Shown: in pieces, positions 1 through 64,000 of the stretch
Numbering within the stretch: the stretch's first letter is position 1
Layout of the letters: every line of letters starts with the position of its first letter
Assembly: GCF_029543085.1 (NCBI RefSeq)
Contig: NZ_CP119967.1
Span: forward strand, 1,328,501 to 1,392,500
DNA length: 64,000 bases
Source of the DNA: Pseudomonas sp. A34-9
Lineage (GTDB): Bacteria > Pseudomonadota > Gammaproteobacteria > Pseudomonadales > Pseudomonadaceae
Direction of reading: 5' to 3'
Position numbers and translations under genes: made by a program
The notes under the pieces: model-generated
What the model saw: the letters and a program-made list of their open reading frames with translations, nothing else
Database searches by the model: none
Told to the model about the DNA's origin: nothing

Positions 1-1
1 G

Positions 2-826
2 GACAAGAGCAAAACGCTGACCGAAGACATCTTCGGCAAGCTGACCAGCTGGCAGATCGCACGCCTGGCGCGTCACCCGAAACGCCCGTACACCCTCGAC
101 TACATCGAGCACATCTTCACCGAGTTCGACGAACTGCACGGCGACCGTCACTTCTCTGACGACGCAGCAATCGTTGGCGGCATCGCCCGTCTGGAAGACC
201 AGCCGGTGATGATCATCGGTCACCAGAAAGGCCGTGAAGTGCGCGAGAAGGTCCGCCGTAACTTCGGCATGCCGCGTCCGGAAGGCTACCGCAAGGCTTG
301 CCGTCTGATGGAGATGGCCGAGCGTTTCAAAATGCCGATCCTGACCTTCATCGACACCCCGGGTGCCTACCCAGGCATCGACGCTGAAGAGCGCAACCAG
401 AGCGAAGCCATTGCCTGGAACCTGCGTGTGATGGCGCGCCTGAAAACGCCGATCATCGCTACCGTTATCGGTGAGGGCGGTTCCGGTGGTGCACTGGCGA
501 TCGGCGTCTGCGATCAGCTGAACATGCTGCAATACTCGACCTACGCGGTGATCTCGCCGGAAGGTTGCGCTTCGATTCTGTGGAAAACCGCAGAAAAGGC
601 GCCGGATGCTGCTGAAGCGATGGGCATTACTGCCGAGCGCCTGAAAGGCCTGGGCATTGTCGACAAGGTGATCAGCGAGCCTCTGGGCGGTGCGCACCGT
701 GATCCGGCCGCTGCGGCTGCGTCGATCCGTGCCGAGCTGAGCTCGCAACTGGCGATGCTGAAGAAGTTCGATAACGAAGCGCTGCTCAAGCGCCGTTATG
801 ATCGACTGATGAGCTACGGTCTCTAA
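2..826 (+). CDS. accA: Acetyl-CoA carboxylase carboxyltransferase subunit alpha (5' end outside window)
   Basis: Cytoplasmic subunit of the carboxyltransferase half of acetyl-CoA carboxylase, which with AccD moves the carboxyl group from biotin to acetyl-CoA to give malonyl-CoA, the first committed step of fatty acid synthesis. The frame is open from base 2, so the N-terminus is missing; the internal ATG at 206 is not the start. About 274 residues are visible, including the Y-T-L-D-Y-I stretch, the HGDR motif, the glycine-rich [12 protein letters not shown] segment of the crotonase-like fold, and a complete C-terminus. It is followed by a REPIN and then tilS, a common Pseudomonas order. Identification is firm; only the upstream boundary is unseen. 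Confidence 0.97.
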
Positions 827-843
827 GTCGAACGCAATACCCA

Positions 844-933
844 TGTAGGAGTGAGCCTGCTCGCGATGAGGGCGTAACATTCAACCAATGTGTTGGCTGT
901 CACACCGCTATCGCGAGCAGGCTCACTCCTACA
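844..933. repeat. REPIN: two REP sequences in inverted orientation
   Basis: A 23-base arm beginning TGTAGGAGTGAGCCTGCTCG (844-866) is repeated exactly as its reverse complement at 911-933, with a 44-base spacer. This matches the GC-rich REP class with the GAGCCTGCTCGCGA core common in P. fluorescens genomes. It lies in the accA-tilS gap and may also act as a 3' stem-loop on the accA transcript. Confidence 0.9.
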
Positions 934-957
934 TTCGTTTGGGGCAAAGAGTTAAAT

Positions 958-2286
958 ATGGGTCAGTCCATGATTGATTTGCCTTCCCGGCTTTTGCGCA
1001 ACCTTGAGCCTTGGCGCAACGCCGCTCATTGGCGCATCGCGTTTTCCGGTGGTCTTGATTCCACTGTCCTGCTGCATCTGCTCGCCCATCTCGCAAAATC
1101 CGAATCCGTTCCTCCACTAAGCGCTATCCATGTCCATCACGGCCTTCAGGCTGCGGCTGACGCGTGGCCACAACATTGCCAGTCCGTCTGCGATGCGCTG
1201 GGTGTGCCGTTGCAAGTGGAGCGCGTGACGGTGCAACCGGGTGCAAGCCTGGAACGCGCGGCGCGGGATGCGCGTTACGCGGTGTTCAGTTCGCTGACGT
1301 CAGCCAATGACCTTTTGCTCACTGGCCAGCATCGCGATGATCAAGCGGAAACGCTGCTGTTCCGGTTGTTACGTGGCGCCGGTGTGCGCGGATTGTCCGG
1401 GATGCCGGCGCAGCGGCCAGTGGGGCAGGGCACGCTGGTTCGTCCGTTGCTGGGGATCTCTCGGGCCGAACTGCAAGCGTATGCGCAAGCTCATCAATTG
1501 CGTTGGATCGAAGATCCGTCCAATCAGGATCGGCAATTCTCGCGCAACTATCTGCGCCATCAGATCATGCCGTTGCTGACCGGTCGCTGGCCGCAAGCGC
1601 AGGCGAGCATGGCCCGCAGCGCCGCGCATCTGCGTGAGGCGCAGGGGCTGCTCGACGAACTGGCGCAGATCGACCTGGCGCAAGCCGCGACTGCTCATGA
1701 TTTCGCATGGCTGGGTTTGCCGTCGCTGGAACTGGCTCCACTCGCCGCACTGTCCGCCGCCCGCCAACGAAACGCGATCAGCCATTGGCTCGAGCCCTTC
1801 ACACAACTGCCCGATAGCGACCATTGGTCGGGATGGACGGATCTGTGCGAGGCCGCTCACGACGCTTCGCCCGTCTGGCGGCTGGCTGAGGGCGAGCTGC
1901 ACCGTAGCGCCGGTCGTGTGTGGTGGCTGAGCGGCATCTGGTTGCGCACGCCAGTGATCGGTGCCGACTGGCAAGCGCCGTCGTCAGCGCTACGCTTGGC
2001 CGATAATGGCCGTGTCATGTTCAGCGGGCAGGCGCCTTCCGGGCCGTTGCGCATTGCCTGTCGGCAGGGCGGCGAAGTCATGCACCTGGCGGATCGCGGT
2101 CACCGCGATCTCAAGCGCCTGCTCAATGAGCGCGCGGTGCCGGGCTTCGTCCGTGGCAGATTGCCGCTGCTGTTTCGCGGCGAAGAATTGCTCGCGGTGG
2201 CGAACCTGCCGGGACTTGATGGGCCTGTGCAGGACGGCTGGAAATTGCATTGGCTGCCAACAGACGAAGATCAAGGTTTGAGCTGA
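958..2286 (+). CDS. tilS: tRNA(Ile)-lysidine synthetase
   Basis: Modifies C34 of the CAU-anticodon tRNA(Ile) to lysidine using ATP and lysine, which switches the tRNA to read AUA and be charged with isoleucine. The protein has 442 residues, the usual size. The N-terminal PP-loop ATPase motif SGGLDS is at about residues 30-35, followed by the HVHHGL segment typical of TilS, and the C-terminal putative tRNA-binding domains fill the rest. The ATG at 958 was taken as start; a second in-frame ATG at 970 is possible, since neither has a strong ribosome-binding site. It sits between accA and pyrG on the same strand. Confidence 0.95.
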   Translation: MGQSMIDLPSRLLRNLEPWRNAAHWRIAFSGGLDSTVLLHLLAHLAKSESVPPLSAIHVHHGLQAAADAWPQHCQSVCDALGVPLQVERVTVQPGASLERAARDARYAVFSSLTSANDLLLTGQHRDDQAETLLFRLLRGAGVRGLSGMPAQRPVGQGTLVRPLLGISRAELQAYAQAHQLRWIEDPSNQDRQFSRNYLRHQIMPLLTGRWPQAQASMARSAAHLREAQGLLDELAQIDLAQAATAHDFAWLGLPSLELAPLAALSAARQRNAISHWLEPFTQLPDSDHWSGWTDLCEAAHDASPVWRLAEGELHRSAGRVWWLSGIWLRTPVIGADWQAPSSALRLADNGRVMFSGQAPSGPLRIACRQGGEVMHLADRGHRDLKRLLNERAVPGFVRGRLPLLFRGEELLAVANLPGLDGPVQDGWKLHWLPTDEDQGLS

Positions 2287-2539
2287 AAGGAGCATTCCGG
2301 TAGACTACGCTCCCTTCTTGATACAACTTCTGTGGATTCGCCTGAATTGCAGGAGTTGCCGATTACCAAGCAGTCTTTGCTGGGCGATTCCAAAAAATGT
2401 GTAGCGAGCAACGTACCGGTGTTTCACCTGCCGGTCTGTCCCAACGCGGCGGTTTTTTTGAAAGGTGCACTGTGATTAATGCAGGTGATCGGGGGCTTCG
2501 GCCTTCCTTCGCTTTCCCCGGCGGCTCGTACCGCTTTAA

Positions 2540-6490
<3,951 letters not shown>

Positions 6491-6571
6491 GTACAAATCG
6501 ATGGAAGGACACCGGATTGTGTCGAAAAAGTCGTGACAGCGATGGATTTGCCACTAATCTGATGCCTTAAC

Positions 6572-6603
6572 AGCACAAGCCTGGGTCTTCCAGGCTTCGT
6601 GCT
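6572..6603 (+). terminator. Stem-loop after eno
   Basis: AGCAC-AAGCCTGG and CCAGGCTTCGTGCT form a 13-bp imperfect stem around a short loop, 81 bases after the eno stop. There is no long T-run, so it may act as an RNA 3' end or processing site rather than a strong intrinsic terminator. Confidence 0.5.
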
Positions 6604-6661
6604 ATCAGATGCTCCAAAGTTTTGGCGTGGCTGTCTTTTTTCACTGGATACCTGATATTCG

Positions 6662-6940
6662 ATGCGCAGTCCTTACTGGTTGTTTCTCGTTTTGCTCTTG
6701 CTACTGGCTGGTCTGCAGTACCGCCTGTGGGTGGGCAATGGCAGTCTGGCGCAAGTCGCCGAGCTGAATCAGCAGATTGCTGATCAACACGCCGAGAACG
6801 AAGGTTTGCTGGAGCGCAACCGGGTGATGGACGCTGAAGTCAGCGAGTTGAAAAAGGGCATGGAGACCGTTGAAGAGCGGGCTCGTCACGAGCTGGGCAT
6901 GGTCAAGGACGGCGAAACCCTTTACCAGTTGGCCCAATGA
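6662..6940 (+). CDS. ftsB: Cell division protein FtsB
   Basis: Bitopic inner-membrane division protein that joins FtsL and FtsQ in the divisome and helps activate septal peptidoglycan synthesis. The 92 residues show a short cytoplasmic start, one membrane segment at about residues 5-20 rich in Leu, then a periplasmic coiled coil with repeated E-L-N-Q-Q-I type heptads and a conserved E-E-R-A-R-H-E-L-G-M segment. Its stop overlaps the ispD start by four bases, so the two are translationally coupled. Confidence 0.95.
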   Translation: MRSPYWLFLVLLLLLAGLQYRLWVGNGSLAQVAELNQQIADQHAENEGLLERNRVMDAEVSELKKGMETVEERARHELGMVKDGETLYQLAQ

Positions 6941-7644
6941 TCAATTCCCTGCCGGCCTTCTGGGCCGTGATTCCTGCCGCGGGCGTCGGTGCCCGAATGG
7001 CCGCGGACCGTCCCAAGCAATACTTGCAACTGGGCGGGCGCACAATTCTCGAACACAGCCTCGGCTGTTTCCTCGATCACCCAAGCCTCAAAGGGTTGGT
7101 GGTCAGTCTTGCGGTTGACGATCCTTACTGGCCGAACCTGGTCTGCGCCAACAATCCACGAATTCATCGGGTTGAGGGTGGGGCCGAGCGTTCTGGCTCG
7201 GTACTCAATGCCTTGCTGCACCTGCATGCGCAAGGTGCCGATGATGAGGATTGGGTACTCGTGCACGATGCGGCACGACCGAATCTGAGTCGCGAAGATC
7301 TCGACAAATTACTGGATGAACTGGCGGATGATCCGGTGGGCGGTTTGCTGGCGGTGCCTGCACGCGACACGTTGAAGCGGGTCGACAGGCACGGTCGGGT
7401 GGTTGAGACCGTGGATCGCAGCGTGATCTGGCAGGCGTATACGCCGCAGATGTTTCGCCTCGGGGCTTTGCATCGGGCATTGGCCGATAGTCTGGTGGCG
7501 GATGCCGTGATTACTGATGAAGCTTCGGCGATGGAGTGGGCAGGCCTGGCGCCGCGTCTGATTGAAGGGCGGGCGGATAACCTCAAGGTGACCCGACCGG
7601 AAGATCTCGAATGGTTGCGTCAGCGTTGGGCGAATCGCCGCTGA
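6937..7644 (+). CDS. ispD: 2-C-methyl-D-erythritol 4-phosphate cytidylyltransferase
   Basis: Third step of the non-mevalonate (MEP) isoprenoid pathway: couples CTP to methylerythritol phosphate. The 235-residue protein has the N-terminal nucleotide-binding motif PAAGVGARM with the following RPKQY, and the VHDAARP segment typical of IspD. The ATG overlaps the ftsB stop (ATGA). Together with ispF at 10897 it shows that the host makes isoprenoids by the MEP route, which matters for the HMG-CoA reductase near the right end of the window. Confidence 0.97.
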   Translation: MINSLPAFWAVIPAAGVGARMAADRPKQYLQLGGRTILEHSLGCFLDHPSLKGLVVSLAVDDPYWPNLVCANNPRIHRVEGGAERSGSVLNALLHLHAQGADDEDWVLVHDAARPNLSREDLDKLLDELADDPVGGLLAVPARDTLKRVDRHGRVVETVDRSVIWQAYTPQMFRLGALHRALADSLVADAVITDEASAMEWAGLAPRLIEGRADNLKVTRPEDLEWLRQRWANRR

Positions 7645-7669
7645 TTGCTGTGGCGCTTTTCAGATTGCC

Positions 7670-7761
7670 TTCGCGAGCAGGCTCGCTCCCACCTTTGAAT
7701 TACGCCGAACACGAATCTTGTATCCACTGAAGATCCCTGTGGGAGCGAGCCTGCTCGCGAA
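7670..7761. repeat. REPIN: second inverted REP pair
   Basis: TTCGCGAGCAGGCTCGCTCC (7670-7689, plus CA) is matched by its reverse complement ending at 7761, with about 48 bases between the arms. It is the same REP family as the copy at 844-933 with GCTCGCTCCCA in place of GCTCACTCCTA. It lies between the ispD and LysR 3' ends, the typical extragenic position between converging genes. Confidence 0.9.
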
Positions 7762-7786
7762 AGCGGTAGTTCAGGCAACCCATCAT

Positions 7787-9912
<2,126 letters not shown>

Positions 9913-9920
9913 AGCAGCCC

Positions 9921-9995
9921 CAAGCTTCAAACTTCAAGCTGCAAGTAAGTGCGTTCCTGCCTTTACTTGAAGCTCGAAGCTTGCCGCTTGCAGCT
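9921..9995. repeat. Imperfect inverted repeat of the AGCTTCAAGCT type
   Basis: The left arm (9921-9948, starting CAAGCTTCAAACTTCAAGCT) and right arm (9963-9995) are imperfect reverse complements rich in AAGCTT/CTTCAAG units. They fill the short gap between frmA and fghA. This AAGCTTGAAGC-type palindromic repeat differs from the REPINs elsewhere in the window. On the transcript it would fold into a hairpin just before the fghA ribosome-binding site. Confidence 0.7.
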
Positions 9996-10007
9996 GGGAG
10001 AATCCCT

Positions 10008-10853
10008 ATGAGTCTGGAAAATATCTCCTGTCAGAAGAGTTTCGGCGGCTGGCACAAACGCTATCGCCATCGCTCCGATGTGCTCGGTTGTGACATGGTG
10101 TTCGCCGTCTACCTGCCACCGCAGGCGGAGCAGGGCGGCAAGCTGCCGGTGCTGTATTGGTTGTCGGGCCTGACCTGCACCGATGAGAACTTCATGCAGA
10201 AGGCCGGCGCGATGCGCATGGCTGCCGAACTGGGGTTGATCATTGTTGCGCCGGACACCAGCCCGCGCGGCCCCGATGTCCCGGGTGATCCGGACAACGC
10301 TTGGGATTTCGGCCTTGGCGCCGGGTTCTATCTGAATGCCACCCAGGAACCCTGGTCGCGCCACTATCGGACGCATGACTATGTCGTGCAGGAATTGCCT
10401 TCGCTGGTTGAAGCGCATTTCCCGGCGTCGGACAAACGCAGCATCAGCGGCCACTCCATGGGCGGCCACGGTGCGTTGGTCTGCGCGTTGCGAAACCCGG
10501 GTCGCTATCAATCTGTGTCGGCGTTCTCGCCGATCAACAACCCGATGGATTGCCCATGGGGGCAAAAGGCATTCTCCCGTTACCTGGGCGAAGACCGTTC
10601 GAAGTGGAAAGAGTGGGATGCCTGTGCGCTGATCGCCGAAGCGGACGAAAAACTGCCGCTGCTGGTCGATCAGGGGGATCGCGATGACTTTCTCGCCACT
10701 CAGCTCAAACCCGAAGCCTTGCAACAAGCGGCAAAACAAGCGGGCCATCCGCTGACATTGCGCCTGCAACCGGGCTACGACCACAGCTATTTCTTCATCT
10801 CAAGCTTCATTGACGACCACTTGCAGCATCACGCACGCGCCCTTCGGGATTAA
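10008..10853 (+). CDS. fghA: S-formylglutathione hydrolase
   Basis: Hydrolyses S-formylglutathione to formate and glutathione, completing glutathione-dependent formaldehyde oxidation begun by frmA. Esterase-D alpha/beta hydrolase of 281 residues. The serine nucleophile is in GHSMGGHG, and the YWLSGLTCTDENF segment is characteristic. The frame is open further upstream, but the ATG at 10008 follows GGGAG and matches the family N-terminus M-S-L-E-N-I-S-C. Probably co-transcribed with frmA. Confidence 0.96.
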   Translation: MSLENISCQKSFGGWHKRYRHRSDVLGCDMVFAVYLPPQAEQGGKLPVLYWLSGLTCTDENFMQKAGAMRMAAELGLIIVAPDTSPRGPDVPGDPDNAWDFGLGAGFYLNATQEPWSRHYRTHDYVVQELPSLVEAHFPASDKRSISGHSMGGHGALVCALRNPGRYQSVSAFSPINNPMDCPWGQKAFSRYLGEDRSKWKEWDACALIAEADEKLPLLVDQGDRDDFLATQLKPEALQQAAKQAGHPLTLRLQPGYDHSYFFISSFIDDHLQHHARALRD

Positions 10854-10867
10854 TGCAGGTAGAATCA

Positions 10868-10896
10868 CGCCCTGACAAAAATCGGGGCGTTTTTTT
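10868..10896 (+). terminator. Short stem and T7 run directly abutting the ispF start
   Basis: CGCCC (10868-10872) and GGGCG (10885-10889) pair around a 12-base loop and are followed by seven T, ending at the base before the ispF ATG. It looks like the fghA terminator. Its position leaves ispF with no ordinary Shine-Dalgarno sequence. Confidence 0.6.
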
Positions 10897-11370
10897 ATGC
10901 GTATTGGCCACGGCTATGATGTGCACCGTTTCGCTGAAGGCGATTTCATTACTCTGGGCGGCGTGCGTATCGCACACAGCTTCGGGCTGCTCGCTCATTC
11001 CGACGGTGACGTTTTGCTGCACGCCTTGAGCGATGCCTTGCTCGGCGCTGCGGCGCTGGGTGATATCGGCAAACACTTCCCGGACACCGACCCGCAATTC
11101 AAGGGCGCCGACAGCCGCGCGCTGCTGCGTCATGTGGTCGCGCTGATCCATGCTAAAGGCTGGAAAGTCGGCAACGTCGACAACACCATCGTTGCCCAGG
11201 CACCAAAAATGGCCCCGCATATCGAATCGATGCGCGCGCTGATCGCGGCGGATCTTCAAGTTGAGTTGGATCAAGTGAACGTGAAAGCTACCACCACCGA
11301 AAAGCTTGGCTTTGTCGGTCGCGAAGAAGGCATCGCCGTGCACTCCGTTGCCTTGTTGCTGCGCGCATGA
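10897..11370 (+). CDS. ispF: 2-C-methyl-D-erythritol 2,4-cyclodiphosphate synthase
   Basis: Fifth step of the MEP pathway, forming the cyclic diphosphate with loss of CMP. The 157-residue protein begins with the canonical [12 protein letters not shown], where the Asp and His bind the metal ion, and keeps the HSDGD motif. The start abuts a T-run with no visible ribosome-binding site, so initiation may be unusual. The stop overlaps truD (ATGA), beginning the chain ispF-truD-surE-pcm. Confidence 0.97.
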
Positions 11371-12412
11371 ATGAACTGCAATTGCTCGGCCCGCGCGCCT
11401 ATGGCGAAACCCTCGGCAGCGCGGTACTGAAAGCCATCGCTGAAGACTTTCAGGTCGATGAAGTGCTCGATATCCCGTTCAGCGGCGATGGCGAACACCT
11501 GTGGATCTGGGTCGAAAAGCGTGGCCTGAACACTGAAGAAGCGGCGCGGCGTATCGCCAAGGCTGCCGGCGTGCCATTGCGCACCGTCAGCTATGCCGGT
11601 CTCAAGGACCGTCAGGCACTGACCCGCCAATGGTTCAGCGTGCAGCTGCCGGGCAAAGCCGATCCGGATCTGTCTGCGGCGCAAAACGACACGCTGAAGA
11701 TCCTCAAGACCACCCGGCACAAGCGCAAGCTGCAACGCGGCGCGCATTCGGCCAACGGGTTCACCTTGCGGTTGACTCAGTTCGAGGGTGACAAAGCGGC
11801 GATTGAACAGCGCTTGCAACGGATCACCCAACAAGGCATTCCCAATTATTTCGGCGCCCAGCGCTTCGGCCATGACGGCGGCAACGTCGTTGATGCGCGT
11901 GCATGGGCGGCGCGCAAGGCCTTGCCGGAGCAACGCAATGTGCGTTCGCGCCTGCTCTCGACCGCGCGCAGTTTTCTGTTCAACAAGGTGCTTGCCGCAC
12001 GAGTAGCCGACGGCACCTGGCAAAAGGCACAAGTCGGCGATCTACTGGCCTTCACTGACAGCCGCAGTTTTTTTCCGGCCGGTGAGGCCGAGTGCAGTGA
12101 TCCACGCCTGGCGATTCTTGACCTGCATCCGACCGGTCCACAGTGGGGCGAAGGTGACTCGCCGACTGCAGGCGCTGTCCATGATCTGGAGCAGGGGATT
12201 GCCGCCGATGAAGCAGAGCTGCGCGATTGGTTGGTTCATGCCGGCATGAGCCATGAACGTCGCATCCTGCGGCTGCCCATTGGCGGGTTGACGTGGCATT
12301 ATCCCCAGCCTGACATTCTGCAACTGGAATTCGTCCTCCCGGCCGGATGCTTCGCCACCGTATTGGTGCGTGAACTCGTTGATCTGGTGCCGGTGGGGCA
12401 GACGGACAGCCC

Positions 12413-12425
<13 letters not shown>
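11367..12425 (+). CDS. truD: tRNA pseudouridine(13) synthase
   Basis: Isomerises U13 to pseudouridine in tRNA. The 352-residue protein has the TruD catalytic segment [10 protein letters not shown], with Asp as nucleophile at about residue 78, and the signature [14 protein letters not shown]. It overlaps ispF upstream (4 bases) and surE downstream (13 bases), which indicates tight translational coupling. Confidence 0.96.
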
Positions 12426-13839
<1,414 letters not shown>

Positions 13840-14051
13840 GCATTTGTTCGCGTCTGCTGAATTCCTTTCGTTCGCCTGTGTCTTACTCCGGCAGCGATGG
13901 TTTAAACGCAGCAGATTGTCAGCTTGCAAACGTGTGCGCGAAGCGATTTCGCTTCATTAAAGGTAAAGCCGATACGGCCCGTTATACTTGCGACACCTCA
14001 TGCCGACATCCGGCATTTCACATTTTTCAGCCACCACAAAGGGAGCGGCGG

Positions 14052-14930
14052 GTGAGTCTCACAGTCATTGCGCAGCGTATGGGTAACACGAGCTTTCAGC
14101 GCCTGGTGACTGGCCTTGTCTTGAGCACCTTGCTGGTCGGTTGCTCCAGCACCAAATCAAGCAATGTGCGGGTGGTTGATCGCAACAATGCGGTGGCCCA
14201 GCGTCCTACCGTGACGACCGGACAGTATGTAGTCCGTCCGGGCGATACGATGTTTTCGATCGCGTTTCGCTACGGCTGGGACTACAAAGCCCTCGCGGCC
14301 CGGAACAATATTCCTACGCCGTATACGATCCATCCGGGTCAGACGATTCGCTTCGATGGCCGCTCCGGTTCAACACCGACGGCGGCGGTGAGCAGCAGTT
14401 CTTCGCCTTCATCGTCGAGTAAAACCACGGTAATCCGGCGTCAGGCAAATGGCACGACGACCACCACAACCACCGGTTCTGCTGGCGGTTCTGCGGGCGT
14501 TGCACCGTCCGTCGCCAACAAGCAAGCGCCCGCTCCATTGCCTCCGGCAGGCCCGGCCCCGACCGGCTGGGGATGGCCATCTAATGGCATTCTGATTGGA
14601 AAATTCTCTTCAAACGGTAGTTTGAATAAAGGAATTGATATCGCCGGAGATTTGGGACAGCCTGTTTTAGCTGCGTCTGATGGGACGGTGGTATACGCCG
14701 GGAGTGGCTTAAGGGGCTACGGCGAATTAGTCATCATCAAACACAGCGAAACCTACGTCAGTGCCTACGGCCATAACCGCAGGCTGTTGGTTCGGGAGGG
14801 ACAGCAGGTCAAGGTCGGACAGACAATTGCCGAAATGGGGTCAACGGGTACAGACCGGGTGAAACTGCATTTTGAGATTCGCCGCCAAGGTAAACCTGTG
14901 GATCCGTTGCAGTTCCTGCCAAGACGTTGA
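14052..14930 (+). CDS. nlpD: Lipoprotein NlpD, LysM and M23 peptidase domains
   Basis: Outer-membrane lipoprotein that activates division amidases. The GTG at 14052 was chosen because GGGAG stands just upstream; the ATG at 14079 (M-G-N-T-S-F-Q-R-L) is the main alternative. The lipobox LLVGC follows the hydrophobic signal segment. A LysM domain (QYVVRPGDTMFSIAFRYGW) comes next, then a Ser/Thr-rich linker and a C-terminal LytM/M23-like domain ending H-F-E-I-R-R-Q-G-K-P-V-D-P. The zinc-ligand pattern is degenerate, as in E. coli NlpD. In related species the main rpoS promoter lies inside nlpD. Confidence 0.93.
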   Translation: MSLTVIAQRMGNTSFQRLVTGLVLSTLLVGCSSTKSSNVRVVDRNNAVAQRPTVTTGQYVVRPGDTMFSIAFRYGWDYKALAARNNIPTPYTIHPGQTIRFDGRSGSTPTAAVSSSSSPSSSSKTTVIRRQANGTTTTTTTGSAGGSAGVAPSVANKQAPAPLPPAGPAPTGWGWPSNGILIGKFSSNGSLNKGIDIAGDLGQPVLAASDGTVVYAGSGLRGYGELVIIKHSETYVSAYGHNRRLLVREGQQVKVGQTIAEMGSTGTDRVKLHFEIRRQGKPVDPLQFLPRR

Positions 14931-15036
14931 TTTGTAAGCCAGCCTGTTCCGTCACGTAGAGGGGACAGGCTCCAGCGCTGCCAAGGATAAAGGCGTCGCT
15001 TGAGCTTGGGGTCGAACTCACCAAAGGACTATAACA

Positions 15037-16044
15037 ATGGCTCTCAGTAAAGAAGTGCCGGAGTTTGACATCGACGATGAGGTTCTCCTTATGGAGACCG
15101 GCATCGATTCGGATTCGATGTCGAATGATGAAGGGGCTGCTCCACCTTCCGTTCGTTCCAAATCCAAACACTCCGCTTCACTTAAACAACATAAGTACAT
15201 CGACTACACGCGTGCACTTGATGCCACGCAGTTGTATCTCAACGAAATCGGCTTTTCCCCATTGCTCTCTCCGGAAGAAGAAGTTCACTTTGCGCGCTTG
15301 TCGCAAAGTGGCGATCCGGCCGGGCGCAAGCGCATGATTGAAAGTAACCTGCGGCTGGTGGTCAAAATCGCCCGGCGTTACGTCAATCGGGGGCTGTCGC
15401 TGCTGGATCTGATCGAAGAGGGCAACCTTGGGCTGATCCGCGCGGTGGAAAAGTTCGATCCAGAGCGCGGCTTCCGCTTCTCGACCTATGCAACCTGGTG
15501 GATTCGTCAGACCATCGAGCGCGCGATCATGAATCAGACCCGGACCATCCGGTTGCCGATCCATGTGGTCAAGGAGCTCAACGTGTACCTGCGGGCTGCA
15601 CGGGAGCTGACGCAAAAGCTCGATCACGAACCTTCACCCGAAGAAATCGCCAATCTGCTGGAAAAACCAGTAGGCGAGGTCAAGCGCATGCTGGGCCTGA
15701 ACGAGCGGGTTTCTTCGGTCGACGTCTCGCTGGGTCCGGATTCGGATAAAACCCTGCTGGACACCCTCACCGATGATCGTCCGACCGATCCGTGCGAATT
15801 GCTGCAGGATGACGACCTGTCGCAGAGCATCGATCAATGGCTGTCGGAGCTGACCGACAAGCAGCGCGAGGTGGTTGTACGCCGCTTCGGCCTGCGCGGT
15901 CACGAAAGCAGCACGCTGGAAGACGTAGGCCTGGAGATCGGTCTGACCCGCGAACGGGTGCGGCAGATCCAGGTAGAAGGCCTCAAGCGCCTTCGTGAAA
16001 TCCTTGAGAAGAATGGCCTGTCGAGCGAGTCGCTGTTTCAGTAA
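15037..16044 (+). CDS. rpoS: Stationary-phase RNA polymerase sigma factor RpoS
   Basis: Sigma-38, which directs transcription of stationary-phase and stress genes; in Pseudomonas it also affects secondary metabolites. 335 residues, with region 1.2 ([11 protein letters not shown]), region 2 ([27 protein letters not shown], then [16 protein letters not shown]), region 3 and region 4 with the helix-turn-helix [26 protein letters not shown] precedes the ATG. A strong terminator follows. Confidence 0.98.
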
Positions 16045-16070
16045 GCACCTCTCACGTCCGCCCGCAGAAA

Positions 16071-16094
16071 GCCCCGACTGGTTCGGGGTTTTTT
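16071..16094 (+). terminator. rpoS intrinsic terminator
   Basis: CCCCGA and TCGGGG pair around a short loop, followed by TTTTTT, about 27 bases after the rpoS stop. A classic rho-independent terminator. Confidence 0.88.
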
Positions 16095-16180
16095 GTTGGT
16101 CTGGATTTGTTGGCTATCCCTTACCTCTCTGTGCATTGCCGGACGTACGGTTGGCAATTCCATCATTTGTAGTCTCGCGG

Positions 16181-16198
16181 TGTAAGCCTTGGCTTACT
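16181..16198 (+). promoter_or_regulatory. GacA upstream activating sequence of rsmZ
   Basis: TGTAAGCCTTGGCTTACT is an 18-base palindrome matching the GacA-box pattern TGTAAG-N6-CTTACA. It ends about 173 bases before the predicted rsmZ start, the distance reported for rsmZ of other pseudomonads. Confidence 0.88.
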
Positions 16199-16334
16199 CT
16201 TTCGTAAGTGTTCACTATTTTTACAAGACGGCAGACGTCGATTATCCTCGGTATGACTATTTAACTTATTGATTTATATATTTATTTTTTAATGTGAAGT
16301 GCTTATTACAGCCCTCCTGCGGTCTCAGGGCCGA

Positions 16335-16362
16335 TTGCTCTCGCCGGGGAATTCTCTAGTAT
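16335..16362 (+). promoter_or_regulatory. Predicted rsmZ core promoter
   Basis: TTGCTC (16335-16340) and TAGTAT (16357-16362) are separated by 16 bases and place +1 close to 16371, where the conserved rsmZ 5' sequence TGTCGACGGA begins. Confidence 0.6.
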
Positions 16363-16370
16363 CTGGGTTG

Positions 16371-16499
16371 TGTCGACGGACAGACACGCCCTTCAAGGAA
16401 GAGGGGAATGGACATCGCAGGACGCGATTCATCAGGACGATGAAAAGGAATACAGGGAATAGGGAAAAAATGTGGGCGGGTCATACCGCCCCTTTTTTT
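16371..16499 (+). ncRNA. rsmZ: Small regulatory RNA RsmZ
   Basis: Non-coding RNA of the Gac/Rsm cascade that binds and sequesters RsmA/RsmE translational repressors. The 5' end TGTCGACGGA matches the known Pseudomonas rsmZ start, and the length of about 128 bases fits. Nine GGA triplets are visible, several in A-GGA-type contexts expected in loops. The 3' end is a clear terminator: GGGCGG/CCGCCC stem at 16474-16491 followed by seven T. Location between rpoS and fdxA and the upstream GacA box confirm the call. The 16100-16370 stretch holds only its control region. Confidence 0.93.
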
Positions 16500-16529
16500 G
16501 CCCGCAGAAAAGCAAAACCCAGAAAAGCA

Positions 16530-16552
16530 AAAAGGCCCGCGAGGGGCCTTTT
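16530..16552 (-). terminator. fdxA terminator
   Basis: AAAAGGCCC and GGGCCTTTT form a symmetrical stem with a short loop and T-runs on either strand, 20 bases past the fdxA stop. It can serve fdxA and back up the rsmZ terminator from the other side. Confidence 0.8.
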
Positions 16553-16571
16553 CATTCGAGCGCGCGACAGA

Positions 16572-16895
16572 TCAGCGTTCGAGATCTTTGATCTTGCCTT
16601 TGACGCCATCCCACTCTTCGGCGTCCGGCAGCGATTCTTTCTTCTCGGTGATGTTCGGCCAGATTTCGGCCAGTTCAACGTTCAGTTGAATGAACTCCTG
16701 CATCTCTTCCGGAACTTCGTCCTCGGAGAAGATTGCTACAGCCGGGCATTCCGGTTCGCACAGGGCGCAGTCGATGCACTCATCCGGGTGAATCACCAGG
16801 AAGTTCGGGCCTTCGTAAAAGCAGTCCACCGGACACACTTCTACGCAGTCGGTGTACTTGCACTTGATGCAGTTGTCGGTGACGACGAAGGTCAT
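16572..16895 (-). CDS. fdxA: Ferredoxin FdxA, 7Fe-8S type
   Basis: Small cytoplasmic electron carrier with one 3Fe-4S and one 4Fe-4S cluster. The start at 16895 follows AGGAGAG and gives the family N-terminus M-T-F-V-V-T-D-N-C, with 107 residues. Cysteines lie in [13 protein letters not shown] and [11 protein letters not shown]. The C-terminal extension ending in K-G-K-I-K-D-L-E-R is typical of gammaproteobacterial FdxA. Convergent with rsmZ; mutS lies upstream on the same strand. Confidence 0.97.
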
Positions 16896-17039
16896 TTCTA
16901 ATTCTCTCCTCAGGCGGCGGCAGCGTTGCCCCTTCACGGTTGGGGTCGCCAGGTTCGGGAGCGATACCTGCTGGCCAGGCTATTAGCCAGCAGCATCCCA
17001 AACCGCGCGAGATTCTAACAGCTTGAAGCGGTTTGCGTT

Positions 17040-17081
17040 ATATCCGCTTCTTCAGTGCTTATATCCGGTTCTTCAGTGCAT
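17040..17081. repeat. 21-bp tandem duplication at the mutS 3' end
   Basis: Two copies of ATATCCG(C/G)TTCTTCAGTGC follow each other (17040-17060 and 17061-17081) with two mismatches. The right copy encodes the last mutS codons and the duplication spans the stop codon, so the left copy is an untranslated echo of the gene end. Confidence 0.75.
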
Positions 17082-19641
17082 AGAGCATTTCGAGCGCACG
17101 ACGCGGGGTCAAGTCATCCAGATCCAGTTTAGCCAGCTCATCCAGCACCGGATGCGGCAGACTGGCGAACATGTCGCTTTGTTGTGGCGTCGCGGGTTTG
17201 CCCTTGGCGGCCGGTTTCGGCGTTTCGTGGGGCAATGCAGTGTCTTCCAGTCGGCTCAAGTGCTCGCGGGCGCGCACGATCACTTCACTCGGCACACCGG
17301 CCAACTGCGCCACTGCCAAGCCATAACTCTGGCTGGCGGGGCCCGGCAGCACGTGGTGCAGGAACACGATGCGTTCGTTGTGCTCGGTGGCGTTGAGGTG
17401 GACGTTGGCCACCAATGGCTCGGCTTCCGGCAACACGGTCAGTTCGAAGTAGTGCGTAGCGAACAGTGTATAGGCGCGCAAATGAGCCAGGCGCTCGGCG
17501 GCGGCCCACGCCAGCGACAGACCATCGAAAGTGCTGGTGCCGCGACCGACTTCGTCCATCAGCACCAGACTGCGTTCGGTGGCATTGTGCAGGATGTTGG
17601 CGGTTTCGCTCATCTCGACCATGAAGGTCGAACGCCCTCCGGCCAGGTCATCGCTGGAGCCGATGCGGGTGAAGATGCGGTCGACCAGCGACAGTTCGCA
17701 ACTGGCTGCCGGCACGAAGCTGCCGATATGCGCCAGCAACACGATCAATGCGGTTTGGCGCATGTAGGTGGATTTACCGCCCATGTTCGGGCCGGTGATC
17801 ACCAGCATGCGCGTGTTGTCGTCCAGACTGAGGTCGTTGGCCACGAACGGCGTTGTCAGCACTTGCTCGACCACCGGGTGACGCCCCTGGGTGATACGCA
17901 TGCACGGCTCGCTGACGAAACGCGGGCAGTTCAGGTCGAGGTTCAGCGCACGTTCGGCGAGGTTGCTCAACACGTCGAGTTCGGCCAGTGCGCCGGCGGT
18001 GTCCTGCAACGGTGGCAATTGGCTGATCAGGTCTTCCAGCAGTGCTTCGTAAAGCATCTTCTCGCGGGCGAGGGCGCGGCTCTTGGCCGACAGCGCCTTG
18101 TCTTCGAATTCTTTCAGCTCAGGCGTGATGAAGCGTTCGGCACCTTTCAGCGTCTGGCGACGGATGTAATCCGCGGGGGCGGATTCGGCCTGCTTGCTTG
18201 GCAATTCGATGAAGTAGCCGTGAATGCGGTTATAGCCAACTTTCAGGTGGCTAAGACCGGTGCGCGCTTTCTCGCGGGCTTCCAGATCGATGAGGAACTG
18301 GCCGGCGTTTTCGCTCAGCGATTGCAATTCATCGAGTTCGCTGTCGTAACCGGTTTTCAACACGCCGCCGTCACGGATGACCGCAGGCGGGTTGTCGATG
18401 ATGGCTTTTTCCAGCAACGCCGCCAGTTCCGGGTAAGTGCTGGTGGTGGTCGCCAGACCTTGCAGGTGCGGCGCTTCCAGATCGGTCATTGCCACTTGCA
18501 GTTCAGGCAGTGCGCCAAGGGCGTCGCGCAGCCGTGCGAGGTCACGAGGGCGGGCATTACGCAGGCCGATCCGCGCGAGAATCCGCTCGATGTCGCCGAT
18601 TTCCTTGAGCTGCGGTTGCAGCTTTTCAAAGCGGTAACCGTCGAGCAGGCAAGTGATCGAGGTCTGGCGCGCCAGCAGCACGGTCAGATCGCGCAGCGGA
18701 CGATTCAGCCAACGGGTCAGCAAACGGCTGCCCATGGCGGTCTGGCAGCGATCGACCACCGATTGCAGGGTGTTGTCGCGGCCGCCGGCCAGGTTGGTGT
18801 CGAGTTCAAGGTTGCGGCGGCTCGCACCGTCCAGCACCACGGTGTCGTCGAGGCGTTCGTGGCGCAGGCTGCGCAGATGGGGCAGGGCGGTGCGCTGGGT
18901 TTCCTTGGCGTATGCCAACAGGCAACCGGCAGCGCCGATGGCCAGGGTCAGGTTCTCGCAACCAAAGCCCTTCAGGTCTTGGGTGGAGAACTGCTGGCAA
19001 AGGCTTTTCAGCGCCGAATCACGCTCGAAATCCCACGGTGCACGACGACTGACGCCACGGCGTTTTTCCGCCGGCAGGTCCCTTGGCCAGTCATCCGGGA
19101 TTAGCAACTCAACCGGATTGATCCGCTCCAGTTCCGCGAGCAGGTTCTCCCAGCCTTTGATCTCCGACACGCTGAAACTGCCGCTGGTGATGTCCAGCAC
19201 GGCCAGACCGAACAGGCGCTCGTCACCCAGCAGTGCAGCGATCAGGTTGTCGCGGCGCTCGTCGAGCAGCGCCTCGTCACTGACTGTCCCCGGCGTGAGG
19301 ATGCGCACCACCTGACGCTCAACCGGGCCTTTGCTGGTCGCCGGGTCGCCGACCTGCTCGCAGATCACCACAGACTCGCCAAGCTTGACCAGTTTCGCCA
19401 GATAGCCTTCCGCCGCGTGATACGGAATCCCGCACATCGGAATAGCCTGCCCGGCCGACTGCCCGCGCGCGGTCAGGGTGATGTCGAGCAACTTGGCCGC
19501 CTTCTTCGCGTCTTCGTAGAAGATCTCGTAAAAGTCGCCCATGCGGTAGAACATCAGCTGATCCGGGTGCTGATTCTTCAGGCGCCAGTACTGCTGCATC
19601 ATCGGGGTGTGGGAGGATAAATCTGAAAATTGCTTATTCAT
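17059..19641 (-). CDS. mutS: DNA mismatch repair protein MutS with a phage-derived 5' end
   Basis: Recognises mismatches and small loops and recruits MutL. The 860-residue protein is complete. The mismatch-binding F-x-E motif is at residues 37-39 (MGDFYEIF), the Walker A motif is [10 protein letters not shown], and late ATPase motifs [12 protein letters not shown] and ATHYFEL are present. The prophage attL core (19601-19617) lies over codons 9-14, so codons 1-8 and everything upstream come from phage DNA. The present start reads [13 protein letters not shown], while the stub at attR preserves [13 protein letters not shown]. No clear Shine-Dalgarno precedes the present ATG. Function is probably kept, but expression is now driven from within the prophage. 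Confidence 0.97.
19601..19617. repeat. attL core of the mutS prophage
   Basis: ATCGGGGTGTGGGAGGA is identical to 61247-61263. It lies within the mutS coding sequence, on the strand opposite the reading. Homology to mutS continues in a diverged form for the eight codons on the phage side. Confidence 0.9.
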
Positions 19642-19671
19642 CAGTGGGTTAGGGTGTTACGTCAAAAAAAA

Positions 19672-19689
19672 TGGGGCATATTTGGGGCA
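19672..19689. repeat. Paired TGGGGCA sites next to attL, probable integrase arm sites
   Basis: TGGGGCA occurs at 19672 and again at 19683, exactly 11 bases apart. The same spacing is seen at 61108 and 61119 beside attR, with a further single copy at 61216. Short direct repeats phased at about one helical turn on both sides of the core are what arm-type integrase sites look like. They also lie in the leader of the phage-supplied mutS 5' end. Confidence 0.65.
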
Positions 19690-19846
19690 TTTGTACCGAC
19701 GCAAATCGTCGAGGCTACCCAAAAGGCGCGAGTCTGTTTTAAGGGTATCACGTAGACAGTTCGCTGCGCCTGTACCGCCGCCGGTCTGGTGTCACACAGC
19801 GCTGCATGATATTAATGTGCCATTGAAAGTATTTTTGGAGTTAGGC

Positions 19847-21067
19847 ATGAAGGATGTTTTTTCCAGTCATTTTGCTGATGATGCTGAACGGCGCGAAAAT
19901 TTATGGAAGAACTGTTTTTTTGTGTTTGATACCAACGTTCTTACATCCGTATATAAAAGATCCGATGACGCCCGCGATGCGCTTTATAAGGTGATCGGGT
20001 CACTTGGGGATCGCTTATGGATTCCCTATCAGGTAGTTCACGAGTTACTGGATAATCGAGCCTCAATTGCTCATGCTCAAGCGAAACTGTACTCGACCGC
20101 TATTGAAGATTTAACAGCTGTGCTTGAAGGGTTTGATAGCACCACTAAACATCCATTCTTGCCTGAGGCACTTCACAGAGAGTTTGTGGGGGTGTCAAGA
20201 AAGGTAATTGATGAGCTTGAGTCCAAGCGTGACTTTCATGATTCGCGCTTAACTAATGATGATGTGAAAACTGCACTCGCTGAAATGCTTAAAGGGAAAA
20301 TTGGTGCGCGTTATCCTGATGATAAATTAAAAAGCATTATCGTTGAGGGGGAGAAGCGATACGCTAACAAAATTCCCCCTGGGTTTGAGGATATAAATAA
20401 GCATAAAGGCTCGACAGTTTTTAGCGAGGTTTGCAAACGATACGGCGATTTAATAATTTGGAAGCAGGTCATCGAAAGAGCGAAAGAAAAAGGTAAGCCA
20501 GTTATTTTGGTTACTGGTGAGCAGAAGGATGACTGGTGGGATAGGCATGGGGGTAAGACCATTGGCCCCTTGCCTAGGTTGATCGAAGAATTTGCGGAGG
20601 AGGTCGGTCAGGATTTTTTCCTTTATAGTCATCACCAGTTCTTGGATCTAGCGAACACCTATCTTGAGCAAAATACTTCGTCGGAAGTAATTGAAGAGGT
20701 GAGAGAGGCTGCTTTAAGTGAGGCGTTTTCTTTTAAATTCTACAATGATGATGATGGCTCACTAAGTCACATTTGGTCGCCTGAGAGTAATGAAGCTTTA
20801 GGTTATGATGAGACCCATGTTGATCCGAGTTTAGATGTTAGTGGTGCTTCGCTGTCGTCTACAGATGTACGGAGTCTAACAAGGCGCTTAATTGAGATTC
20901 AGCAATCGTTACACACAACAATGTCTGGTAGAAGTCCAAATGATCCGAGGGAAGTGCGCAGGAGGAAGCGTATGGCGGAAATGTTGGCGAAAGACGCTGA
21001 CCTTCTTGCGGAGCAAAATCGTTTGCGAGGTTTGAACCCTCGCAATATTAAGGATGGTGAGCGCTAG
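19847..21067 (+). CDS. PIN-like domain protein (PIN_8/DUF4935 type), prophage cargo
   Basis: A 406-residue protein whose first half resembles the PIN-like nuclease family. F-V-F-D-T-N-V-L near residue 30 holds the first conserved Asp, L-W-I-P-Y-Q-V-V-H-E-L follows, and a late V-I-L-V-T-G-E-Q-K-D-D-W-W segment with K-T-I-G-P-L-P-R-L-I-E-E-F is highly characteristic. RNA cleavage is the known activity of PIN folds but is inferred here. The ATG at 19847 follows GGAG; the open frame upstream is AT-poor and overlaps attL, so it was rejected. The gene is visibly AT-richer than its neighbours, is transcribed divergently from mutS, and ends tail to tail with the integrase, sharing CTAG. A defence or conversion role is likely. 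Confidence 0.8.
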   Translation: MKDVFSSHFADDAERRENLWKNCFFVFDTNVLTSVYKRSDDARDALYKVIGSLGDRLWIPYQVVHELLDNRASIAHAQAKLYSTAIEDLTAVLEGFDSTTKHPFLPEALHREFVGVSRKVIDELESKRDFHDSRLTNDDVKTALAEMLKGKIGARYPDDKLKSIIVEGEKRYANKIPPGFEDINKHKGSTVFSEVCKRYGDLIIWKQVIERAKEKGKPVILVTGEQKDDWWDRHGGKTIGPLPRLIEEFAEEVGQDFFLYSHHQFLDLANTYLEQNTSSEVIEEVREAALSEAFSFKFYNDDDGSLSHIWSPESNEALGYDETHVDPSLDVSGASLSSTDVRSLTRRLIEIQQSLHTTMSGRSPNDPREVRRRKRMAEMLAKDADLLAEQNRLRGLNPRNIKDGER

Positions 21068-22317
21068 CTATTATTAATTTGATGGTGCTTGATATTTTTC
21101 CAGATGAGATCTAGCTCGCGTGGTGATTCGTCATCCATCCATTTTGCATAGACTTCGACAAGCATGGTGAAATCCTTGTGGCCCATTTGTTTGGCGATGA
21201 ACGCGAGGTTACCGCGAGCGGTCAGGCACCAGCAGGCGTAGGTATGGCGAGTCTGGTATGGCCGGCGTGCGCGAATGCCTGAGCGCTTTTGTATGGCTGC
21301 CCACTTTGTGTTCCAAGCTGTCGGGACAAACCAGTGGTTAATGACTTTCTTGCGTGCCTGTGTGGTTGGTGACAGCAGCGGAGTGACTGACTCAATGCGG
21401 CTTTCATGGCGATTCATATAGATCTCGATGGTCCGAGGCTCATGGTTGGCAACAAGACCAATAAGAGCTTTACACGCGTCGAGAGCTGGGGGCATCAGAA
21501 ACAGTGTCCGGGGCTTTCCAGTCTTGGGCACTTTGAATGTTCCATCCGCAGTGATCGCTCTGGTTATGTGTATCTCCCCAGACATCAGGTCGACATCCTC
21601 CACTGCAAGCCCGCATAACTCCCCGGGCCTAAGTCCTGTGTAAACGGCGAGTGTGATCGCGGCTGAGTCTTGGACGTGTAAGCAGCCTTTATTTATCAGA
21701 TGGTCGAACTCTGCTCTCGTCAGGGGATCTGGCTCACGTCCGATCATTGCGAAACGGACGCAAGCCGCCGCCAACCCCTCACGGCAATATTGGTTGCTTT
21801 CACACCACGCCAAGAAGCCGGCGAAAGTAGCCAGGTAATGGTTAGCCGTCGACGGCGCCCTGGTGGCGATCAGTTGAGTTCTCAGTCGCTGGATATCTTC
21901 GGGTAGCAGGATTCCCGCCAAGCGATCCGAGCCTAGCAGTTCGGCGCAGATGTCCAATGCGTAGCCGTATTTTTCTTCGGTCATCGGAGTTATGTCGACA
22001 GCCTTCAGCGGTTTGTAACGTTCCATCAATGCCCCGATCCGCTCGTCTTTTACTGCCGTGTAATTGGTCGCATTTTTTGAGTTTGGGAAGTGACGACCGT
22101 ATTCAAAATGTCCCGTCTTGATCTCGTGAAGAATTGCCGCCCTGAGCAGGGCGGCGTGCTTGATGTTGGCCTTGGTTACAGGCAGGCCAAGGGTCTCGCG
22201 GCAGCGAATTCGCCGCCACATGAACACGACGCGAATACTTCCGCCGTGTATTTCAATCCCTTTGTGTTTAGCCAGCTCTGCTTCTAGGCCGCTTGCTGCG
22301 GTGCGCTCTCGGCCCAC
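21064..22317 (-). CDS. int: Prophage integrase, tyrosine recombinase
   Basis: Site-specific recombinase expected to join attP to the 17-bp mutS site. 417 residues from a GTG at 22317 that overlaps the upstream excisionase gene by 34 bases. An N-terminal arm-binding region is followed by a core-binding domain and a catalytic domain. The catalytic Arg is in T-G-L-R-P-G-E-L, the H-x-x-R box is seen as T-R-H-T-Y-A, and the later G-H-K-D and Y-A-K-W segments carry the His and nucleophilic Tyr. It is the last gene of the long leftward early operon and lies about 1.4 kb from attL. Confidence 0.93.
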   Translation of the reverse strand: MGRERTAASGLEAELAKHKGIEIHGGSIRVVFMWRRIRCRETLGLPVTKANIKHAALLRAAILHEIKTGHFEYGRHFPNSKNATNYTAVKDERIGALMERYKPLKAVDITPMTEEKYGYALDICAELLGSDRLAGILLPEDIQRLRTQLIATRAPSTANHYLATFAGFLAWCESNQYCREGLAAACVRFAMIGREPDPLTRAEFDHLINKGCLHVQDSAAITLAVYTGLRPGELCGLAVEDVDLMSGEIHITRAITADGTFKVPKTGKPRTLFLMPPALDACKALIGLVANHEPRTIEIYMNRHESRIESVTPLLSPTTQARKKVINHWFVPTAWNTKWAAIQKRSGIRARRPYQTRHTYACWCLTARGNLAFIAKQMGHKDFTMLVEVYAKWMDDESPRELDLIWKNIKHHQINNS

Positions 22318-22481
22318 TTGTCATACTCCGTCATGTTGATTGCGATGCGGCCGTCAGGGGTCTTTCGCCAGACTCGGCCTTGTGCCCACGTACCGTTTTT
22401 CACCTTGTGGCGAATTGCGTCTTCGCTATATCCAGTGAGTTCGGATGCCCGGTTGATCATTACCCAGCGAGGCAGGCTCAT
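22284..22481 (-). CDS. xis: Excisionase-like DNA-binding protein
   Basis: A 65-residue protein with the pattern of small phage excisionases: I-N-R-A-S-E-L-T-G-Y-S-E-D-A-I-R-H-K-V helix-turn-helix, then W-A-Q-G-R-V-W-R-K-T-P-D-G-R-I wing and a Y-D-K-W ending. It probably bends attachment-site DNA and biases the integrase toward excision. The start overlaps the methyltransferase stop (ATGA) and the end overlaps int. Confidence 0.82.
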   Translation of the reverse strand: MSLPRWVMINRASELTGYSEDAIRHKVKNGTWAQGRVWRKTPDGRIAINMTEYDKWAESAPQQAA

Positions 22482-24469
22482 GACTGCATCTCCTGCTGAG
22501 CCACGCTCAGAGCAATTGCCACCGGCTGCACCCAGATCGGTACGTTGCTGAGCATGAATGTCTCTCCAGCTTCGGAGAGCAGCAGAGTCATGCCGAACAC
22601 GTCGGCCATGGCTTTTGCTGCAGCTCGAGGCACGGCGTTGCCGATCCTCTCGCGGTGGCTGCCATCGTTGATTCCGTCCAGCTGGAAGAACCTCGCATGT
22701 TCAAGCTTGCGAGCATGTTGCATCACTCGAATGTCACGGGCGGTCTGCGCATCTGTTGACCAGTGATCTTCTGGATCAAACAGCGACTGCAGCGCGGCCA
22801 GCTCCAGTGTGGTGAACGGGCGGTGCCAGGTGCCGTCGAGGCTGGTGATCATGCAGGTCAGCCGGTCGTTGGGTGCCGGCATACGCTGATCGGCGACCGA
22901 CCACCGGCCGTTGTCGTGGCAGGCACTGGCGGACACGGCACCTGCCGGCGTGTTGTAGTCGACGACTCCGTAATGCCCGCCTGTAAGGTAGGCGTCGCCC
23001 TTGCTGCGAGACATTCCCGGGCGCGGATCTGCGATCGATAAAGCCCCACTGGCGACCTGTTGAGAGCCGGTCACGGTTTTGGCGCTCCCGCACCAGTGCG
23101 TGATCCGCAGCTTTTGCGTGCTGGCGTTCGGGTGCCAGTTTTTATAGGCCGGATCTGCCACAGCGAAAGCGCCTTGCCCGGTGGTGCTGCCGGCGATCAC
23201 GGTGCCGGCCGGCTTGCTGTAGTCGGTGACCAGGTACTTGCCGAAGCCCGTTGACGGTTGTCGAGGGTCAGCCACGGCCTGCCCGCCGGAGCTGGGGCCG
23301 TGCCCTGCCTTGGCAGTGCCGGTGGCTTGGTCGTTGCGCACTACCCGGAAGACGTTGTTGCGCCGTTCGCCGCTCATGCGCGGGTCTGCAACACTGAACG
23401 TCCCTTGCCCTGGGCTGCGTTGGCCGGTGACTACGCCGCAATGACGGTTATAGGGCAGCACGCCGTATTGGGTGTATTCGAATTTGCTGGCCGGACGCGG
23501 ATCCGCGACGGAAAATTTGCCGTTCATAGGCCGGCTCGCACCTGCAACCACACCGGCTGTATCGTCCCAATCGACAACACCGAGTACGCCGTTGTGATAT
23601 TCCGGCACGATCACAAAGTCACGCAGGTGACCGTCCTCGATCGCAAACCGGCTCAGGCTGCGCCAATCCTTCCCAGCTTCAACTAATGCCAGGCGAACCC
23701 ACGTTTTCCACTGCAGCGCAGGTACTCGGTGCATCGGGCCTGCCTGTTCGATGTCACCTGCCAGCGGCATGCGGCTCAGCACGTCGCCAACGGCGCGCAG
23801 GCTGCGTTTCTCGGGTTCGTAGAGAAACGCCGGCACTTTCTCGACATGTCTGGCCACCAACAGGAAACGCTTGCGGCTCTGTGCCAAGCCGCCGATCTCA
23901 CCACAGTCGTGGGTGGTCTCGGCGACGGCATATCCATAGAAACTGAGCAGCTTGTTGATCTGGTCGAGCAGGTGACGGCCGCGAGTGGCCAAGCGTGGCA
24001 CGTTCTCGAAGATGATCAGCGAGACGGGGTTGTGTTTCCATGCCTCGCACATCAGCCAGACACAGCGCAGCGTCAATTCGTTAAGGGCTTGGTACTTCGG
24101 TGTTTGACTCATCGTCTCGGACAGCAATCCCGAGGCACCTTTGCACGGACTGCTGATGAATACGGCGTCCGGATCTTCATTACAGGCGGCGCGGCGTAGA
24201 TCTTCAGCGGTGGCTTCTTTCCAGCCTGCAGGCGGTTCCTTTCCATGGAATGCGGTGAACTGCTCGCGGGTGAATAGATCCATCAGCGTGCCTGGTACGC
24301 CGGTCATCATTTGAAAGTCGCGTAGCCCTGCGGGGTCAACGTCAACACCACCCAGGCATTGCCATTCGGCTTGCACCGAACCCAAGGCGGGCTTGGAATC
24401 ACTAAAGCCTGCGGCACCGCTGCCCAGCCCGCAGCACATGTGGAAGTGTTTGAAAGTACGCTTGATCAC
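22478..24469 (-). CDS. DNA cytosine-5 methyltransferase with six internal repeats
   Basis: Phage C5-cytosine DNA methyltransferase, 663 residues. GTG at 24469 is taken as start: GGAG is 7 bases upstream, and it overlaps the previous stop as GTGA. Motif I is M-C-C-G-L-G-S-G (11-18), the catalytic Cys109 is in S-S-P-C-K, E-N-V is at 155-157 and Q-S-R-K-R at 197-201, and the last motif I-G-N-A-V-P is near 609-614. Where the target-recognition region is expected (about 290-530) there are six repeats of roughly 40 residues, each with Y-x-V-x-x-x-x-x-A-G-x-V-x-G and ending V-A-D-P-R, at 322, 361, 400, 438, 480 and 526. Probably protects phage DNA from restriction or marks it; the target is unknown. 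Confidence 0.88.
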   Translation of the reverse strand: MIKRTFKHFHMCCGLGSGAAGFSDSKPALGSVQAEWQCLGGVDVDPAGLRDFQMMTGVPGTLMDLFTREQFTAFHGKEPPAGWKEATAEDLRRAACNEDPDAVFISSPCKGASGLLSETMSQTPKYQALNELTLRCVWLMCEAWKHNPVSLIIFENVPRLATRGRHLLDQINKLLSFYGYAVAETTHDCGEIGGLAQSRKRFLLVARHVEKVPAFLYEPEKRSLRAVGDVLSRMPLAGDIEQAGPMHRVPALQWKTWVRLALVEAGKDWRSLSRFAIEDGHLRDFVIVPEYHNGVLGVVDWDDTAGVVAGASRPMNGKFSVADPRPASKFEYTQYGVLPYNRHCGVVTGQRSPGQGTFSVADPRMSGERRNNVFRVVRNDQATGTAKAGHGPSSGGQAVADPRQPSTGFGKYLVTDYSKPAGTVIAGSTTGQGAFAVADPAYKNWHPNASTQKLRITHWCGSAKTVTGSQQVASGALSIADPRPGMSRSKGDAYLTGGHYGVVDYNTPAGAVSASACHDNGRWSVADQRMPAPNDRLTCMITSLDGTWHRPFTTLELAALQSLFDPEDHWSTDAQTARDIRVMQHARKLEHARFFQLDGINDGSHRERIGNAVPRAAAKAMADVFGMTLLLSEAGETFMLSNVPIWVQPVAIALSVAQQEMQS

Positions 24470-25074
24470 AGGCGAACTCCTTTGGCTTGCTGGCCAACGA
24501 GTGCTGCGTGCTTCCACGCTCTGCGCTTCCATGCGGCGAAGCCGGCCCGGTACGCGTAATGCTCACGGGCGAACGAGTCGGATGTCTTCGCACCAGGTGC
24601 GGTGATGTACGTGCCTCGCTGGGCGCAGTACTGCAGGCCTTCGGGGACTGGGAACTCTTTCTCGTACTCGGCGCGCTCATCGATCTGGGTCTCGTCGACG
24701 GCCTCTTGTGACGGGTTTTCAGAGTTGCTGTCAGGGTGCATATACCCCACAGCAGGCTGCGCGGGCGGGCGATTTTGAGCGATTAGCGTTGCATTGGGTG
24801 TGGCTGCCTCGCGCAGCTTTTCGTGGGGTATAAGCTCCTCGGTAGTGCTGCTTGAAGAGGCAATAATGCCTGCTGCTTCGCAGCAGAGGCTGTTTGTTTC
24901 TAGCGTGTCGACGCTCACTTCTTCGCAGAGCAAAGCGGTCGCGGATTGGGTGTTGTGCTGATCCATTTGCATGCCGCTTTCCTCAGTGGTTCGATTGCGC
25001 GTTGGTTCGTCTGCCGCTGGTGAGGCGTATGCCGTGTCGCGGTGGGTGTTGGAGTGGGTAAGGATCTCGCTCAT
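24466..25074 (-). CDS. Phage hypothetical protein
   Basis: A 202-residue protein of unknown function. The first 110 residues are Ser/Thr/Glu-rich and look disordered; the end (about 130-200) is more ordered, with A-Q-R-G-T-Y-I-T-A-P-G-A and A-Y-R-A-G-F-A-A-W-K-R-R-A-W, a pattern of short phage ssDNA- or host-takeover-type proteins, but no family was recognised. It overlaps the next gene by GTGA and its own start overlaps the upstream stop by ATGA, so it is part of the leftward early operon. Confidence 0.75.
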   Translation of the reverse strand: MSEILTHSNTHRDTAYASPAADEPTRNRTTEESGMQMDQHNTQSATALLCEEVSVDTLETNSLCCEAAGIIASSSSTTEELIPHEKLREAATPNATLIAQNRPPAQPAVGYMHPDSNSENPSQEAVDETQIDERAEYEKEFPVPEGLQYCAQRGTYITAPGAKTSDSFAREHYAYRAGFAAWKRRAWKHAALVGQQAKGVRL

Positions 25075-25490
25075 GCGGCGTCTCCCACATCAAAGGGAGC
25101 CAGTTGCTCTGCCATGTCGAGAGCTCGGTCGCGCAGTGCGCGAGTGTCGCGCTCCAGTTTTTTGCCTGTGCGGAATGCACTGAATGTCTCGGCGGCAATG
25201 CGAAGTTTCTCGGCGATTTCCAGCAGTGCCAATCGCTCGGGGCCTCCGAATGCCATCGCGATCTGCAGACGTTTGCAGTGATGTGACAAGCGGGTGTGGT
25301 CGGCCTTGATGAAGTCGAGAGATGCCCTTAATTCGCGAACCGTCTTGGCACTTTCGGCGTGCTGGATCTCGTCGCTTTCCTTCATGCCGGCGGATATGCC
25401 GTCGGTGTGTCCCATGAAGTAACCTGCCCAGACGAGTAGTCCGGCGAATACGATTAGGGCGATGAGCGCGCAGATCTGAATTGCGGTCAT
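25071..25490 (-). CDS. Phage membrane-anchored coiled-coil protein
   Basis: A 139-residue protein with one N-terminal membrane segment (about residues 4-24, I-C-A-L-I-A-L-I-V-F-A-G-L-L-V-W-A) and a long charged helical remainder. Start set at the ATG with CCAGGAG upstream rather than an in-frame ATG eight codons earlier. Function not recognised. The stop overlaps the following gene, and a 59-base gap separates it from the PrtN-like gene upstream. Confidence 0.7.
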   Translation of the reverse strand: MTAIQICALIALIVFAGLLVWAGYFMGHTDGISAGMKESDEIQHAESAKTVRELRASLDFIKADHTRLSHHCKRLQIAMAFGGPERLALLEIAEKLRIAAETFSAFRTGKKLERDTRALRDRALDMAEQLAPFDVGDAA

Positions 25491-25549
25491 GTGGTGTGCT
25501 CCTGGTGTTGTCATTGGCTGGTGGTGGCAGCCGTTCGGTTTTGTTGGGG

Positions 25550-25867
25550 TTACTCGCTGGTGTCGTCCTGCTGACGCTGCATGTCTTCGTCGGCCTTGTA
25601 GGCGCGGATGTCGATCAGGGAAGCGACGTGGCGGATGTGTGCGTACTTCGGTGCCTTGCGGCTGGTGTCCAGCGTGGTGATTGGGAGCTGGATGCGGCCG
25701 CTGCTGATCTCGGCCACGAACGATTGCTCGTTGAGGTTGCGGAAGTACTGCTCGCGCACTTTGTCGAGCGGGATCAGGACGTCGCCGAAGATGCGGTAAA
25801 GCAGTTCGACGGTGGCTGACTCCGGTGCCGGGTGTAAGCGGAGCGGGTTTTGTGCTGTGTTACTCAT
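25550..25867 (-). CDS. PrtN-like pyocin activator family protein
   Basis: A 105-residue protein matching the PrtN family pattern: L-L-Y-R-I-F-G-D-V-L-I-P-L-D-K-V-R-E-Q-Y-F near residues 23-43, then G-R-I-Q-L-P-I-T and a terminal H-V-A-S-L-I-D-I-R-A. PrtN of P. aeruginosa activates pyocin genes. Here the gene lies in the leftward early operon of the prophage, which is shut off by cI, so it would be made on induction. It could act on phage late genes or on the tailocin locus about 36 kb away. The call rests on motif pattern only. Confidence 0.75.
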   Translation of the reverse strand: MSNTAQNPLRLHPAPESATVELLYRIFGDVLIPLDKVREQYFRNLNEQSFVAEISSGRIQLPITTLDTSRKAPKYAHIRHVASLIDIRAYKADEDMQRQQDDTSE

Positions 25868-26039
25868 GGCTTTGTTGGGCCTCCTTGCGTTGTTTTCTGG
25901 CTGGGTGGTTCCAAGCGTTCAAGCAGTGCGTTTTGGTCAGCTCGCGCAGATGTTCGGGCACTTCGAGGAGCGCGGCGTTGCGCTCCTCTCGTGTCCGCAT
26001 GGCGATGATCTGGCGGGCGTATTCCCTAGGCCACGTCAC
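25860..26039 (-). CDS. Small phage protein, 59 residues, GTG start
   Basis: Reading from a GTG at 26039 gives M-T-W-P-R-E-Y-A-R-Q-I-I-A-M-R-T-R-E-E-R and then VPEHLRELTKTHC, a sequence pattern seen in early operons of Pseudomonas phages. It overlaps the KilAC-domain gene upstream by 14 bases and the PrtN-like gene downstream by 8, in keeping with the overlapping operon. The internal ATG at 26000 is an alternative start. Function unknown. Confidence 0.65.
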   Translation of the reverse strand: MTWPREYARQIIAMRTREERNAALLEVPEHLRELTKTHCLNAWNHPARKQRKEAQQSHE

Positions 26040-26310
26040 GGCTGTCTGCCGGAATGGCGGGTAGGTCGATTCCCAACTGTTCAGCCAGCCAACGGATACC
26101 GGGCTGTTTGATCCGGGTCGATTGGCTGTACTGCATGCCGAGCTTGTCGTGGTACCACTGGCCGTCCTTTATTCGCAGATAGTCGCGATCACGGTTGGGA
26201 TAGGCCGGTAGGTTGCGGTCGTTGAGGAGACCTTTTTCACGCATGCGTGCGATGAGCTTCGGACGAGTCAGGCCGAGGTGGGTTGCGGCTTGGGCGAGGG
26301 TGCGTTCCAT
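26026..26310 (-). CDS. KilAC-domain antirepressor-like protein
   Basis: A 94-residue protein that looks like a free-standing KilAC domain: L-A-Q-A-A-T-H-L-G-L-T-R-P-K-L-I-A-R-M-R-E-K-G-L-L, then Y-H-D-K-L-G and T-R-I-K-Q-P-G-I-R-W-L-A. KilAC domains form the C-terminus of phage antirepressors, where they bind DNA or repressor. GAGGGG precedes the ATG at 26310. It sits in the leftward operon right of the methyltransferase group. Confidence 0.75.
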   Translation of the reverse strand: MERTLAQAATHLGLTRPKLIARMREKGLLNDRNLPAYPNRDRDYLRIKDGQWYHDKLGMQYSQSTRIKQPGIRWLAEQLGIDLPAIPADSRDVA

Positions 26311-26320
26311 GGTGTGCCCC

Positions 26321-26911
26321 TCATGCCGCGTGCGCAGCTGGAGTTGCCGCTGCAGCAAGGTGGTTGATGGACTCGCTGACCTTGCCGTAGATCTCGACAT
26401 CGCTGCCGTACACGGTGAAGCAACGGGTGTGCGGGCTTTTGTTGCCGATGCTCAGGATGGTGGTGACACCTGATCGAGATTGAGTGCGGTGGAGCGCGAT
26501 GATTAGTGGGTAGTCGAAGCCCATGTCGAGGTTCAGCACGCCGCCGGTGCGCACCAGTTCAAACACTCGTTGCTTATCCGATACCTCAAAGCGGCCGTAT
26601 TCGCGGCTGGCGTGGGGGCGATGCAGCAGGTCGCTGGTATTGCTCTCGTCGAACGGGCCGTTGGCTATCTCTTCGATGAAGTCGGCTAGCTTGAGATGCA
26701 TCTTCTTTTCGTTCGGCAGGGTCAGCGTGTGGCGTTCGCGTCCCAGCTCCACGACGAAGGTGCTTTCCGAGATGCCACGTTCAACCTTGAGGCGAAAAGC
26801 CAGACACTCACGCTTGGGAGCAGTCCGTAGGACGTGGTTGAAAGTCTCGGTCAGATTGACCTGAGCATTGAGCAACTGCAGGGTGCGGTTGTCGATTTTA
26901 TACTTGATCAT
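26321..26911 (-). CDS. Phage hypothetical protein
   Basis: A 196-residue protein with no family recognised. It is mostly mixed alpha/beta with segments such as R-E-C-L-A-F-R-L-K-V-E-R-G and G-R-F-E-V-S-D-K-Q-R-V-F-E-L-V, and an Ala-rich tail. The start overlaps the stop of the small upstream gene (ATGA), and 10 bases separate its end from the KilAC-domain gene. Early leftward operon. Confidence 0.75.
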   Translation of the reverse strand: MIKYKIDNRTLQLLNAQVNLTETFNHVLRTAPKRECLAFRLKVERGISESTFVVELGRERHTLTLPNEKKMHLKLADFIEEIANGPFDESNTSDLLHRPHASREYGRFEVSDKQRVFELVRTGGVLNLDMGFDYPLIIALHRTQSRSGVTTILSIGNKSPHTRCFTVYGSDVEIYGKVSESINHLAAAATPAAHAA

Positions 26912-27084
26912 GCTGCATGCCCTCCGCCGTTTGGATTGACTGGGGCAGGAGTGCTGCGAGCTATCTGCTTCGGTTTGCTGATAGCGAACGCGCAGCCGTA
27001 CTCGCGGGCTAGGCGCCGGATCTCAAAGATTTGGAAAGGGTTTGCAGCGGCCGGGTGGACATGCAGGGTTGCTGTGGTGTGCAT
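26908..27084 (-). CDS. Small phage protein, first gene of the leftward early operon
   Basis: A 58-residue protein starting M-H-T-T-A-T-L-H-V-H-P-A-A-A-N-P-F-Q-I-F, with GAGG upstream of the ATG at 27084; an earlier in-frame ATG at 27120 would run into the operator region and is less likely. No family recognised. Being the first gene after the left operators, it should be the most directly repressed by CI. Confidence 0.65.
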   Translation of the reverse strand: MHTTATLHVHPAAANPFQIFEIRRLAREYGCAFAISKPKQIARSTPAPVNPNGGGHAA

Positions 27085-27124
27085 GATGTTGCCTCGCTCT
27101 GTGGTGGAAGAGTGAGGCAAATAT

Positions 27125-27181
27125 CACGCAATGTGCTTATTCCTGTCAACACGAAATGTGATTATCTGATCACTATTCGTG
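27125..27181. promoter_or_regulatory. Left operator cluster (OL-like), three 11-bp sites
   Basis: CACGCAATGTG (27125), CACGAAATGTG (27150) and CACTATTCGTG (27171) are 11-bp near-palindromes with CAC...GTG ends, spaced 25 and 21 bases apart. The third overlaps the cI stop codon. They lie between cI and the leftward early operon and match the sites right of cI. Confidence 0.8.
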
Positions 27182-27895
27182 TAGAAAGCGAGATGATTTA
27201 AGAATTCCACCAACTAGGTGGATCTCTTTGACTTCAGACGCGGCGATATGAATGGGAGAGTGCTCAGCGTTCACGCTGTCGAAACGATACATGCCATCGC
27301 GAAGATAGATGAACTCCTTAATCATCGTTCTCCCAGATTCTGTTCGCACCACTACTTCATCTCCGCTGCAGTAGCTTTTGTTCGGCTCAATCAGAACGTA
27401 TTCACCATTTTTGATTCGGGGAAGCATGCTGTCCCCAGTTACCTTAAGACCGTAGGCATCCGGATCATCGCTGTAGATGTTCAGATATCCGTCTCCATGA
27501 CCTGGAGGGAAATCGAGTGCTTCAAAATATCCTTCATTACCAAGTTGCGCGGTTCCTACCACTGGGACGCTGCCGGCTTTTGGCATACCCGCCGAAAGTA
27601 GCCCTTGCGCCCGTTGAGACTTCAAAGACGGGGGGGTACTGATGTCGTAGATGTTTCCCGCCGCGTCGGTGTAAACAGTTGGGGTCGGACCCTCAACACC
27701 CTTAACCAATTCGGCAAGCGGAAGGCCTAACGATGCAGCGATCTTTCCCAGATCTTGCAGGTTGGGTTGGCGTGTTCCCTTTTCGTAGTTGCCGATTCGA
27801 GATTGTGATTCCCAGCCACAGGTGAGCGCCAGATCCTTCTGGCTCAGACCCTTGGCCTTCCTGAGTGTTTTGATGCGCGAGCCTAGTGTGTTCAT
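27173..27895 (-). CDS. cI: CI-type prophage repressor with S24 autopeptidase domain
   Basis: Maintains lysogeny by binding operators on both sides of the gene. 240 residues: an N-terminal HTH_3 domain (R-I-K-T-L-R-K-A-K-G-L-S-Q-K-D-L-A) and a C-terminal LexA-like peptidase domain with Ser156 (TGDSMLPRI) and Lys193 (T-M-I-K-E-F). Possible Ala-Gly autocleavage sites are at 102-103 and 107-108. RecA-triggered self-cleavage is expected from the family, so induction should follow DNA damage. Transcribed leftward, divergent from cro. Confidence 0.93.
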   Translation of the reverse strand: MNTLGSRIKTLRKAKGLSQKDLALTCGWESQSRIGNYEKGTRQPNLQDLGKIAASLGLPLAELVKGVEGPTPTVYTDAAGNIYDISTPPSLKSQRAQGLLSAGMPKAGSVPVVGTAQLGNEGYFEALDFPPGHGDGYLNIYSDDPDAYGLKVTGDSMLPRIKNGEYVLIEPNKSYCSGDEVVVRTESGRTMIKEFIYLRDGMYRFDSVNAEHSPIHIAASEVKEIHLVGGILKSSRFLHE

Positions 27896-27908
27896 TTGGC
27901 ATTTTTAC

Positions 27909-27963
27909 CACGCATTGAAATGTTTTTTTCGCACTTTACGTGTTGCAAAAATCACGTTTCGTG
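27909..27963. promoter_or_regulatory. Right operator cluster (OR-like)
   Basis: CACTTTACGTG (27932) and CACGTTTCGTG (27953) are 11-bp near-palindromes of the same type as the left sites; a weaker half site CACGCATTGAA starts at 27909. Spacings are 23 and 21 bases. The cluster fills the 101-base cI-cro gap and should hold both promoters. Confidence 0.8.
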
Positions 27964-27996
27964 TTTATTGTTGCCTCCAGTTTAAGGAGGTGTTTC

Positions 27997-28221
27997 ATGA
28001 ATAGGATCGCTAGTTTTCGAGAGGGAGCAGGTATCAAGCAGCGAGACCTGGTTTCAGCGCTCGGATGGACACAAACTCGGGTGAGCAATTATGAGTCAGG
28101 ACGGCGGGTCGCCGGTCTTGCTGAATCGCGGGCCATCACTGCCGCTCTCAACCAGCTTGGTGTCAAATGCTCGCTTGATGATGTTTTCCCACCAGAGATG
28201 AACATTAAAAAAGCAGCTTAG
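27997..28221 (+). CDS. cro: Cro-like repressor
   Basis: A 74-residue helix-turn-helix protein (I-K-Q-R-D-L-V-S-A-L-G-W-T-Q-T-R-V-S-N-Y-E), start fixed by an excellent AAGGAGG seven bases upstream of the ATG at 27997. It lies divergent from cI with the operators between, the classical Cro position. It should compete with CI for the same sites and favour lytic growth. Confidence 0.85.
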   Translation: MNRIASFREGAGIKQRDLVSALGWTQTRVSNYESGRRVAGLAESRAITAALNQLGVKCSLDDVFPPEMNIKKAA

Positions 28222-28548
28222 AAAAAAGGCGACCTAAAGGCCGCCCAGTTCCTCCCGGCACGCACCACCACAGCGCTGTCGGGTCGCGATAAAGATAGGC
28301 GGGCACACCACATGCAACCACCACTCTTTATCGCGCTTTTCCAAGGCTCGGAAGCCTTGGTGTTGCTGCCTTTTCCACCACAGATTGGGCAGCTGTTGCG
28401 CCAGGGGTGAGCAACGGATTGCTCGCCCCGGCACGGTGCCGGTATCGATCCCGAAGATCTAGCCGGCGTTTGGGCCCTTTCAAGCCACGCGGCAAATGTA
28501 TCACCACTGCATGTCGCGCGGCACTGGCAACTTACAAGGATTAATGCC
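28222..28548. other. Stretch without a clear gene, dense in perfect hairpins
   Basis: Between cro and the cII-like gene four inverted repeats follow each other: a 10-bp pair GCGATAAAGA/TCTTTATCGC (28286-28295 with 28325-28334); CCAAGGCT-CGGA-AGCCTTGG (28341-28360); an 11-bp stem with one G-T pair around the loop CGGA (28404-28429); and the palindrome CCGGCACGGTGCCGG (28428-28442). Two loops are CGGA. A leftward frame at 28234-28434 (66 residues with two C-x-x-C-like pairs) is open and cannot be excluded as a gene. A structured leader or a regulatory RNA is equally possible. Confidence 0.45.
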
Positions 28549-29067
28549 ATGAGCCGTATCGCTCTGAGTTCTGTTGAGCGGGCGCAGCGGGAAGTTTTGC
28601 CGCTCGATCTCGCGCTTTACCATGCCGCACGGGACTATCCCGGCGGCGCCGCAGCCATCGCCGCCACCACCGGCCGGAATGCGACCACGTTGCAGCACAA
28701 GCTTTCCCCAACCCACCCCAGCCATACGGTGAACATTCAAGAGTTCGGCGAGATTCTGGAGCTGACCAAGGATCGCCGCATTCTGGATGCGGTGCATGCG
28801 TTGGTCGGTGACACCACTTGGCAGGAGCTGGCTGAGGCGTACACCAACGATATGCCCGAGACGCTGACCACCGGAATTGCCGAGTACTTCCGGCAAGTCG
28901 CGGATCTGGCGGATACCTGGGCCAAGAGCATTGGCGACGGGGTTGTTTCCGATGAGGAACTGGCTGCGATCCGCCTGCAGGTGTTTCGTGGGATTCAGGG
29001 GCTGTTGGGGTTGTTCAACCGCGCCACGTATGTCAACCAGACGACGCGGGGTGTTGATCGTGGCTGA
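28549..29067 (+). CDS. CII-like phage regulatory protein (Phage_CP76 type)
   Basis: A 172-residue protein of the phage regulatory CII family: L-D-L-A-L-Y-H-A-A-R-D-Y-P-G-G-A-A-A-I-A, then T-L-Q-H-K-L-S-P-T and N-I-Q-E-F-G-E-I-L as the helix-turn-helix region, followed by a helical C-terminus. Probably activates lysogeny promoters after infection. AAGGA precedes the ATG. The end overlaps the zinc-finger gene by eight bases. Confidence 0.82.
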   Translation: MSRIALSSVERAQREVLPLDLALYHAARDYPGGAAAIAATTGRNATTLQHKLSPTHPSHTVNIQEFGEILELTKDRRILDAVHALVGDTTWQELAEAYTNDMPETLTTGIAEYFRQVADLADTWAKSIGDGVVSDEELAAIRLQVFRGIQGLLGLFNRATYVNQTTRGVDRG

Positions 29068-29290
29068 CATCGCTGACTTTGCAAATGATCTGGTGCAGGA
29101 GCGCGTTGATCAAGCGCTGGCTGCACGTCTTCTCGCCGCCAAGCCTGCTTTGGCGGCGCATTCGTTTCTCTTCTGCGAAACGTGCGATGAACCGATCCCG
29201 GAAGCTCGCCGTTTGGCGCAGCCCGGCTGCACGCAATGCGTGGGATGCCTTGCCATTGAGGAAATGATGGAGGCTCGTCATGCTCGATGA
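29060..29290 (+). CDS. DksA/TraR-type C4 zinc-finger protein
   Basis: A 76-residue protein from a GTG at 29060 with GGGGTG upstream. A helical N-terminus is followed by a four-cysteine zinc finger C-E-T-C-D-E-P-I-P-E-A-R-R-L-A and C-T-Q-C-V-G-C. Short phage TraR proteins bind the RNA polymerase secondary channel like DksA with ppGpp, which would steer host transcription; this is inference from the family. It overlaps both neighbours (8 and 11 bases). Confidence 0.85.
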   Translation: MADIADFANDLVQERVDQALAARLLAAKPALAAHSFLFCETCDEPIPEARRLAQPGCTQCVGCLAIEEMMEARHAR

Positions 29291-31499
29291 GGTGCTGGGG
29301 CAATTCGCTGATTACGGCCTTGAGCCTGCGCAGCCTTTGGTGTTTGGCAAGCTAACCCGCTGCAAGACGACGCAAGACAAGGGCAAGGAAAAGAATGGCT
29401 GGTATGTCGTTCATGAGCAGCGCACCGAGAAAGGCGAGACGCTGATCTTCGGTGCGTTCGGTGACTGGCGTTCGGGCGAGTCTCAGAAGATCAAGGTCAA
29501 GGCCGGGCGGATGTCGCCTGAAGAGCGTGAGGTTATGCGCGCTCGACAGGAAGAGGCAAAGCGCCGGGCGGCTGAGATCTCTGCAAACGCGGCACGCCGT
29601 GCGGCCAAGCGAGCGGCCGGTATGTTCAAGCGCATGCCGGAGAAGGGCCGTAGCGATTATCTGGATCGCAAGCAGATTGTTGGGTTCGGCGTTCGGTATG
29701 CGCCGCGCTCCGGTGCGTTTCTGGTGCCGATGAGCAATGTGCGTGACGAGATTGTCGGACTGCAGGTGGTGTTCCCGACCAAGCAAGAGGACACCGGTCG
29801 GGACAAGTCCTATTGGCCTTACGGCATGTCGAAGGAGGGCGCTTTCCATCTGATCGGGCCGCACCCGGATCCGGGCGAGCCGGTTCTGGTGTGTGAGGGC
29901 TACGCGACCGGCGCAAGTCTGCATATGGCCACGTCATTGACCGTGGCCGTTGCGTTTGATGCGGGTAATTTGCTGGTGGTTTGCAAGGCCATGCGCGAGC
30001 GTTTCGCCGGTTGTCCGCTGATCATCTGCCGAGACGATGACTGGATGACCACCAAGCCGAATGGTGATGCTTGGAACCCCGGTGAAGAGAAAGCAAACAA
30101 CGCGGCGCTGATTGTCGGTGGCCAGGTGGTCGCGCCGATCTTTTCCGGTGAGCGTGAAGCCAAGTGGACCGACTTCAACGATCTGCATGTTGCGGAAGGT
30201 TTGGAGGCGGTGCGCCGTCAGGTATTGGCAGTGGTCAAGCCGCCGGCTGCTGGAGGTTGGAAAGATCTGCTGGCACGCAGCGAAAGCGGCGCGCTGATTG
30301 CGCACATGCAGAATGTCGAGTTGATCCTAGCCAACGATGAGCGTTGGGCCGGGGTGATCAGCTACAGCGCTTTCAGTTCGAAGATCGTGAAGCTGCGTGC
30401 GGCGCCTTATGGCGGCGGCACGGGCGATTGGGCGGACATTGATGATGTGCGGGTGATGAAGTGGCTCGCGCAGCAGTACAACTTGCGGGTCAAGGCCTCG
30501 CATGTGATCGAGGCGGTGAGTGTGGTTGCGCATGACCATGCGTTTCATCCAGTGCGCCAGTACCTGCGCAAGCTGCAGTGGGATCAGGTGCCTCGGCTTG
30601 AAAGTTGGCTTACCGATGTCATGGGTGTAAAGGCAACAGATTATTCGGCAAAGGTCGGCAAGCGCTGGATGTTATCGGCGGTGGCGCGGGTGATGAAGCC
30701 CGGCTGCAAGGCTGATTCGGTGATGATTCTCGAAGGTGCGCAGGGCGCTGGTAAGTCGACCGCGATGAGCATTCTTGGCGGCGAGTGGTTCATGGACACG
30801 CCGTTTGCGCTGGGCGACAAAGACGGGTTTCAGGCGATCCGGGGCAAGTGGATCGTTGAGCTTGGGGAACTGGATAGCTTCAACAAGGCTGAGAGCACGA
30901 AAGCCAAGCAATTCTTTTCGGCGTCCACCGACACCTATCGGGAGAGCTACGGCCGCAGAACGATGGACGTGCCACGCCAGTGTGTTTTTGTGGGTACCAC
31001 TAACCAAGACGAGTATCTGAAGGATGCCACGGGCAACCGGCGTTATTGGCCAGTGGCGTGTACCAAGGTGGATCTGGAGTTGTTGCGCTCAATGCGCGAT
31101 CAGCTCTGGGCCGAGGCTGTGTTCTGTTACGACGCGGGTGATCTCTGGTGGGTGACGTTGGATGAAGCTGCCATGTTCGGCGAGGAGCAGGACGAGCGGT
31201 TTGTGGTGGATGAGTGGGAAGGGCCGATTCTGACCTGGCTGGAAGAGTCGCAGATCGGTGAGACCGCCACCGGCAGTGATGTGCTGCTCAGTGCGCTGAA
31301 GTTGGACCTCGGGCATTGGGGTAAGCCGGAGCAGATGCGCGTCGGGGCGATTATGCATCGGTTGGGCTGGCGACGTGTGCGGTTGCCAGCGCTGGCGAAG
31401 AGCGGGCAACGGCCTTGGGCATACAAGAAACCGGCAGGGTGGGGCGGTGCTTCGGCGTTGCAGCGGGAAGCGTTCGAGGAGCCTTGTTTCGATGATTAA
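29280..31499 (+). CDS. Phage replication protein: TOPRIM primase plus VapE-type helicase
   Basis: A 739-residue protein probably responsible for phage DNA replication. After an N-terminal primase-like region, a TOPRIM-type segment is seen at about 200-260 (VLVCEGYATGAS, then I-I-C-R-D-D-D). The C-terminal half is a virulence-associated E/D5-like AAA ATPase, with Walker A GAQGAGKST near residues 486-494, L-G-E-L-D-S-F as Walker B and F-V-G-T-T-N as sensor region. Overlaps the zinc-finger gene at the start and the next gene at its stop. Confidence 0.88.
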   Translation: MLDEVLGQFADYGLEPAQPLVFGKLTRCKTTQDKGKEKNGWYVVHEQRTEKGETLIFGAFGDWRSGESQKIKVKAGRMSPEEREVMRARQEEAKRRAAEISANAARRAAKRAAGMFKRMPEKGRSDYLDRKQIVGFGVRYAPRSGAFLVPMSNVRDEIVGLQVVFPTKQEDTGRDKSYWPYGMSKEGAFHLIGPHPDPGEPVLVCEGYATGASLHMATSLTVAVAFDAGNLLVVCKAMRERFAGCPLIICRDDDWMTTKPNGDAWNPGEEKANNAALIVGGQVVAPIFSGEREAKWTDFNDLHVAEGLEAVRRQVLAVVKPPAAGGWKDLLARSESGALIAHMQNVELILANDERWAGVISYSAFSSKIVKLRAAPYGGGTGDWADIDDVRVMKWLAQQYNLRVKASHVIEAVSVVAHDHAFHPVRQYLRKLQWDQVPRLESWLTDVMGVKATDYSAKVGKRWMLSAVARVMKPGCKADSVMILEGAQGAGKSTAMSILGGEWFMDTPFALGDKDGFQAIRGKWIVELGELDSFNKAESTKAKQFFSASTDTYRESYGRRTMDVPRQCVFVGTTNQDEYLKDATGNRRYWPVACTKVDLELLRSMRDQLWAEAVFCYDAGDLWWVTLDEAAMFGEEQDERFVVDEWEGPILTWLEESQIGETATGSDVLLSALKLDLGHWGKPEQMRVGAIMHRLGWRRVRLPALAKSGQRPWAYKKPAGWGGASALQREAFEEPCFDD

Positions 31500-31851
31500 G
31501 GAGATCGATTCGTTGCTTAGGTTGTGGGCGCAGGAGCTGCACTCAGAGCATTCGAAAGGGGGGCTGGCTGGGGGGAATATGGTTGCCATGATGATGGAGA
31601 GTAATGGGCAACTGATCCGTGGGCGGCGGGCCTTTCGTGCGCCGCTGGAGAGTTCTCTCGATATCGAGCTGATCGTGACCAAGCATCTGGCGCCCGAGCT
31701 GGTGACGGTTGTGCGGGAGCATTACTGCACGCTCGACGTTGATATGCGCTTGCGTTACGCGCATTGCGGTTGTGGCCGTGACACCTACTATCAGCGTTTG
31801 CATGAGGCGCATCTGCAGATCTACTGGGTGCTGATGGGGGCGGCTGCGTGA
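31492..31851 (+). CDS. Small phage protein, possible Q-like late regulator
   Basis: A 119-residue protein with the start inside the last codons of the replication gene (8-base overlap). It begins I-K-E-I-D-S-L-L-R-L-W-A-Q-E-L and ends with a C-G-C-G-R-D-T-Y-Y-Q-R-L-H-E-A helix. Position at the end of the rightward early region, before holin and terminase, and the L-x-x-W-A start resemble phage late antitermination proteins, but no family match can be proved by eye. Confidence 0.6.
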   Translation: MIKEIDSLLRLWAQELHSEHSKGGLAGGNMVAMMMESNGQLIRGRRAFRAPLESSLDIELIVTKHLAPELVTVVREHYCTLDVDMRLRYAHCGCGRDTYYQRLHEAHLQIYWVLMGAAA

Positions 31852-32349
31852 CCCCAGGCATCGCTCCGGTTGTGGTTGTCCCACTGGCCCGTCTTGTCCC
31901 GCTGCGTTTTGATGCAGTGGGACAGGTGCGGGCCTTGTCGTTGTTGGGTTGTCCCACCGTCCCTCCTAGTAGTGCCTCCCGCCCGTGTGAGCGTAGCGGG
32001 CGAGCACTACGCGCTTACGCGCGAACGCGTGTTCTTTAAAATTCTTCCTTTACACGAGAAAGAAGAAAGATAGGTAGGACAGTGGGGCGAAGCCCCGAAT
32101 TTGGGCGCTCTCAGGCGTCCCACTACGATTCAAGGAAGTGGGACGAATGGGACACCGTTGAGACAGCAGAATGCCGTGGTGGTGTATTCACCGACATTCA
32201 CTAGGCGTTCACCCTGCGTTACCCACTTATTCACCGGGTGGCATTAAAACAGGGTTGCTGCCACCGGAATCGACCTGTAAAAAGTAGTCATCTTCGATAG
32301 GTGCGACCGCAGAGAGCGGCACAACGAACCGGCCAAACGGCCGGTTTTT
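31852..32349. other. Gap with repeated GTCCCAC motifs and a terminator
   Basis: About 500 bases with no convincing gene; a GTG frame at 31848-32039 (63 residues) overlaps the previous stop but has low-complexity composition. GTCCCAC or its complement occurs repeatedly: TTGTCCCACTG 31876, TTGTCCCGCTG 31894, CAGTGGGACAG 31915, TTGTCCCACCG 31949, GTCCCACT 32117, AGTGGGACG 32137 and ATGGGACACCG 32147. They may be iterons of a replication origin next to the replication gene, or operators. The stretch ends in a strong stem, ACCGGCC/GGCCGGT at 32329-32346, with T-run. Confidence 0.55.
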
Positions 32350-32351
32350 TC
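32328..32351 (+). terminator. Intrinsic terminator before the lysis/packaging region
   Basis: ACCGGCC-AAAC-GGCCGGT forms a 7-bp GC-rich stem followed by six T. It ends the rightward early region and overlaps the stop of the convergent membrane-protein gene. Confidence 0.8.
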
Positions 32352-32697
32352 ATTTGTCGCTCGTGGGAATTCGAAAGGCCGCCAGCTTTTCCTTCGTACC
32401 CTTGGGGCTAGACCAGTACGCAGCAAGGGCAACGCCAATCGCTAGATAAAATATTGTGTTCCACAGGTTAGCCAGGAGCCACAAGATATCCATGCGCGTC
32501 AAAGGCGCATCACTCCTACCGAACTTGATTGTTTCCCATATCCCGCTGCCCACCACCAACAGAACACTGGTAATCGTTGCGAGCTTGATTGCCCAAGTGC
32601 GCAGCTCTAATCGCTTCTGATCTGTTAGTTGAACCCATCCAATCATTAGCGAGCCAACCACACCCACTGTGGTTACGACATCGATCAATACACTCAT
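32350..32697 (-). CDS. Small membrane protein, prophage
   Basis: A 115-residue protein on the minus strand with three hydrophobic segments: about residues 5-22, 38-53 and 70-92 (L-W-L-L-A-N-L-W-N-T-I-F-Y-L-A-I-G-V). No family recognised. It is the only leftward gene between cI and the cargo zone, so it probably has its own promoter and could be a lysogenically expressed moron, for example a superinfection-exclusion factor; that role is only an inference. Confidence 0.65.
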   Translation of the reverse strand: MSVLIDVVTTVGVVGSLMIGWVQLTDQKRLELRTWAIKLATITSVLLVVGSGIWETIKFGRSDAPLTRMDILWLLANLWNTIFYLAIGVALAAYWSSPKGTKEKLAAFRIPTSDK

Positions 32698-32805
32698 TGC
32701 TCTGCTCCGATCCGTTGGATTACGTCGGATAGAGCTTCTTACATTCTGGTGTGACAGCCAAGTAACTTGGACGTGTTCCGAATCTATAAACCATGGGGAG
32801 CAGAC

Positions 32806-33150
32806 ATGACGAATGAGCAACAAGCACTGGCAGAAATGCCGATCTGGTTAGTAATCGTCCTGGCTCTGGTCGGTGGCGTATCGGGGGAAATGTGGCGGGC
32901 GGACAAGGATGGGGCGCGGGGCTGGGCGTTGTTGCGCAGGCTCGCGCTTCGGTCTGGTGCCTGCATTGTTTGCGGGGTGACGGCGATGATGTTGATGATC
33001 GCCGCCGGGATGTCGCTGTGGACGGCGGGCGCCTTGGGATGCCTGACAGCGATGGCGGGCGCGGATGTTGCCATCGGGTTGTACGAACGATGGGCCGCGA
33101 AACGGCTGGGCGTCTGCGAAGTGCCGCCAACCGGGGGCGAACAGGGGTGA
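32806..33150 (+). CDS. Phage holin, tailocin type
   Basis: A 114-residue holin with membrane segments at about residues 11-28, 54-72 and 74-92, a basic loop R-A-D-K-D-G-A-R-G-W-A-L-L-R-R between, and a cytoplasmic tail ending G-V-C-E-V-P-P. GGGGAG precedes the ATG at 32806. It closely resembles the tailocin holin at 63411 (more than 80 percent identical by eye). Unusually, the endolysin lies about 20 kb away after the tail genes. Confidence 0.88.
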   Translation: MTNEQQALAEMPIWLVIVLALVGGVSGEMWRADKDGARGWALLRRLALRSGACIVCGVTAMMLMIAAGMSLWTAGALGCLTAMAGADVAIGLYERWAAKRLGVCEVPPTGGEQG

Positions 33151-33316
33151 TGCACCGATCTGGTGCGCCGAAAACCGCCGGGGACCCTAGGGGTATCTGA
33201 AGGACACGGGGTCGGAAACCCGCGGGAAAGTGTTAGCGGGAGCGCCCCCAGCTTACTGAAATTCAATCCATTGAAATTGAAAGGTCTGCATTGAAAAGCC
33301 GTTGAAAGGAGGGCTT

Positions 33317-33919
33317 ATGACAGAACCAACTTACCTGTCGAAAAGCGCCTTCGCGGCGCGGATCGGCCGGGCACCGAGCTACATCACCTGGTTGAAAAAA
33401 AACAACCGACTGGTGCTGTCGCCGGACGGAAAACTGGTGGACGTTCAGGCCAGCGAAGTGTTGATTCGCGACACCGCCGACCCGAGCAAAGCCGCCGTCG
33501 CTGATCGGCACCAACAAGACCGGATTCAGCGTGACGTTTACAGCCAACTGTCGACCCAGACCGAGCCGACTACCACGGCTGCGCCGCCGCAGGTGCTTAC
33601 CGGCGACGGCAAGCTTCCCGACTTCCAGAAGGCCCGCGCTCTGCGTGAGCACAACATGGCCAAGCTGGCGGAGATCGAACTGGGCAAAGCCCAAGGCTCG
33701 CTGGTCTCTAAGGAGGCGGTCGAAACCGGTGCCTACAACGCCGGCCGATTGCTGCGCGATCAACTATTCGGGCCGTTGCCGCAACTGTCCCATGATCTTG
33801 CGGCCATGACCGATCCCTGGCTGATCGAAAAACACCTGACAGCCACCTTCCGTCGAACGCTGGAAGAAGCCGAGCGGCTCTCTTCGGCAGATCTTGAACA
33901 CGCAATGACAACGGACTGA
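33317..33919 (+). CDS. Terminase small subunit, gpNu1-like
   Basis: A 200-residue DNA-packaging protein. The start is fixed by AAGGAGG before the ATG at 33317. The N-terminal winged helix (Y-L-S-K-S-A-F-A-A-R-I-G-R-A-P-S-Y-I-T-W-L) should bind cos DNA. A central linker and C-terminal helices that bind the large subunit follow. First gene of the lambda-like head module. Confidence 0.82.
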   Translation: MTEPTYLSKSAFAARIGRAPSYITWLKKNNRLVLSPDGKLVDVQASEVLIRDTADPSKAAVADRHQQDRIQRDVYSQLSTQTEPTTTAAPPQVLTGDGKLPDFQKARALREHNMAKLAEIELGKAQGSLVSKEAVETGAYNAGRLLRDQLFGPLPQLSHDLAAMTDPWLIEKHLTATFRRTLEEAERLSSADLEHAMTTD

Positions 33920-33923
33920 ACCC

Positions 33924-35951
33924 ATGCACACGGAATTTCCTGACGGTGCAGAGGTGTACCGTGAGGCTTATTTCCGTGGACTGCGCCCCGATCCAGACCT
34001 TTGGATCGACGAATGGGCCGATGAGTACATGCGAATCCCGCGTGACACTGGTGCCCCTGAACCCGGCCAGTACCGCACCTCACGGACACCTTATGCCCGC
34101 GAGCCAATGCGCTGCCTGTCGCCGGCTCACCCTTGCAGACGCGTGGTCACCATGGTGGCCTCGCAGTTGATGAAAACACAGATTGCCTTGAACTGGATGG
34201 GCGGCCTGATTCACATGGCGCCGTCGAACATCCTGGCGCTGCTTCCCAGCCTTGGCCTGTCCAAGCGGGTGTCGGGGCGGATCAGCAAGACCATCAAGGC
34301 CACCCCCGTTCTGCGCGAGCGGGTCGCGGCCACCCGCTCGCGGGACGCACGCAACACGATGGACACCAAGGAATTCGAGGGTGGCTCGCTGTATGTCACC
34401 ACCGCCGGTTCTGCGGCCAACCTGTCGGAGCTTTCGGCCCGCTACATCTACGGCGACGAAGTCGACCGCTGGGAGAACGATGTCGGCCAGGAGGGTGACC
34501 CCATCAAGCTGGCAGAGACGCGGGCGACCAACTTCGGTCGCAACGCCAAGATTTACTTCTCCAGCTCGCCGACGATCAAAGGCGCCTCGCGGATCGCCGA
34601 TCTGTTCGAATCTAGCGACCAGCGCTACTACTACGTGCCATGCCCTACCTGCGGTCATATGCAAGTGCTGGAATGGGAACGGCTGCACTACAGCAAGGAC
34701 TTCAGCACTGTGCATTACGAGTGTGCAGCACCTGAGTGCGACGTGCTGATCGAGGAGCACCACAAGAGCGACATGCTTGCCCGAGGCGAGTGGCGTGCTC
34801 ATGCCGGTGGCGACGGCAAAACCGTTGGTTTTCACCTCAATGCACTGTACTCGCCGACCGGCTGGATGGATTGGGCCGGCCTAGCCGTGGAGTTTGAAGA
34901 CGCCAAAAAAGCTCAGGCCCAAGGCGACACGAGCCTGATGCAGGTGTTCTACAACACCCGTCTGGCCAAGGTCTGGGACAGCGCACTCGAACAGACCAAG
35001 GCGGAAGTGCTCATCGCCCGGGCGCGGATGGAGACCTACACCCTCGGCGCGATGCCGGCCGGCGTGCTGATGCTGACCGGCGCCGTCGACGTTCAGGCCA
35101 ATCGCCTGGAGCTGATGGTGATGGGCTTTGGCGTCGGCATGGAACGCTGGGTGGTCGATCACCAGGTCATTTGGGGCGATCCAGCAGACGACCGCACCTG
35201 GGCTGTGCTGGACGAGAAACTCAAGGCGCGTTACCGGCATCCTTGCGGTGTCGGGCTGGCGATTCTCGCCGTCGGCGTCGACTCCGGCGGTCACCACACC
35301 GATGAGGTCTACCAGTACTGTCGCGTGCGCCGCTGGCGCAACATCTTCGCTATCAAGGGCGCAAGCAAGCCGGGCCGACCGGTGATTGCACAGCGCCCGT
35401 CCATGGTTGACGTGACGTGGAAGGGGCAGACCGAACGCAACGGCGCCGAGCTGTGGTTCGTCGGTACCGACACCGCCAAGGACTGGATCTACAACCGCTA
35501 CCCGTTCCCGGACGGGCCGGGTTCGCTGCACTTTGCCAACGACCTGCCGGATGAATTCTTCGCTCAGTGCGTCGCCGAACGCAAAGTCGTGCGGTACGTG
35601 CGCGGTCACAAACGCATCGAATGGGTGAAGGGCAAGGCAGAGCGCAACGAAGCGCTCGACCTGATGGTGTATTGCCTCGCGATGGCGCATTACCTCGGCA
35701 TCAACCGCTACCAGGAACACGATTGGGATCGGGTGCGTCAGGCGCTGGCCCAGTCCGGTCTGTTCGACGATGCCCTGGGCATCAAGCCGGTTCAGGGGGA
35801 GCGCGTCGATGAAGGCGAAACACCTGCGCCTGCGGCTGTGCGACAGGCTCAAGCCGCAACACCACCTGCTGCACCAGTCGCTCCAGCGCGACCCCCTGCT
35901 GCACCACATCAACGCCGCAGTTCCACCAGCGGTTACCTGAAGAGACGCTGA
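33924..35951 (+). CDS. Terminase large subunit, lambda gpA family
   Basis: Packaging motor and cos nuclease, 675 residues. The N-terminal ATPase has a variant Walker A around residues 79-87 (S-Q-L-M-K-T-Q) and a Y-G-D-E-V-D-R Walker B. A zinc-ribbon-like C-P-T-C-G-H and C-A-A-P-E-C pair follows. The C-terminal nuclease contains G-A-V-D-V-Q and V-G-V-D-S-G-G acidic segments, and the last 60 residues are Ala/Pro-rich. Four bases after the small subunit. Confidence 0.95.
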   Translation: MHTEFPDGAEVYREAYFRGLRPDPDLWIDEWADEYMRIPRDTGAPEPGQYRTSRTPYAREPMRCLSPAHPCRRVVTMVASQLMKTQIALNWMGGLIHMAPSNILALLPSLGLSKRVSGRISKTIKATPVLRERVAATRSRDARNTMDTKEFEGGSLYVTTAGSAANLSELSARYIYGDEVDRWENDVGQEGDPIKLAETRATNFGRNAKIYFSSSPTIKGASRIADLFESSDQRYYYVPCPTCGHMQVLEWERLHYSKDFSTVHYECAAPECDVLIEEHHKSDMLARGEWRAHAGGDGKTVGFHLNALYSPTGWMDWAGLAVEFEDAKKAQAQGDTSLMQVFYNTRLAKVWDSALEQTKAEVLIARARMETYTLGAMPAGVLMLTGAVDVQANRLELMVMGFGVGMERWVVDHQVIWGDPADDRTWAVLDEKLKARYRHPCGVGLAILAVGVDSGGHHTDEVYQYCRVRRWRNIFAIKGASKPGRPVIAQRPSMVDVTWKGQTERNGAELWFVGTDTAKDWIYNRYPFPDGPGSLHFANDLPDEFFAQCVAERKVVRYVRGHKRIEWVKGKAERNEALDLMVYCLAMAHYLGINRYQEHDWDRVRQALAQSGLFDDALGIKPVQGERVDEGETPAPAAVRQAQAATPPAAPVAPARPPAAPHQRRSSTSGYLKRR

Positions 35952-35952
35952 T

Positions 35953-36159
35953 ATGTCCTTTACTCAAAAACACCTCGACGCCATCGAGCGCGCCATTGCG
36001 CGTGGCGAAAAGACCGTGCGCTACAGCGACCGAACGGTGGAATACCGCGACGTCGACGAACTGCTCCGCGCCCGTGAAGAAATCCGTAGTTCGCTCACCA
36101 GCGCTACCGGCCCCCGCTCGCGGGTTGTCCGGCTCAGTCATGGAGGCAAGGGAATCTGA
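35953..36159 (+). CDS. Head-tail joining protein, lambda gpW-like
   Basis: A 68-residue protein with the compact gpW pattern: L-D-A-I-E-R-A-I-A-R-G-E-K-T-V-R-Y-S-D-R and Y-R-D-V-D-E-L-L-R-A-R. It closes the filled head and prepares it for the tail. Located between terminase and portal as in lambda; its last base is shared with the portal start. Confidence 0.85.
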   Translation: MSFTQKHLDAIERAIARGEKTVRYSDRTVEYRDVDELLRAREEIRSSLTSATGPRSRVVRLSHGGKGI

Positions 36160-37643
36160 TGGCTCGACAATTCCCGGCGCTCTCACGTAGCGGATTCTTG
36201 CTGCCATCGAACATCAAGGCCAGCTACGAAGGCGCCGGGGAGGGTCGCCGATCTGCCAGCTGGGACGCCACCGACGATGGCATCAACAGCATCAACACCC
36301 CGGCGCTGCGCAACCTGCGTGCCCGCTCACGGGCGGCGGTGCGCAATGACCCGTATGCGGCCAACGCCATCAACAAGCGGGTCAGCAACCTGATCGGCAC
36401 CGGCATCACGCCACGCCCAAAGGTCAAAGACGAAGCACTGCGCAACCTGCTGCAGGAACTATGGGACGACTGGGCTGACGAGTCGGATGCCGACGGTCTG
36501 TGCGACTTCTACGGCCAGCAGGCGCTGGTGGCTCGCACCGTGGAAACGGCGGGCGAGTGTTTTGTCCGCTTGCGTCCGCGCAGTCTGGACGAAGGCTTGG
36601 TAGTGCCGCTGCAGTTGCAGACCCTGGCGCCGGAATTCGTACCGCACGACAAGTTCGAGATGACCAAGACCGGCAACATCATCCGTGCCGGAATCGAGTT
36701 CAACCCGGCCGGCAAGCGCGTGGCTTACTGGATGTACCGCTCGCACCCGCGTGATGCGTCGTCGCTCAACAGCGGCTACAACCAACTGGTGCGCGTACCG
36801 GCCAGCCAAGTACTGCACATCTTCGAACCGCTGGAACCGGGGCAGTTGCGCGGCGTGCCGCGCATGTCGCCGGTACTCAAGCGCCTGCGCAGTCTCGACA
36901 ACTACGACGATGCGGTGCTGTTCCGGCAGGAAGTTTCCAACCTGTTCGCCGGCTTCATCAAGCGCCCGTCGCCTGACATGGGACAGGCGCCGCGTGATCC
37001 CGTCACTGGTCAACTGATTACTGCTGATCGCGACGGCTTCACACCGATGGTGGCACTCGAACCCGGCACGATGCAGGAGCTGGGCGCAGGTGAGGAGGTC
37101 GAGTTCTCCAAACCACCGGATGCCGGCAACAACTACCCGGACTTCATGCGGCAGCAACTGATGGCAGCTGCAGCGGGTTCCGACACGCCCTACGAGATCC
37201 TCACGGGCGACATGAAAGGGATCAACGACCGTGCGCTGCGCGTCGTGCTCAACGAGTTCCGGCGCCGCCTCGAACAACTGCAATTCAACGTCTACATCCA
37301 CCAGATTTGCCGGCCGGTCCGCGCTGCTTGGCTGGACATGGCGGTATTGAGCGGCGTGATCGAGTTGCCGGACTACGCCAAGCGTCGTCGCGAATTTCTG
37401 CGCACCCGCTGGGTGCCTCAAGGCTGGGCCTACATCCAGCCGGTGCAGGACGTGCAGGCGCGAATGCTTGAGGTCAATGCCGGGTTCGGTTCGCGCAGTG
37501 AGATGTGTCTGCGAACCGGTTACGACTCCGAAACGGTCGACGCGGAAAACGCCGCCGACGCTCAACGTGCCCGCGACTTGCGCCTCAATTACCGAACGCT
37601 CGTCGAGATTGATACTGAACACGACGACCAGGAGAAACCATGA
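36159..37643 (+). CDS. Portal protein, lambda gpB family
   Basis: A 494-residue portal, the ring through which DNA enters the head. Recognisable are the N-terminal R-A-A-V-R-N-D-P-Y-A-A-N-A-I-N-K segment, H-I-F-E-P-L-E-P-G-Q-L-R-G-V-P and the G-S-D-T-P-Y-E-I-L-T-G-D stretch typical of this family. Stop overlaps the protease start by ATGA. Confidence 0.95.
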   Translation: MARQFPALSRSGFLLPSNIKASYEGAGEGRRSASWDATDDGINSINTPALRNLRARSRAAVRNDPYAANAINKRVSNLIGTGITPRPKVKDEALRNLLQELWDDWADESDADGLCDFYGQQALVARTVETAGECFVRLRPRSLDEGLVVPLQLQTLAPEFVPHDKFEMTKTGNIIRAGIEFNPAGKRVAYWMYRSHPRDASSLNSGYNQLVRVPASQVLHIFEPLEPGQLRGVPRMSPVLKRLRSLDNYDDAVLFRQEVSNLFAGFIKRPSPDMGQAPRDPVTGQLITADRDGFTPMVALEPGTMQELGAGEEVEFSKPPDAGNNYPDFMRQQLMAAAAGSDTPYEILTGDMKGINDRALRVVLNEFRRRLEQLQFNVYIHQICRPVRAAWLDMAVLSGVIELPDYAKRRREFLRTRWVPQGWAYIQPVQDVQARMLEVNAGFGSRSEMCLRTGYDSETVDAENAADAQRARDLRLNYRTLVEIDTEHDDQEKP

Positions 37644-38782
37644 AACCGCCGTTCCATCTACGAATCTTCAACAAACTGGATGGGCAACTGCCCGTGCAAG
37701 ACAAACACTGGTACAGCCTCCGGGCCAGCGGTGAAGCCGAACAGCGCACTATCGAGGTGTACGTCTACGGCGAGATCGGCACCTGGGGTATTACGGCCAA
37801 TCAGTTCGTGCGTGACCTGGCCGCGCTGGATGACGGTACTTCACCGATTGTAGTTGCGTTCAACAGCATCGGCGGCGACCTGTTCGACGGCCTGGCCATT
37901 CATAACGCCCTGTCGCGTCTGGGAGAACGCTGCACCGGTCGTGTGGATGCCCTGGCTGCCAGTGCCGCGAGCGTTGCAGTCTGCGGCGCTCATCGAGTGG
38001 TAATCGCTGAAAACGCCGCACTGATGATCCACAACCCGTGGACTTATGCCTCGGGTGATGCCGAGGATATGCGCAAGGTAGCGACCGCGTTGGATCAAGC
38101 GCTGGAACTCATCATCACGGCCTACAAGGCCAAGGCGCCGGATATCGACGAGGTAGAGTTGCGGCGCCTGGTCAATGCAGAAACCTGGCTGACGGCTCGC
38201 GAAGCGGTGGCCCTTGGATTGGCCGATGAAGTCGGCGACGGAGTGCAAATCAAGGCGTGTCTGGGGCAGGGCACGGTCATGCAGAAATACCAGCGCACGC
38301 CCCAGGCGCTGCTGGATCTGCTCAACGAACTCACGAAACCGACCGAGCCGGTGGTCGACAAGCCTGAGCCATCGGCAACTGGTGCGAATGCAGCGGCGCT
38401 GGCTCTGCTGATCACCCAGTCATGCACTCAGGCCGGTATCAGTAACTTGATCGAACCGCTGATTGCAGCGACCAAGCTGGTTGACGAAGCGACTGTGCAG
38501 GCCGCGATCACCCAGGCCAAGTCGATCCGCGATCTTTGCGTTGCTGCCCGGCTGCCAGAGTTTGCGGTGGAGTTTGTACAGGCCGGACTGGACACCGGTG
38601 CCGTGCGTGCGCGGCTCTTCGATAAGGTCGTAGGGAAAGGCGGGGGCTTCGAGATCGACAACAGTCTGCCGCAGAACGAAGACCCGGCTCCCAAAATTCA
38701 AGCCAAGCAACCCGATCCGCCATCCATTTGGGCGGCGCGTCAGGCCGCTCAATCTCAAGCCTTTAAAGGAGTAAGACCATGA
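37640..38782 (+). CDS. ClpP-like head maturation protease with C-terminal scaffold region
   Basis: A 380-residue protein whose N-terminal ~200 residues form a ClpP fold: S-I-G-G-D-L-F-D-G-L, nucleophile Ser in L-A-A-S-A-A-S-V, and H in M-I-H-N-P-W. The helical C-terminus probably acts as a scaffold, as in lambda gpC/Nu3. It takes the gpC place in the module but belongs to the ClpP rather than the S49 class. Confidence 0.9.
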   Translation: MKPPFHLRIFNKLDGQLPVQDKHWYSLRASGEAEQRTIEVYVYGEIGTWGITANQFVRDLAALDDGTSPIVVAFNSIGGDLFDGLAIHNALSRLGERCTGRVDALAASAASVAVCGAHRVVIAENAALMIHNPWTYASGDAEDMRKVATALDQALELIITAYKAKAPDIDEVELRRLVNAETWLTAREAVALGLADEVGDGVQIKACLGQGTVMQKYQRTPQALLDLLNELTKPTEPVVDKPEPSATGANAAALALLITQSCTQAGISNLIEPLIAATKLVDEATVQAAITQAKSIRDLCVAARLPEFAVEFVQAGLDTGAVRARLFDKVVGKGGGFEIDNSLPQNEDPAPKIQAKQPDPPSIWAARQAAQSQAFKGVRP

Positions 38783-39123
38783 CCATCAAACGCGAACCGA
38801 TGCATGCAGGTGAGTTCCTGCTGTCCGAGGGCGCCGGGACCATCTCGCGAGAAGCAATCAACGTTGCCGCCGGTCACGCACTGGAGCCGGGTCAGATCCT
38901 CGGCCTGGTGACCGCGAGCAGTGAGTTCGCCCCGTACAACCCGACCGCCGAAGACGGCACGGAAAACGCCATCGCCATTCTCTACGGCCCGCTCGGTGAG
39001 TCGGATGTCGTTCGTCGCGGGCGCGCCGTGGTGCGTTTGGCCGAAGTCAGCGAAGCACACCTGACCGGTCTGGATCTGGCCGCCGAGAAAGCACTCGCCA
39101 CTCATTTCGTGATCGTCCGCTAA
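38779..39123 (+). CDS. Head decoration protein, lambda gpD-like
   Basis: A 114-residue protein with the gpD-family pattern: E-F-L-L-S-E-G-A-G-T-I-S-R-E, then G-H-A-L-E-P-G-Q-I-L-G and late A-V-V-R-L-A-E-V. It trims and stabilises the expanded capsid. The start overlaps the protease stop. Confidence 0.9.
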   Translation: MTIKREPMHAGEFLLSEGAGTISREAINVAAGHALEPGQILGLVTASSEFAPYNPTAEDGTENAIAILYGPLGESDVVRRGRAVVRLAEVSEAHLTGLDLAAEKALATHFVIVR

Positions 39124-39144
39124 GTCGATCCTTCTTTTATATGC

Positions 39145-39168
39145 ATCCCGCCGCGTGCGGGATTTTTC
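39145..39168 (+). terminator. Intergenic hairpin with T-run before the major capsid gene
   Basis: ATCCCGC-CGCGT-GCGGGAT then TTTTT, followed closely by TTCTGGAGA and the capsid start. One of four related hairpin-plus-Shine-Dalgarno blocks in the structural region (others at 42279, 46393, 52538). Confidence 0.7.
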
Positions 39169-39185
39169 GTTTCTGGAGAGTACCT

Positions 39186-40181
39186 ATGGCCGATATCGCC
39201 ATTTTTGACGACGAAGCATTCAGCGTCGATTCGCTGACCGCTGCACTCAACGATCAGCCTTACTTGCCCGGACGCATCAGCGCGTTGGGGCTGTTTCGCG
39301 AGGAAGGCATCACCACCCTGACTGTTCAGATTGAAAAGGACGGCGACACCCTGGCCCTGGTGCCGGCTGGTGAGCGTGGCACGTCCGGCTTGGTGGTTGC
39401 AGGCAGCAAGCGCACCCTGATCCCTTTCAACACCGTGCACCTGCCGGAGCGCTTCACGATCAAGGCCGACGAGATCCAAGGCATCCGTGCATTCGGTACT
39501 CGTACTGAGTTGCAGGCAGTGCAGGACGTGGTCAATGCACGTCTGGCCAAGGCGCGGCGCCAGTTGGACGCCACGCACGAATTCCAGCGCATGGGTGCAT
39601 TGAATGGCCAGATCCTTGATGCCGATGGGAAGACCGTACTGCTGGACCTTTATGACCGCTTCGGTGTGGATCGCCAGAAACTGTCCATGGGGTTGGCAGA
39701 TTCGAGCACTGAACTGCGGGTTAAGTGCGGTGAAGCCCTGGACATGCAGGAAGACGCGCTCGGCAGTGTGACCAGCACCGGATCTCGCGCCTTCTGCGGC
39801 AAGAACTTCTGGAACAAGCTGATCGTTCACAAGTCGGTCAAAGAGACCTACCTCAACAGCCAGCAGGCAGCAGCCCTGCGTGGTGATGCTCGTGAGAGCT
39901 TCGAGTTCGGCGGCATCATCTGGGAGCGCTACCGTGGCAAGGTAGCCGGTGTGTCGTTCGTGCACGACGACAAGGCGTTGCTGATTCCCGAAGGCGTGCC
40001 GGATCTGTACATCTCGGTGTTTGCACCTGCTGACTACATGGAAACGGTCAACACCCAGGGTATTCCTTACTACAGCATGATCGAACCATTGCCGTTCAAG
40101 AAAGGCATGGCCGGAGAAGCTCAGTCCAACCCGCTGCACCTGTGCACGCGACCTCGTGCGCAGATCCTGCTGGAACTCTGA
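39186..40181 (+). CDS. Major capsid protein, lambda gpE family
   Basis: A 331-residue capsid protein starting M-A-D-I-A-I-F-D-D-E-A-F with CTGGAGA upstream of the ATG at 39186. Family traits include P-F-N-T-V-H-L-P at about 80-87, the helical A-V-Q-D-V-V-N-A-R-L region and the end P-L-H-L-C-T-R-P. Only three bases separate it from the next gene. Confidence 0.93.
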   Translation: MADIAIFDDEAFSVDSLTAALNDQPYLPGRISALGLFREEGITTLTVQIEKDGDTLALVPAGERGTSGLVVAGSKRTLIPFNTVHLPERFTIKADEIQGIRAFGTRTELQAVQDVVNARLAKARRQLDATHEFQRMGALNGQILDADGKTVLLDLYDRFGVDRQKLSMGLADSSTELRVKCGEALDMQEDALGSVTSTGSRAFCGKNFWNKLIVHKSVKETYLNSQQAAALRGDARESFEFGGIIWERYRGKVAGVSFVHDDKALLIPEGVPDLYISVFAPADYMETVNTQGIPYYSMIEPLPFKKGMAGEAQSNPLHLCTRPRAQILLEL

Positions 40182-40183
40182 CC

Positions 40184-40504
40184 ATGTCCTTTCGCGAATT
40201 GCTGGAAGACGTCGACGACACGGTGTTCGAAACCCTCGGCGACACGGCTCGGATTGAGGGCTACGACGAGCCGGTGCTGGGCATGTTCGCCGCACCGTGG
40301 TTGCAACCCAAGATGGGCAATACCAGGACGGCGTTGCGTGAACCAAAGTTCGAGATCCGCGTCCGCGATTCGCATGGCCTGAGAAAAGGGCTGCTTGTCA
40401 GTGTGGATCTGCCGGAGCTGGACGGTGGCGGTGACTATGACCTGCTGCAGCTGGAGCCGGGCGGTGATGGACTCGTCGCCTTGATACTGAGGAAACGACC
40501 ATGA
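40184..40504 (+). CDS. Head-tail attachment protein, lambda gpFII-like
   Basis: A 106-residue protein fitting the Phage_attach pattern in size and position, with V-F-E-T-L-G-D-T-A-R and R-D-S-H-G-L-R-K-G near the middle. It should complete the head for tail joining. Overlaps the next gene (ATGA). Confidence 0.75.
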   Translation: MSFRELLEDVDDTVFETLGDTARIEGYDEPVLGMFAAPWLQPKMGNTRTALREPKFEIRVRDSHGLRKGLLVSVDLPELDGGGDYDLLQLEPGGDGLVALILRKRP

Positions 40505-41157
40505 GTGTTGGCAGTCACTTCAAACCCTCGGCCGGCGGCGGGATGATCTCGTTGCAGACATCGGCGGCAGACCTGAAAGCCTTTCAGGACTTTGCCGCCG
40601 TAGTGCCAAAAGCAGCGGCCAACGCCCAGCGCCGAGCCATCAACAAAACCCTGCGCTGGCTTGCCACACAAATTGCCCGCGCCGTCGGCCGGCAGGAACG
40701 CATTGCTGTCGCTGCTGTGCGTCAGCGACTGCGTGCCTACCCGGTCAGCGGTGGATCGAACAGCGGCAAATTGTGGTTTGGCCTCAACGCCATGGAGGCC
40801 AGCCGCATCGGCCGGCCTCGGCAGAGTCGCTCCGGTGTCTCGGTGGCAGGCCGGCGCTTTCAGGGTGCATTCTTCAAGAAGGTCTACGGCAACAGCGCAG
40901 ACGTCTGGATTCGTACCGGCAGCAAGCACTTCAGGGCGAGCGATTATCCCGACAGCGATGTCAGCGGTGCGGTCGGCGCGAGTTCGGGCTGGATCGCCGA
41001 GCACGACAATCGCTTCCCGCTGGCCAAGGCCAAGGTTTCGTTGGAGCAGGCCCGCCCGCACTTCGAGAGCTGGGTACGCAAGGCTGACGAACACCTGGTG
41101 CATGTCCTGCAGCAGGAACTCAATTTCGAAGTGCAGAAGCACTTGAAGGGGAAATGA
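40501..41157 (+). CDS. Minor tail protein Z-like
   Basis: A 218-residue protein resembling the prophage minor tail protein Z family: A-A-N-A-Q-R-R-A-I-N-K-T-L-R-W-L near residues 38-53, and F-F-K-K-V-Y-G-N-S-A-D-V-W-I-R. It probably works at tail completion, at the junction of the lambda-like head module and the P2-like tail module. Confidence 0.8.
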   Translation: MSVGSHFKPSAGGGMISLQTSAADLKAFQDFAAVVPKAAANAQRRAINKTLRWLATQIARAVGRQERIAVAAVRQRLRAYPVSGGSNSGKLWFGLNAMEASRIGRPRQSRSGVSVAGRRFQGAFFKKVYGNSADVWIRTGSKHFRASDYPDSDVSGAVGASSGWIAEHDNRFPLAKAKVSLEQARPHFESWVRKADEHLVHVLQQELNFEVQKHLKGK

Positions 41158-41158
41158 C

Positions 41159-41680
41159 GTGACGGATCAGGTCGACGAGCCGTTCAGTCTTGAACAGTTT
41201 TATCAAGTCATTGAGCGGCGCATTAAGGATCACTTTCCGGGCCTGCAGACGGTGTCCATGTGGCCGGATGATTTGGATCGCTTACCGCTGCCAGCGGTAC
41301 TGATCGAACTGGCCGAGATGGAGCCGGGTCTCGATCCGGGAACCGGTGAAACCGGCTTGGCCTGCAAGTTCGAGGCGCGAGTGATCACCGATCCGATTCA
41401 GCCGGATCATCATCAACAGGCGGTGTTCCTAGCGGGCCACCTCGCCGCGTTGCTCCGCATGCAGTGCTGGGGTGTTGAGGTCGAACCGGCCGAGTTCGTG
41501 CAGGCCATGCAGGACTGGACCAAACCCGAACTGGACGGCTACACCGTCTGGATCGTGGAATGGACGCAGCAGATCTACCTGGGTGATGCCGAATGGCCTT
41601 GGCCGGATCAGCCGCCGGGCACCTTGGTGTTGAATATTGAGCCAGGCGACGGCCCGTTCCGTGCGGAGGACGTGCAATGA
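41159..41680 (+). CDS. Phage tail-completion hypothetical protein
   Basis: A 173-residue acidic protein from a GTG at 41159, with AAGGGG upstream. It begins with a helical segment F-Y-Q-V-I-E-R-R-I-K-D-H-F-P-G, then L-P-A-V-L-I-E-L, typical of small proteins between Z and V in such modules; P2 gpR or tail-terminator function is likely from position. Overlaps gpV (ATGA). Confidence 0.7.
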   Translation: MTDQVDEPFSLEQFYQVIERRIKDHFPGLQTVSMWPDDLDRLPLPAVLIELAEMEPGLDPGTGETGLACKFEARVITDPIQPDHHQQAVFLAGHLAALLRMQCWGVEVEPAEFVQAMQDWTKPELDGYTVWIVEWTQQIYLGDAEWPWPDQPPGTLVLNIEPGDGPFRAEDVQ

Positions 41681-42264
41681 GTTCAGGTTACGTCGCGGCC
41701 CAGCACGACCGCATGCTCGCCGGCCTGGTCAAGGATTGCTACGTGGTGGCGGTGGATCTCGCTGCGTCACCCCCAATGTGCAGAGTCTCGGACGGTGAGT
41801 GGGTCAGCGGCTGGGTGCGCTGGCACAGCGTTGCAGCTGGCAAGGCGCGGCACTGGCGGGCGCCGAGTCTCGACGAGCAGGGCACCCTGATCAGTGCCAG
41901 CGGCGACGTGGCGCAAGGCACGTTCATTCCTGGTCTTTACGGCAATGGTGGCCCTCCACCAGACAACCGCGACCACGTCGAGGTCTGGCGTTTCGATGAT
42001 GGAGGCTCACTGGTCTACGACTGGCAGGCCAATAGTTACACCATCACCTTGCCGAGCGGTACGGTCACGATCAAGGTCGGATCGACCCAGGCCGAATTCA
42101 CCGACAACGCTGTCAGCGTGAAGTCCGGAACGATCAATCTGGAGGGCGCCGTGAACATCAAAGGGCCGGTCAACATCGACGGCCCTCTGCACGCGACACA
42201 GAGCATCACCAGTGATGCCGACATTCTGGCCACCGGCCAAAGTGACAACCACCACAAGCACTAA
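41677..42264 (+). CDS. Baseplate assembly/spike protein V, P2 gpV-like
   Basis: A 195-residue baseplate spike. An OB-fold N-terminus and a beta-rich C-terminus with repeated strands (T-I-N-L-E-G-A-V-N-I-K-G-P-V-N-I-D-G) end in a histidine-rich tip, S-D-N-H-H-K-H, as expected of a metal-binding membrane-piercing apex. First clear gene of the P2-like tail module. Confidence 0.9.
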   Translation: MSSGYVAAQHDRMLAGLVKDCYVVAVDLAASPPMCRVSDGEWVSGWVRWHSVAAGKARHWRAPSLDEQGTLISASGDVAQGTFIPGLYGNGGPPPDNRDHVEVWRFDDGGSLVYDWQANSYTITLPSGTVTIKVGSTQAEFTDNAVSVKSGTINLEGAVNIKGPVNIDGPLHATQSITSDADILATGQSDNHHKH

Positions 42265-42278
42265 CTCATCACTCATTC

Positions 42279-42302
42279 AGCCCGCCGCGTGCGGGCTTTT
42301 TC
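42279..42302 (+). terminator. Intergenic hairpin with T-run after gene V
   Basis: AGCCCGC-CGCGT-GCGGGCT then TTTT, followed within ten bases by CTGGAGA of the next gene. Nearly the same hairpin as at 39145. Confidence 0.7.
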
Positions 42303-42317
42303 ATGCCTGGAGAAATC

Positions 42318-42548
42318 ATGGCCAAACATCAAGATGATTCGAATGCGCCTGAGTCCGTACCGATCAGCACCGTGCAGGCGAACTCGACCGTGACCTTTCG
42401 CGACACGCTCTACACATCGCGCACGGTCGTCCTGCCTGACGGCCGCACCCTGGCTATAGCGAAAGCCCAGGTATCGGTTGATGGCACCGACGATGTGGCG
42501 CTGAAGTGTCTCAAAGCCAACGCCGAGTTCGAGCAACTCAAGGAGTAA
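42318..42548 (+). CDS. Small phage protein between genes V and W
   Basis: A 76-residue protein, start at the ATG with CTGGAGA upstream. It is beta-rich, with T-V-T-F-R-D-T-L-Y-T-S-R-T-V-V-L-P-D-G and a helical end. No family recognised; by position a baseplate accessory. It ends five bases before gene W. Confidence 0.7.
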   Translation: MAKHQDDSNAPESVPISTVQANSTVTFRDTLYTSRTVVLPDGRTLAIAKAQVSVDGTDDVALKCLKANAEFEQLKE

Positions 42549-42553
42549 ACCCG

Positions 42554-42880
42554 ATGATCGGAATGGATCGCCACACCGGGCAACCCATCTCCGGCATCGA
42601 GCATTTACGCCAGTCCGTTGCGGACATTCTCGGCACGCCGTTGCTGAGCCGCCGCGAGCGTCCGGAGTACGGCAGCAAACTGCGGCGCATGGTCGACCTG
42701 CCCATCAACGAAGGCTGGAAGAGCGCCGCTCAAGCGGAAGCTGTCCGGGCATTGCGTCAATGGGAGCCGCGATTGAAGGTTGAGCGCATCGTAGTCACCT
42801 CGGTGCTAGGTGGGAAAATCAATTTCAGAATCAGCGGCGAGTATCTCGGTGAGCGCGGCACGTTGGAGGTGTGGGTATGA
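42554..42880 (+). CDS. Baseplate wedge protein W, gp25-like
   Basis: A 108-residue lysozyme-like wedge subunit: M-D-R-H-T-G-Q-P-I-S-G-I-E-H-L-R-Q-S-V, then the family signature R-R-E-R-P-E-Y-G-S-K-L. It joins the baseplate to the sheath. The stop overlaps gene J (ATGA). Confidence 0.92.
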   Translation: MIGMDRHTGQPISGIEHLRQSVADILGTPLLSRRERPEYGSKLRRMVDLPINEGWKSAAQAEAVRALRQWEPRLKVERIVVTSVLGGKINFRISGEYLGERGTLEVWV

Positions 42881-43761
42881 GTACGCTGGTGGATCTGACC
42901 GAACTGCCCCCACCGGATGTGCTAGAGCCTCTGGACTTCGAAGAAGTGTACGGCGAAGCGGTGAACGTGTTTCGCAGTTACATGGGCGACAACTGGACGG
43001 CGGCACTGGAGAGCGATCCGGTGACCAAGCTGCTGGAGGTCGGCAGTTACATCAAGGTCGGCAACCGAGCGCGGGTCAACGATGCGGCGAAGGCTCAATT
43101 TCTGGCCTATGCCATCGGGGCCGACCTTGATCAACTGGCCGCCAACGTTAATCTGAAGCGCCTGGTCATTCAGGCAGCGGATCCCTTGGCCGTTCCGCCG
43201 GTCGCGGCGGTGATGGAGTCGCACGATGCTTTGCGCGAGCGGGTGCAGATGGCGTACGAGGGATTGACCACAGCAGGGCCACGCAACAGCTACATCCTGC
43301 ATGCCCGTAACGCCTCGGCACTGGTCGCCGATGCAACGGCTGAAAGCCCGGCGCCGGCCTGTGTCGACGTGACGGTGCTGGGCCTGGAAGGGGACGGCGC
43401 GGTTGGGTCGGAGCTGCTGGCCTTGGTCGCTATGGCTGTGAATGACGACGATGTGCGCCCGGTCGGTGACCGGGTCACGGTACGCGGCGCCGAGATCCTG
43501 CCGTACCGGATTGATGCGGTGCTGCACATGAAAGGCACCGGCCCAGAAAACGATGCCGCGCTGGCCGAAGCCATCAAGCGATTGGCGGCGTGGATCAACC
43601 CTCGCCGCCGTTTGGGCGTCGAAGTTGCGCGCTCCGGTGTCGACGCGCAGCTGCACGTAGCGGGTGTCGCGCGCGTCGAACTCAAAGACTGGAAAGATCT
43701 GAAACCGACCAAGGCGCAGGCGGCGTACTGCACCGATTGCACCGTCGTGTTGGGAGGTTGA
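42877..43761 (+). CDS. Baseplate assembly protein J
   Basis: A 294-residue wedge protein. The start chosen overlaps the W stop. Typical are L-E-V-G-S-Y-I-K-V-G-N-R-A-R-V-N-D-A near 50-67, the G-A-D-L-D-Q-L-A motif and the late P-R-R-R-L-G-V-E-V-A-R-S segment. One base separates it from gene I. Confidence 0.93.
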   Translation: MSTLVDLTELPPPDVLEPLDFEEVYGEAVNVFRSYMGDNWTAALESDPVTKLLEVGSYIKVGNRARVNDAAKAQFLAYAIGADLDQLAANVNLKRLVIQAADPLAVPPVAAVMESHDALRERVQMAYEGLTTAGPRNSYILHARNASALVADATAESPAPACVDVTVLGLEGDGAVGSELLALVAMAVNDDDVRPVGDRVTVRGAEILPYRIDAVLHMKGTGPENDAALAEAIKRLAAWINPRRRLGVEVARSGVDAQLHVAGVARVELKDWKDLKPTKAQAAYCTDCTVVLGG

Positions 43762-43762
43762 T

Positions 43763-44368
43763 ATGCGCAGTCTTTTGCCGCTCAACAGCACCCCCTTGGA
43801 GCGAGCTATCGAGGCGACGTTTGCCGAGACCACGCTGATTCCGTTGCGCACGCTATACAACCCCGACACCTGTCCTGTGCACCTGCTGCCACATCTGGCC
43901 TGGGCCTGGTCAGTTGATCGCTGGGATCCTGCGTGGTCGGAAGCGGTCAAGCGTGCCGCGATCAAGGCCTCGTTCTACATCCACAAGCACAAGGGCACTA
44001 TCGGCGCATTACGCCGAGTAGTCGAACCGCTGGGTTACCTGATCGAGGTGCTGGAGTGGTGGCAAGGCGTACCGGAAGGCGTGCCGGGTACCTTCGCGCT
44101 GAAGGTCGGTGTACTCGACACCGGCATCACCGAGGAGATGTACCTCGAACTGGAACGCCTGATTGATGACGCCAAACCGGTCAGCCGGCAACTGACCGGC
44201 CTCGCCATCAGCCTCGAAACCCAGGGCAACTTGAACATCAGTGTCGCTCTGTACGAGGGCGACGTAATCGACGTTTACCCGCCAGTGATGCGTGACATCG
44301 AAGTCACCGGCAGCTTTGGCGTGGTCGGGCGCGAACACTCCGTAGACACTCTGGACGTTTACCAATGA
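43763..44368 (+). CDS. Phage tail protein I
   Basis: A 201-residue baseplate periphery protein, P2 gpI-like: L-L-P-L-N-S-T-P-L-E-R-A-I-E, then L-P-H-L-A-W-A-W-S-V-D and H-K-H-K-G-T-I-G-A-L. It connects wedge and fibre. The fibre gene start overlaps its stop. Confidence 0.92.
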   Translation: MRSLLPLNSTPLERAIEATFAETTLIPLRTLYNPDTCPVHLLPHLAWAWSVDRWDPAWSEAVKRAAIKASFYIHKHKGTIGALRRVVEPLGYLIEVLEWWQGVPEGVPGTFALKVGVLDTGITEEMYLELERLIDDAKPVSRQLTGLAISLETQGNLNISVALYEGDVIDVYPPVMRDIEVTGSFGVVGREHSVDTLDVYQ

Positions 44369-45903
44369 TTGATGCGAACTCGCAGTTTTTCGCCATCCTG
44401 ACCAAGGTCGGAGAGGCGAAGCAAGCGAATGCCGATGCACTCGGTGTTCCCTGGCTGATCAGCCAAATGGGCGTAGGTGATGCTAACGGCGCTGATCCCA
44501 TTCCTGATCGGTTGCAAACCAAACTGATCAACGAATGGCGGCGCCGGCCGTTGAATCAACTCAAGGTCGACCCGAACAATCCGGCGATCATAATCGCCGA
44601 ACAGGTCATCCCGGCAGACGAGGGTGGCAAGTGGATTCGTGAGATCGGTCTTTACGACGCGGACGGTGATCTAGTGGCGGTGGCCAACTGCGCGCCAAGC
44701 TTCAAGCCACTGCTGTCGCAAGGTTCAGGCCGCACGCAAATTGTGCGCATGAACTTCATCGTCACCAGCACTGGCAATATTCAGCTCAAGATCGATCCGG
44801 CAGTGGTGCTGGCTACACGCGAATATGTCGACGCGAAGATTCTGGAAGAGCTGTACAAGCTCGACAACAAGCAGTCGGTGCGGGTCGCGACGACGGCAAA
44901 CATCGTGCTGTCCGGGCTTCAGTCCATCGACGGCGTGGCACTGGTTGTCGGTGATCGGGTACTGGTGAAAAACCAGACTGCCGCCAAGGACAACGGAATA
45001 TGGGTCGCGGCAGCGGCGGGTTGGTCGCGTGCGGTGGACGCTGACTCGAATGCCGAGGTCACCTCGGCGTTGCTGGTATCGGTCGAGCAGGGCGCAATGT
45101 TGGCCGATACCCGCTGGCAGTTGATTACCGATGGCGTGATTGTCCTGGGCACCACGGCGCTGACGTTCCAGAACGTCACACAAGGTTTTGCGCCAATCAA
45201 CGCTCCTGCGCTGATCAATCCAACAGCAAACACTCCCCCTCAATTTGATGTCAGCCAGAAGCTCGCTACGACTGAGTTTGTACAGCGCTCGGCTGGTAGT
45301 TTTGCCGGGTACGTCGCCTATGCGGCAAATACGGTTTTGACGGCGGCCGATGTCGGCAAGTACGTATATACAAGCGGGGCGACTGTCACTCTCACGCTGC
45401 CTGATGTCACGCTGTTGCCCCTTGGAAGTCGTATTTACATTCAGGCGGGAGCAATGACCGTCTGTACCGTAAGGTCAATTAACGGCGTAATTGCTGGGCC
45501 AAATGGCAATCAGGTGGGTTCGAACAGTGTGGTGCTGGGTAACGGCGTTGCGTCAGAATTTATCGCAACGGGTGTGAACTGGCTCGCGGTGGGCGGATCT
45601 GGAATCGCCGGGCTTTTTGCCAATGGCTATCAACGGTATCCGTCAGGTTTGATCGAGCAGTGGGGAACCGTAACGATCAATGACAACACTGAGTCGTACA
45701 TTACACTGCCCATCGCATTCTCTGCTGCAATTCTCGGGGCGATGGCGTCAGTGTCCAACTCATTGGCGATCTCTGGTGGTGAGTTCGCGATTGCCGGTGC
45801 GAGAAAGAACGGTGCCAGCCTGAGCACCATTGCTATCAACGCAAACACGGGGCCTCAGACCTCGGTAAGTCAACTCGTAACCTGGCGCGCGTGGGGGTAT
45901 TGA
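44365..45903 (+). CDS. Tail fibre protein, P2 gpH-like (DUF3751 N-terminus)
   Basis: A 512-residue receptor-binding fibre. The N-terminal ~150 residues are the conserved baseplate-attachment domain (Q-F-F-A-I-L-T-K-V-G, then G-K-W-I-R-E-I-G-L-Y-D-A-D-G-D-L). Next comes a repeat-like shaft (S-V-R-V-A-T-T-A-N-I, V-L-V-K-N-Q-T-A-A-K-D-N-G-I-W). The C-terminal ~180 residues are Ser/Thr/Asn-rich with a lower GC content, as expected for a variable tip that sets host range. Confidence 0.88.
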   Translation: MIDANSQFFAILTKVGEAKQANADALGVPWLISQMGVGDANGADPIPDRLQTKLINEWRRRPLNQLKVDPNNPAIIIAEQVIPADEGGKWIREIGLYDADGDLVAVANCAPSFKPLLSQGSGRTQIVRMNFIVTSTGNIQLKIDPAVVLATREYVDAKILEELYKLDNKQSVRVATTANIVLSGLQSIDGVALVVGDRVLVKNQTAAKDNGIWVAAAAGWSRAVDADSNAEVTSALLVSVEQGAMLADTRWQLITDGVIVLGTTALTFQNVTQGFAPINAPALINPTANTPPQFDVSQKLATTEFVQRSAGSFAGYVAYAANTVLTAADVGKYVYTSGATVTLTLPDVTLLPLGSRIYIQAGAMTVCTVRSINGVIAGPNGNQVGSNSVVLGNGVASEFIATGVNWLAVGGSGIAGLFANGYQRYPSGLIEQWGTVTINDNTESYITLPIAFSAAILGAMASVSNSLAISGGEFAIAGARKNGASLSTIAINANTGPQTSVSQLVTWRAWGY

Positions 45904-45905
45904 TC

Positions 45906-46334
45906 ATGATTTTTTTTAGTGCATCTGAGCGTGGCTTTTACGACGACGCCATTAACGGCAACATGCCAGATGATGGCGTTGAGGTTTCCGATCAGCGCCG
46001 TCGCGAAATTCTGGCTGGTCAATCTGCCGGGATGGTCGTCGCTGCTGACGAGTTCGGCGGCCCCATCCTTGTCGATCGGCCGCCGCCTAGCGCTGAGGCA
46101 CTGGCCGCCGCTGAGCGTGTTTGGCGTGATCGGCAATTGGCGGCTACTGACCCTCTGGTTTCACGCCATCGCGACGAGGTCGAGGAAGGCAGGGCGACTT
46201 CGATCATGCCTGAGCAATACATCGAGCTTCAGGCTTACCGCCGGCAGTTGCGCGACTGGCCGCAAGGCGGCGGATTTCCGCTGTCGGATCACCGTCCTGT
46301 CGCGCCTCTTTGGCTGGCTGAGCAAGAGCAATAA
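45906..46334 (+). CDS. Tail fibre assembly protein
   Basis: A 142-residue protein after the fibre gene. It begins M-I-F-F-S-A-S-E-R-G-F-Y-D-D, which looks like the fibre-tip-like N-terminus of Tfa proteins, and ends with the helical Q-Y-I-E-L-Q-A-Y-R-R-Q-L-R-D-W-P segment that is the hallmark of tail fibre assembly chaperones. GGGGGT precedes the start. Confidence 0.85.
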   Translation: MIFFSASERGFYDDAINGNMPDDGVEVSDQRRREILAGQSAGMVVAADEFGGPILVDRPPPSAEALAAAERVWRDRQLAATDPLVSRHRDEVEEGRATSIMPEQYIELQAYRRQLRDWPQGGGFPLSDHRPVAPLWLAEQEQ

Positions 46335-46359
46335 ACGCCCCGCACTGACGGGGCGTTTT
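46334..46359 (+). terminator. Intrinsic terminator after the fibre assembly gene
   Basis: AACGCCCCG-CACTGA-CGGGGCGTT followed by TTTC and more T. It starts at the stop codon of the fibre assembly gene. Confidence 0.8.
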
Positions 46360-46392
46360 CTTTTCCGTTACGCGTAACACGAACACTCTCAC

Positions 46393-46418
46393 AGCCTCGC
46401 TTATGCGGGGCTTTTTCG
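46393..46418 (+). terminator. Second hairpin, directly before the tail sheath gene
   Basis: AGCCTCGC-TTAT-GCGGGGCT with one G-T pair, then TTTTTCG, followed by TTCTGGAGA of the sheath gene. Same layout as the block before the capsid gene. Confidence 0.65.
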
Positions 46419-46437
46419 TTTCTGGAGAACGAGCCTT

Positions 46438-47604
46438 ATGAGTTTCTTTCACGGCGTCACGACCACCGCGGTCGATACTGGCGCACGCACTATCTCGCTT
46501 CCGTCCTCGTCGATCATCGGCCTGTGCGACACCTTCAGCCCCGGCTTGGTGGGTGGCGGTACGGCCAAGGCCGGCGAGCTGAAGCTGATCACCACCGAGC
46601 GTGAAGCCATTGCAGCGTTCGGCGCCGATTCAGCGATCACTAAGGCCTGCCAGGCGATTTATGCCAAGGCCAAGGCGGTGATCGTCGCCATCGGTGTGCC
46701 GAAGATGGACGACCCGGCGCTGCAGACCTCGGCCATTATCGGCGGTGTTTTGGAGTCTGGTCAGCGTACCGGCCTGCAGGCGCTGCTCGATGGCAAGAGC
46801 CTGTTCAATGCCCAGCCGCGATTGCTGATCGCCCCCGGCCATTCCGCAACCAAAGCGGTGGCCACGGCCATGGACGGCCTGGCCCAGAAGCTTCGCGCCA
46901 TTGGCATCATCGACGGGCCATGCACCACCGACGAGGCCGCCATGGCGTACGCGAAAAACTTCGGAAGTCGCAACCTGTTCATGGTCGATCCTGGTGTGCA
47001 GTTCTGGGACACCGGCGAAAGCAAGACGGTGGACGCGCCTGGTTCTGCGTGGACGGCCGGCCTGTTTGCCTGGACGGATGCCACCTACGGTTTCTGGGCC
47101 TCGCCTTCGAACAAGGAACTCACCGGCATCACCGGGACCACCCGTGCCGTCGAGTATCTGGACGGCGATGAAACCTGTCGGGCCAACCTGCTGAACAACG
47201 CGAACATCACCACGATCATTCGCGACGATGGATACCGCCTCTGGGGTAACCGCACGCTATCCAGCGATCCGAAGTGGGCATTCGTCACCCGCGTGCGCAC
47301 GCTGTTCATTCTGATGGACGCGGTGCAGGCCGGGCACAAATGGGCGGTCGACCGCTCGATCACCAAGACCTACGTCAAGGACGTCACCGACGGCTTGGAA
47401 GCATTCATGCGCGACCTGAAAAATCAGGGTGCGGTGATCAACTTCGAGGTGTACGCCGATCAGGAGCTGAACACGGCCAGCCAGATCGAGCAGGGCAAGG
47501 TGTATTGGCGGATCCGCTTCACCGACGTGCCGCCGGCCGAGAACCCGAATTTCCTTTTCGAAGTCACCAACGAGTGGATGACCGAAGTGCTTGAAGCCGC
47601 CTAA
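46438..47604 (+). CDS. Tail sheath protein, P2 gpFI-like
   Basis: A 388-residue contractile sheath subunit. The N-terminus F-F-H-G-V-T-T-T-A-V-D-T-G-A-R-T is typical, and the end holds the W-R-I-R-F-T-D-V-P-P-A-E-N-P-N-F fold segment of sheath C-termini. It proves a contractile tail. Twelve bases separate it from the tube gene. Confidence 0.96.
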   Translation: MSFFHGVTTTAVDTGARTISLPSSSIIGLCDTFSPGLVGGGTAKAGELKLITTEREAIAAFGADSAITKACQAIYAKAKAVIVAIGVPKMDDPALQTSAIIGGVLESGQRTGLQALLDGKSLFNAQPRLLIAPGHSATKAVATAMDGLAQKLRAIGIIDGPCTTDEAAMAYAKNFGSRNLFMVDPGVQFWDTGESKTVDAPGSAWTAGLFAWTDATYGFWASPSNKELTGITGTTRAVEYLDGDETCRANLLNNANITTIIRDDGYRLWGNRTLSSDPKWAFVTRVRTLFILMDAVQAGHKWAVDRSITKTYVKDVTDGLEAFMRDLKNQGAVINFEVYADQELNTASQIEQGKVYWRIRFTDVPPAENPNFLFEVTNEWMTEVLEAA

Positions 47605-47616
47605 GGAGGCCACCTG

Positions 47617-48120
47617 ATGATTCCTGAAGTTCTGTCCAACTGCGCCGGGTTTATCGACGGCGTGAGTTTTGCCGGCGAGATGCCGAGCCTGACCCTGCCC
47701 AAGGTCGTGCTGAAAACCGAAACCTACCGGGGCGGCGGCATGGCCGGCGAGATCGAGATCCCGACCGGTGTCGAGAAACTCGAAGCCGGATTCACCACTA
47801 ATGGTGTGCGCCGCGAGGCGCTGAAATGGTTCGGCCTGTCCGACCGCACCGCGTGTACGGCGGTGTTTCGAGCCACGTTCAAAGGCCTCAAGGGCAAGGT
47901 CACTCCGGTCATCGTGACCATGCGCGGCGGCCTCAAAGAGGTCGACATGGGCGACTGGAAGGCCGGTGAAAAAGCCGAAAGCAAACACAACATGGCGTTG
48001 ACCTACTACAAGCTCGAAGTCGGTGGCCGGTTGATCTACGAGATCGACATGGTCGGCATGGTGCTGGTGGTCGACGGCGTTGATCAACTGGCAGAAGAAC
48101 GTTCGGCCCTGGGCCTTTAA
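47617..48120 (+). CDS. Tail tube protein, P2 gpFII-like
   Basis: A 167-residue major tube subunit: V-L-S-N-C-A-G-F-I-D-G-V-S-F-A-G, then E-I-E-I-P-T-G-V-E-K-L-E-A and late L-T-Y-Y-K-L-E-V-G-G. AAGGAGG upstream of the start. Confidence 0.95.
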   Translation: MIPEVLSNCAGFIDGVSFAGEMPSLTLPKVVLKTETYRGGGMAGEIEIPTGVEKLEAGFTTNGVRREALKWFGLSDRTACTAVFRATFKGLKGKVTPVIVTMRGGLKEVDMGDWKAGEKAESKHNMALTYYKLEVGGRLIYEIDMVGMVLVVDGVDQLAEERSALGL

Positions 48121-48131
48121 GGACATACGCA

Positions 48132-48446
48132 ATGACTCAAGCAGTTCAAGTTACACCCGAACCGTCGCTCCCTAAGTGGATGGAACTGACCGAGGAAGGG
48201 TTTCGTATAAGCCTCAAATATCCGACTGAACTCAATGGTGTGCAGGTCGACCGCCTGACTATGCGTGCACCTTGCGTGCGGGATGTGCGGGCCGCGCAAG
48301 CGGCCTCCAACGGTGATGCCGAGCAGCGGGAACTGTCGCTGTTTTCCTCGCTGACCCAAACCTCCGAGGCGGATCTGGTGGGGCTCAAGATGGTGGATTA
48401 CATGCGCTTGCAGGCCGGCTACTTTCGTCTGGTCACGGACGACTAA
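48132..48446 (+). CDS. Tail assembly chaperone gpE (upstream frame)
   Basis: A 104-residue chaperone between tube and tape-measure genes. The G-V-Q-V-D-R-L-T-M-R-A-P-C-V-R-D-V segment and C-terminal helix fit the Mu/P2-type tail assembly chaperone. In this group a second product, E+E', is made by frameshifting near the 3' end into the next frame. Here the E' frame is one base ahead (+1, or -2), not the -1 of P2. Confidence 0.88.
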   Translation: MTQAVQVTPEPSLPKWMELTEEGFRISLKYPTELNGVQVDRLTMRAPCVRDVRAAQAASNGDAEQRELSLFSSLTQTSEADLVGLKMVDYMRLQAGYFRLVTDD

Positions 48447-48564
48447 GTGCGACGGTTCTACGTTGAAGATCCTGGCCAAGCGTATGGCCAAAGAAACCGG
48501 GTTCTCGGCAGCCGAGATCCTGGCCATGTCCTTCAACGAACTGGTGTGGTGGCTCTCCGATTGA
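48427..48564 (+). CDS. gpE' extension reached by frameshift (GpE family)
   Basis: A frame open across the end of gene E reads ...TLKILAKRMAKETGFSAAEI and ends M-S-F-N-E-L-V-W-W-L-S-D, the typical E' C-terminus. It has no ATG with a ribosome-binding site. A +1 slip at UUU (48423-48425) before CGU would give a fusion of 98 + 45 = 143 residues, close to P2 gpE+E' (142). The slip position is inferred. Confidence 0.7.
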   Translation, partial: VWSRTTKCDGSTLKILAKRMAKETGFSAAEILAMSFNELVWWLSD

Positions 48565-48601
48565 GCCACCGCTTAACCAACCTTGCGCATAAGGTCCGCA
48601 C

Positions 48602-51049
48602 ATGGCGAAGAACCTCGCACTCGGCTTTGTCATTGGCGGCGCCGTCGATCCGACGGTAGGCAAAGCGTTCAAGGACGTCGAAAGCAAGATCAAACATTTG
48701 GACACCGTGGGCAGCAAGGCCCGCGTGTTGCAGAACACCATCGGCGACACCATGCGTCTGCGCGATGAATGGCGCAAGGCGCACACCACCGGCGCCGCCG
48801 GCGCGGACAAACTGCTGAGCAAGTACGAAAAGAACCTCGAACTGCTGAAGAAACAAGGCGTTGAGGTGGGCAGGTTGAGCAAGGCTTACGCCACGATGGG
48901 ACGCGTGGCTGCCGGTGCCGAATTGAAGGCACTCGGTCATCGACAGATCGAGGAGGGCAGAGCAGGACTGAAAGGCACCCTTGGTCAAGCAGGGGCGCTG
49001 ACCGCAGCAGCTGCCATCCCGACCAAGGTCAGTGCGGACTATGGCGCGATCATCCGGGACATTGCGATCAAGGCCAACATTGCCAACACGCCGGAAGAGG
49101 CGCAACTGTCCAAGACTGTGATCGACACGTCACGCGATACAGGCATGGCGCGTAATCAGGTGGCCGAAGTCGTCAACGCCCTGGTCGGCGCCGGTATGGA
49201 GTTGGACAAGGCGCTGTCCTATGCACCGACCGCAGCGAAATTTGCGGTGGGCCAAGGATCGGAAGGCACTGAAACGGCGAAGATGATCAACGCCTTGGGT
49301 CAGAACGCCAAGATCACTGACCCCAAAGTGATGCAGCAGGCGCTGGAGGCCATCGCCTACCAGGGCCAGGCGGGCAGTTTTGAAGCGGTCGACATGGCCA
49401 AGTGGTTTCCTGAGTTGCTGGCCGGCATGGGCAAACTGGGTATCACCGGCATGGATTCGGTGACGCAGCTGGGCGCGATGTTGCAGGTGCAAATGAAAAC
49501 GGCCGGTGGTTCGGACGAAGCGGCCAACAACCTCAAAAACTGGATGGAGAAAATCGGCTCCGGAGAAACGGTCAAGGCCTACCAGAAGGCCGGGATCGAC
49601 TATAAGGGGTCGATGCAGACCGGTTTGCAGAATGGCAAATCCACACTGGAATCCAGTTTTGCCCTGGCCCAGAAGTACATCGAAGCGACTGATCCGAAGC
49701 GTGCCGCCGAGATGGCCAAGGCCACAGCCGCGATCAGCAAAGAGGCTGATCCCGAGAAAGCCAAAGCCATGATGAAGTCTCTGGAAGAGGCTTTGCGTAC
49801 CGGTGACCTGTTCGCTGATATGCAGGTCAAGGCAGCCTTGACCGCGTACATGCAGAACAAGGATCTGTACAACCAGCTGAAAAAGGATTCCGCCGGGGCG
49901 ACCGGGATCCTCGACAAGAACCTGGCCGAGCGCCGGCAAACCTCGGCGCAAAAATGGTCCGAGATGGCCCAGTCAATGGACGATGCCATGCGCAGCATCG
50001 GCGATGCGATCCGGCCGGTCACCGATTCCGTAGCCGACGGCATCAACAACGTCAGTCGCAAACTGGCGGGCCTCTCCGACGAATTTCCCCGTGTGGTGGT
50101 CGGCATCGGAACGGCCGTGGCAGCGCTGGTCGCATTGGGTGGTGTGGTTCATACCTACAAGATCGGCAAGGGGCTGATGAATCTCGGGCGCGGCACCTTG
50201 ATGGGTAACCCGAACATCCCGCAAAAAGTGATCGTCACCAATCTGCCAGGTACTGGCGGTGGGCTGAGTGGGGGTGATCTTGATGCCAGCGGCGAGGGCA
50301 AGAAAGGCAAAGGCGGTAAAGGCGGCGGGAGAGGAGGTGGTGGTCGTGGTGCCAAGATTGTTGGCGGCATGAAAGGTCCAGCGCTGCTGGCGGTGGTCGA
50401 TGCTGGTTTTAAAGCCTACGACACCTATGAAAATGCCGAGACCCAGGATGAAAAGGCGGAAGGCTACGGACAAGCGGCCGGCGGTTTGGCAGGTACCCTG
50501 GCCGGCGCGGCTGCGGGAGCCGCCATCGGCTCGGCAGTGCCCATTATTGGCAACATCGTCGGCGGCCTGATTGGCGGCTATCTCGGTTACATGGGCGGCG
50601 ATGCGCTCGGTGGAGTCATGGGTAAAAAGCTGTTCGGCGCTGATGAATCGCTGAAAAAAGTACCGGATGCCGGGCCGTTGATGATGGCCGATGCCGGGAA
50701 AAACCTGTCGCCAGTGATGGGCGACATTGCTCGGTCATTCGGACCGAAGCCTGCCTCTGGCCCTCTGGCACCTGCAGCAATGGGCGATGTGGCCAGGTCG
50801 TTGGCCGCACCTGCCAGTGCACCAGTTCCACCGGCTCTTCTGGCTGCACCCGTCCCGGTGGCAAAAGCCGAGTCGCCGAAAATCGAGCAGCAGGTCCAAA
50901 TCTCGGCGCCACTGCACATCACCGTGCAGGGCGATGCCAAGGATCCGGCGCAAATGGCGCGTGAGCTGCAGCCCTTCATCGCTCAGCAGATGCAGCAGGC
51001 CACGCAGCAGTTGCAGAACCGCAAGCTGTATGACGAACCGCACGTGTAA
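48602..51049 (+). CDS. Tail tape measure protein, P2 gpT-like
   Basis: An 815-residue tape measure that sets tail length. The N-terminal ~120 residues are coiled coil. The TMP domain follows (about 150-480; L-I-A-M-L type helices, M-A-R-N-Q-V-A-E-V-V-N-A-L-V). Next are a Gly-rich linker near 560-580 (G-K-G-G-G-R-G-G-G-G), a glycine-zipper hydrophobic stretch at about 620-680 that may insert in the host membrane, and a Gln-rich end. It starts 35 bases after the E' stop. Confidence 0.93.
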   Translation: MAKNLALGFVIGGAVDPTVGKAFKDVESKIKHLDTVGSKARVLQNTIGDTMRLRDEWRKAHTTGAAGADKLLSKYEKNLELLKKQGVEVGRLSKAYATMGRVAAGAELKALGHRQIEEGRAGLKGTLGQAGALTAAAAIPTKVSADYGAIIRDIAIKANIANTPEEAQLSKTVIDTSRDTGMARNQVAEVVNALVGAGMELDKALSYAPTAAKFAVGQGSEGTETAKMINALGQNAKITDPKVMQQALEAIAYQGQAGSFEAVDMAKWFPELLAGMGKLGITGMDSVTQLGAMLQVQMKTAGGSDEAANNLKNWMEKIGSGETVKAYQKAGIDYKGSMQTGLQNGKSTLESSFALAQKYIEATDPKRAAEMAKATAAISKEADPEKAKAMMKSLEEALRTGDLFADMQVKAALTAYMQNKDLYNQLKKDSAGATGILDKNLAERRQTSAQKWSEMAQSMDDAMRSIGDAIRPVTDSVADGINNVSRKLAGLSDEFPRVVVGIGTAVAALVALGGVVHTYKIGKGLMNLGRGTLMGNPNIPQKVIVTNLPGTGGGLSGGDLDASGEGKKGKGGKGGGRGGGGRGAKIVGGMKGPALLAVVDAGFKAYDTYENAETQDEKAEGYGQAAGGLAGTLAGAAAGAAIGSAVPIIGNIVGGLIGGYLGYMGGDALGGVMGKKLFGADESLKKVPDAGPLMMADAGKNLSPVMGDIARSFGPKPASGPLAPAAMGDVARSLAAPASAPVPPALLAAPVPVAKAESPKIEQQVQISAPLHITVQGDAKDPAQMARELQPFIAQQMQQATQQLQNRKLYDEPHV

Positions 51050-51058
51050 GGAGGGCCA

Positions 51059-51904
51059 ATGGCCTACATGGAACAGCTGCAGTCGGGTCTGAAAAATCTG
51101 GCTGCAGCGGGGGAGACTGGACGACGTAGCCTCGACGGCATGATGGGACCGGTCAACGGTGCCATCAGCGAGATCAGCGGCGCGGCCTCGGAGCTGGAAG
51201 GTATTCCAATCGTGGGGCCGGCGGTCGGGGCAAAGCTGCAGCGTGTCATGCGCAGCGTCAACGCCGCGCAGGTCAAGGTCGGCCAGGTGGTGGCCACCTA
51301 CAACAAGGCCACCCGCGCCGTGTCGCAGATCGATGAGCGGATGGGCGAACTCAAGGAACAGGCAGCGCGGGCGTCCACCGCGATCAACAAGATCGCCGGC
51401 AAGGTCAGTCCATCACTAGGGAACATTCTGCCGACCGGATCACTGGCGGGTGACGCGACACCGATGCCGGAAGCGGTGAAGCCGTTTCCGCACCTGTTAA
51501 TCGTACAGCCGCTGGATCCCAAGGCGGTCCCGTATTACTTCAACCTGGACACCGCCGCCTTCGACGAGCTGCGACGCTCGACGGAATACCGCTGGGCATC
51601 GCAGGAGCGCCTGACTCGCCGACCGGCGCAACAAGCGGTGGGCATCGGTGAGGAAAAAATCACCCTCAAGGGCGCGATTTTTCCAGGCTTCAAGGGTGGG
51701 ATCAAACAGCTGGACACCCTGCGCAGTCTCGGTGCCCAGCTCCTGCCTCTGACCCTGACCACCGGCTATGGCGATGTGCTCGGCACCTGGTGCTTGAAGA
51801 ACGTCGAAGAAGAACAGACCGCGCTGCTGCAGGGCGGCATCCCGCGCAAGCAGGCATTTACTTTGGAGTTCACTCGTTATGGCGATGACATGCAGAACGT
51901 CTGA
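51059..51904 (+). CDS. Tail protein U with N-terminal extension
   Basis: A 281-residue protein whose last ~140 residues match P2 gpU: R-W-A-S-Q-E-R-L-T-R-R-P-A-Q-Q, then F-P-G-F-K-G-G and the end K-Q-A-F-T-L-E-F-T-R-Y-G. The first ~140 residues are helical and Gly/Ala-rich, absent from P2 gpU, and may be a fused accessory domain. GGAGG precedes the start. Confidence 0.85.
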   Translation: MAYMEQLQSGLKNLAAAGETGRRSLDGMMGPVNGAISEISGAASELEGIPIVGPAVGAKLQRVMRSVNAAQVKVGQVVATYNKATRAVSQIDERMGELKEQAARASTAINKIAGKVSPSLGNILPTGSLAGDATPMPEAVKPFPHLLIVQPLDPKAVPYYFNLDTAAFDELRRSTEYRWASQERLTRRPAQQAVGIGEEKITLKGAIFPGFKGGIKQLDTLRSLGAQLLPLTLTTGYGDVLGTWCLKNVEEEQTALLQGGIPRKQAFTLEFTRYGDDMQNV

Positions 51905-52085
51905 CGGGGATTTGCTGGATACCCTGTGCTATCACGCCTATGGGCATCTGGACGGCACCGTCGAGGCGGTACTGGATGCCAATCAGGGGCTGGCCGACGA
52001 GCCGCAACCTTACCGCGCCGGCATCGTGATCGAGCTGCCGGATCTGGCTGCACCGAGTAACGGCGACGTGATGCTGTGGGGCTGA
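51879..52085 (+). CDS. Tail protein X, LysM-like
   Basis: A 68-residue protein overlapping the end of gene U by 26 bases. It has the gpX pattern L-L-D-T-L-C-Y-H-A-Y-G-H-L-D-G-T-V-E-A-V-L-D-A-N-Q-G-L and ends I-V-I-E-L-P-D-L. A small LysM-like protein of the tail end. Confidence 0.9.
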   Translation: MAMTCRTSDGDLLDTLCYHAYGHLDGTVEAVLDANQGLADEPQPYRAGIVIELPDLAAPSNGDVMLWG

Positions 52086-52173
52086 AGCCTTCATAGGCGC
52101 AGTGATGTCAGTTTGCCGTAGATTCTGAGCGTCGATAGACTCGCCCTTTTTTGGAAGGTATGAGAGACCCCTT

Positions 52174-52497
52174 ATGGAAAGATCGACAGAGTTAAGGAAA
52201 GTAAAGCGGAGCCTTTGGGGGGAACTCAATTACCGATTGAACTGGATAATATTCGGCACCATTGGCGCAATCCTCTTGTGTTTTATTCCGGTTCTAGGCT
52301 GGCTCTTGGCTTTGGGAGCGGTAGTCGCGATCCTTTGGAAAACCTTCGGGTTTCGGGAGACCTTTTTGGAGGGTAACTGCCCCGCCTGCACCAAAACGCT
52401 TCCGGTTGACCCGAAGATAGATGTGTTTGCCTGCCCGGTGTGCGGTAGCTGCATGGCCGTGAGGGGCGAGAATCTCGTCCTAATCAAAATCGACTGA
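52174..52497 (+). CDS. Membrane protein with zinc-ribbon tail, likely moron
   Basis: A 107-residue protein: basic N-terminus, a hydrophobic hairpin at about residues 24-57 (I-I-F-G-T-I-G-A-I-L-L-C-F-I-P-V-L-G-W) and a C-terminal ribbon C-P-A-C-T-K and C-P-V-C-G-S. It sits between genes X and D, which are normally adjacent in P2, with its own gap upstream and a terminator-like hairpin downstream. This is the layout of a separately expressed moron. Function unknown. Confidence 0.7.
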   Translation: MERSTELRKVKRSLWGELNYRLNWIIFGTIGAILLCFIPVLGWLLALGAVVAILWKTFGFRETFLEGNCPACTKTLPVDPKIDVFACPVCGSCMAVRGENLVLIKID

Positions 52498-52537
52498 TCT
52501 GCAACGCTCTTTTGCTTGCAGAACATGCAATCAACTC

Positions 52538-52561
52538 AGCCCGCCTTGTGCGGGCTTTTTT
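52538..52561 (+). terminator. Hairpin with T-run before gene D
   Basis: AGCCCGC-CTTGT-GCGGGCT then TTTTT. Terminates the inserted zinc-ribbon gene and belongs to the same hairpin family as those at 39145 and 42279. Confidence 0.72.
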
Positions 52562-52574
52562 ATGGACAGCACAA

Positions 52575-53621
52575 ATGACCCCAGCCTTTCGCGTATTGGC
52601 CGACGGCGCCGACATCACAGCGCTGATCAACGACCGGCTGTTGCAGCTGAAGACCACCGACAAGCCCGGCATGGAATCTGACGAGTTCGAATTGCGCATT
52701 GACGACCGTGACGGAGCGGTGCTGCTGCCCTCGCGTGGGGCCAGCATCGAGATCTTTCTCGGTTACATCGAAACGTCGCTGACCCGTATTGGCCGTTATG
52801 TCGTCGACGAGATCGAGCTGTCCGGTCCACCGGATACGTTGGTGATCACCGGTAAGGCCAGCGACATGCGCGGCAGCGGCAAAACCACCCGCAGCGGCAG
52901 TTGGGAGAACGTGCCACTGTCACGGATCGTCACCGATGTTGCCGCACGCAATGGCTGGCAGGCGGTCTGCCCGGTGCAGACCAAGGTGCCGCGTGCCGAT
53001 CAACTCAACGAGTCGGACTTCAATTTCATCACGCGCTTAGCCAAGCAATACGACTGCACGGCCAAGGTGGCTGACGGCAAGCTGCTGGTGATGCCGCGCC
53101 AGGGTGGGGAAAGTGCTTCGGGCAAGTCTCTCGGTGTTGTGCTGATCCAACGGCGTGGCGTGAGTCGCTTCCAGTTTAGGCTCGGTGATCGCAACACGCA
53201 CAAGGCGGTATCGACCAAGCACCAGGACAAGAAGACCGGAAAGCTCGCAGTGGTCACCCTGGATAACGACGAATCACCCGACGGATTGCCGCCAGTGCAT
53301 ACCGACCGCCACATCTACCCGAACAAGTCCGCCGCCGAAGCGGCAGCCCAGGCACGTCTCACTGCGTTCAACCGCTCCACTGCCGGCGTCCGGCTGGAAA
53401 TGACAGGACGTACCGATCTGTTTGCCGAACGATCGATCAACGCTCAAGGCTTCAAGGTCGGCCTCGATGGCGAGTACCTGGTCGACTCTGTGGAGCAGGT
53501 GTTTACCCAGTCCGGCTGGAGCACAACGGTCGAGTGCAACGGCGGTAAGAAGGGTAAGGCGAAAGCCAAAGGCAAGAAGAAAAAAGCGCCGAAGGATCTG
53601 AAGGTCGTTCAGCTCAACTAA
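52575..53621 (+). CDS. Phage late control/tail protein D
   Basis: A 348-residue hub protein of the gpD family: T-P-A-F-R-V-L-A-D-G-A-D-I-T at the start, then S-D-E-F-E-L-R-I-D-D-R-D, I-G-R-Y-V-V-D-E-I, a mid-region with Q-Y-D-C-T-A-K-V-A-D-G-K and a Lys-rich tail. The ATG at 52575 gives the family N-terminus. Confidence 0.93.
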   Translation: MTPAFRVLADGADITALINDRLLQLKTTDKPGMESDEFELRIDDRDGAVLLPSRGASIEIFLGYIETSLTRIGRYVVDEIELSGPPDTLVITGKASDMRGSGKTTRSGSWENVPLSRIVTDVAARNGWQAVCPVQTKVPRADQLNESDFNFITRLAKQYDCTAKVADGKLLVMPRQGGESASGKSLGVVLIQRRGVSRFQFRLGDRNTHKAVSTKHQDKKTGKLAVVTLDNDESPDGLPPVHTDRHIYPNKSAAEAAAQARLTAFNRSTAGVRLEMTGRTDLFAERSINAQGFKVGLDGEYLVDSVEQVFTQSGWSTTVECNGGKKGKAKAKGKKKKAPKDLKVVQLN

Positions 53622-53655
53622 TAGCGTCGCATCCCCACACATCAAGGAGCCATCG

Positions 53656-54219
53656 ATGTCACTGACAGAACAGCAACTGCAACGCATCATGCCCAACGCC
53701 CGCCGCCAAGCGGGCGTTTTTGTATCTGCACTCAATGCTGCCATGGCGCACCGACAGATCAACACGCCGAAACGCCAAGCTGCGTTTCTGGCCCAAATCG
53801 GACACGAGTCCGGTCAGCTGCAGTACGTTCGGGAGCTGGGCGGCGATCAATACCTGAGCAAATACGACACCGGTGCCCTGGCCGCAAAACTGGGCAACAC
53901 CCCGGCAGCGGACGGCGATGGCCAGCGTTATCGCGGTCGCGGGCTGATTCAAGTGACTGGCCACGACAACTATCTGCGCTGCAGCCTGGCACTGTTCGGT
54001 GACGAGCGCTTGCTGCGGACTCCTGAGCTGCTGGAATTGCCGCAATGGGCTGCTGAATCGGCGGCATGGTTCTGGTCGGTGAATGGGTTGAACGCGCTCG
54101 CGGATCAAAACGAATTCAATGCGATCACCCGCCGGATCAACGGTGGTCTCAATGGCCTGCAGGATCGTCTGGAGCTGTGGGGACGGGCGAAGGAGGTTTT
54201 ATGCGTCTCGGCGACCTGA
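53656..54219 (+). CDS. Endolysin, GH19 chitinase-like lysozyme
   Basis: A 187-residue cell-wall hydrolase. The catalytic Glu is in A-Q-I-G-H-E-S-G-Q, with G-R-G-L-I-Q-V-T-G as the glycoside hydrolase 19 signature. No signal peptide, so it depends on a holin; the nearest one in the prophage is at 32806. AAGGAG precedes the ATG. Confidence 0.93.
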   Translation: MSLTEQQLQRIMPNARRQAGVFVSALNAAMAHRQINTPKRQAAFLAQIGHESGQLQYVRELGGDQYLSKYDTGALAAKLGNTPAADGDGQRYRGRGLIQVTGHDNYLRCSLALFGDERLLRTPELLELPQWAAESAAWFWSVNGLNALADQNEFNAITRRINGGLNGLQDRLELWGRAKEVLCVSAT

Positions 54220-54743
54220 TACCTGCGCCTTATCGGCTGCTTGGCAAGATGGCGCTGCTGGTTGCCTTGGTCGGCATATCCGCCGCTATTACCTGGCAGG
54301 TGCAGGACTGGCGCTACGGTAGTCGCCTCAGCGAGCAGTCCCGGCAGCACACCGAAACCCTCAATCAGTTGGCACAGGCCACGGCCGCGCAACAGCGTGC
54401 TGAGCAGGACAAGCGCCTAGCGCTCGAGCAGCGTCTGGCAGCCAGCGAACAAACCCATTACCGAGCCTTGAGCGATGTCCAACGTGATCAAGGTCGCCTT
54501 CGCGACCGCCTTGCCACTGCTGATCTGCGCCTGTCAGTCCTACTCGACGCCACCAGCGGCGCCGGCAACGGATCGGTGTCAGTCTCCACCGCCACCGGCG
54601 GCGTGGTTCATGGTCCCACAAGAGCCGAACTTGACCCAGCGCATGCTCAACGAATTATCGGCGTCACCGATGACGGCGACCGGGGGCTGATTGCCCTCGC
54701 GGCCTGTCAGGCATACGCCAAAGAAGTCTCAACACCGAAGTGA
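54201..54743 (+). CDS. Inner-membrane spanin (Rz-like)
   Basis: A 180-residue i-spanin: an N-terminal signal-anchor at about residues 15-33 (M-A-L-L-V-A-L-V-G-I-S-A-A-I-T), then a long coiled coil rich in Q-R-A-E-Q-D-K-R-L-A. AGGAGG precedes the ATG at 54201, inside the end of the endolysin gene (19-base overlap). The o-spanin gene is embedded in it. Confidence 0.88.
   Translation: MRLGDLIPAPYRLLGKMALLVALVGISAAITWQVQDWRYGSRLSEQSRQHTETLNQLAQATAAQQRAEQDKRLALEQRLAASEQTHYRALSDVQRDQGRLRDRLATADLRLSVLLDATSGAGNGSVSVSTATGGVVHGPTRAELDPAHAQRIIGVTDDGDRGLIALAACQAYAKEVSTPK
54475..54690 (+). CDS. Outer-membrane spanin lipoprotein (Rz1-like), nested in Rz
   Basis: A 71-residue protein in another frame wholly inside the Rz gene. 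A signal sequence is followed by a lipobox L-I-C-A-C and a short Pro-rich mature part (S-P-P-P-P-A-A). Nested Rz1 genes are a known arrangement. It would bridge to Rz for outer-membrane disruption. Confidence 0.85.
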   Translation: MSNVIKVAFATALPLLICACQSYSTPPAAPATDRCQSPPPPAAWFMVPQEPNLTQRMLNELSASPMTATGG

Positions 54744-54757
54744 AAAAGAGCGGCCGG

Positions 54758-54779
54758 TCCGGATGCGTCAACATCCGGA
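54758..54779 (+). promoter_or_regulatory. Perfect stem-loop upstream of the adenine methyltransferase
   Basis: TCCGGATG-CGTCAA-CATCCGGA, an 8-bp perfect stem with a 6-base loop and no T-run, between Rz and the methyltransferase. Could control its translation or mark a processing site. Confidence 0.4.
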
Positions 54780-54893
54780 TCAGCCGCCGTCCCTGCAGAT
54801 GGTCCCTGCAAGTCCAGCCAAGGCTCTTGCTCCGTGCACGAAGCGCGGCGAGCCTAGCATCTGTTTATCCATACAGTAAAGGTCTTGCTCTCA

Positions 54894-55688
54894 ATGTCTA
54901 CACCCATCATCCCTTGGATGGGCGGCAAACGCCGCCTTGCCGACCGCCTGATTCCGCTTTTTCCGCCACACGAATGCTACGTTGAAGTCTTTGCCGGCGG
55001 TGCCGCGCTTTACTTCATGAAGCCCCAGCCATCGCCCGTCGAAGTCCTCAACGACATCAACGGCGACCTGGTCACGCTTTACCGCGTCGTGCAGAACCAC
55101 CTCGAAGAGTTCGTGCGCCAATTCAAATGGGCGCTCAGCTCACGGCAGGTGTTCGAATGGCAGAAAATGACCCGCCCCGAAACCCTCACCGACATCCAGC
55201 GCGCCGCCCGATTCTTCTACTTGCAGCACCACGCCTTCGCCGGCAAGGTCTCGGGCCAGACGTTCGGTACGGCGACGACTGCCCCGGCCATCAACCTGCT
55301 GCGCATCGAGGAAAACCTTTCAGCTGCGTGGCAGCGCCTGTCCGGCACCTACGTCGAAAACCTCCCCTGGCTTGAATGCGCTGAACGCTACGACCGCGCC
55401 CATACCTTCCATTACATGGATCCCCCTTACTGGCAGACCGCCGGGTATGGCGTGGACTTTCCGTTCGAGAACTACGAGCGGATGGCCGACTTCATGCGCC
55501 GCTGCAAAGGCAAAGTAATGGTCAGCATCAACGACCACCCGGACATCCGCCGTGTGTTCGAGGGCTTCCACTTTGAGACACTGGACATTCGCTACAGCAA
55601 CACCAACCAGCGGCAAGGCAAGGCCGAGGTGAGTGGCGAGTTGGTGATCGTGAACTGGGAACCGTCCTCTTTTGGAGGGCTCTTTTAA
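54894..55688 (+). CDS. DNA adenine N6 methyltransferase, D12/Dam class
   Basis: A 264-residue methyltransferase with the D12-class pattern: I-P-W-M-G-G-K-R-R-L-A (motif X-like) at 5-15, E-V-F-A-G-G-A-A-L-Y-F (motif I) near 34-44 and catalytic D-P-P-Y near 170. It resembles phage Dam genes close to lysis genes. It probably protects phage DNA from restriction. The start may be the ATG at 54894 or a TTG at 54885; neither has a strong ribosome-binding site. Confidence 0.9.
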   Translation: MSTPIIPWMGGKRRLADRLIPLFPPHECYVEVFAGGAALYFMKPQPSPVEVLNDINGDLVTLYRVVQNHLEEFVRQFKWALSSRQVFEWQKMTRPETLTDIQRAARFFYLQHHAFAGKVSGQTFGTATTAPAINLLRIEENLSAAWQRLSGTYVENLPWLECAERYDRAHTFHYMDPPYWQTAGYGVDFPFENYERMADFMRRCKGKVMVSINDHPDIRRVFEGFHFETLDIRYSNTNQRQGKAEVSGELVIVNWEPSSFGGLF

Positions 55689-56044
55689 TTACTAACGCCG
55701 TCCACCCCACAGCCCGGTCAACCTTGAACCACTCGAACGCTTCGGTCGGCTCTCCCTAATGCAGTACTATTTGTTCGGCGCGTTCCTTTTGAATGGAAGC
55801 TACTTCACTGGAACGCACCTCAAGGTCTCCCCATGCACCTGACAGGGGGCACCCATGTAGGGATGCAGAGAGACCTTGCGCAAGATGCCAAAGCTACAGA
55901 CGGCATTTGCAAGGATTGGGCAACCATTCGTCTGTGGTTGGGCGATTGCAACAGTGAGCTGATGGCAGATCACCTTGAGAAGATTGGCAAGGCATGGCGT
56001 GCGTATCTGGCCATCGGGCTTGCACCGTCAGTATGAGACCATAC
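55689..56044. other. Gap with a small possible gene
   Basis: The only candidate is a frame at 55833-56036 (67 residues) ending L-E-K-I-G-K-A-W-R-A-Y-L-A-I-G-L-A-P-S. The last 45 residues look protein-like, with W, L and charged residues well spaced, so a small real gene or the 3' remnant of a larger one is possible. No family recognised. No terminator seen between the methyltransferase and this frame. Confidence 0.4.
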
Positions 56045-57283
56045 TCAGGTTCGTGGTCGGTTTCTACCAAGACGCTCATGCGCGTTGGCAAATTCGTCCG
56101 CTGCAAGGGCTGAAAGTGTTGACAGCTCCAAGGCTAGGCAGAAACCGGCGATGACTTCGGCAAAGGCCGCCGACTTTCCTGGACCTGCACACCCCATCAA
56201 CTGTAGGCATTCATGTTGCTGCGGCAATCCAGTCCCCCCCCCAACGGTGCCTATGAGCAGGCTGGGCAGGATCAGCGCGGCATAGATAGAGTCATCTTCA
56301 TTCAGTTCGACAAATAACTGACCTATAGATGATTCGTGAACACTGGCGATATCTTGACCGGTTGCCGTGAAGATCGCGGCCACCGCATTTGCCACGTTTA
56401 TGTTCATACCCACCATTCCTGCCGATAAAGCGCCGGAAGCGAGGTGTCGATATCCACGGGCCAGCTGAGGTGACGTGACTTTGAGGAACCGGCGCACCAT
56501 CGATGAAGGTAGCAGGCAGTCTGCAACTACACGACTACCACGACCTTGAATGTAAGACTGATAAGTTACCTTCTTGTCACTCGAAAAATTGGCTTCAATC
56601 ACATACGCGGTTGGATGGATATCGTGTTTTTCGGCAATTTTTTTTTGTAACCATTGCACGGCGTTCCAGGTGCAAGTGGTAGTCATGTTCTGGCCGGCGG
56701 CATCGCCTGTTTCGTAGACAAACTGTACGTGTACAGTTCTCCCACTCACCTGTGGCTCAATGCTGCACAACACGGCATGTCGCGAAGAACTTTCCGCCAA
56801 CGATTTCAACTCAACGAAACTCTCTTTGACGATGCGCGTGAACAGCAGCGCCTCTGTCATCGTCTTGAATTCGAACAGAGGTGCTCGAATCATTCGTTTT
56901 CCAAGGAAGGCCGCGTTGACACCACCGGCCATGGAGATAACCTTCGCACCTCTGGCAATCGAGGCGATCAGCGCGCCTTCGGACGTCGCCAGTGGTGCAT
57001 AGTAAAGACCGCGTGCATTCTGGCCGTTAACTATCAACGGACCGGCCACGCCAAGTGGAATTTCGACCGATCCCACCAAAGACTCACAATTGTTACGGAC
57101 CTGATCGGCACTGAACCCCATTCGCGCCACTTCAGTCAGTGTGATTCCTGTTCTCTCGAATAAATAGTCGATTCGCCGCTGCCTGGCTTCCTCCGTATAG
57201 AGACCGCCGCCGGGTACTCTCTCTGTAACTTTGATTATCGACTTGTTGGGTCTGGATTCCTCGAAGTACTCTTCCTCTGACAT
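56045..57283 (-). CDS. Hydroxymethylglutaryl-CoA reductase, prophage cargo
   Basis: A 412-residue HMG-CoA reductase, which makes (or in reverse oxidises) mevalonate from HMG-CoA. The ATG follows GGAG by seven bases. Catalytic residues by family alignment: Glu102 (A-T-S-E-G-A-L), Lys237 in S-D-K-K, Asp311 in G-Q-D, His402 in A-N-A-H-E-R-L-G-R-N. The E-S-L-V-G-S-V-E-I-P-L-G-V-A-G-P-L dimer segment and the late I-G-T-V-G-G-G-T-G-L-P are those of class I (NADPH) enzymes. No membrane part. It stands alone on the minus strand in the right-end cargo zone. The host has the MEP pathway, so this is foreign; the substrate source is unknown. Confidence 0.93.
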   Translation of the reverse strand: MSEEEYFEESRPNKSIIKVTERVPGGGLYTEEARQRRIDYLFERTGITLTEVARMGFSADQVRNNCESLVGSVEIPLGVAGPLIVNGQNARGLYYAPLATSEGALIASIARGAKVISMAGGVNAAFLGKRMIRAPLFEFKTMTEALLFTRIVKESFVELKSLAESSSRHAVLCSIEPQVSGRTVHVQFVYETGDAAGQNMTTTCTWNAVQWLQKKIAEKHDIHPTAYVIEANFSSDKKVTYQSYIQGRGSRVVADCLLPSSMVRRFLKVTSPQLARGYRHLASGALSAGMVGMNINVANAVAAIFTATGQDIASVHESSIGQLFVELNEDDSIYAALILPSLLIGTVGGGTGLPQQHECLQLMGCAGPGKSAAFAEVIAGFCLALELSTLSALAADEFANAHERLGRNRPRT

Positions 57284-58090
57284 AATCAATCTCCATTGCT
57301 AACTAAACCCATATCAGAACACCAAATCGTTCAGCAATGCTCTAGCTCGGATTGCCAAGCAGGAGAGTCGATCTGAAGGCGTACTAAAGTATTGTTCAAT
57401 CATTCAGAAAAAGAAGGATAGCTTCTGAAAATCGGTGAGCCAGGTTGGCCGTTGGGCTTTTTAGATTAATAAGCAATAAGCATTGTCTTGAATCGACGCT
57501 TAAGGGATGCCTCACTTCTTATTATTATTATTCGCGGAGGGAGTACTGGTTCGGGCGCGGTAGTAATTGACAGGCTATGCACCTCTTTGGATAGCGACGA
57601 AGGGTTGGGTGGACTTATGGCCGGCTGTAATCGGTCAGGAATGACCGTTCCGGGGTACACGAAAAATATCAAACAACAGCTTGCCCATGAGCGAAACTCC
57701 TTCTTAACTGCAAGCAGGCCCAGGCCGTTGTCTGAGATGCACGAAATCATGGCGGCGCCTGGACGTTGAGAAAAGCTTTCAGTATGGTGATCGAGAAAAC
57801 CGTGCGGGAATTGGAGGGGGCGCATGACAACCACGGTCGTCGATGCTCTTGTCCGCGTGCTCAGTCCTAGCTTCAGTTCTCGCTTTTCTTCATCGTATCT
57901 ATTTTTGGGCAGCACCACAGAAAATTGAAAATAAAGCACGTTAAGACAACTCGCTCACTCGCTATGAAAATTCAACAGTCGATGGGACTACATTGAACGT
58001 TTGGCAACAATTCATGAGCGAGTGAAAATAGTTTCCACGTCATTTCAAAATGAGAATGTGACATCGCTAATGTTCAAACAGGATATTCAC
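57284..58090. other. Gap of about 800 bases without a recognised gene
   Basis: AT-rich upstream of the HMG-CoA reductase (57284-57480), where promoters are expected for it. Two opposite frames, 57466-57939 (minus) and 57488-57769 (plus), are open but show no family pattern or good ribosome-binding site. The part just before 58091 is again AT-rich and should hold the promoter of the PEBP-cytochrome gene. Gene remnants are possible; none was recognised. Confidence 0.5.
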
Positions 58091-59491
58091 ATGAATCTTA
58101 AGTCTCTGATCGTACCGATGGCCGCATTGTGGATGGCAACAGCACAAGCCGCCGATTTCAAAGTCGTTAGCAAAAGCCAGGTTAATGGCAGTTTTCCATT
58201 GGCGCAGTATGCGAACGCGATGGGTTGCACTGGGGATAATCTGTCCCCTCATGTCGCTTGGCAAGATGCGCCAGAAGGTACGAAGAGCTTCGTCGTGACG
58301 ATGTATGACCCTGACGCACTATGGTGGCACTGGGTAGTGGCCAATATTCCAGCCCGCGTCACGGAACTAAAAGAAGGTGCGGGTAGCGAGGGCGGAATAA
58401 TGCCTCAAGGCGCTTTGGCAGTGCGTGGTGACAACGGTATGCCTGGCTATGCTGGCCTCTGTCCGCCAGCGGGTCAAACGCACAACTACGTTATCACCGT
58501 GCATGCCCTGAAGGTGGAGAAGCTCGATCTGCCCCCGCACGTTACGCCCGCCATGCTTGGCTTCATGACTTTGGATACTGGTCTGGGCAAGGCAACCCTC
58601 ACTATCAAAGGCGGCCCCCAACCGACGGCCGGTTTAACCAAGCAGCAAGCGACTGGTGCGATGCTCAGTACCGAGAGAAAACAAGTTCCCGGCAGTACGC
58701 GCCAATATACCCAAGTGGAGATCGACAACTCCTACGCCGCGCCTGACTGGTTTCCCGATGAACATCCATCGATGCCAAAACTGGTGAGCCACGGTGATGG
58801 TGGCAAGGTTCAGGCTTGCGCCTCTTGCCATTTGACTTCGGGCTTGGGGCACCCCGAATCGGGCAATCTGGCCGGCTTGCCACAGAGTTATCTGGTGCGG
58901 CAATTGGCTGAGTACAAGAGCCGTACCCGCTTCGAGCCCAGTCCTATGCACGTGATGGCCTCCGCCATGAGCGAGCAGCACATGCAGGAAGTGAGCGCCT
59001 ATTTTTCATCGCTCAAGCCCGTGCGTTCCTCCCGCGTGGAAGAAGCTGACACGGTGCCGAAAACGGCCATCCATCCGAGCCTTCGTATGCGCCAGGTAGT
59101 ACCTAACGGAGGGGTGGAACCGATCAACGGTAGGTTGATTGAAGTACCTGAATTTCCAGAGCGGGTCGAGATGCGCGACCCCAATGCAGGTTTTGTAGCT
59201 TATGTGCCGCGTGGCAGCATCGCCTTGGGGAAGACGCTGGTGAGCGAAGGCAGTGGGCGCACTATTCCCTGCATGGCATGTCATGGCGCGCAACTCAATG
59301 GCACTGCTGAGGTGCCAAGGCTGGCTGGTCTTTCACCAGACTATGTATTGCGGCAGTTGCAGGCATACAAGAGTGGCGACCGGCACGGTGCACAAGCACC
59401 GCAAATGAAGCCTGCGGTCGAAAATCTCACCGACGCCGACATGATCGGCATCTCGGCCTATCTTGGCACGTTGGACCCTAACCTCAAGTAA
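58091..59491 (+). CDS. Secreted fusion of a PEBP (YbhB/YbcL) domain and two cytochrome c domains
   Basis: A 466-residue periplasmic protein. The ATG at 58091 follows AGGA and gives a clear signal peptide (M-N-L-K-S-L-I-V-P to A-Q-A, cut near residue 21). Residues ~22-175 match YbhB/YbcL-type PEBP (N-L-S-P-H-V-A-W, M-Y-D-P-D-A-L-W-W-H-W, G-Y-A-G-L-C-P-P). Two haem sites follow: C-A-S-C-H at 243-247 and C-M-A-C-H at 394-398, with later Met ligands. A dihaem electron carrier tied to a PEBP fold is unusual. It pairs with the AraC gene 15 bases downstream. Confidence 0.85.
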   Translation: MNLKSLIVPMAALWMATAQAADFKVVSKSQVNGSFPLAQYANAMGCTGDNLSPHVAWQDAPEGTKSFVVTMYDPDALWWHWVVANIPARVTELKEGAGSEGGIMPQGALAVRGDNGMPGYAGLCPPAGQTHNYVITVHALKVEKLDLPPHVTPAMLGFMTLDTGLGKATLTIKGGPQPTAGLTKQQATGAMLSTERKQVPGSTRQYTQVEIDNSYAAPDWFPDEHPSMPKLVSHGDGGKVQACASCHLTSGLGHPESGNLAGLPQSYLVRQLAEYKSRTRFEPSPMHVMASAMSEQHMQEVSAYFSSLKPVRSSRVEEADTVPKTAIHPSLRMRQVVPNGGVEPINGRLIEVPEFPERVEMRDPNAGFVAYVPRGSIALGKTLVSEGSGRTIPCMACHGAQLNGTAEVPRLAGLSPDYVLRQLQAYKSGDRHGAQAPQMKPAVENLTDADMIGISAYLGTLDPNLK

Positions 59492-59506
59492 TTGGAAGAA
59501 TCGTCA

Positions 59507-60319
59507 ATGGAGCCACGCATCGCCATTCGCCAAGGCGTGGGCATCACTGCCCGAATCGTCCAGCAGCAAGAATTGGAGTTCAAACGGCTGTTCGTCGAGC
59601 AACCCGTGTTGATCGTAGTTGAGCAGGGCATTAAGGCACTACGTTGGTCGAGCGGAGAATGCCTTATCCGCTCTGGCGAGGCGATTGCCATCGCTGGTGG
59701 TCAGTCTGTCGATATCAGCAACCGGCTGCCCGAAGATGGAAGCTACTGCGCCCGCTGGCTTGTCTGGGACAGTACGTTGATCGCTGCGTATTCTCAAATG
59801 CATCCGCAGCAAACCGTGATCCGCCATGCGATGCCGATAACATACAGTTCGGCAGAGTTTTCGACGGCGTACCAGCGGGCGTTGCAGGCGGTCGAGGACG
59901 CCACCATTCCACTGGACATCGCTCGCCACCGAATTTGCGAGTTGCTGCTGTGGATTGGCATGAGCGGTGGGCGGTTCGAGCAAACTCGAACACTGACTCT
60001 CTCCGTCAAGATCCGGCGTCTTGTCGGCCAGGACTTGGCACGCGAGTGGAGCGCGCCAGATATCGCATCGGAGTTTGCAATGAGCGAAGCCACACTGCGC
60101 CGGAAACTGGCCGATGAAGGCACAACTTTGACCGAAATTCTGGTCGATGCGCGCATGTCGTTCGCTTTGAAGCTATTGCAATCAACTGCTCTGCCAGTGA
60201 GTCAAGTTGCGCTAGATGTAGGCTATCAGACGCCTTCTCAGTTTGCCGTGCGCTTTCGGCACCGCTTCGGTTTCACGCCCACCGCTGTTCGGCGAAGGGT
60301 CTTGAATGCTTCTAGTTGA
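59507..60319 (+). CDS. AraC-family transcriptional regulator
   Basis: A 270-residue regulator. The N-terminal ~165 residues form an AraC-type sensor (I-V-V-E-Q-G-I-K, R-S-G-E-A-I-A-I). The C-terminal double helix-turn-helix follows (A-P-D-I-A-S-E-F-A-M-S-E-A-T-L-R-R-K-L, then V-S-Q-V-A-L-D-V-G-Y-Q-T-P-S-Q-F-A-V-R-F). GGAAG precedes the ATG. Directly downstream of the PEBP-cytochrome gene, so probably its regulator. Confidence 0.9.
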   Translation: MEPRIAIRQGVGITARIVQQQELEFKRLFVEQPVLIVVEQGIKALRWSSGECLIRSGEAIAIAGGQSVDISNRLPEDGSYCARWLVWDSTLIAAYSQMHPQQTVIRHAMPITYSSAEFSTAYQRALQAVEDATIPLDIARHRICELLLWIGMSGGRFEQTRTLTLSVKIRRLVGQDLAREWSAPDIASEFAMSEATLRRKLADEGTTLTEILVDARMSFALKLLQSTALPVSQVALDVGYQTPSQFAVRFRHRFGFTPTAVRRRVLNASS

Positions 60320-60742
60320 GCTCAACCCTTGTTTCACGCCAACACCGAGTTGACTCACGTGTCAGCGTAAAACTGACCCACCTCTAATTCAACACAAACG
60401 GCCATAAGCGGATGCAGTGAAACGTCAGCTTCGGCCGTTGTCAGATCCAACAGCGGGAGCAGAGTGTTCACAATGATATTTAGGGCAAATTTAGGGCAGT
60501 TCTAGAGCCGCAATAGACCGCAGGACGTCGAGAGGTCGAGCGGAAGGGCTTATTTTTGATGGCCTTAAGCGGCCTATAGCGACGACAGAAGGGTTCGAAT
60601 CCCTATACAAACAAGCAGTAGCGGCAATTGCTCCAATAGGCAGGTCTTGGCGGGCCATCCTTGAAGGGATCTCCGTTGACGCATTTAAGGCCCAAGACCA
60701 GGTCAATACGCCCGACGCGATTGAACGTAATCGGCGTCCTAT
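60320..60742. other. Gap with attachment-site-like remnants
   Basis: No gene recognised. TTTAGGGCA occurs at 60479 and 60490, the same 11-base phasing as the TGGGGCA pairs near attL and attR. At 60591-60603 is GGGTTCGAATCCC, a T-arm-like sequence, but no complete tRNA can be folded around it. These could be traces of another element's attachment site. Confidence 0.45.
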
Positions 60743-60973
60743 CTATCGAGGCGCACTAAACTGCCTAAGTCGCATGATCGCGTCACTGATCGCTTGCGCA
60801 TTTCGATCAAGCGTTTCCAAGGCCGCAACGGCGTTATCGGCAACAGTGTCTGCGCCAGTCCCTGAGATCCAATGGGTGATTTCTTCGATTGCCGCACCGA
60901 GAGCATGCTGGTTATGCAGGAGCAACGTCAGAGCATCTGCTGTGACGATATTGAAATCCGAGAGATCTGGCAT
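60743..60973 (-). CDS. Small phage-associated protein (DUF3077-like)
   Basis: A 76-residue acidic protein starting M-P-D-L-S-D-F-N-I-V-T-A-D-A-L-T-L-L-L with AAGGA upstream of the start. It has a helical middle and the end A-I-S-D-A-I-M-R-L-R-Q-F. Small proteins of this pattern occur near integration sites in Pseudomonas. Function unknown. It is the last gene before attR. Confidence 0.6.
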   Translation of the reverse strand: MPDLSDFNIVTADALTLLLHNQHALGAAIEEITHWISGTGADTVADNAVAALETLDRNAQAISDAIMRLRQFSAPR

Positions 60974-61107
60974 GGTGTTCGTCCTTGAAGTCGATGCGTG
61001 GCTGAATCTGCCCATCATTCTGCATGATCCTAATCCAAGGCGAGCGACACCGGTTCGCACATTGCACATTTGCCACTTCGAAAGGTCCGGCCATAGGCCT
61101 TTTGGGA

Positions 61108-61125
61108 TGGGGCAAAAATGGGGCA
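61108..61125. repeat. Paired TGGGGCA sites next to attR
   Basis: TGGGGCA at 61108 and 61119, 11 bases apart, with another copy at 61216. Mirror of the pair beside attL and probable integrase arm sites. Confidence 0.65.
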
Positions 61126-61197
61126 AACCGTACGCCATTTCATGCCATTCAATGCCAAGCATGCGTTTGCGCATGTAATGGTGAAATGCGCTAATCC

Positions 61198-61287
61198 TTA
61201 ACAAACACTCGGGGTTGGGGCATAACGACCAAAGTACTCCAGCACAATCGGGGTGTGGGAGGACAGGTCGGAGACGGCTTTATTCAT
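61198..61287 (-). pseudogene. Displaced native mutS start, 29-codon stub
   Basis: Reading left from the ATG at 61287 gives [13 protein letters not shown], then, after the att core, I-V-L-E-Y-F-G-R-Y-A-P-T-P-S-V-C and a stop at 61198. The first 13 residues are the native mutS start cut from the rest of the gene by prophage insertion; the rest is phage sequence. The native mutS promoter should still transcribe it. Confidence 0.88.
61247..61263. repeat. attR core of the mutS prophage
   Basis: ATCGGGGTGTGGGAGGA, exact copy of 19601-19617, marking the right prophage end. Confidence 0.9.
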
Positions 61288-61488
61288 CGGATTGTCAGGC
61301 AACTCGTTAAAAGATGTAGGGCAAAAGCGGGGCATCAGCCGGGCTTTTCCGCGATGGGCGCAAGGTTACCATGGGCAGTCTGCCGGACGCAGGCATCGCA
61401 GCCGGGTGACGGGTTTCTTCATCGAAAAGTGTGTTTATGCATGATTTATGCAAATCAGCATTTGTCTTCGCGAATAACTTCAAGCACT

Positions 61489-62232
61489 ATGCGCGTTATG
61501 CAAAAACGCAACGTAGCCTCCGTCTTAAGAGCACTGCTCGACCAGCACGGGATCTCCCCCACGGAGCTCCACCGTCGCACCGGCGTGCCTCAATCCACTC
61601 TCTCGCGGATTCTCAGCGGGAAGATCGTCGATCCTTCGGATAAACACATCTCGAAGATCGCCGAGTACTTCGCCGTGAGCACCGATCAATTGCGCGGGCG
61701 CGCGGATGTCGCACCGTCGGCCGGTGCCGTGCGTGATGATGTACACGCGGAACTCAAGGACATAATGCTGTGGGACGACGATACGCCTGTCGATGATGAC
61801 GAAGTGTCGGTGCCGTTCCTTCGCGAGGTTGAATTGGCAGCAGGATCAGGAAGATTCGTCATCGAAGAGAGCGAACGCTCTAGCCTGCGCTTCGGCAAGC
61901 GTAGCCTGCGCCATAACGGTGTGCAGTTCGACCAGGCCAAATGTGTCACTGTACGTGGCAACAGCATGTTGCCGGTGCTGCGTGATGGCGCCACCGTCGG
62001 CGTCAACGCCGGCAAGTGTGGTATCGGCGACATCATTGATGGCGACCTGTACGCGATCAATCACAATGGCCAATTGCGCGTGAAGCAGCTCTATCGCTTG
62101 CCTACCGGCATTCGTCTACGCAGCTTCAATCGCGATGAGCATCCGGACGAGGACTACAGCTTCCAGGAAATCCAGGAAGAACAGATTGTCATCCTCGGTC
62201 ATGTCTTCTGGTGGGGCATGTACGCCCGCTAA
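61489..62232 (+). CDS. Tailocin-locus repressor, PrtR/LexA-like
   Basis: A 247-residue S24-type repressor: helix-turn-helix (S-P-T-E-L-H-R-R-T-G-V-P-Q-S-T-L-S-R-I-L), a likely cleavage site in L-A-A-G-S-G, nucleophile Ser in R-G-N-S-M-L-P and Lys in L-R-V-K-Q-L. Start is the ATG at 61489 or 61498; no strong ribosome-binding site decides. Known for such loci: RecA-dependent cleavage releases bacteriocin genes. It lies outside the prophage, divergent from native mutS, and is a different protein from the prophage cI. Confidence 0.9.
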   Translation: MRVMQKRNVASVLRALLDQHGISPTELHRRTGVPQSTLSRILSGKIVDPSDKHISKIAEYFAVSTDQLRGRADVAPSAGAVRDDVHAELKDIMLWDDDTPVDDDEVSVPFLREVELAAGSGRFVIEESERSSLRFGKRSLRHNGVQFDQAKCVTVRGNSMLPVLRDGATVGVNAGKCGIGDIIDGDLYAINHNGQLRVKQLYRLPTGIRLRSFNRDEHPDEDYSFQEIQEEQIVILGHVFWWGMYAR

Positions 62233-62247
62233 TCCGACCCTCTTCAG

Positions 62248-62276
62248 AAAAACCCGTCCATTGGCGGGTTTTTTTT
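62248..62276 (+). terminator. Terminator of the repressor gene
   Basis: AACCCG-TCCATTGG-CGGGTT followed by eight T, 24 bases after the stop. Confidence 0.88.
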
Positions 62277-62311
62277 CGCCTTGATGAAACCGCCAAACCC
62301 TTGAACTGCGG

Positions 62312-62395
62312 GCCTTCCATGCATTCGCGCATTTCTCGCGCATAAATAAATGCATTTACGCATTGACTGGATATGCATACATGCATATTCTTGCC
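62312..62395. promoter_or_regulatory. TGCAT-rich control region of the tailocin locus
   Basis: Several GCATT/TGCAT units follow each other, including ATGCATT at 62319, a second TGCATTTACGCAT from 62351, and the palindromic ATGCATACATGCATAT near 62373-62388. The region lies between the repressor terminator and the first downstream gene. Probable operator and promoter region; the binding protein is inferred. Confidence 0.5.
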
Positions 62396-62759
62396 ACCAA
62401 GCCGCTCGACAAAGCGGCTGGCAAGAAAGCTCTTTAGTTCCACAAGAACAGGCAGCGATGAACCGGCCTCAACGGTTCAGAGGGTTGGCAACTGACCCGG
62501 GTGTGCAGCGTAAAGCACCAGAAGCAGTTATCCGGCGGGCAGGGACCGCGGTCGGAAAAACAATTTGAATGGACTCGTACCGCGCCAGTAGCGCCGAACA
62601 GTCAGCTTCCTTCTTGAACACAGGATTTGAAGGAAGGCGAAGGAGCGCATTACTGAAAAGCCCGGGGTGCAAGCGCCGGGCTTTTTGGAATGCCTGCCTT
62701 GTTCGCAATAAGCCCTGAGGCATTACCCATCAATCCTTTCACGGAAGAGAAACCCGAAT
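62396..62759. other. Gap before the DUF642-like gene
   Basis: Contains a short frame starting M-N-R-P-Q-R-F-R-G-L-A-T-D at 62458 (36 codons) and a strong hairpin, AAAAGCCCGG/CCGGGCTTTT with T-run (62656-62686), a likely terminator or attenuator for an upstream transcript. The 36-codon frame might be a leader peptide or chance; no gene can be claimed. Confidence 0.45.
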
Positions 62760-63335
62760 ATGTTTAAGAAATATCTTGCTCCGTTCCTGGCCAGCGCAAT
62801 GTTGCTCGGTGCAGGCACGAATGTGCTGGCGGCCAACCTGTTGGTCAACGGCAGTTTTGAACAGTCGACCTGCGGTGGTGGCTGCATTCTGGACACCCCC
62901 GCCAAAACCAATGCAATCACCGGTTGGACGACCTTTCTGTCCGGTGCCGAGTACTTCAACATGCCAAATGCAATTGGTGGCTCCGTCGCAGCCGACGGCG
63001 TGATGATCGTGGATCTGGCCAATTATGTTTATGGCAATGGCGGCGGGATTCAACAGAACTTCGCCACGACCATCGGTGCGAAGTACCGACTTACCTTCAG
63101 CGCAGGCAATTCGCGGTTTGCCAGCCGCTCCGGTGACGGTGTCATCCAGGTCAAAGTGGCCGGGCAAACGTCGACGTTCAATACGCCGACGGCTAAAGGT
63201 GTTGCCGTGGAGTGGAGCACGATCACTTACGAATTCACCGCAATCACAGCGCAGACAACGCTCGCGTTTCTCAACGAGCAAAACCCGAACGCCAACTTTG
63301 CCTTTATCGATAACGTCATTGTTGAACGCCTGTAG
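62760..63335 (+). CDS. Secreted DUF642/choice-of-anchor-C-like protein
   Basis: A 191-residue exported protein. The signal peptide runs to A-N-V-L-A-A. Next is N-L-L-V-N-G-S-F-E, the typical start of DUF642-like galactose-binding folds, with I-T-G-W, Y-R-L-T-F-S-A-G-N and the end F-I-D-N-V-I-V-E. Binding to polysaccharide is the family expectation. It sits between the tailocin repressor and holin, where a secreted binding protein is unusual. Confidence 0.8.
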   Translation: MFKKYLAPFLASAMLLGAGTNVLAANLLVNGSFEQSTCGGGCILDTPAKTNAITGWTTFLSGAEYFNMPNAIGGSVAADGVMIVDLANYVYGNGGGIQQNFATTIGAKYRLTFSAGNSRFASRSGDGVIQVKVAGQTSTFNTPTAKGVAVEWSTITYEFTAITAQTTLAFLNEQNPNANFAFIDNVIVERL

Positions 63336-63410
63336 CGCCCAAAACCGGGGAGCTGCGTTGGTTGGCTTCTCACACTTCTTTTATTCATCCGCACTCCCAG
63401 GAGGCGTGAC

Positions 63411-63758
63411 ATGACAAGCGAGCAACAAGCGTTGGCGGACATGCCGATCTGGCTGGTCATCCTCCTCGCCGTAGTGGGCGGGGTGTCCGGCGAAATGTGG
63501 CGCGCCGACAAGGAGGGCGCACGCGGCTGGTCATTGCTGCGACGCCTGGCCCTGCGCTCCGGCGCCTGCATGATCTGCGGCGTGTCGGCAATCATGCTGC
63601 TGTATGCCGCAGGACTTTCGATCTGGGCGGCCGGCGCATTCGGTTGCCTGACAGCGATGGCAGGTGCTGACGTAGCTATCGGCCTCTATGAACGTTGGGC
63701 TGCCAAGCGCATTGGTGTCTGCGAAGTACCGTCGCGCGATTCCCCCACCGATAAATGA
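63411..63758 (+). CDS. Tailocin holin
   Basis: A 115-residue holin with the same layout as the prophage holin at 32806; they differ at roughly 18 of the first 107 positions. AGGAGG precedes the ATG. First lysis gene of the tailocin cluster, expected to release the particles. Confidence 0.9.
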   Translation: MTSEQQALADMPIWLVILLAVVGGVSGEMWRADKEGARGWSLLRRLALRSGACMICGVSAIMLLYAAGLSIWAAGAFGCLTAMAGADVAIGLYERWAAKRIGVCEVPSRDSPTDK

Positions 63759-63782
63759 TCCTCTCGAAGAGAACTATTGACG

Positions 63783-63974
63783 ATGAATGACGAAGATCTG
63801 GCCGCAATCAACAGGCTGGTCGCGGCGCTGCAAGTTCAGACTGACGGCCAGGCAGCGCTGAATGCTTCTATCCGATTATTGGCGCAGAGCAATCAGGCTC
63901 TGGTGGATCTGATCAAGAGTCGGGAGCCAGATCCGAATGCGCCTCCCTACCTTGATGGTACGCCTGCGCCCTGA
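63783..63974 (+). CDS. Small hypothetical tailocin-locus protein
   Basis: A 63-residue protein, M-N-D-E-D-L-A-A-I-N-R-L-V-A-A-L-Q-V-Q, mostly one helix with Ala/Leu heptads, and a Pro-rich end. It follows the holin by 24 bases. No family recognised; a cluster accessory by position. An in-frame TTG lies two codons earlier. Confidence 0.6.
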   Translation: MNDEDLAAINRLVAALQVQTDGQAALNASIRLLAQSNQALVDLIKSREPDPNAPPYLDGTPAP

Positions 63975-64000
63975 TCCACCTCGTGTCTTTCAGGTCGTCC

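Follow-up and report, generated by a model that had tools for sequence, protein, structure and literature searches.

A prophage that carries its own mutS start in Pseudomonas sp. A34-9, and host mutS leaders that may descend from older phages

The prophage and the two mutS starts

The window analysed here is a 64,000-nucleotide stretch of Pseudomonas sp. A34-9 DNA (contig NZ_CP119967.1, positions 1,328,501 to 1,392,500). It contains mutS (17059..19641, minus strand), which encodes an 860-residue protein with Pfam MutS domains I to V and is the only MutS_I-containing gene in the whole genome. A 41.6-kb prophage with a P2-like tail sits inside this gene, between two 17-bp copies of mutS codons 9 to 14 (S S H T P M): the attL core (19601..19617, minus strand) and the attR core (61247..61263, minus strand). 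The copies are identical, reading TCCTCCCACACCCCGAT on the mutS strand, and they form part of a 67-nt repeat that is imperfect (72%). In the 6.54-Mb genome a 14-bp core pattern has exactly two matches, and a longer one has a shuffle expectation of 0.00. The first-pass annotation had placed the att core within mutS, and the two exact copies bear this out.

The left end of the prophage encodes four proteins of interest: a PIN_8 domain cargo protein (19847..21067, plus strand; 406 residues; Pfam PF18476, 3e-56), whose gene lies between int and attL and is divergent from mutS; a tyrosine integrase (21064..22317, minus strand, codirectional with mutS; 417 residues; Pfam PF00589 and PF12167; PHROG integrase); a candidate excisionase (22284..22481, minus strand; 65 residues), whose gene overlaps the int start; and a CI-like repressor with HTH and S24 family matches (27173..27895, minus strand). 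The candidate excisionase has no Pfam match; it is 52% identical over 61 residues to the annotated excisionase of Aeromonas phage pAEv1818 (E 4e-25). Early and structural genes follow on the plus strand (28549..55688), assigned through Pfam and PHROG family matches: a CII-like gene and a primase/VapE helicase; terminase, portal, head protease, and capsid; baseplate, tail fibre, sheath, tube, a tail tape-measure-like protein, GpU, and GpD; and a chitinase-like lysin and a D12 adenine methyltransferase. The right end holds genes for an HMG-CoA reductase, a PEBP-cytochrome c protein, and an AraC-type regulator. Because sheath, tube, GpU, GpD, and Tail_P2_I occur together with integrase, repressor, and packaging genes, the element is predicted to be a temperate phage with a P2-like contractile tail. 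Beyond attR lies a repressor-holin region, with cinA about 33 kb further on.

The first eight codons of the present mutS (19618..19641, minus strand; MNKQFSDL) are phage DNA. The host's own first eight codons (61264..61287, minus strand; MNKAVSDL) are stranded at attR, and the same start is found in six relatives whose genomes hold a single att match (L120, L122, L139, L142, L150, and L172). The phage side reads ATG AAT AAG CAA TTT TCA GAT TTA and the stranded side ATG AAT AAA GCC GTC TCC GAC CTG, each followed by TCC TCC CAC ACC CCG. The annotation's reading of this pair holds in each particular: 11 of 13 residues are identical; the phage side is in frame with mutS; and the synonymous differences AAG/AAA, TCA/TCC, GAT/GAC, and TTA/CTG fall at codons 3, 6, 7, and 8. 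The TTA that it called rare is indeed so, with no TTA among the 127 leucine codons of the remaining mutS. The prophage thus bears its own diverged, in-frame mimic of the mutS 5' end, and translation of mutS in the lysogen would begin on phage DNA, as the annotation had proposed.

Removing the prophage in silico joins the host flanks into an in-frame mutS start (22 residues were read). The joined flanks are 90-95% identical to uninterrupted mutS over 350-372 nt, with 0-2 gap positions, in a comparison with 8 loci of 6 genomes that each hold one att match. Excision had been expected to return mutS to native control. In-frame restoration stands, as judged from the joined flanks; the leader at attR is probably not simply native, however, as it holds two degraded boxes in register with those of the phage. 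That description probably needs correction, because the leader type clearly matches the phage leader in relatives.

A consensus scan of both sides found no sigma-70-like pair in 19600-19900 or in 61230-61560. Presumably the phage must bring a source of transcription for mutS. In 9 of 29 relatives a distance of 55-65 nt separates the end of the int match from the mutS ATG, and transcription of int could there continue into mutS. In the window, the divergent PIN_8 gene stands between int and mutS.

The mimic across the integrase family

A search of GTDB genomes, one per species, with the window's integrase gave 30 loci. At 29 of them the same order follows beyond int: a start codon and about eight codons of phage origin lead in frame into HTPMMQQY of mutS. 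The remaining locus (L017) is cut by a contig end. The start type of the window is thus common to 29 of 30 integrase-linked loci, and the annotation's suggestion that other prophages be searched for the mimic is answered by in-frame mutS fusions throughout these 29. It had also pointed to MNKQF as a start that prophage-free relatives should lack; no MNKQF start occurs among the other genomes examined; a carrier (L001) reads MNKQI.

Host mutS starts are varied (MSDLS, MTDLS, MSQSDLS, MNTAVN, MSKNTS, and MNKAVS). Among phage copies, 16 of 29 start with MNKAIS, and the others differ from it by few residues. For codons 2-8, pN/pS is 0.23 over 30 phage copies; for the leader read as codons it is 0.87, over the 24 of 30 sequences that are stop-free in that frame. 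These values indicate purifying selection on phage codons 2-8.

Viral contigs extend the pattern. IMG/VR yielded 74 int loci, which a junction test sorted into 49 that run into host mutS, 4 that run into attP, and 21 without a junction. One of the 49 (L310) has no ATG at the offsets tried. In the four attP contigs, all from relatives, the leader, mimic, and core are continuous with the right end and the right arm, which indicates that excised phages take the mimic with them. A pattern search of IMG/VR returned five contigs: three of these four, and two others (L245 and L247) that, from their leaders, look like attR of integrated phages.

The attR ends could be collected from 25 of 29 genomes: four (G015, G016, G018, and G029) have no usable second match, and the genome of L012 was absent from the set. 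Stranded host starts are still in frame in 24 of these 25, the exception being L078 (G008), and this fits reversible or recent insertions better than one-way replacement. Two further loci (L180 and L190) were classed apart because the peptide after HTPMM reads MMQH rather than MMQQY; possibly they are attR ends of elements whose core lies some codons further on. A census with a degenerate pattern matched 391 of 398 genomes of the genus, and a hand count gave at least 41 genomes with two or more matches among the matches listed. This count is no measure of carrier frequency, because the second match is in some cases another locus and the two members of a pair can fall on different contigs of a draft.

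Elements of this kind were described by Chu et al. 2017 (mBio, PMC5296598), the consulted parts of which report elements inserted in the mutS HTPMMQQ motif of Beta- and Gammaproteobacteria. These elements supply a start and an upstream region, and some appeared to be prophages; excision that leaves no deletion is reported for E. coli 536, P. putida F1, and B. multivorans CF2, with PCR proof in P. putida F1. The window's prophage is, by every sequence feature tested, a member of that kind. It lies in the HTPMMQQ-coding stretch with attL/attR repeats at both cores; it supplies an in-frame start codon and upstream region; it leaves a stranded host start homologous to those of relatives; and related tyrosine integrases lie mostly beside mutS (29 of 30 GTDB loci). 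As far as the consulted parts of the paper go, their elements share the insertion motif, the element-supplied start, the stranded host start, and the in-frame mutS; their main case, Vibrio 12B01, differs in having a 2-bp deletion and a hypermutator phenotype, whereas the rejoined site of the window is in frame. Those parts describe neither arm boxes nor an older-phage origin of the 'host-derived' starts (PMC5296598).

The annotation had compared the locus to SpyCI, which in S. pyogenes separates mutL and downstream genes from their promoter on integration (PMC3430984, in the parts consulted). The parallel holds in that both are phage-like elements at the 5' side of a mismatch-repair gene. It is looser than the one with the elements of Chu et al.: SpyCI silences mutL, whereas the integrated mutS of the window keeps a start that reads in frame and so should stay readable. 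Nor is a mimic N-terminus described for SpyCI in those parts (PMC3430984). The dusA islands and SXT in prfC likewise insert at the 5' end and bring a new promoter and a new, diverged N-terminus, in other genes and by other elements (mobilizable islands and an ICE). For dusA in E. coli the new N-terminus is 61% identical over 35 residues, and measured dusA expression is lower after insertion (PMC8409611, in the parts consulted). A prophage/tailocin cluster of P. fluorescens shares the mutS-cinA chromosomal interval; unlike the window's prophage it lies between mutS and cinA, not inside mutS, and the consulted parts of its description mention no mutS mimic (PMC2647930).

Tandem boxes beside the integrase and in host leaders

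The leader of the phage-borne start carries a tandem of two short boxes, GCCCCA-N5-GCCCCA (19672..19688, minus strand), which ends 30 nt before the ATG. The phages in general have such a tandem, with small variations, whose end lies some 30 nt ahead of their mutS ATG. The same tandem recurs on the other side of the core, 120-122 nt from it, in 24 of 26 right ends (in the window at 61108..61124, minus strand), and in the attP contigs the left and right tandems lie 209-211 nt apart. Seven distant relatives, hand-chosen from the best 30 of 159 records, have integrases of 34-43% identity and come from phages of Aeromonas, Escherichia, and Providencia. An exact tandem stands 33-39 nt ahead of the int stop in all seven, and five have a second one 207-208 nt further on; of the other two, one record ends too early and one tandem has a mismatch. 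Of the seven, Aeromonas pAEv1818 alone gave a mutS-like peptide in a pattern search (MNLKDNNTYISHIALMQH). Among the six without it, four have both tandems. The recurrence on the right arm and in all seven distant relatives, six of them without the mutS-like peptide, argues that the boxes go with the integrase and not with mutS. Their position and spacing across the family suggest that they are putative arm sites, bound by the integrase.

The same boxes occur in host leaders. In 1,428,956 strand-bases of Pseudomonas loci the exact tandem is found five times, each time in a mutS leader at phage spacing (L112, L113, L130, L144, and L167). No integrase match was found in the 20-kb stretches of the first three, which reach cinA; for the last two the element check covered 3 kb upstream.

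A profile of the phage leader was built from 29 phage copies, with positions -60 to -1 and hence no coding sequence. Run against 714 kb of Pseudomonas DNA, it gave as its best 32 matches only in-register mutS starts; the best match elsewhere scored 4.1 bits. The top scores in genomes without a second att match were 36.1 bits (L130) and 25.7 bits (L112 and L167). A profile from 16 phages of other hosts behaved similarly, with mutS leaders as its best 26 matches and 5.0 bits for the best other; in a small profile search, leaders of the window's own clade reached 25.8 bits.

These leaders were placed on a FastTree tree of 126 MutS bodies, which has many weak branches, takes its clade names from named relatives inside, and leaves out L019, a locus too short for it. 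A non-carrier here is a genome with a single att match, in which a draft assembly could hide an attR. In-register leaders of any score occur in all 10 non-carriers of one clade, which may be the P. syringae group, and in 27 of 35 fluorescens-type, 2 of 14 putida-type, and 2 of 3 non-carriers of a small clade; in two outer clades the counts are 1 of 10 and 2 of 25. Above 4.1 bits, the respective numbers are 7, 19, 2, 2, 1, and 1; 12 of the 44 matches thus lie at or below that score, and both outer-clade leaders above it come with integrase scraps. The eight fluorescens-type non-carriers that lack an in-register match include close relatives of the window (L122, L139, and L174). The distribution of present carriers over the tree looks random (27 changes, against a shuffled mean of 26.3).

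The stranded host leader of the window has GCCCCG-N5-GCCCTA in register (61317..61333, minus strand), with one mismatch per box, and is read as a putative fossil attL of an older mutS phage. It scores 6.1 bits in the small search; over 0.99 Mb its score is 5.3 bits (E 18), just below the 5.4 bits of a different box pair within the prophage (60476-60498). Its own match being weak, the fossil status of this leader leans on its position and on its relatives in the clade. The background scans make chance an unlikely source of the boxes for the clades rather than for this one leader.

Several loci look like stages of decay: integrase scraps lie just upstream of mutS in three single-match genomes (L131, L149, and L239), and five genomes (G027, G024, G026, G008, and G028) hold short elements, of 3.0-13.8 kb, between att copies. 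A model of the right end, from 25 phage ends (L094, which has no boxes, was left out), found no fossil attR near cinA in 0.99 Mb among the matches listed; apart from the attR of the window, all listed matches fell on mutS starts or leaders. The idea that the tailocin cluster between mutS and cinA represents the body of the old phage is thus conjectural. By eye, a landmark like TACCCTACA lies near the mutS start in one outer-clade genome (L124) and beside cinA in tailocin-bearing hosts such as L112, L113, L127, and L128.

A proposed serial replacement of the mutS front end

These observations suggest a general model. The tyrosine integrase would insert the phage at the conserved S-S-H-T-P-M stretch, codons 9-14 of mutS. 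Its attP carries the first mutS codons, so that integration would swap the host leader and codons 1-8 for the phage version with the frame kept, and excision would bring the host version back without a scar. In the lysogen, translation of mutS would begin at the phage start. Loss of MutS would presumably make the lysogen a mutator, and selection would for that reason keep the phage copy protein-like. The displaced leader, like those of most non-carriers in two clades, would be an old attL end left by the same integrase family, with the tandem boxes of that family, unaltered or eroded, at an unchanged distance from the ATG. The proposed cycle is as follows: a phage that has entered decays or suffers deletion upstream; the host retains the phage leader and first codons as its own; and a further phage integrates between these inherited parts and the mutS body, so that front ends are replaced in turn. 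Viruses may thus have replaced the front end of mutS more than once. Most of the putida-type clade, which lies inside the group, has another leader, and this calls for two gains, or for one gain and one loss.

Both layers together, a mimic-bearing phage in mutS and host leaders that are older attL ends of the same integrase family, are given a probability of about 80%. The second layer, the descent of the host leaders in two clades from earlier members of this phage family, is well supported. A promoter-like element upstream of the boxes looks, by eye, partly common to different clades, and simple replacement leaves this sharing unexplained.

The resemblance of leaders could also have arisen in the opposite direction, with a phage of the type of Chu et al. 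whose ancestor captured a host mutS leader in its attP. By eye, phage and host leaders can be aligned beyond the boxes (TTTCAACGAATTTGCC in hosts, TTTTGAACGAATC in L005), and the rooting of the tree is too coarse to give a direction by itself. A captured host leader is unlikely, however, to bear the integrase's own sites, and the tandem boxes recur on the right arm (24 of 26) and beside int in all seven relatives at 34-43% identity; moreover, outer-clade hosts are mostly without boxes (1 of 10 and 1 of 25 score above 4.1 bits, and each of these two has integrase scraps). Capture by the phage is thus less likely than transfer from phage to host, and the first layer by itself, with leader likeness so explained, is quite improbable. 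More improbable still is a cryptic element whose start is a neutral by-product. The internal MM at codons 14-15 would allow translation from the ATG ATG of HTPMM, so that the mimic would hardly matter, and no canonical promoter lies upstream of either start; against this are the pN/pS of 0.23 over the 30 phage copies, the open frames with family matches for int, repressor, and structural genes, and the identical att cores.

Two further ideas concern regulation. The annotation's SpyCI comparison leads to an active mismatch-repair switch, in which growth- or stress-dependent excision alters MutS level and mutation rate. An integrase and a candidate excisionase are present, the attP form is seen in four IMG/VR contigs of relatives, excision has been published for P. 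putida F1, and nearly all stranded starts (24 of 25) are still in frame. Yet excision would leave mutS in frame, with no on/off change as in SpyCI or Vibrio 12B01, and purifying selection on the mimic fits keeping mutS on; such a switch is unlikely. A little less unlikely, and still doubtful, is that the mutS front end in much of Pseudomonas is a phage-run module, long started from one phage attL end after another, in which integrase on the leader boxes lowers or times mismatch repair. If so, boxes some 30-50 nt upstream of the ATG would seat the integrase of a resident or entering phage; hosts with fossil boxes would offer an attB that already resembles attL; and mismatch repair would be coupled to lysogeny decisions even in lineages cured of the phage.

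Insertion of a phage with its own mutS start is already known; fossil phage leaders in hosts seem to be new. Among titles and the beginnings of abstracts in the open-licence literature, no paper was found on fossil integrase sites in mutS leaders or on serial replacement. The nearest precedent is strain Manfredo, in which, according to the consulted parts of the source, a decayed SpyCI holds the promoter that drives mutL (PMC3430984).

The half of the finding that had been called native is thus the more interesting one. The start codon and leader of mutS, a gene that sets the mutation rate, depend on the phage that inserted last, and the phage-derived end seems to persist after the phage itself is gone. 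If this is true, phage DNA can become fixed step by step in a core gene of entire clades of bacteria through an integration site at a protein-coding 5' end, and integrase arm boxes would provide a sequence mark for such takeovers in other genes with 5' sites, such as dusA and prfC.

Two ends of the prophage: from integrase to attL, and the right-end cargo

The distance between the integrase gene (int) and the phage-borne first codons of mutS takes two forms among the integrase relatives in GTDB genomes (loci L001-L030). A stretch of 1.3-3.8 kb separates the int match from the phage mutS start in 20 of 29 loci; in the other nine, mutS is codirectional and begins 55-65 nt further on. In the window, the interval between int and attL carries cargo, a PIN_8 protein. 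The right-end cargo (56045-60319) is unusual: an HMG-CoA reductase; a PEBP and cytochrome c fusion; and an AraC-type regulator.

Within the right side, at 60461-60620, there is a second tandem box pair, GCCCTA-N5-GCCCTA, close to a sequence resembling a tRNA 3' end (gggttcgaatccc). An ARAGORN scan of the whole window found no tRNA genes. The box pair and the tRNA-like stretch may mark where a further integrated element ends, one nested at the right side of the prophage.

The region beyond attR

Past attR lies a region of about 33 kb (from 61255 to roughly 94.7 kb, with the window's numbering continued past its end), which begins with a repressor (HTH and S24), a DUF642 protein, and a holin, and has cinA at its far end. 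Tailocin clusters of P. fluorescens likewise end at cinA (PMC2647930); annotation of the region here covered its first genes. Over 300 nt, prophage positions 32803-33102 match the holin gene of this tailocin-like region with 75% identity (at 63408-63707), hinting that the prophage and tailocin lysis genes exchanged sequence.

Other elements that may use mutS

Two further mutS-like starts (L180, genome G422; L190, genome G574) read ...HTPMMQH rather than HTPMMQQY. These are possible attR ends of elements that cut the same mutS motif a few codons later. In Aeromonas phage pAEv1818 (L323), the ORF directly after int, MNLKDNNTYISHIALMQH, adjoins the boxes and resembles a MutS N-terminus; it is possible that pAEv1818 likewise makes use of mutS.
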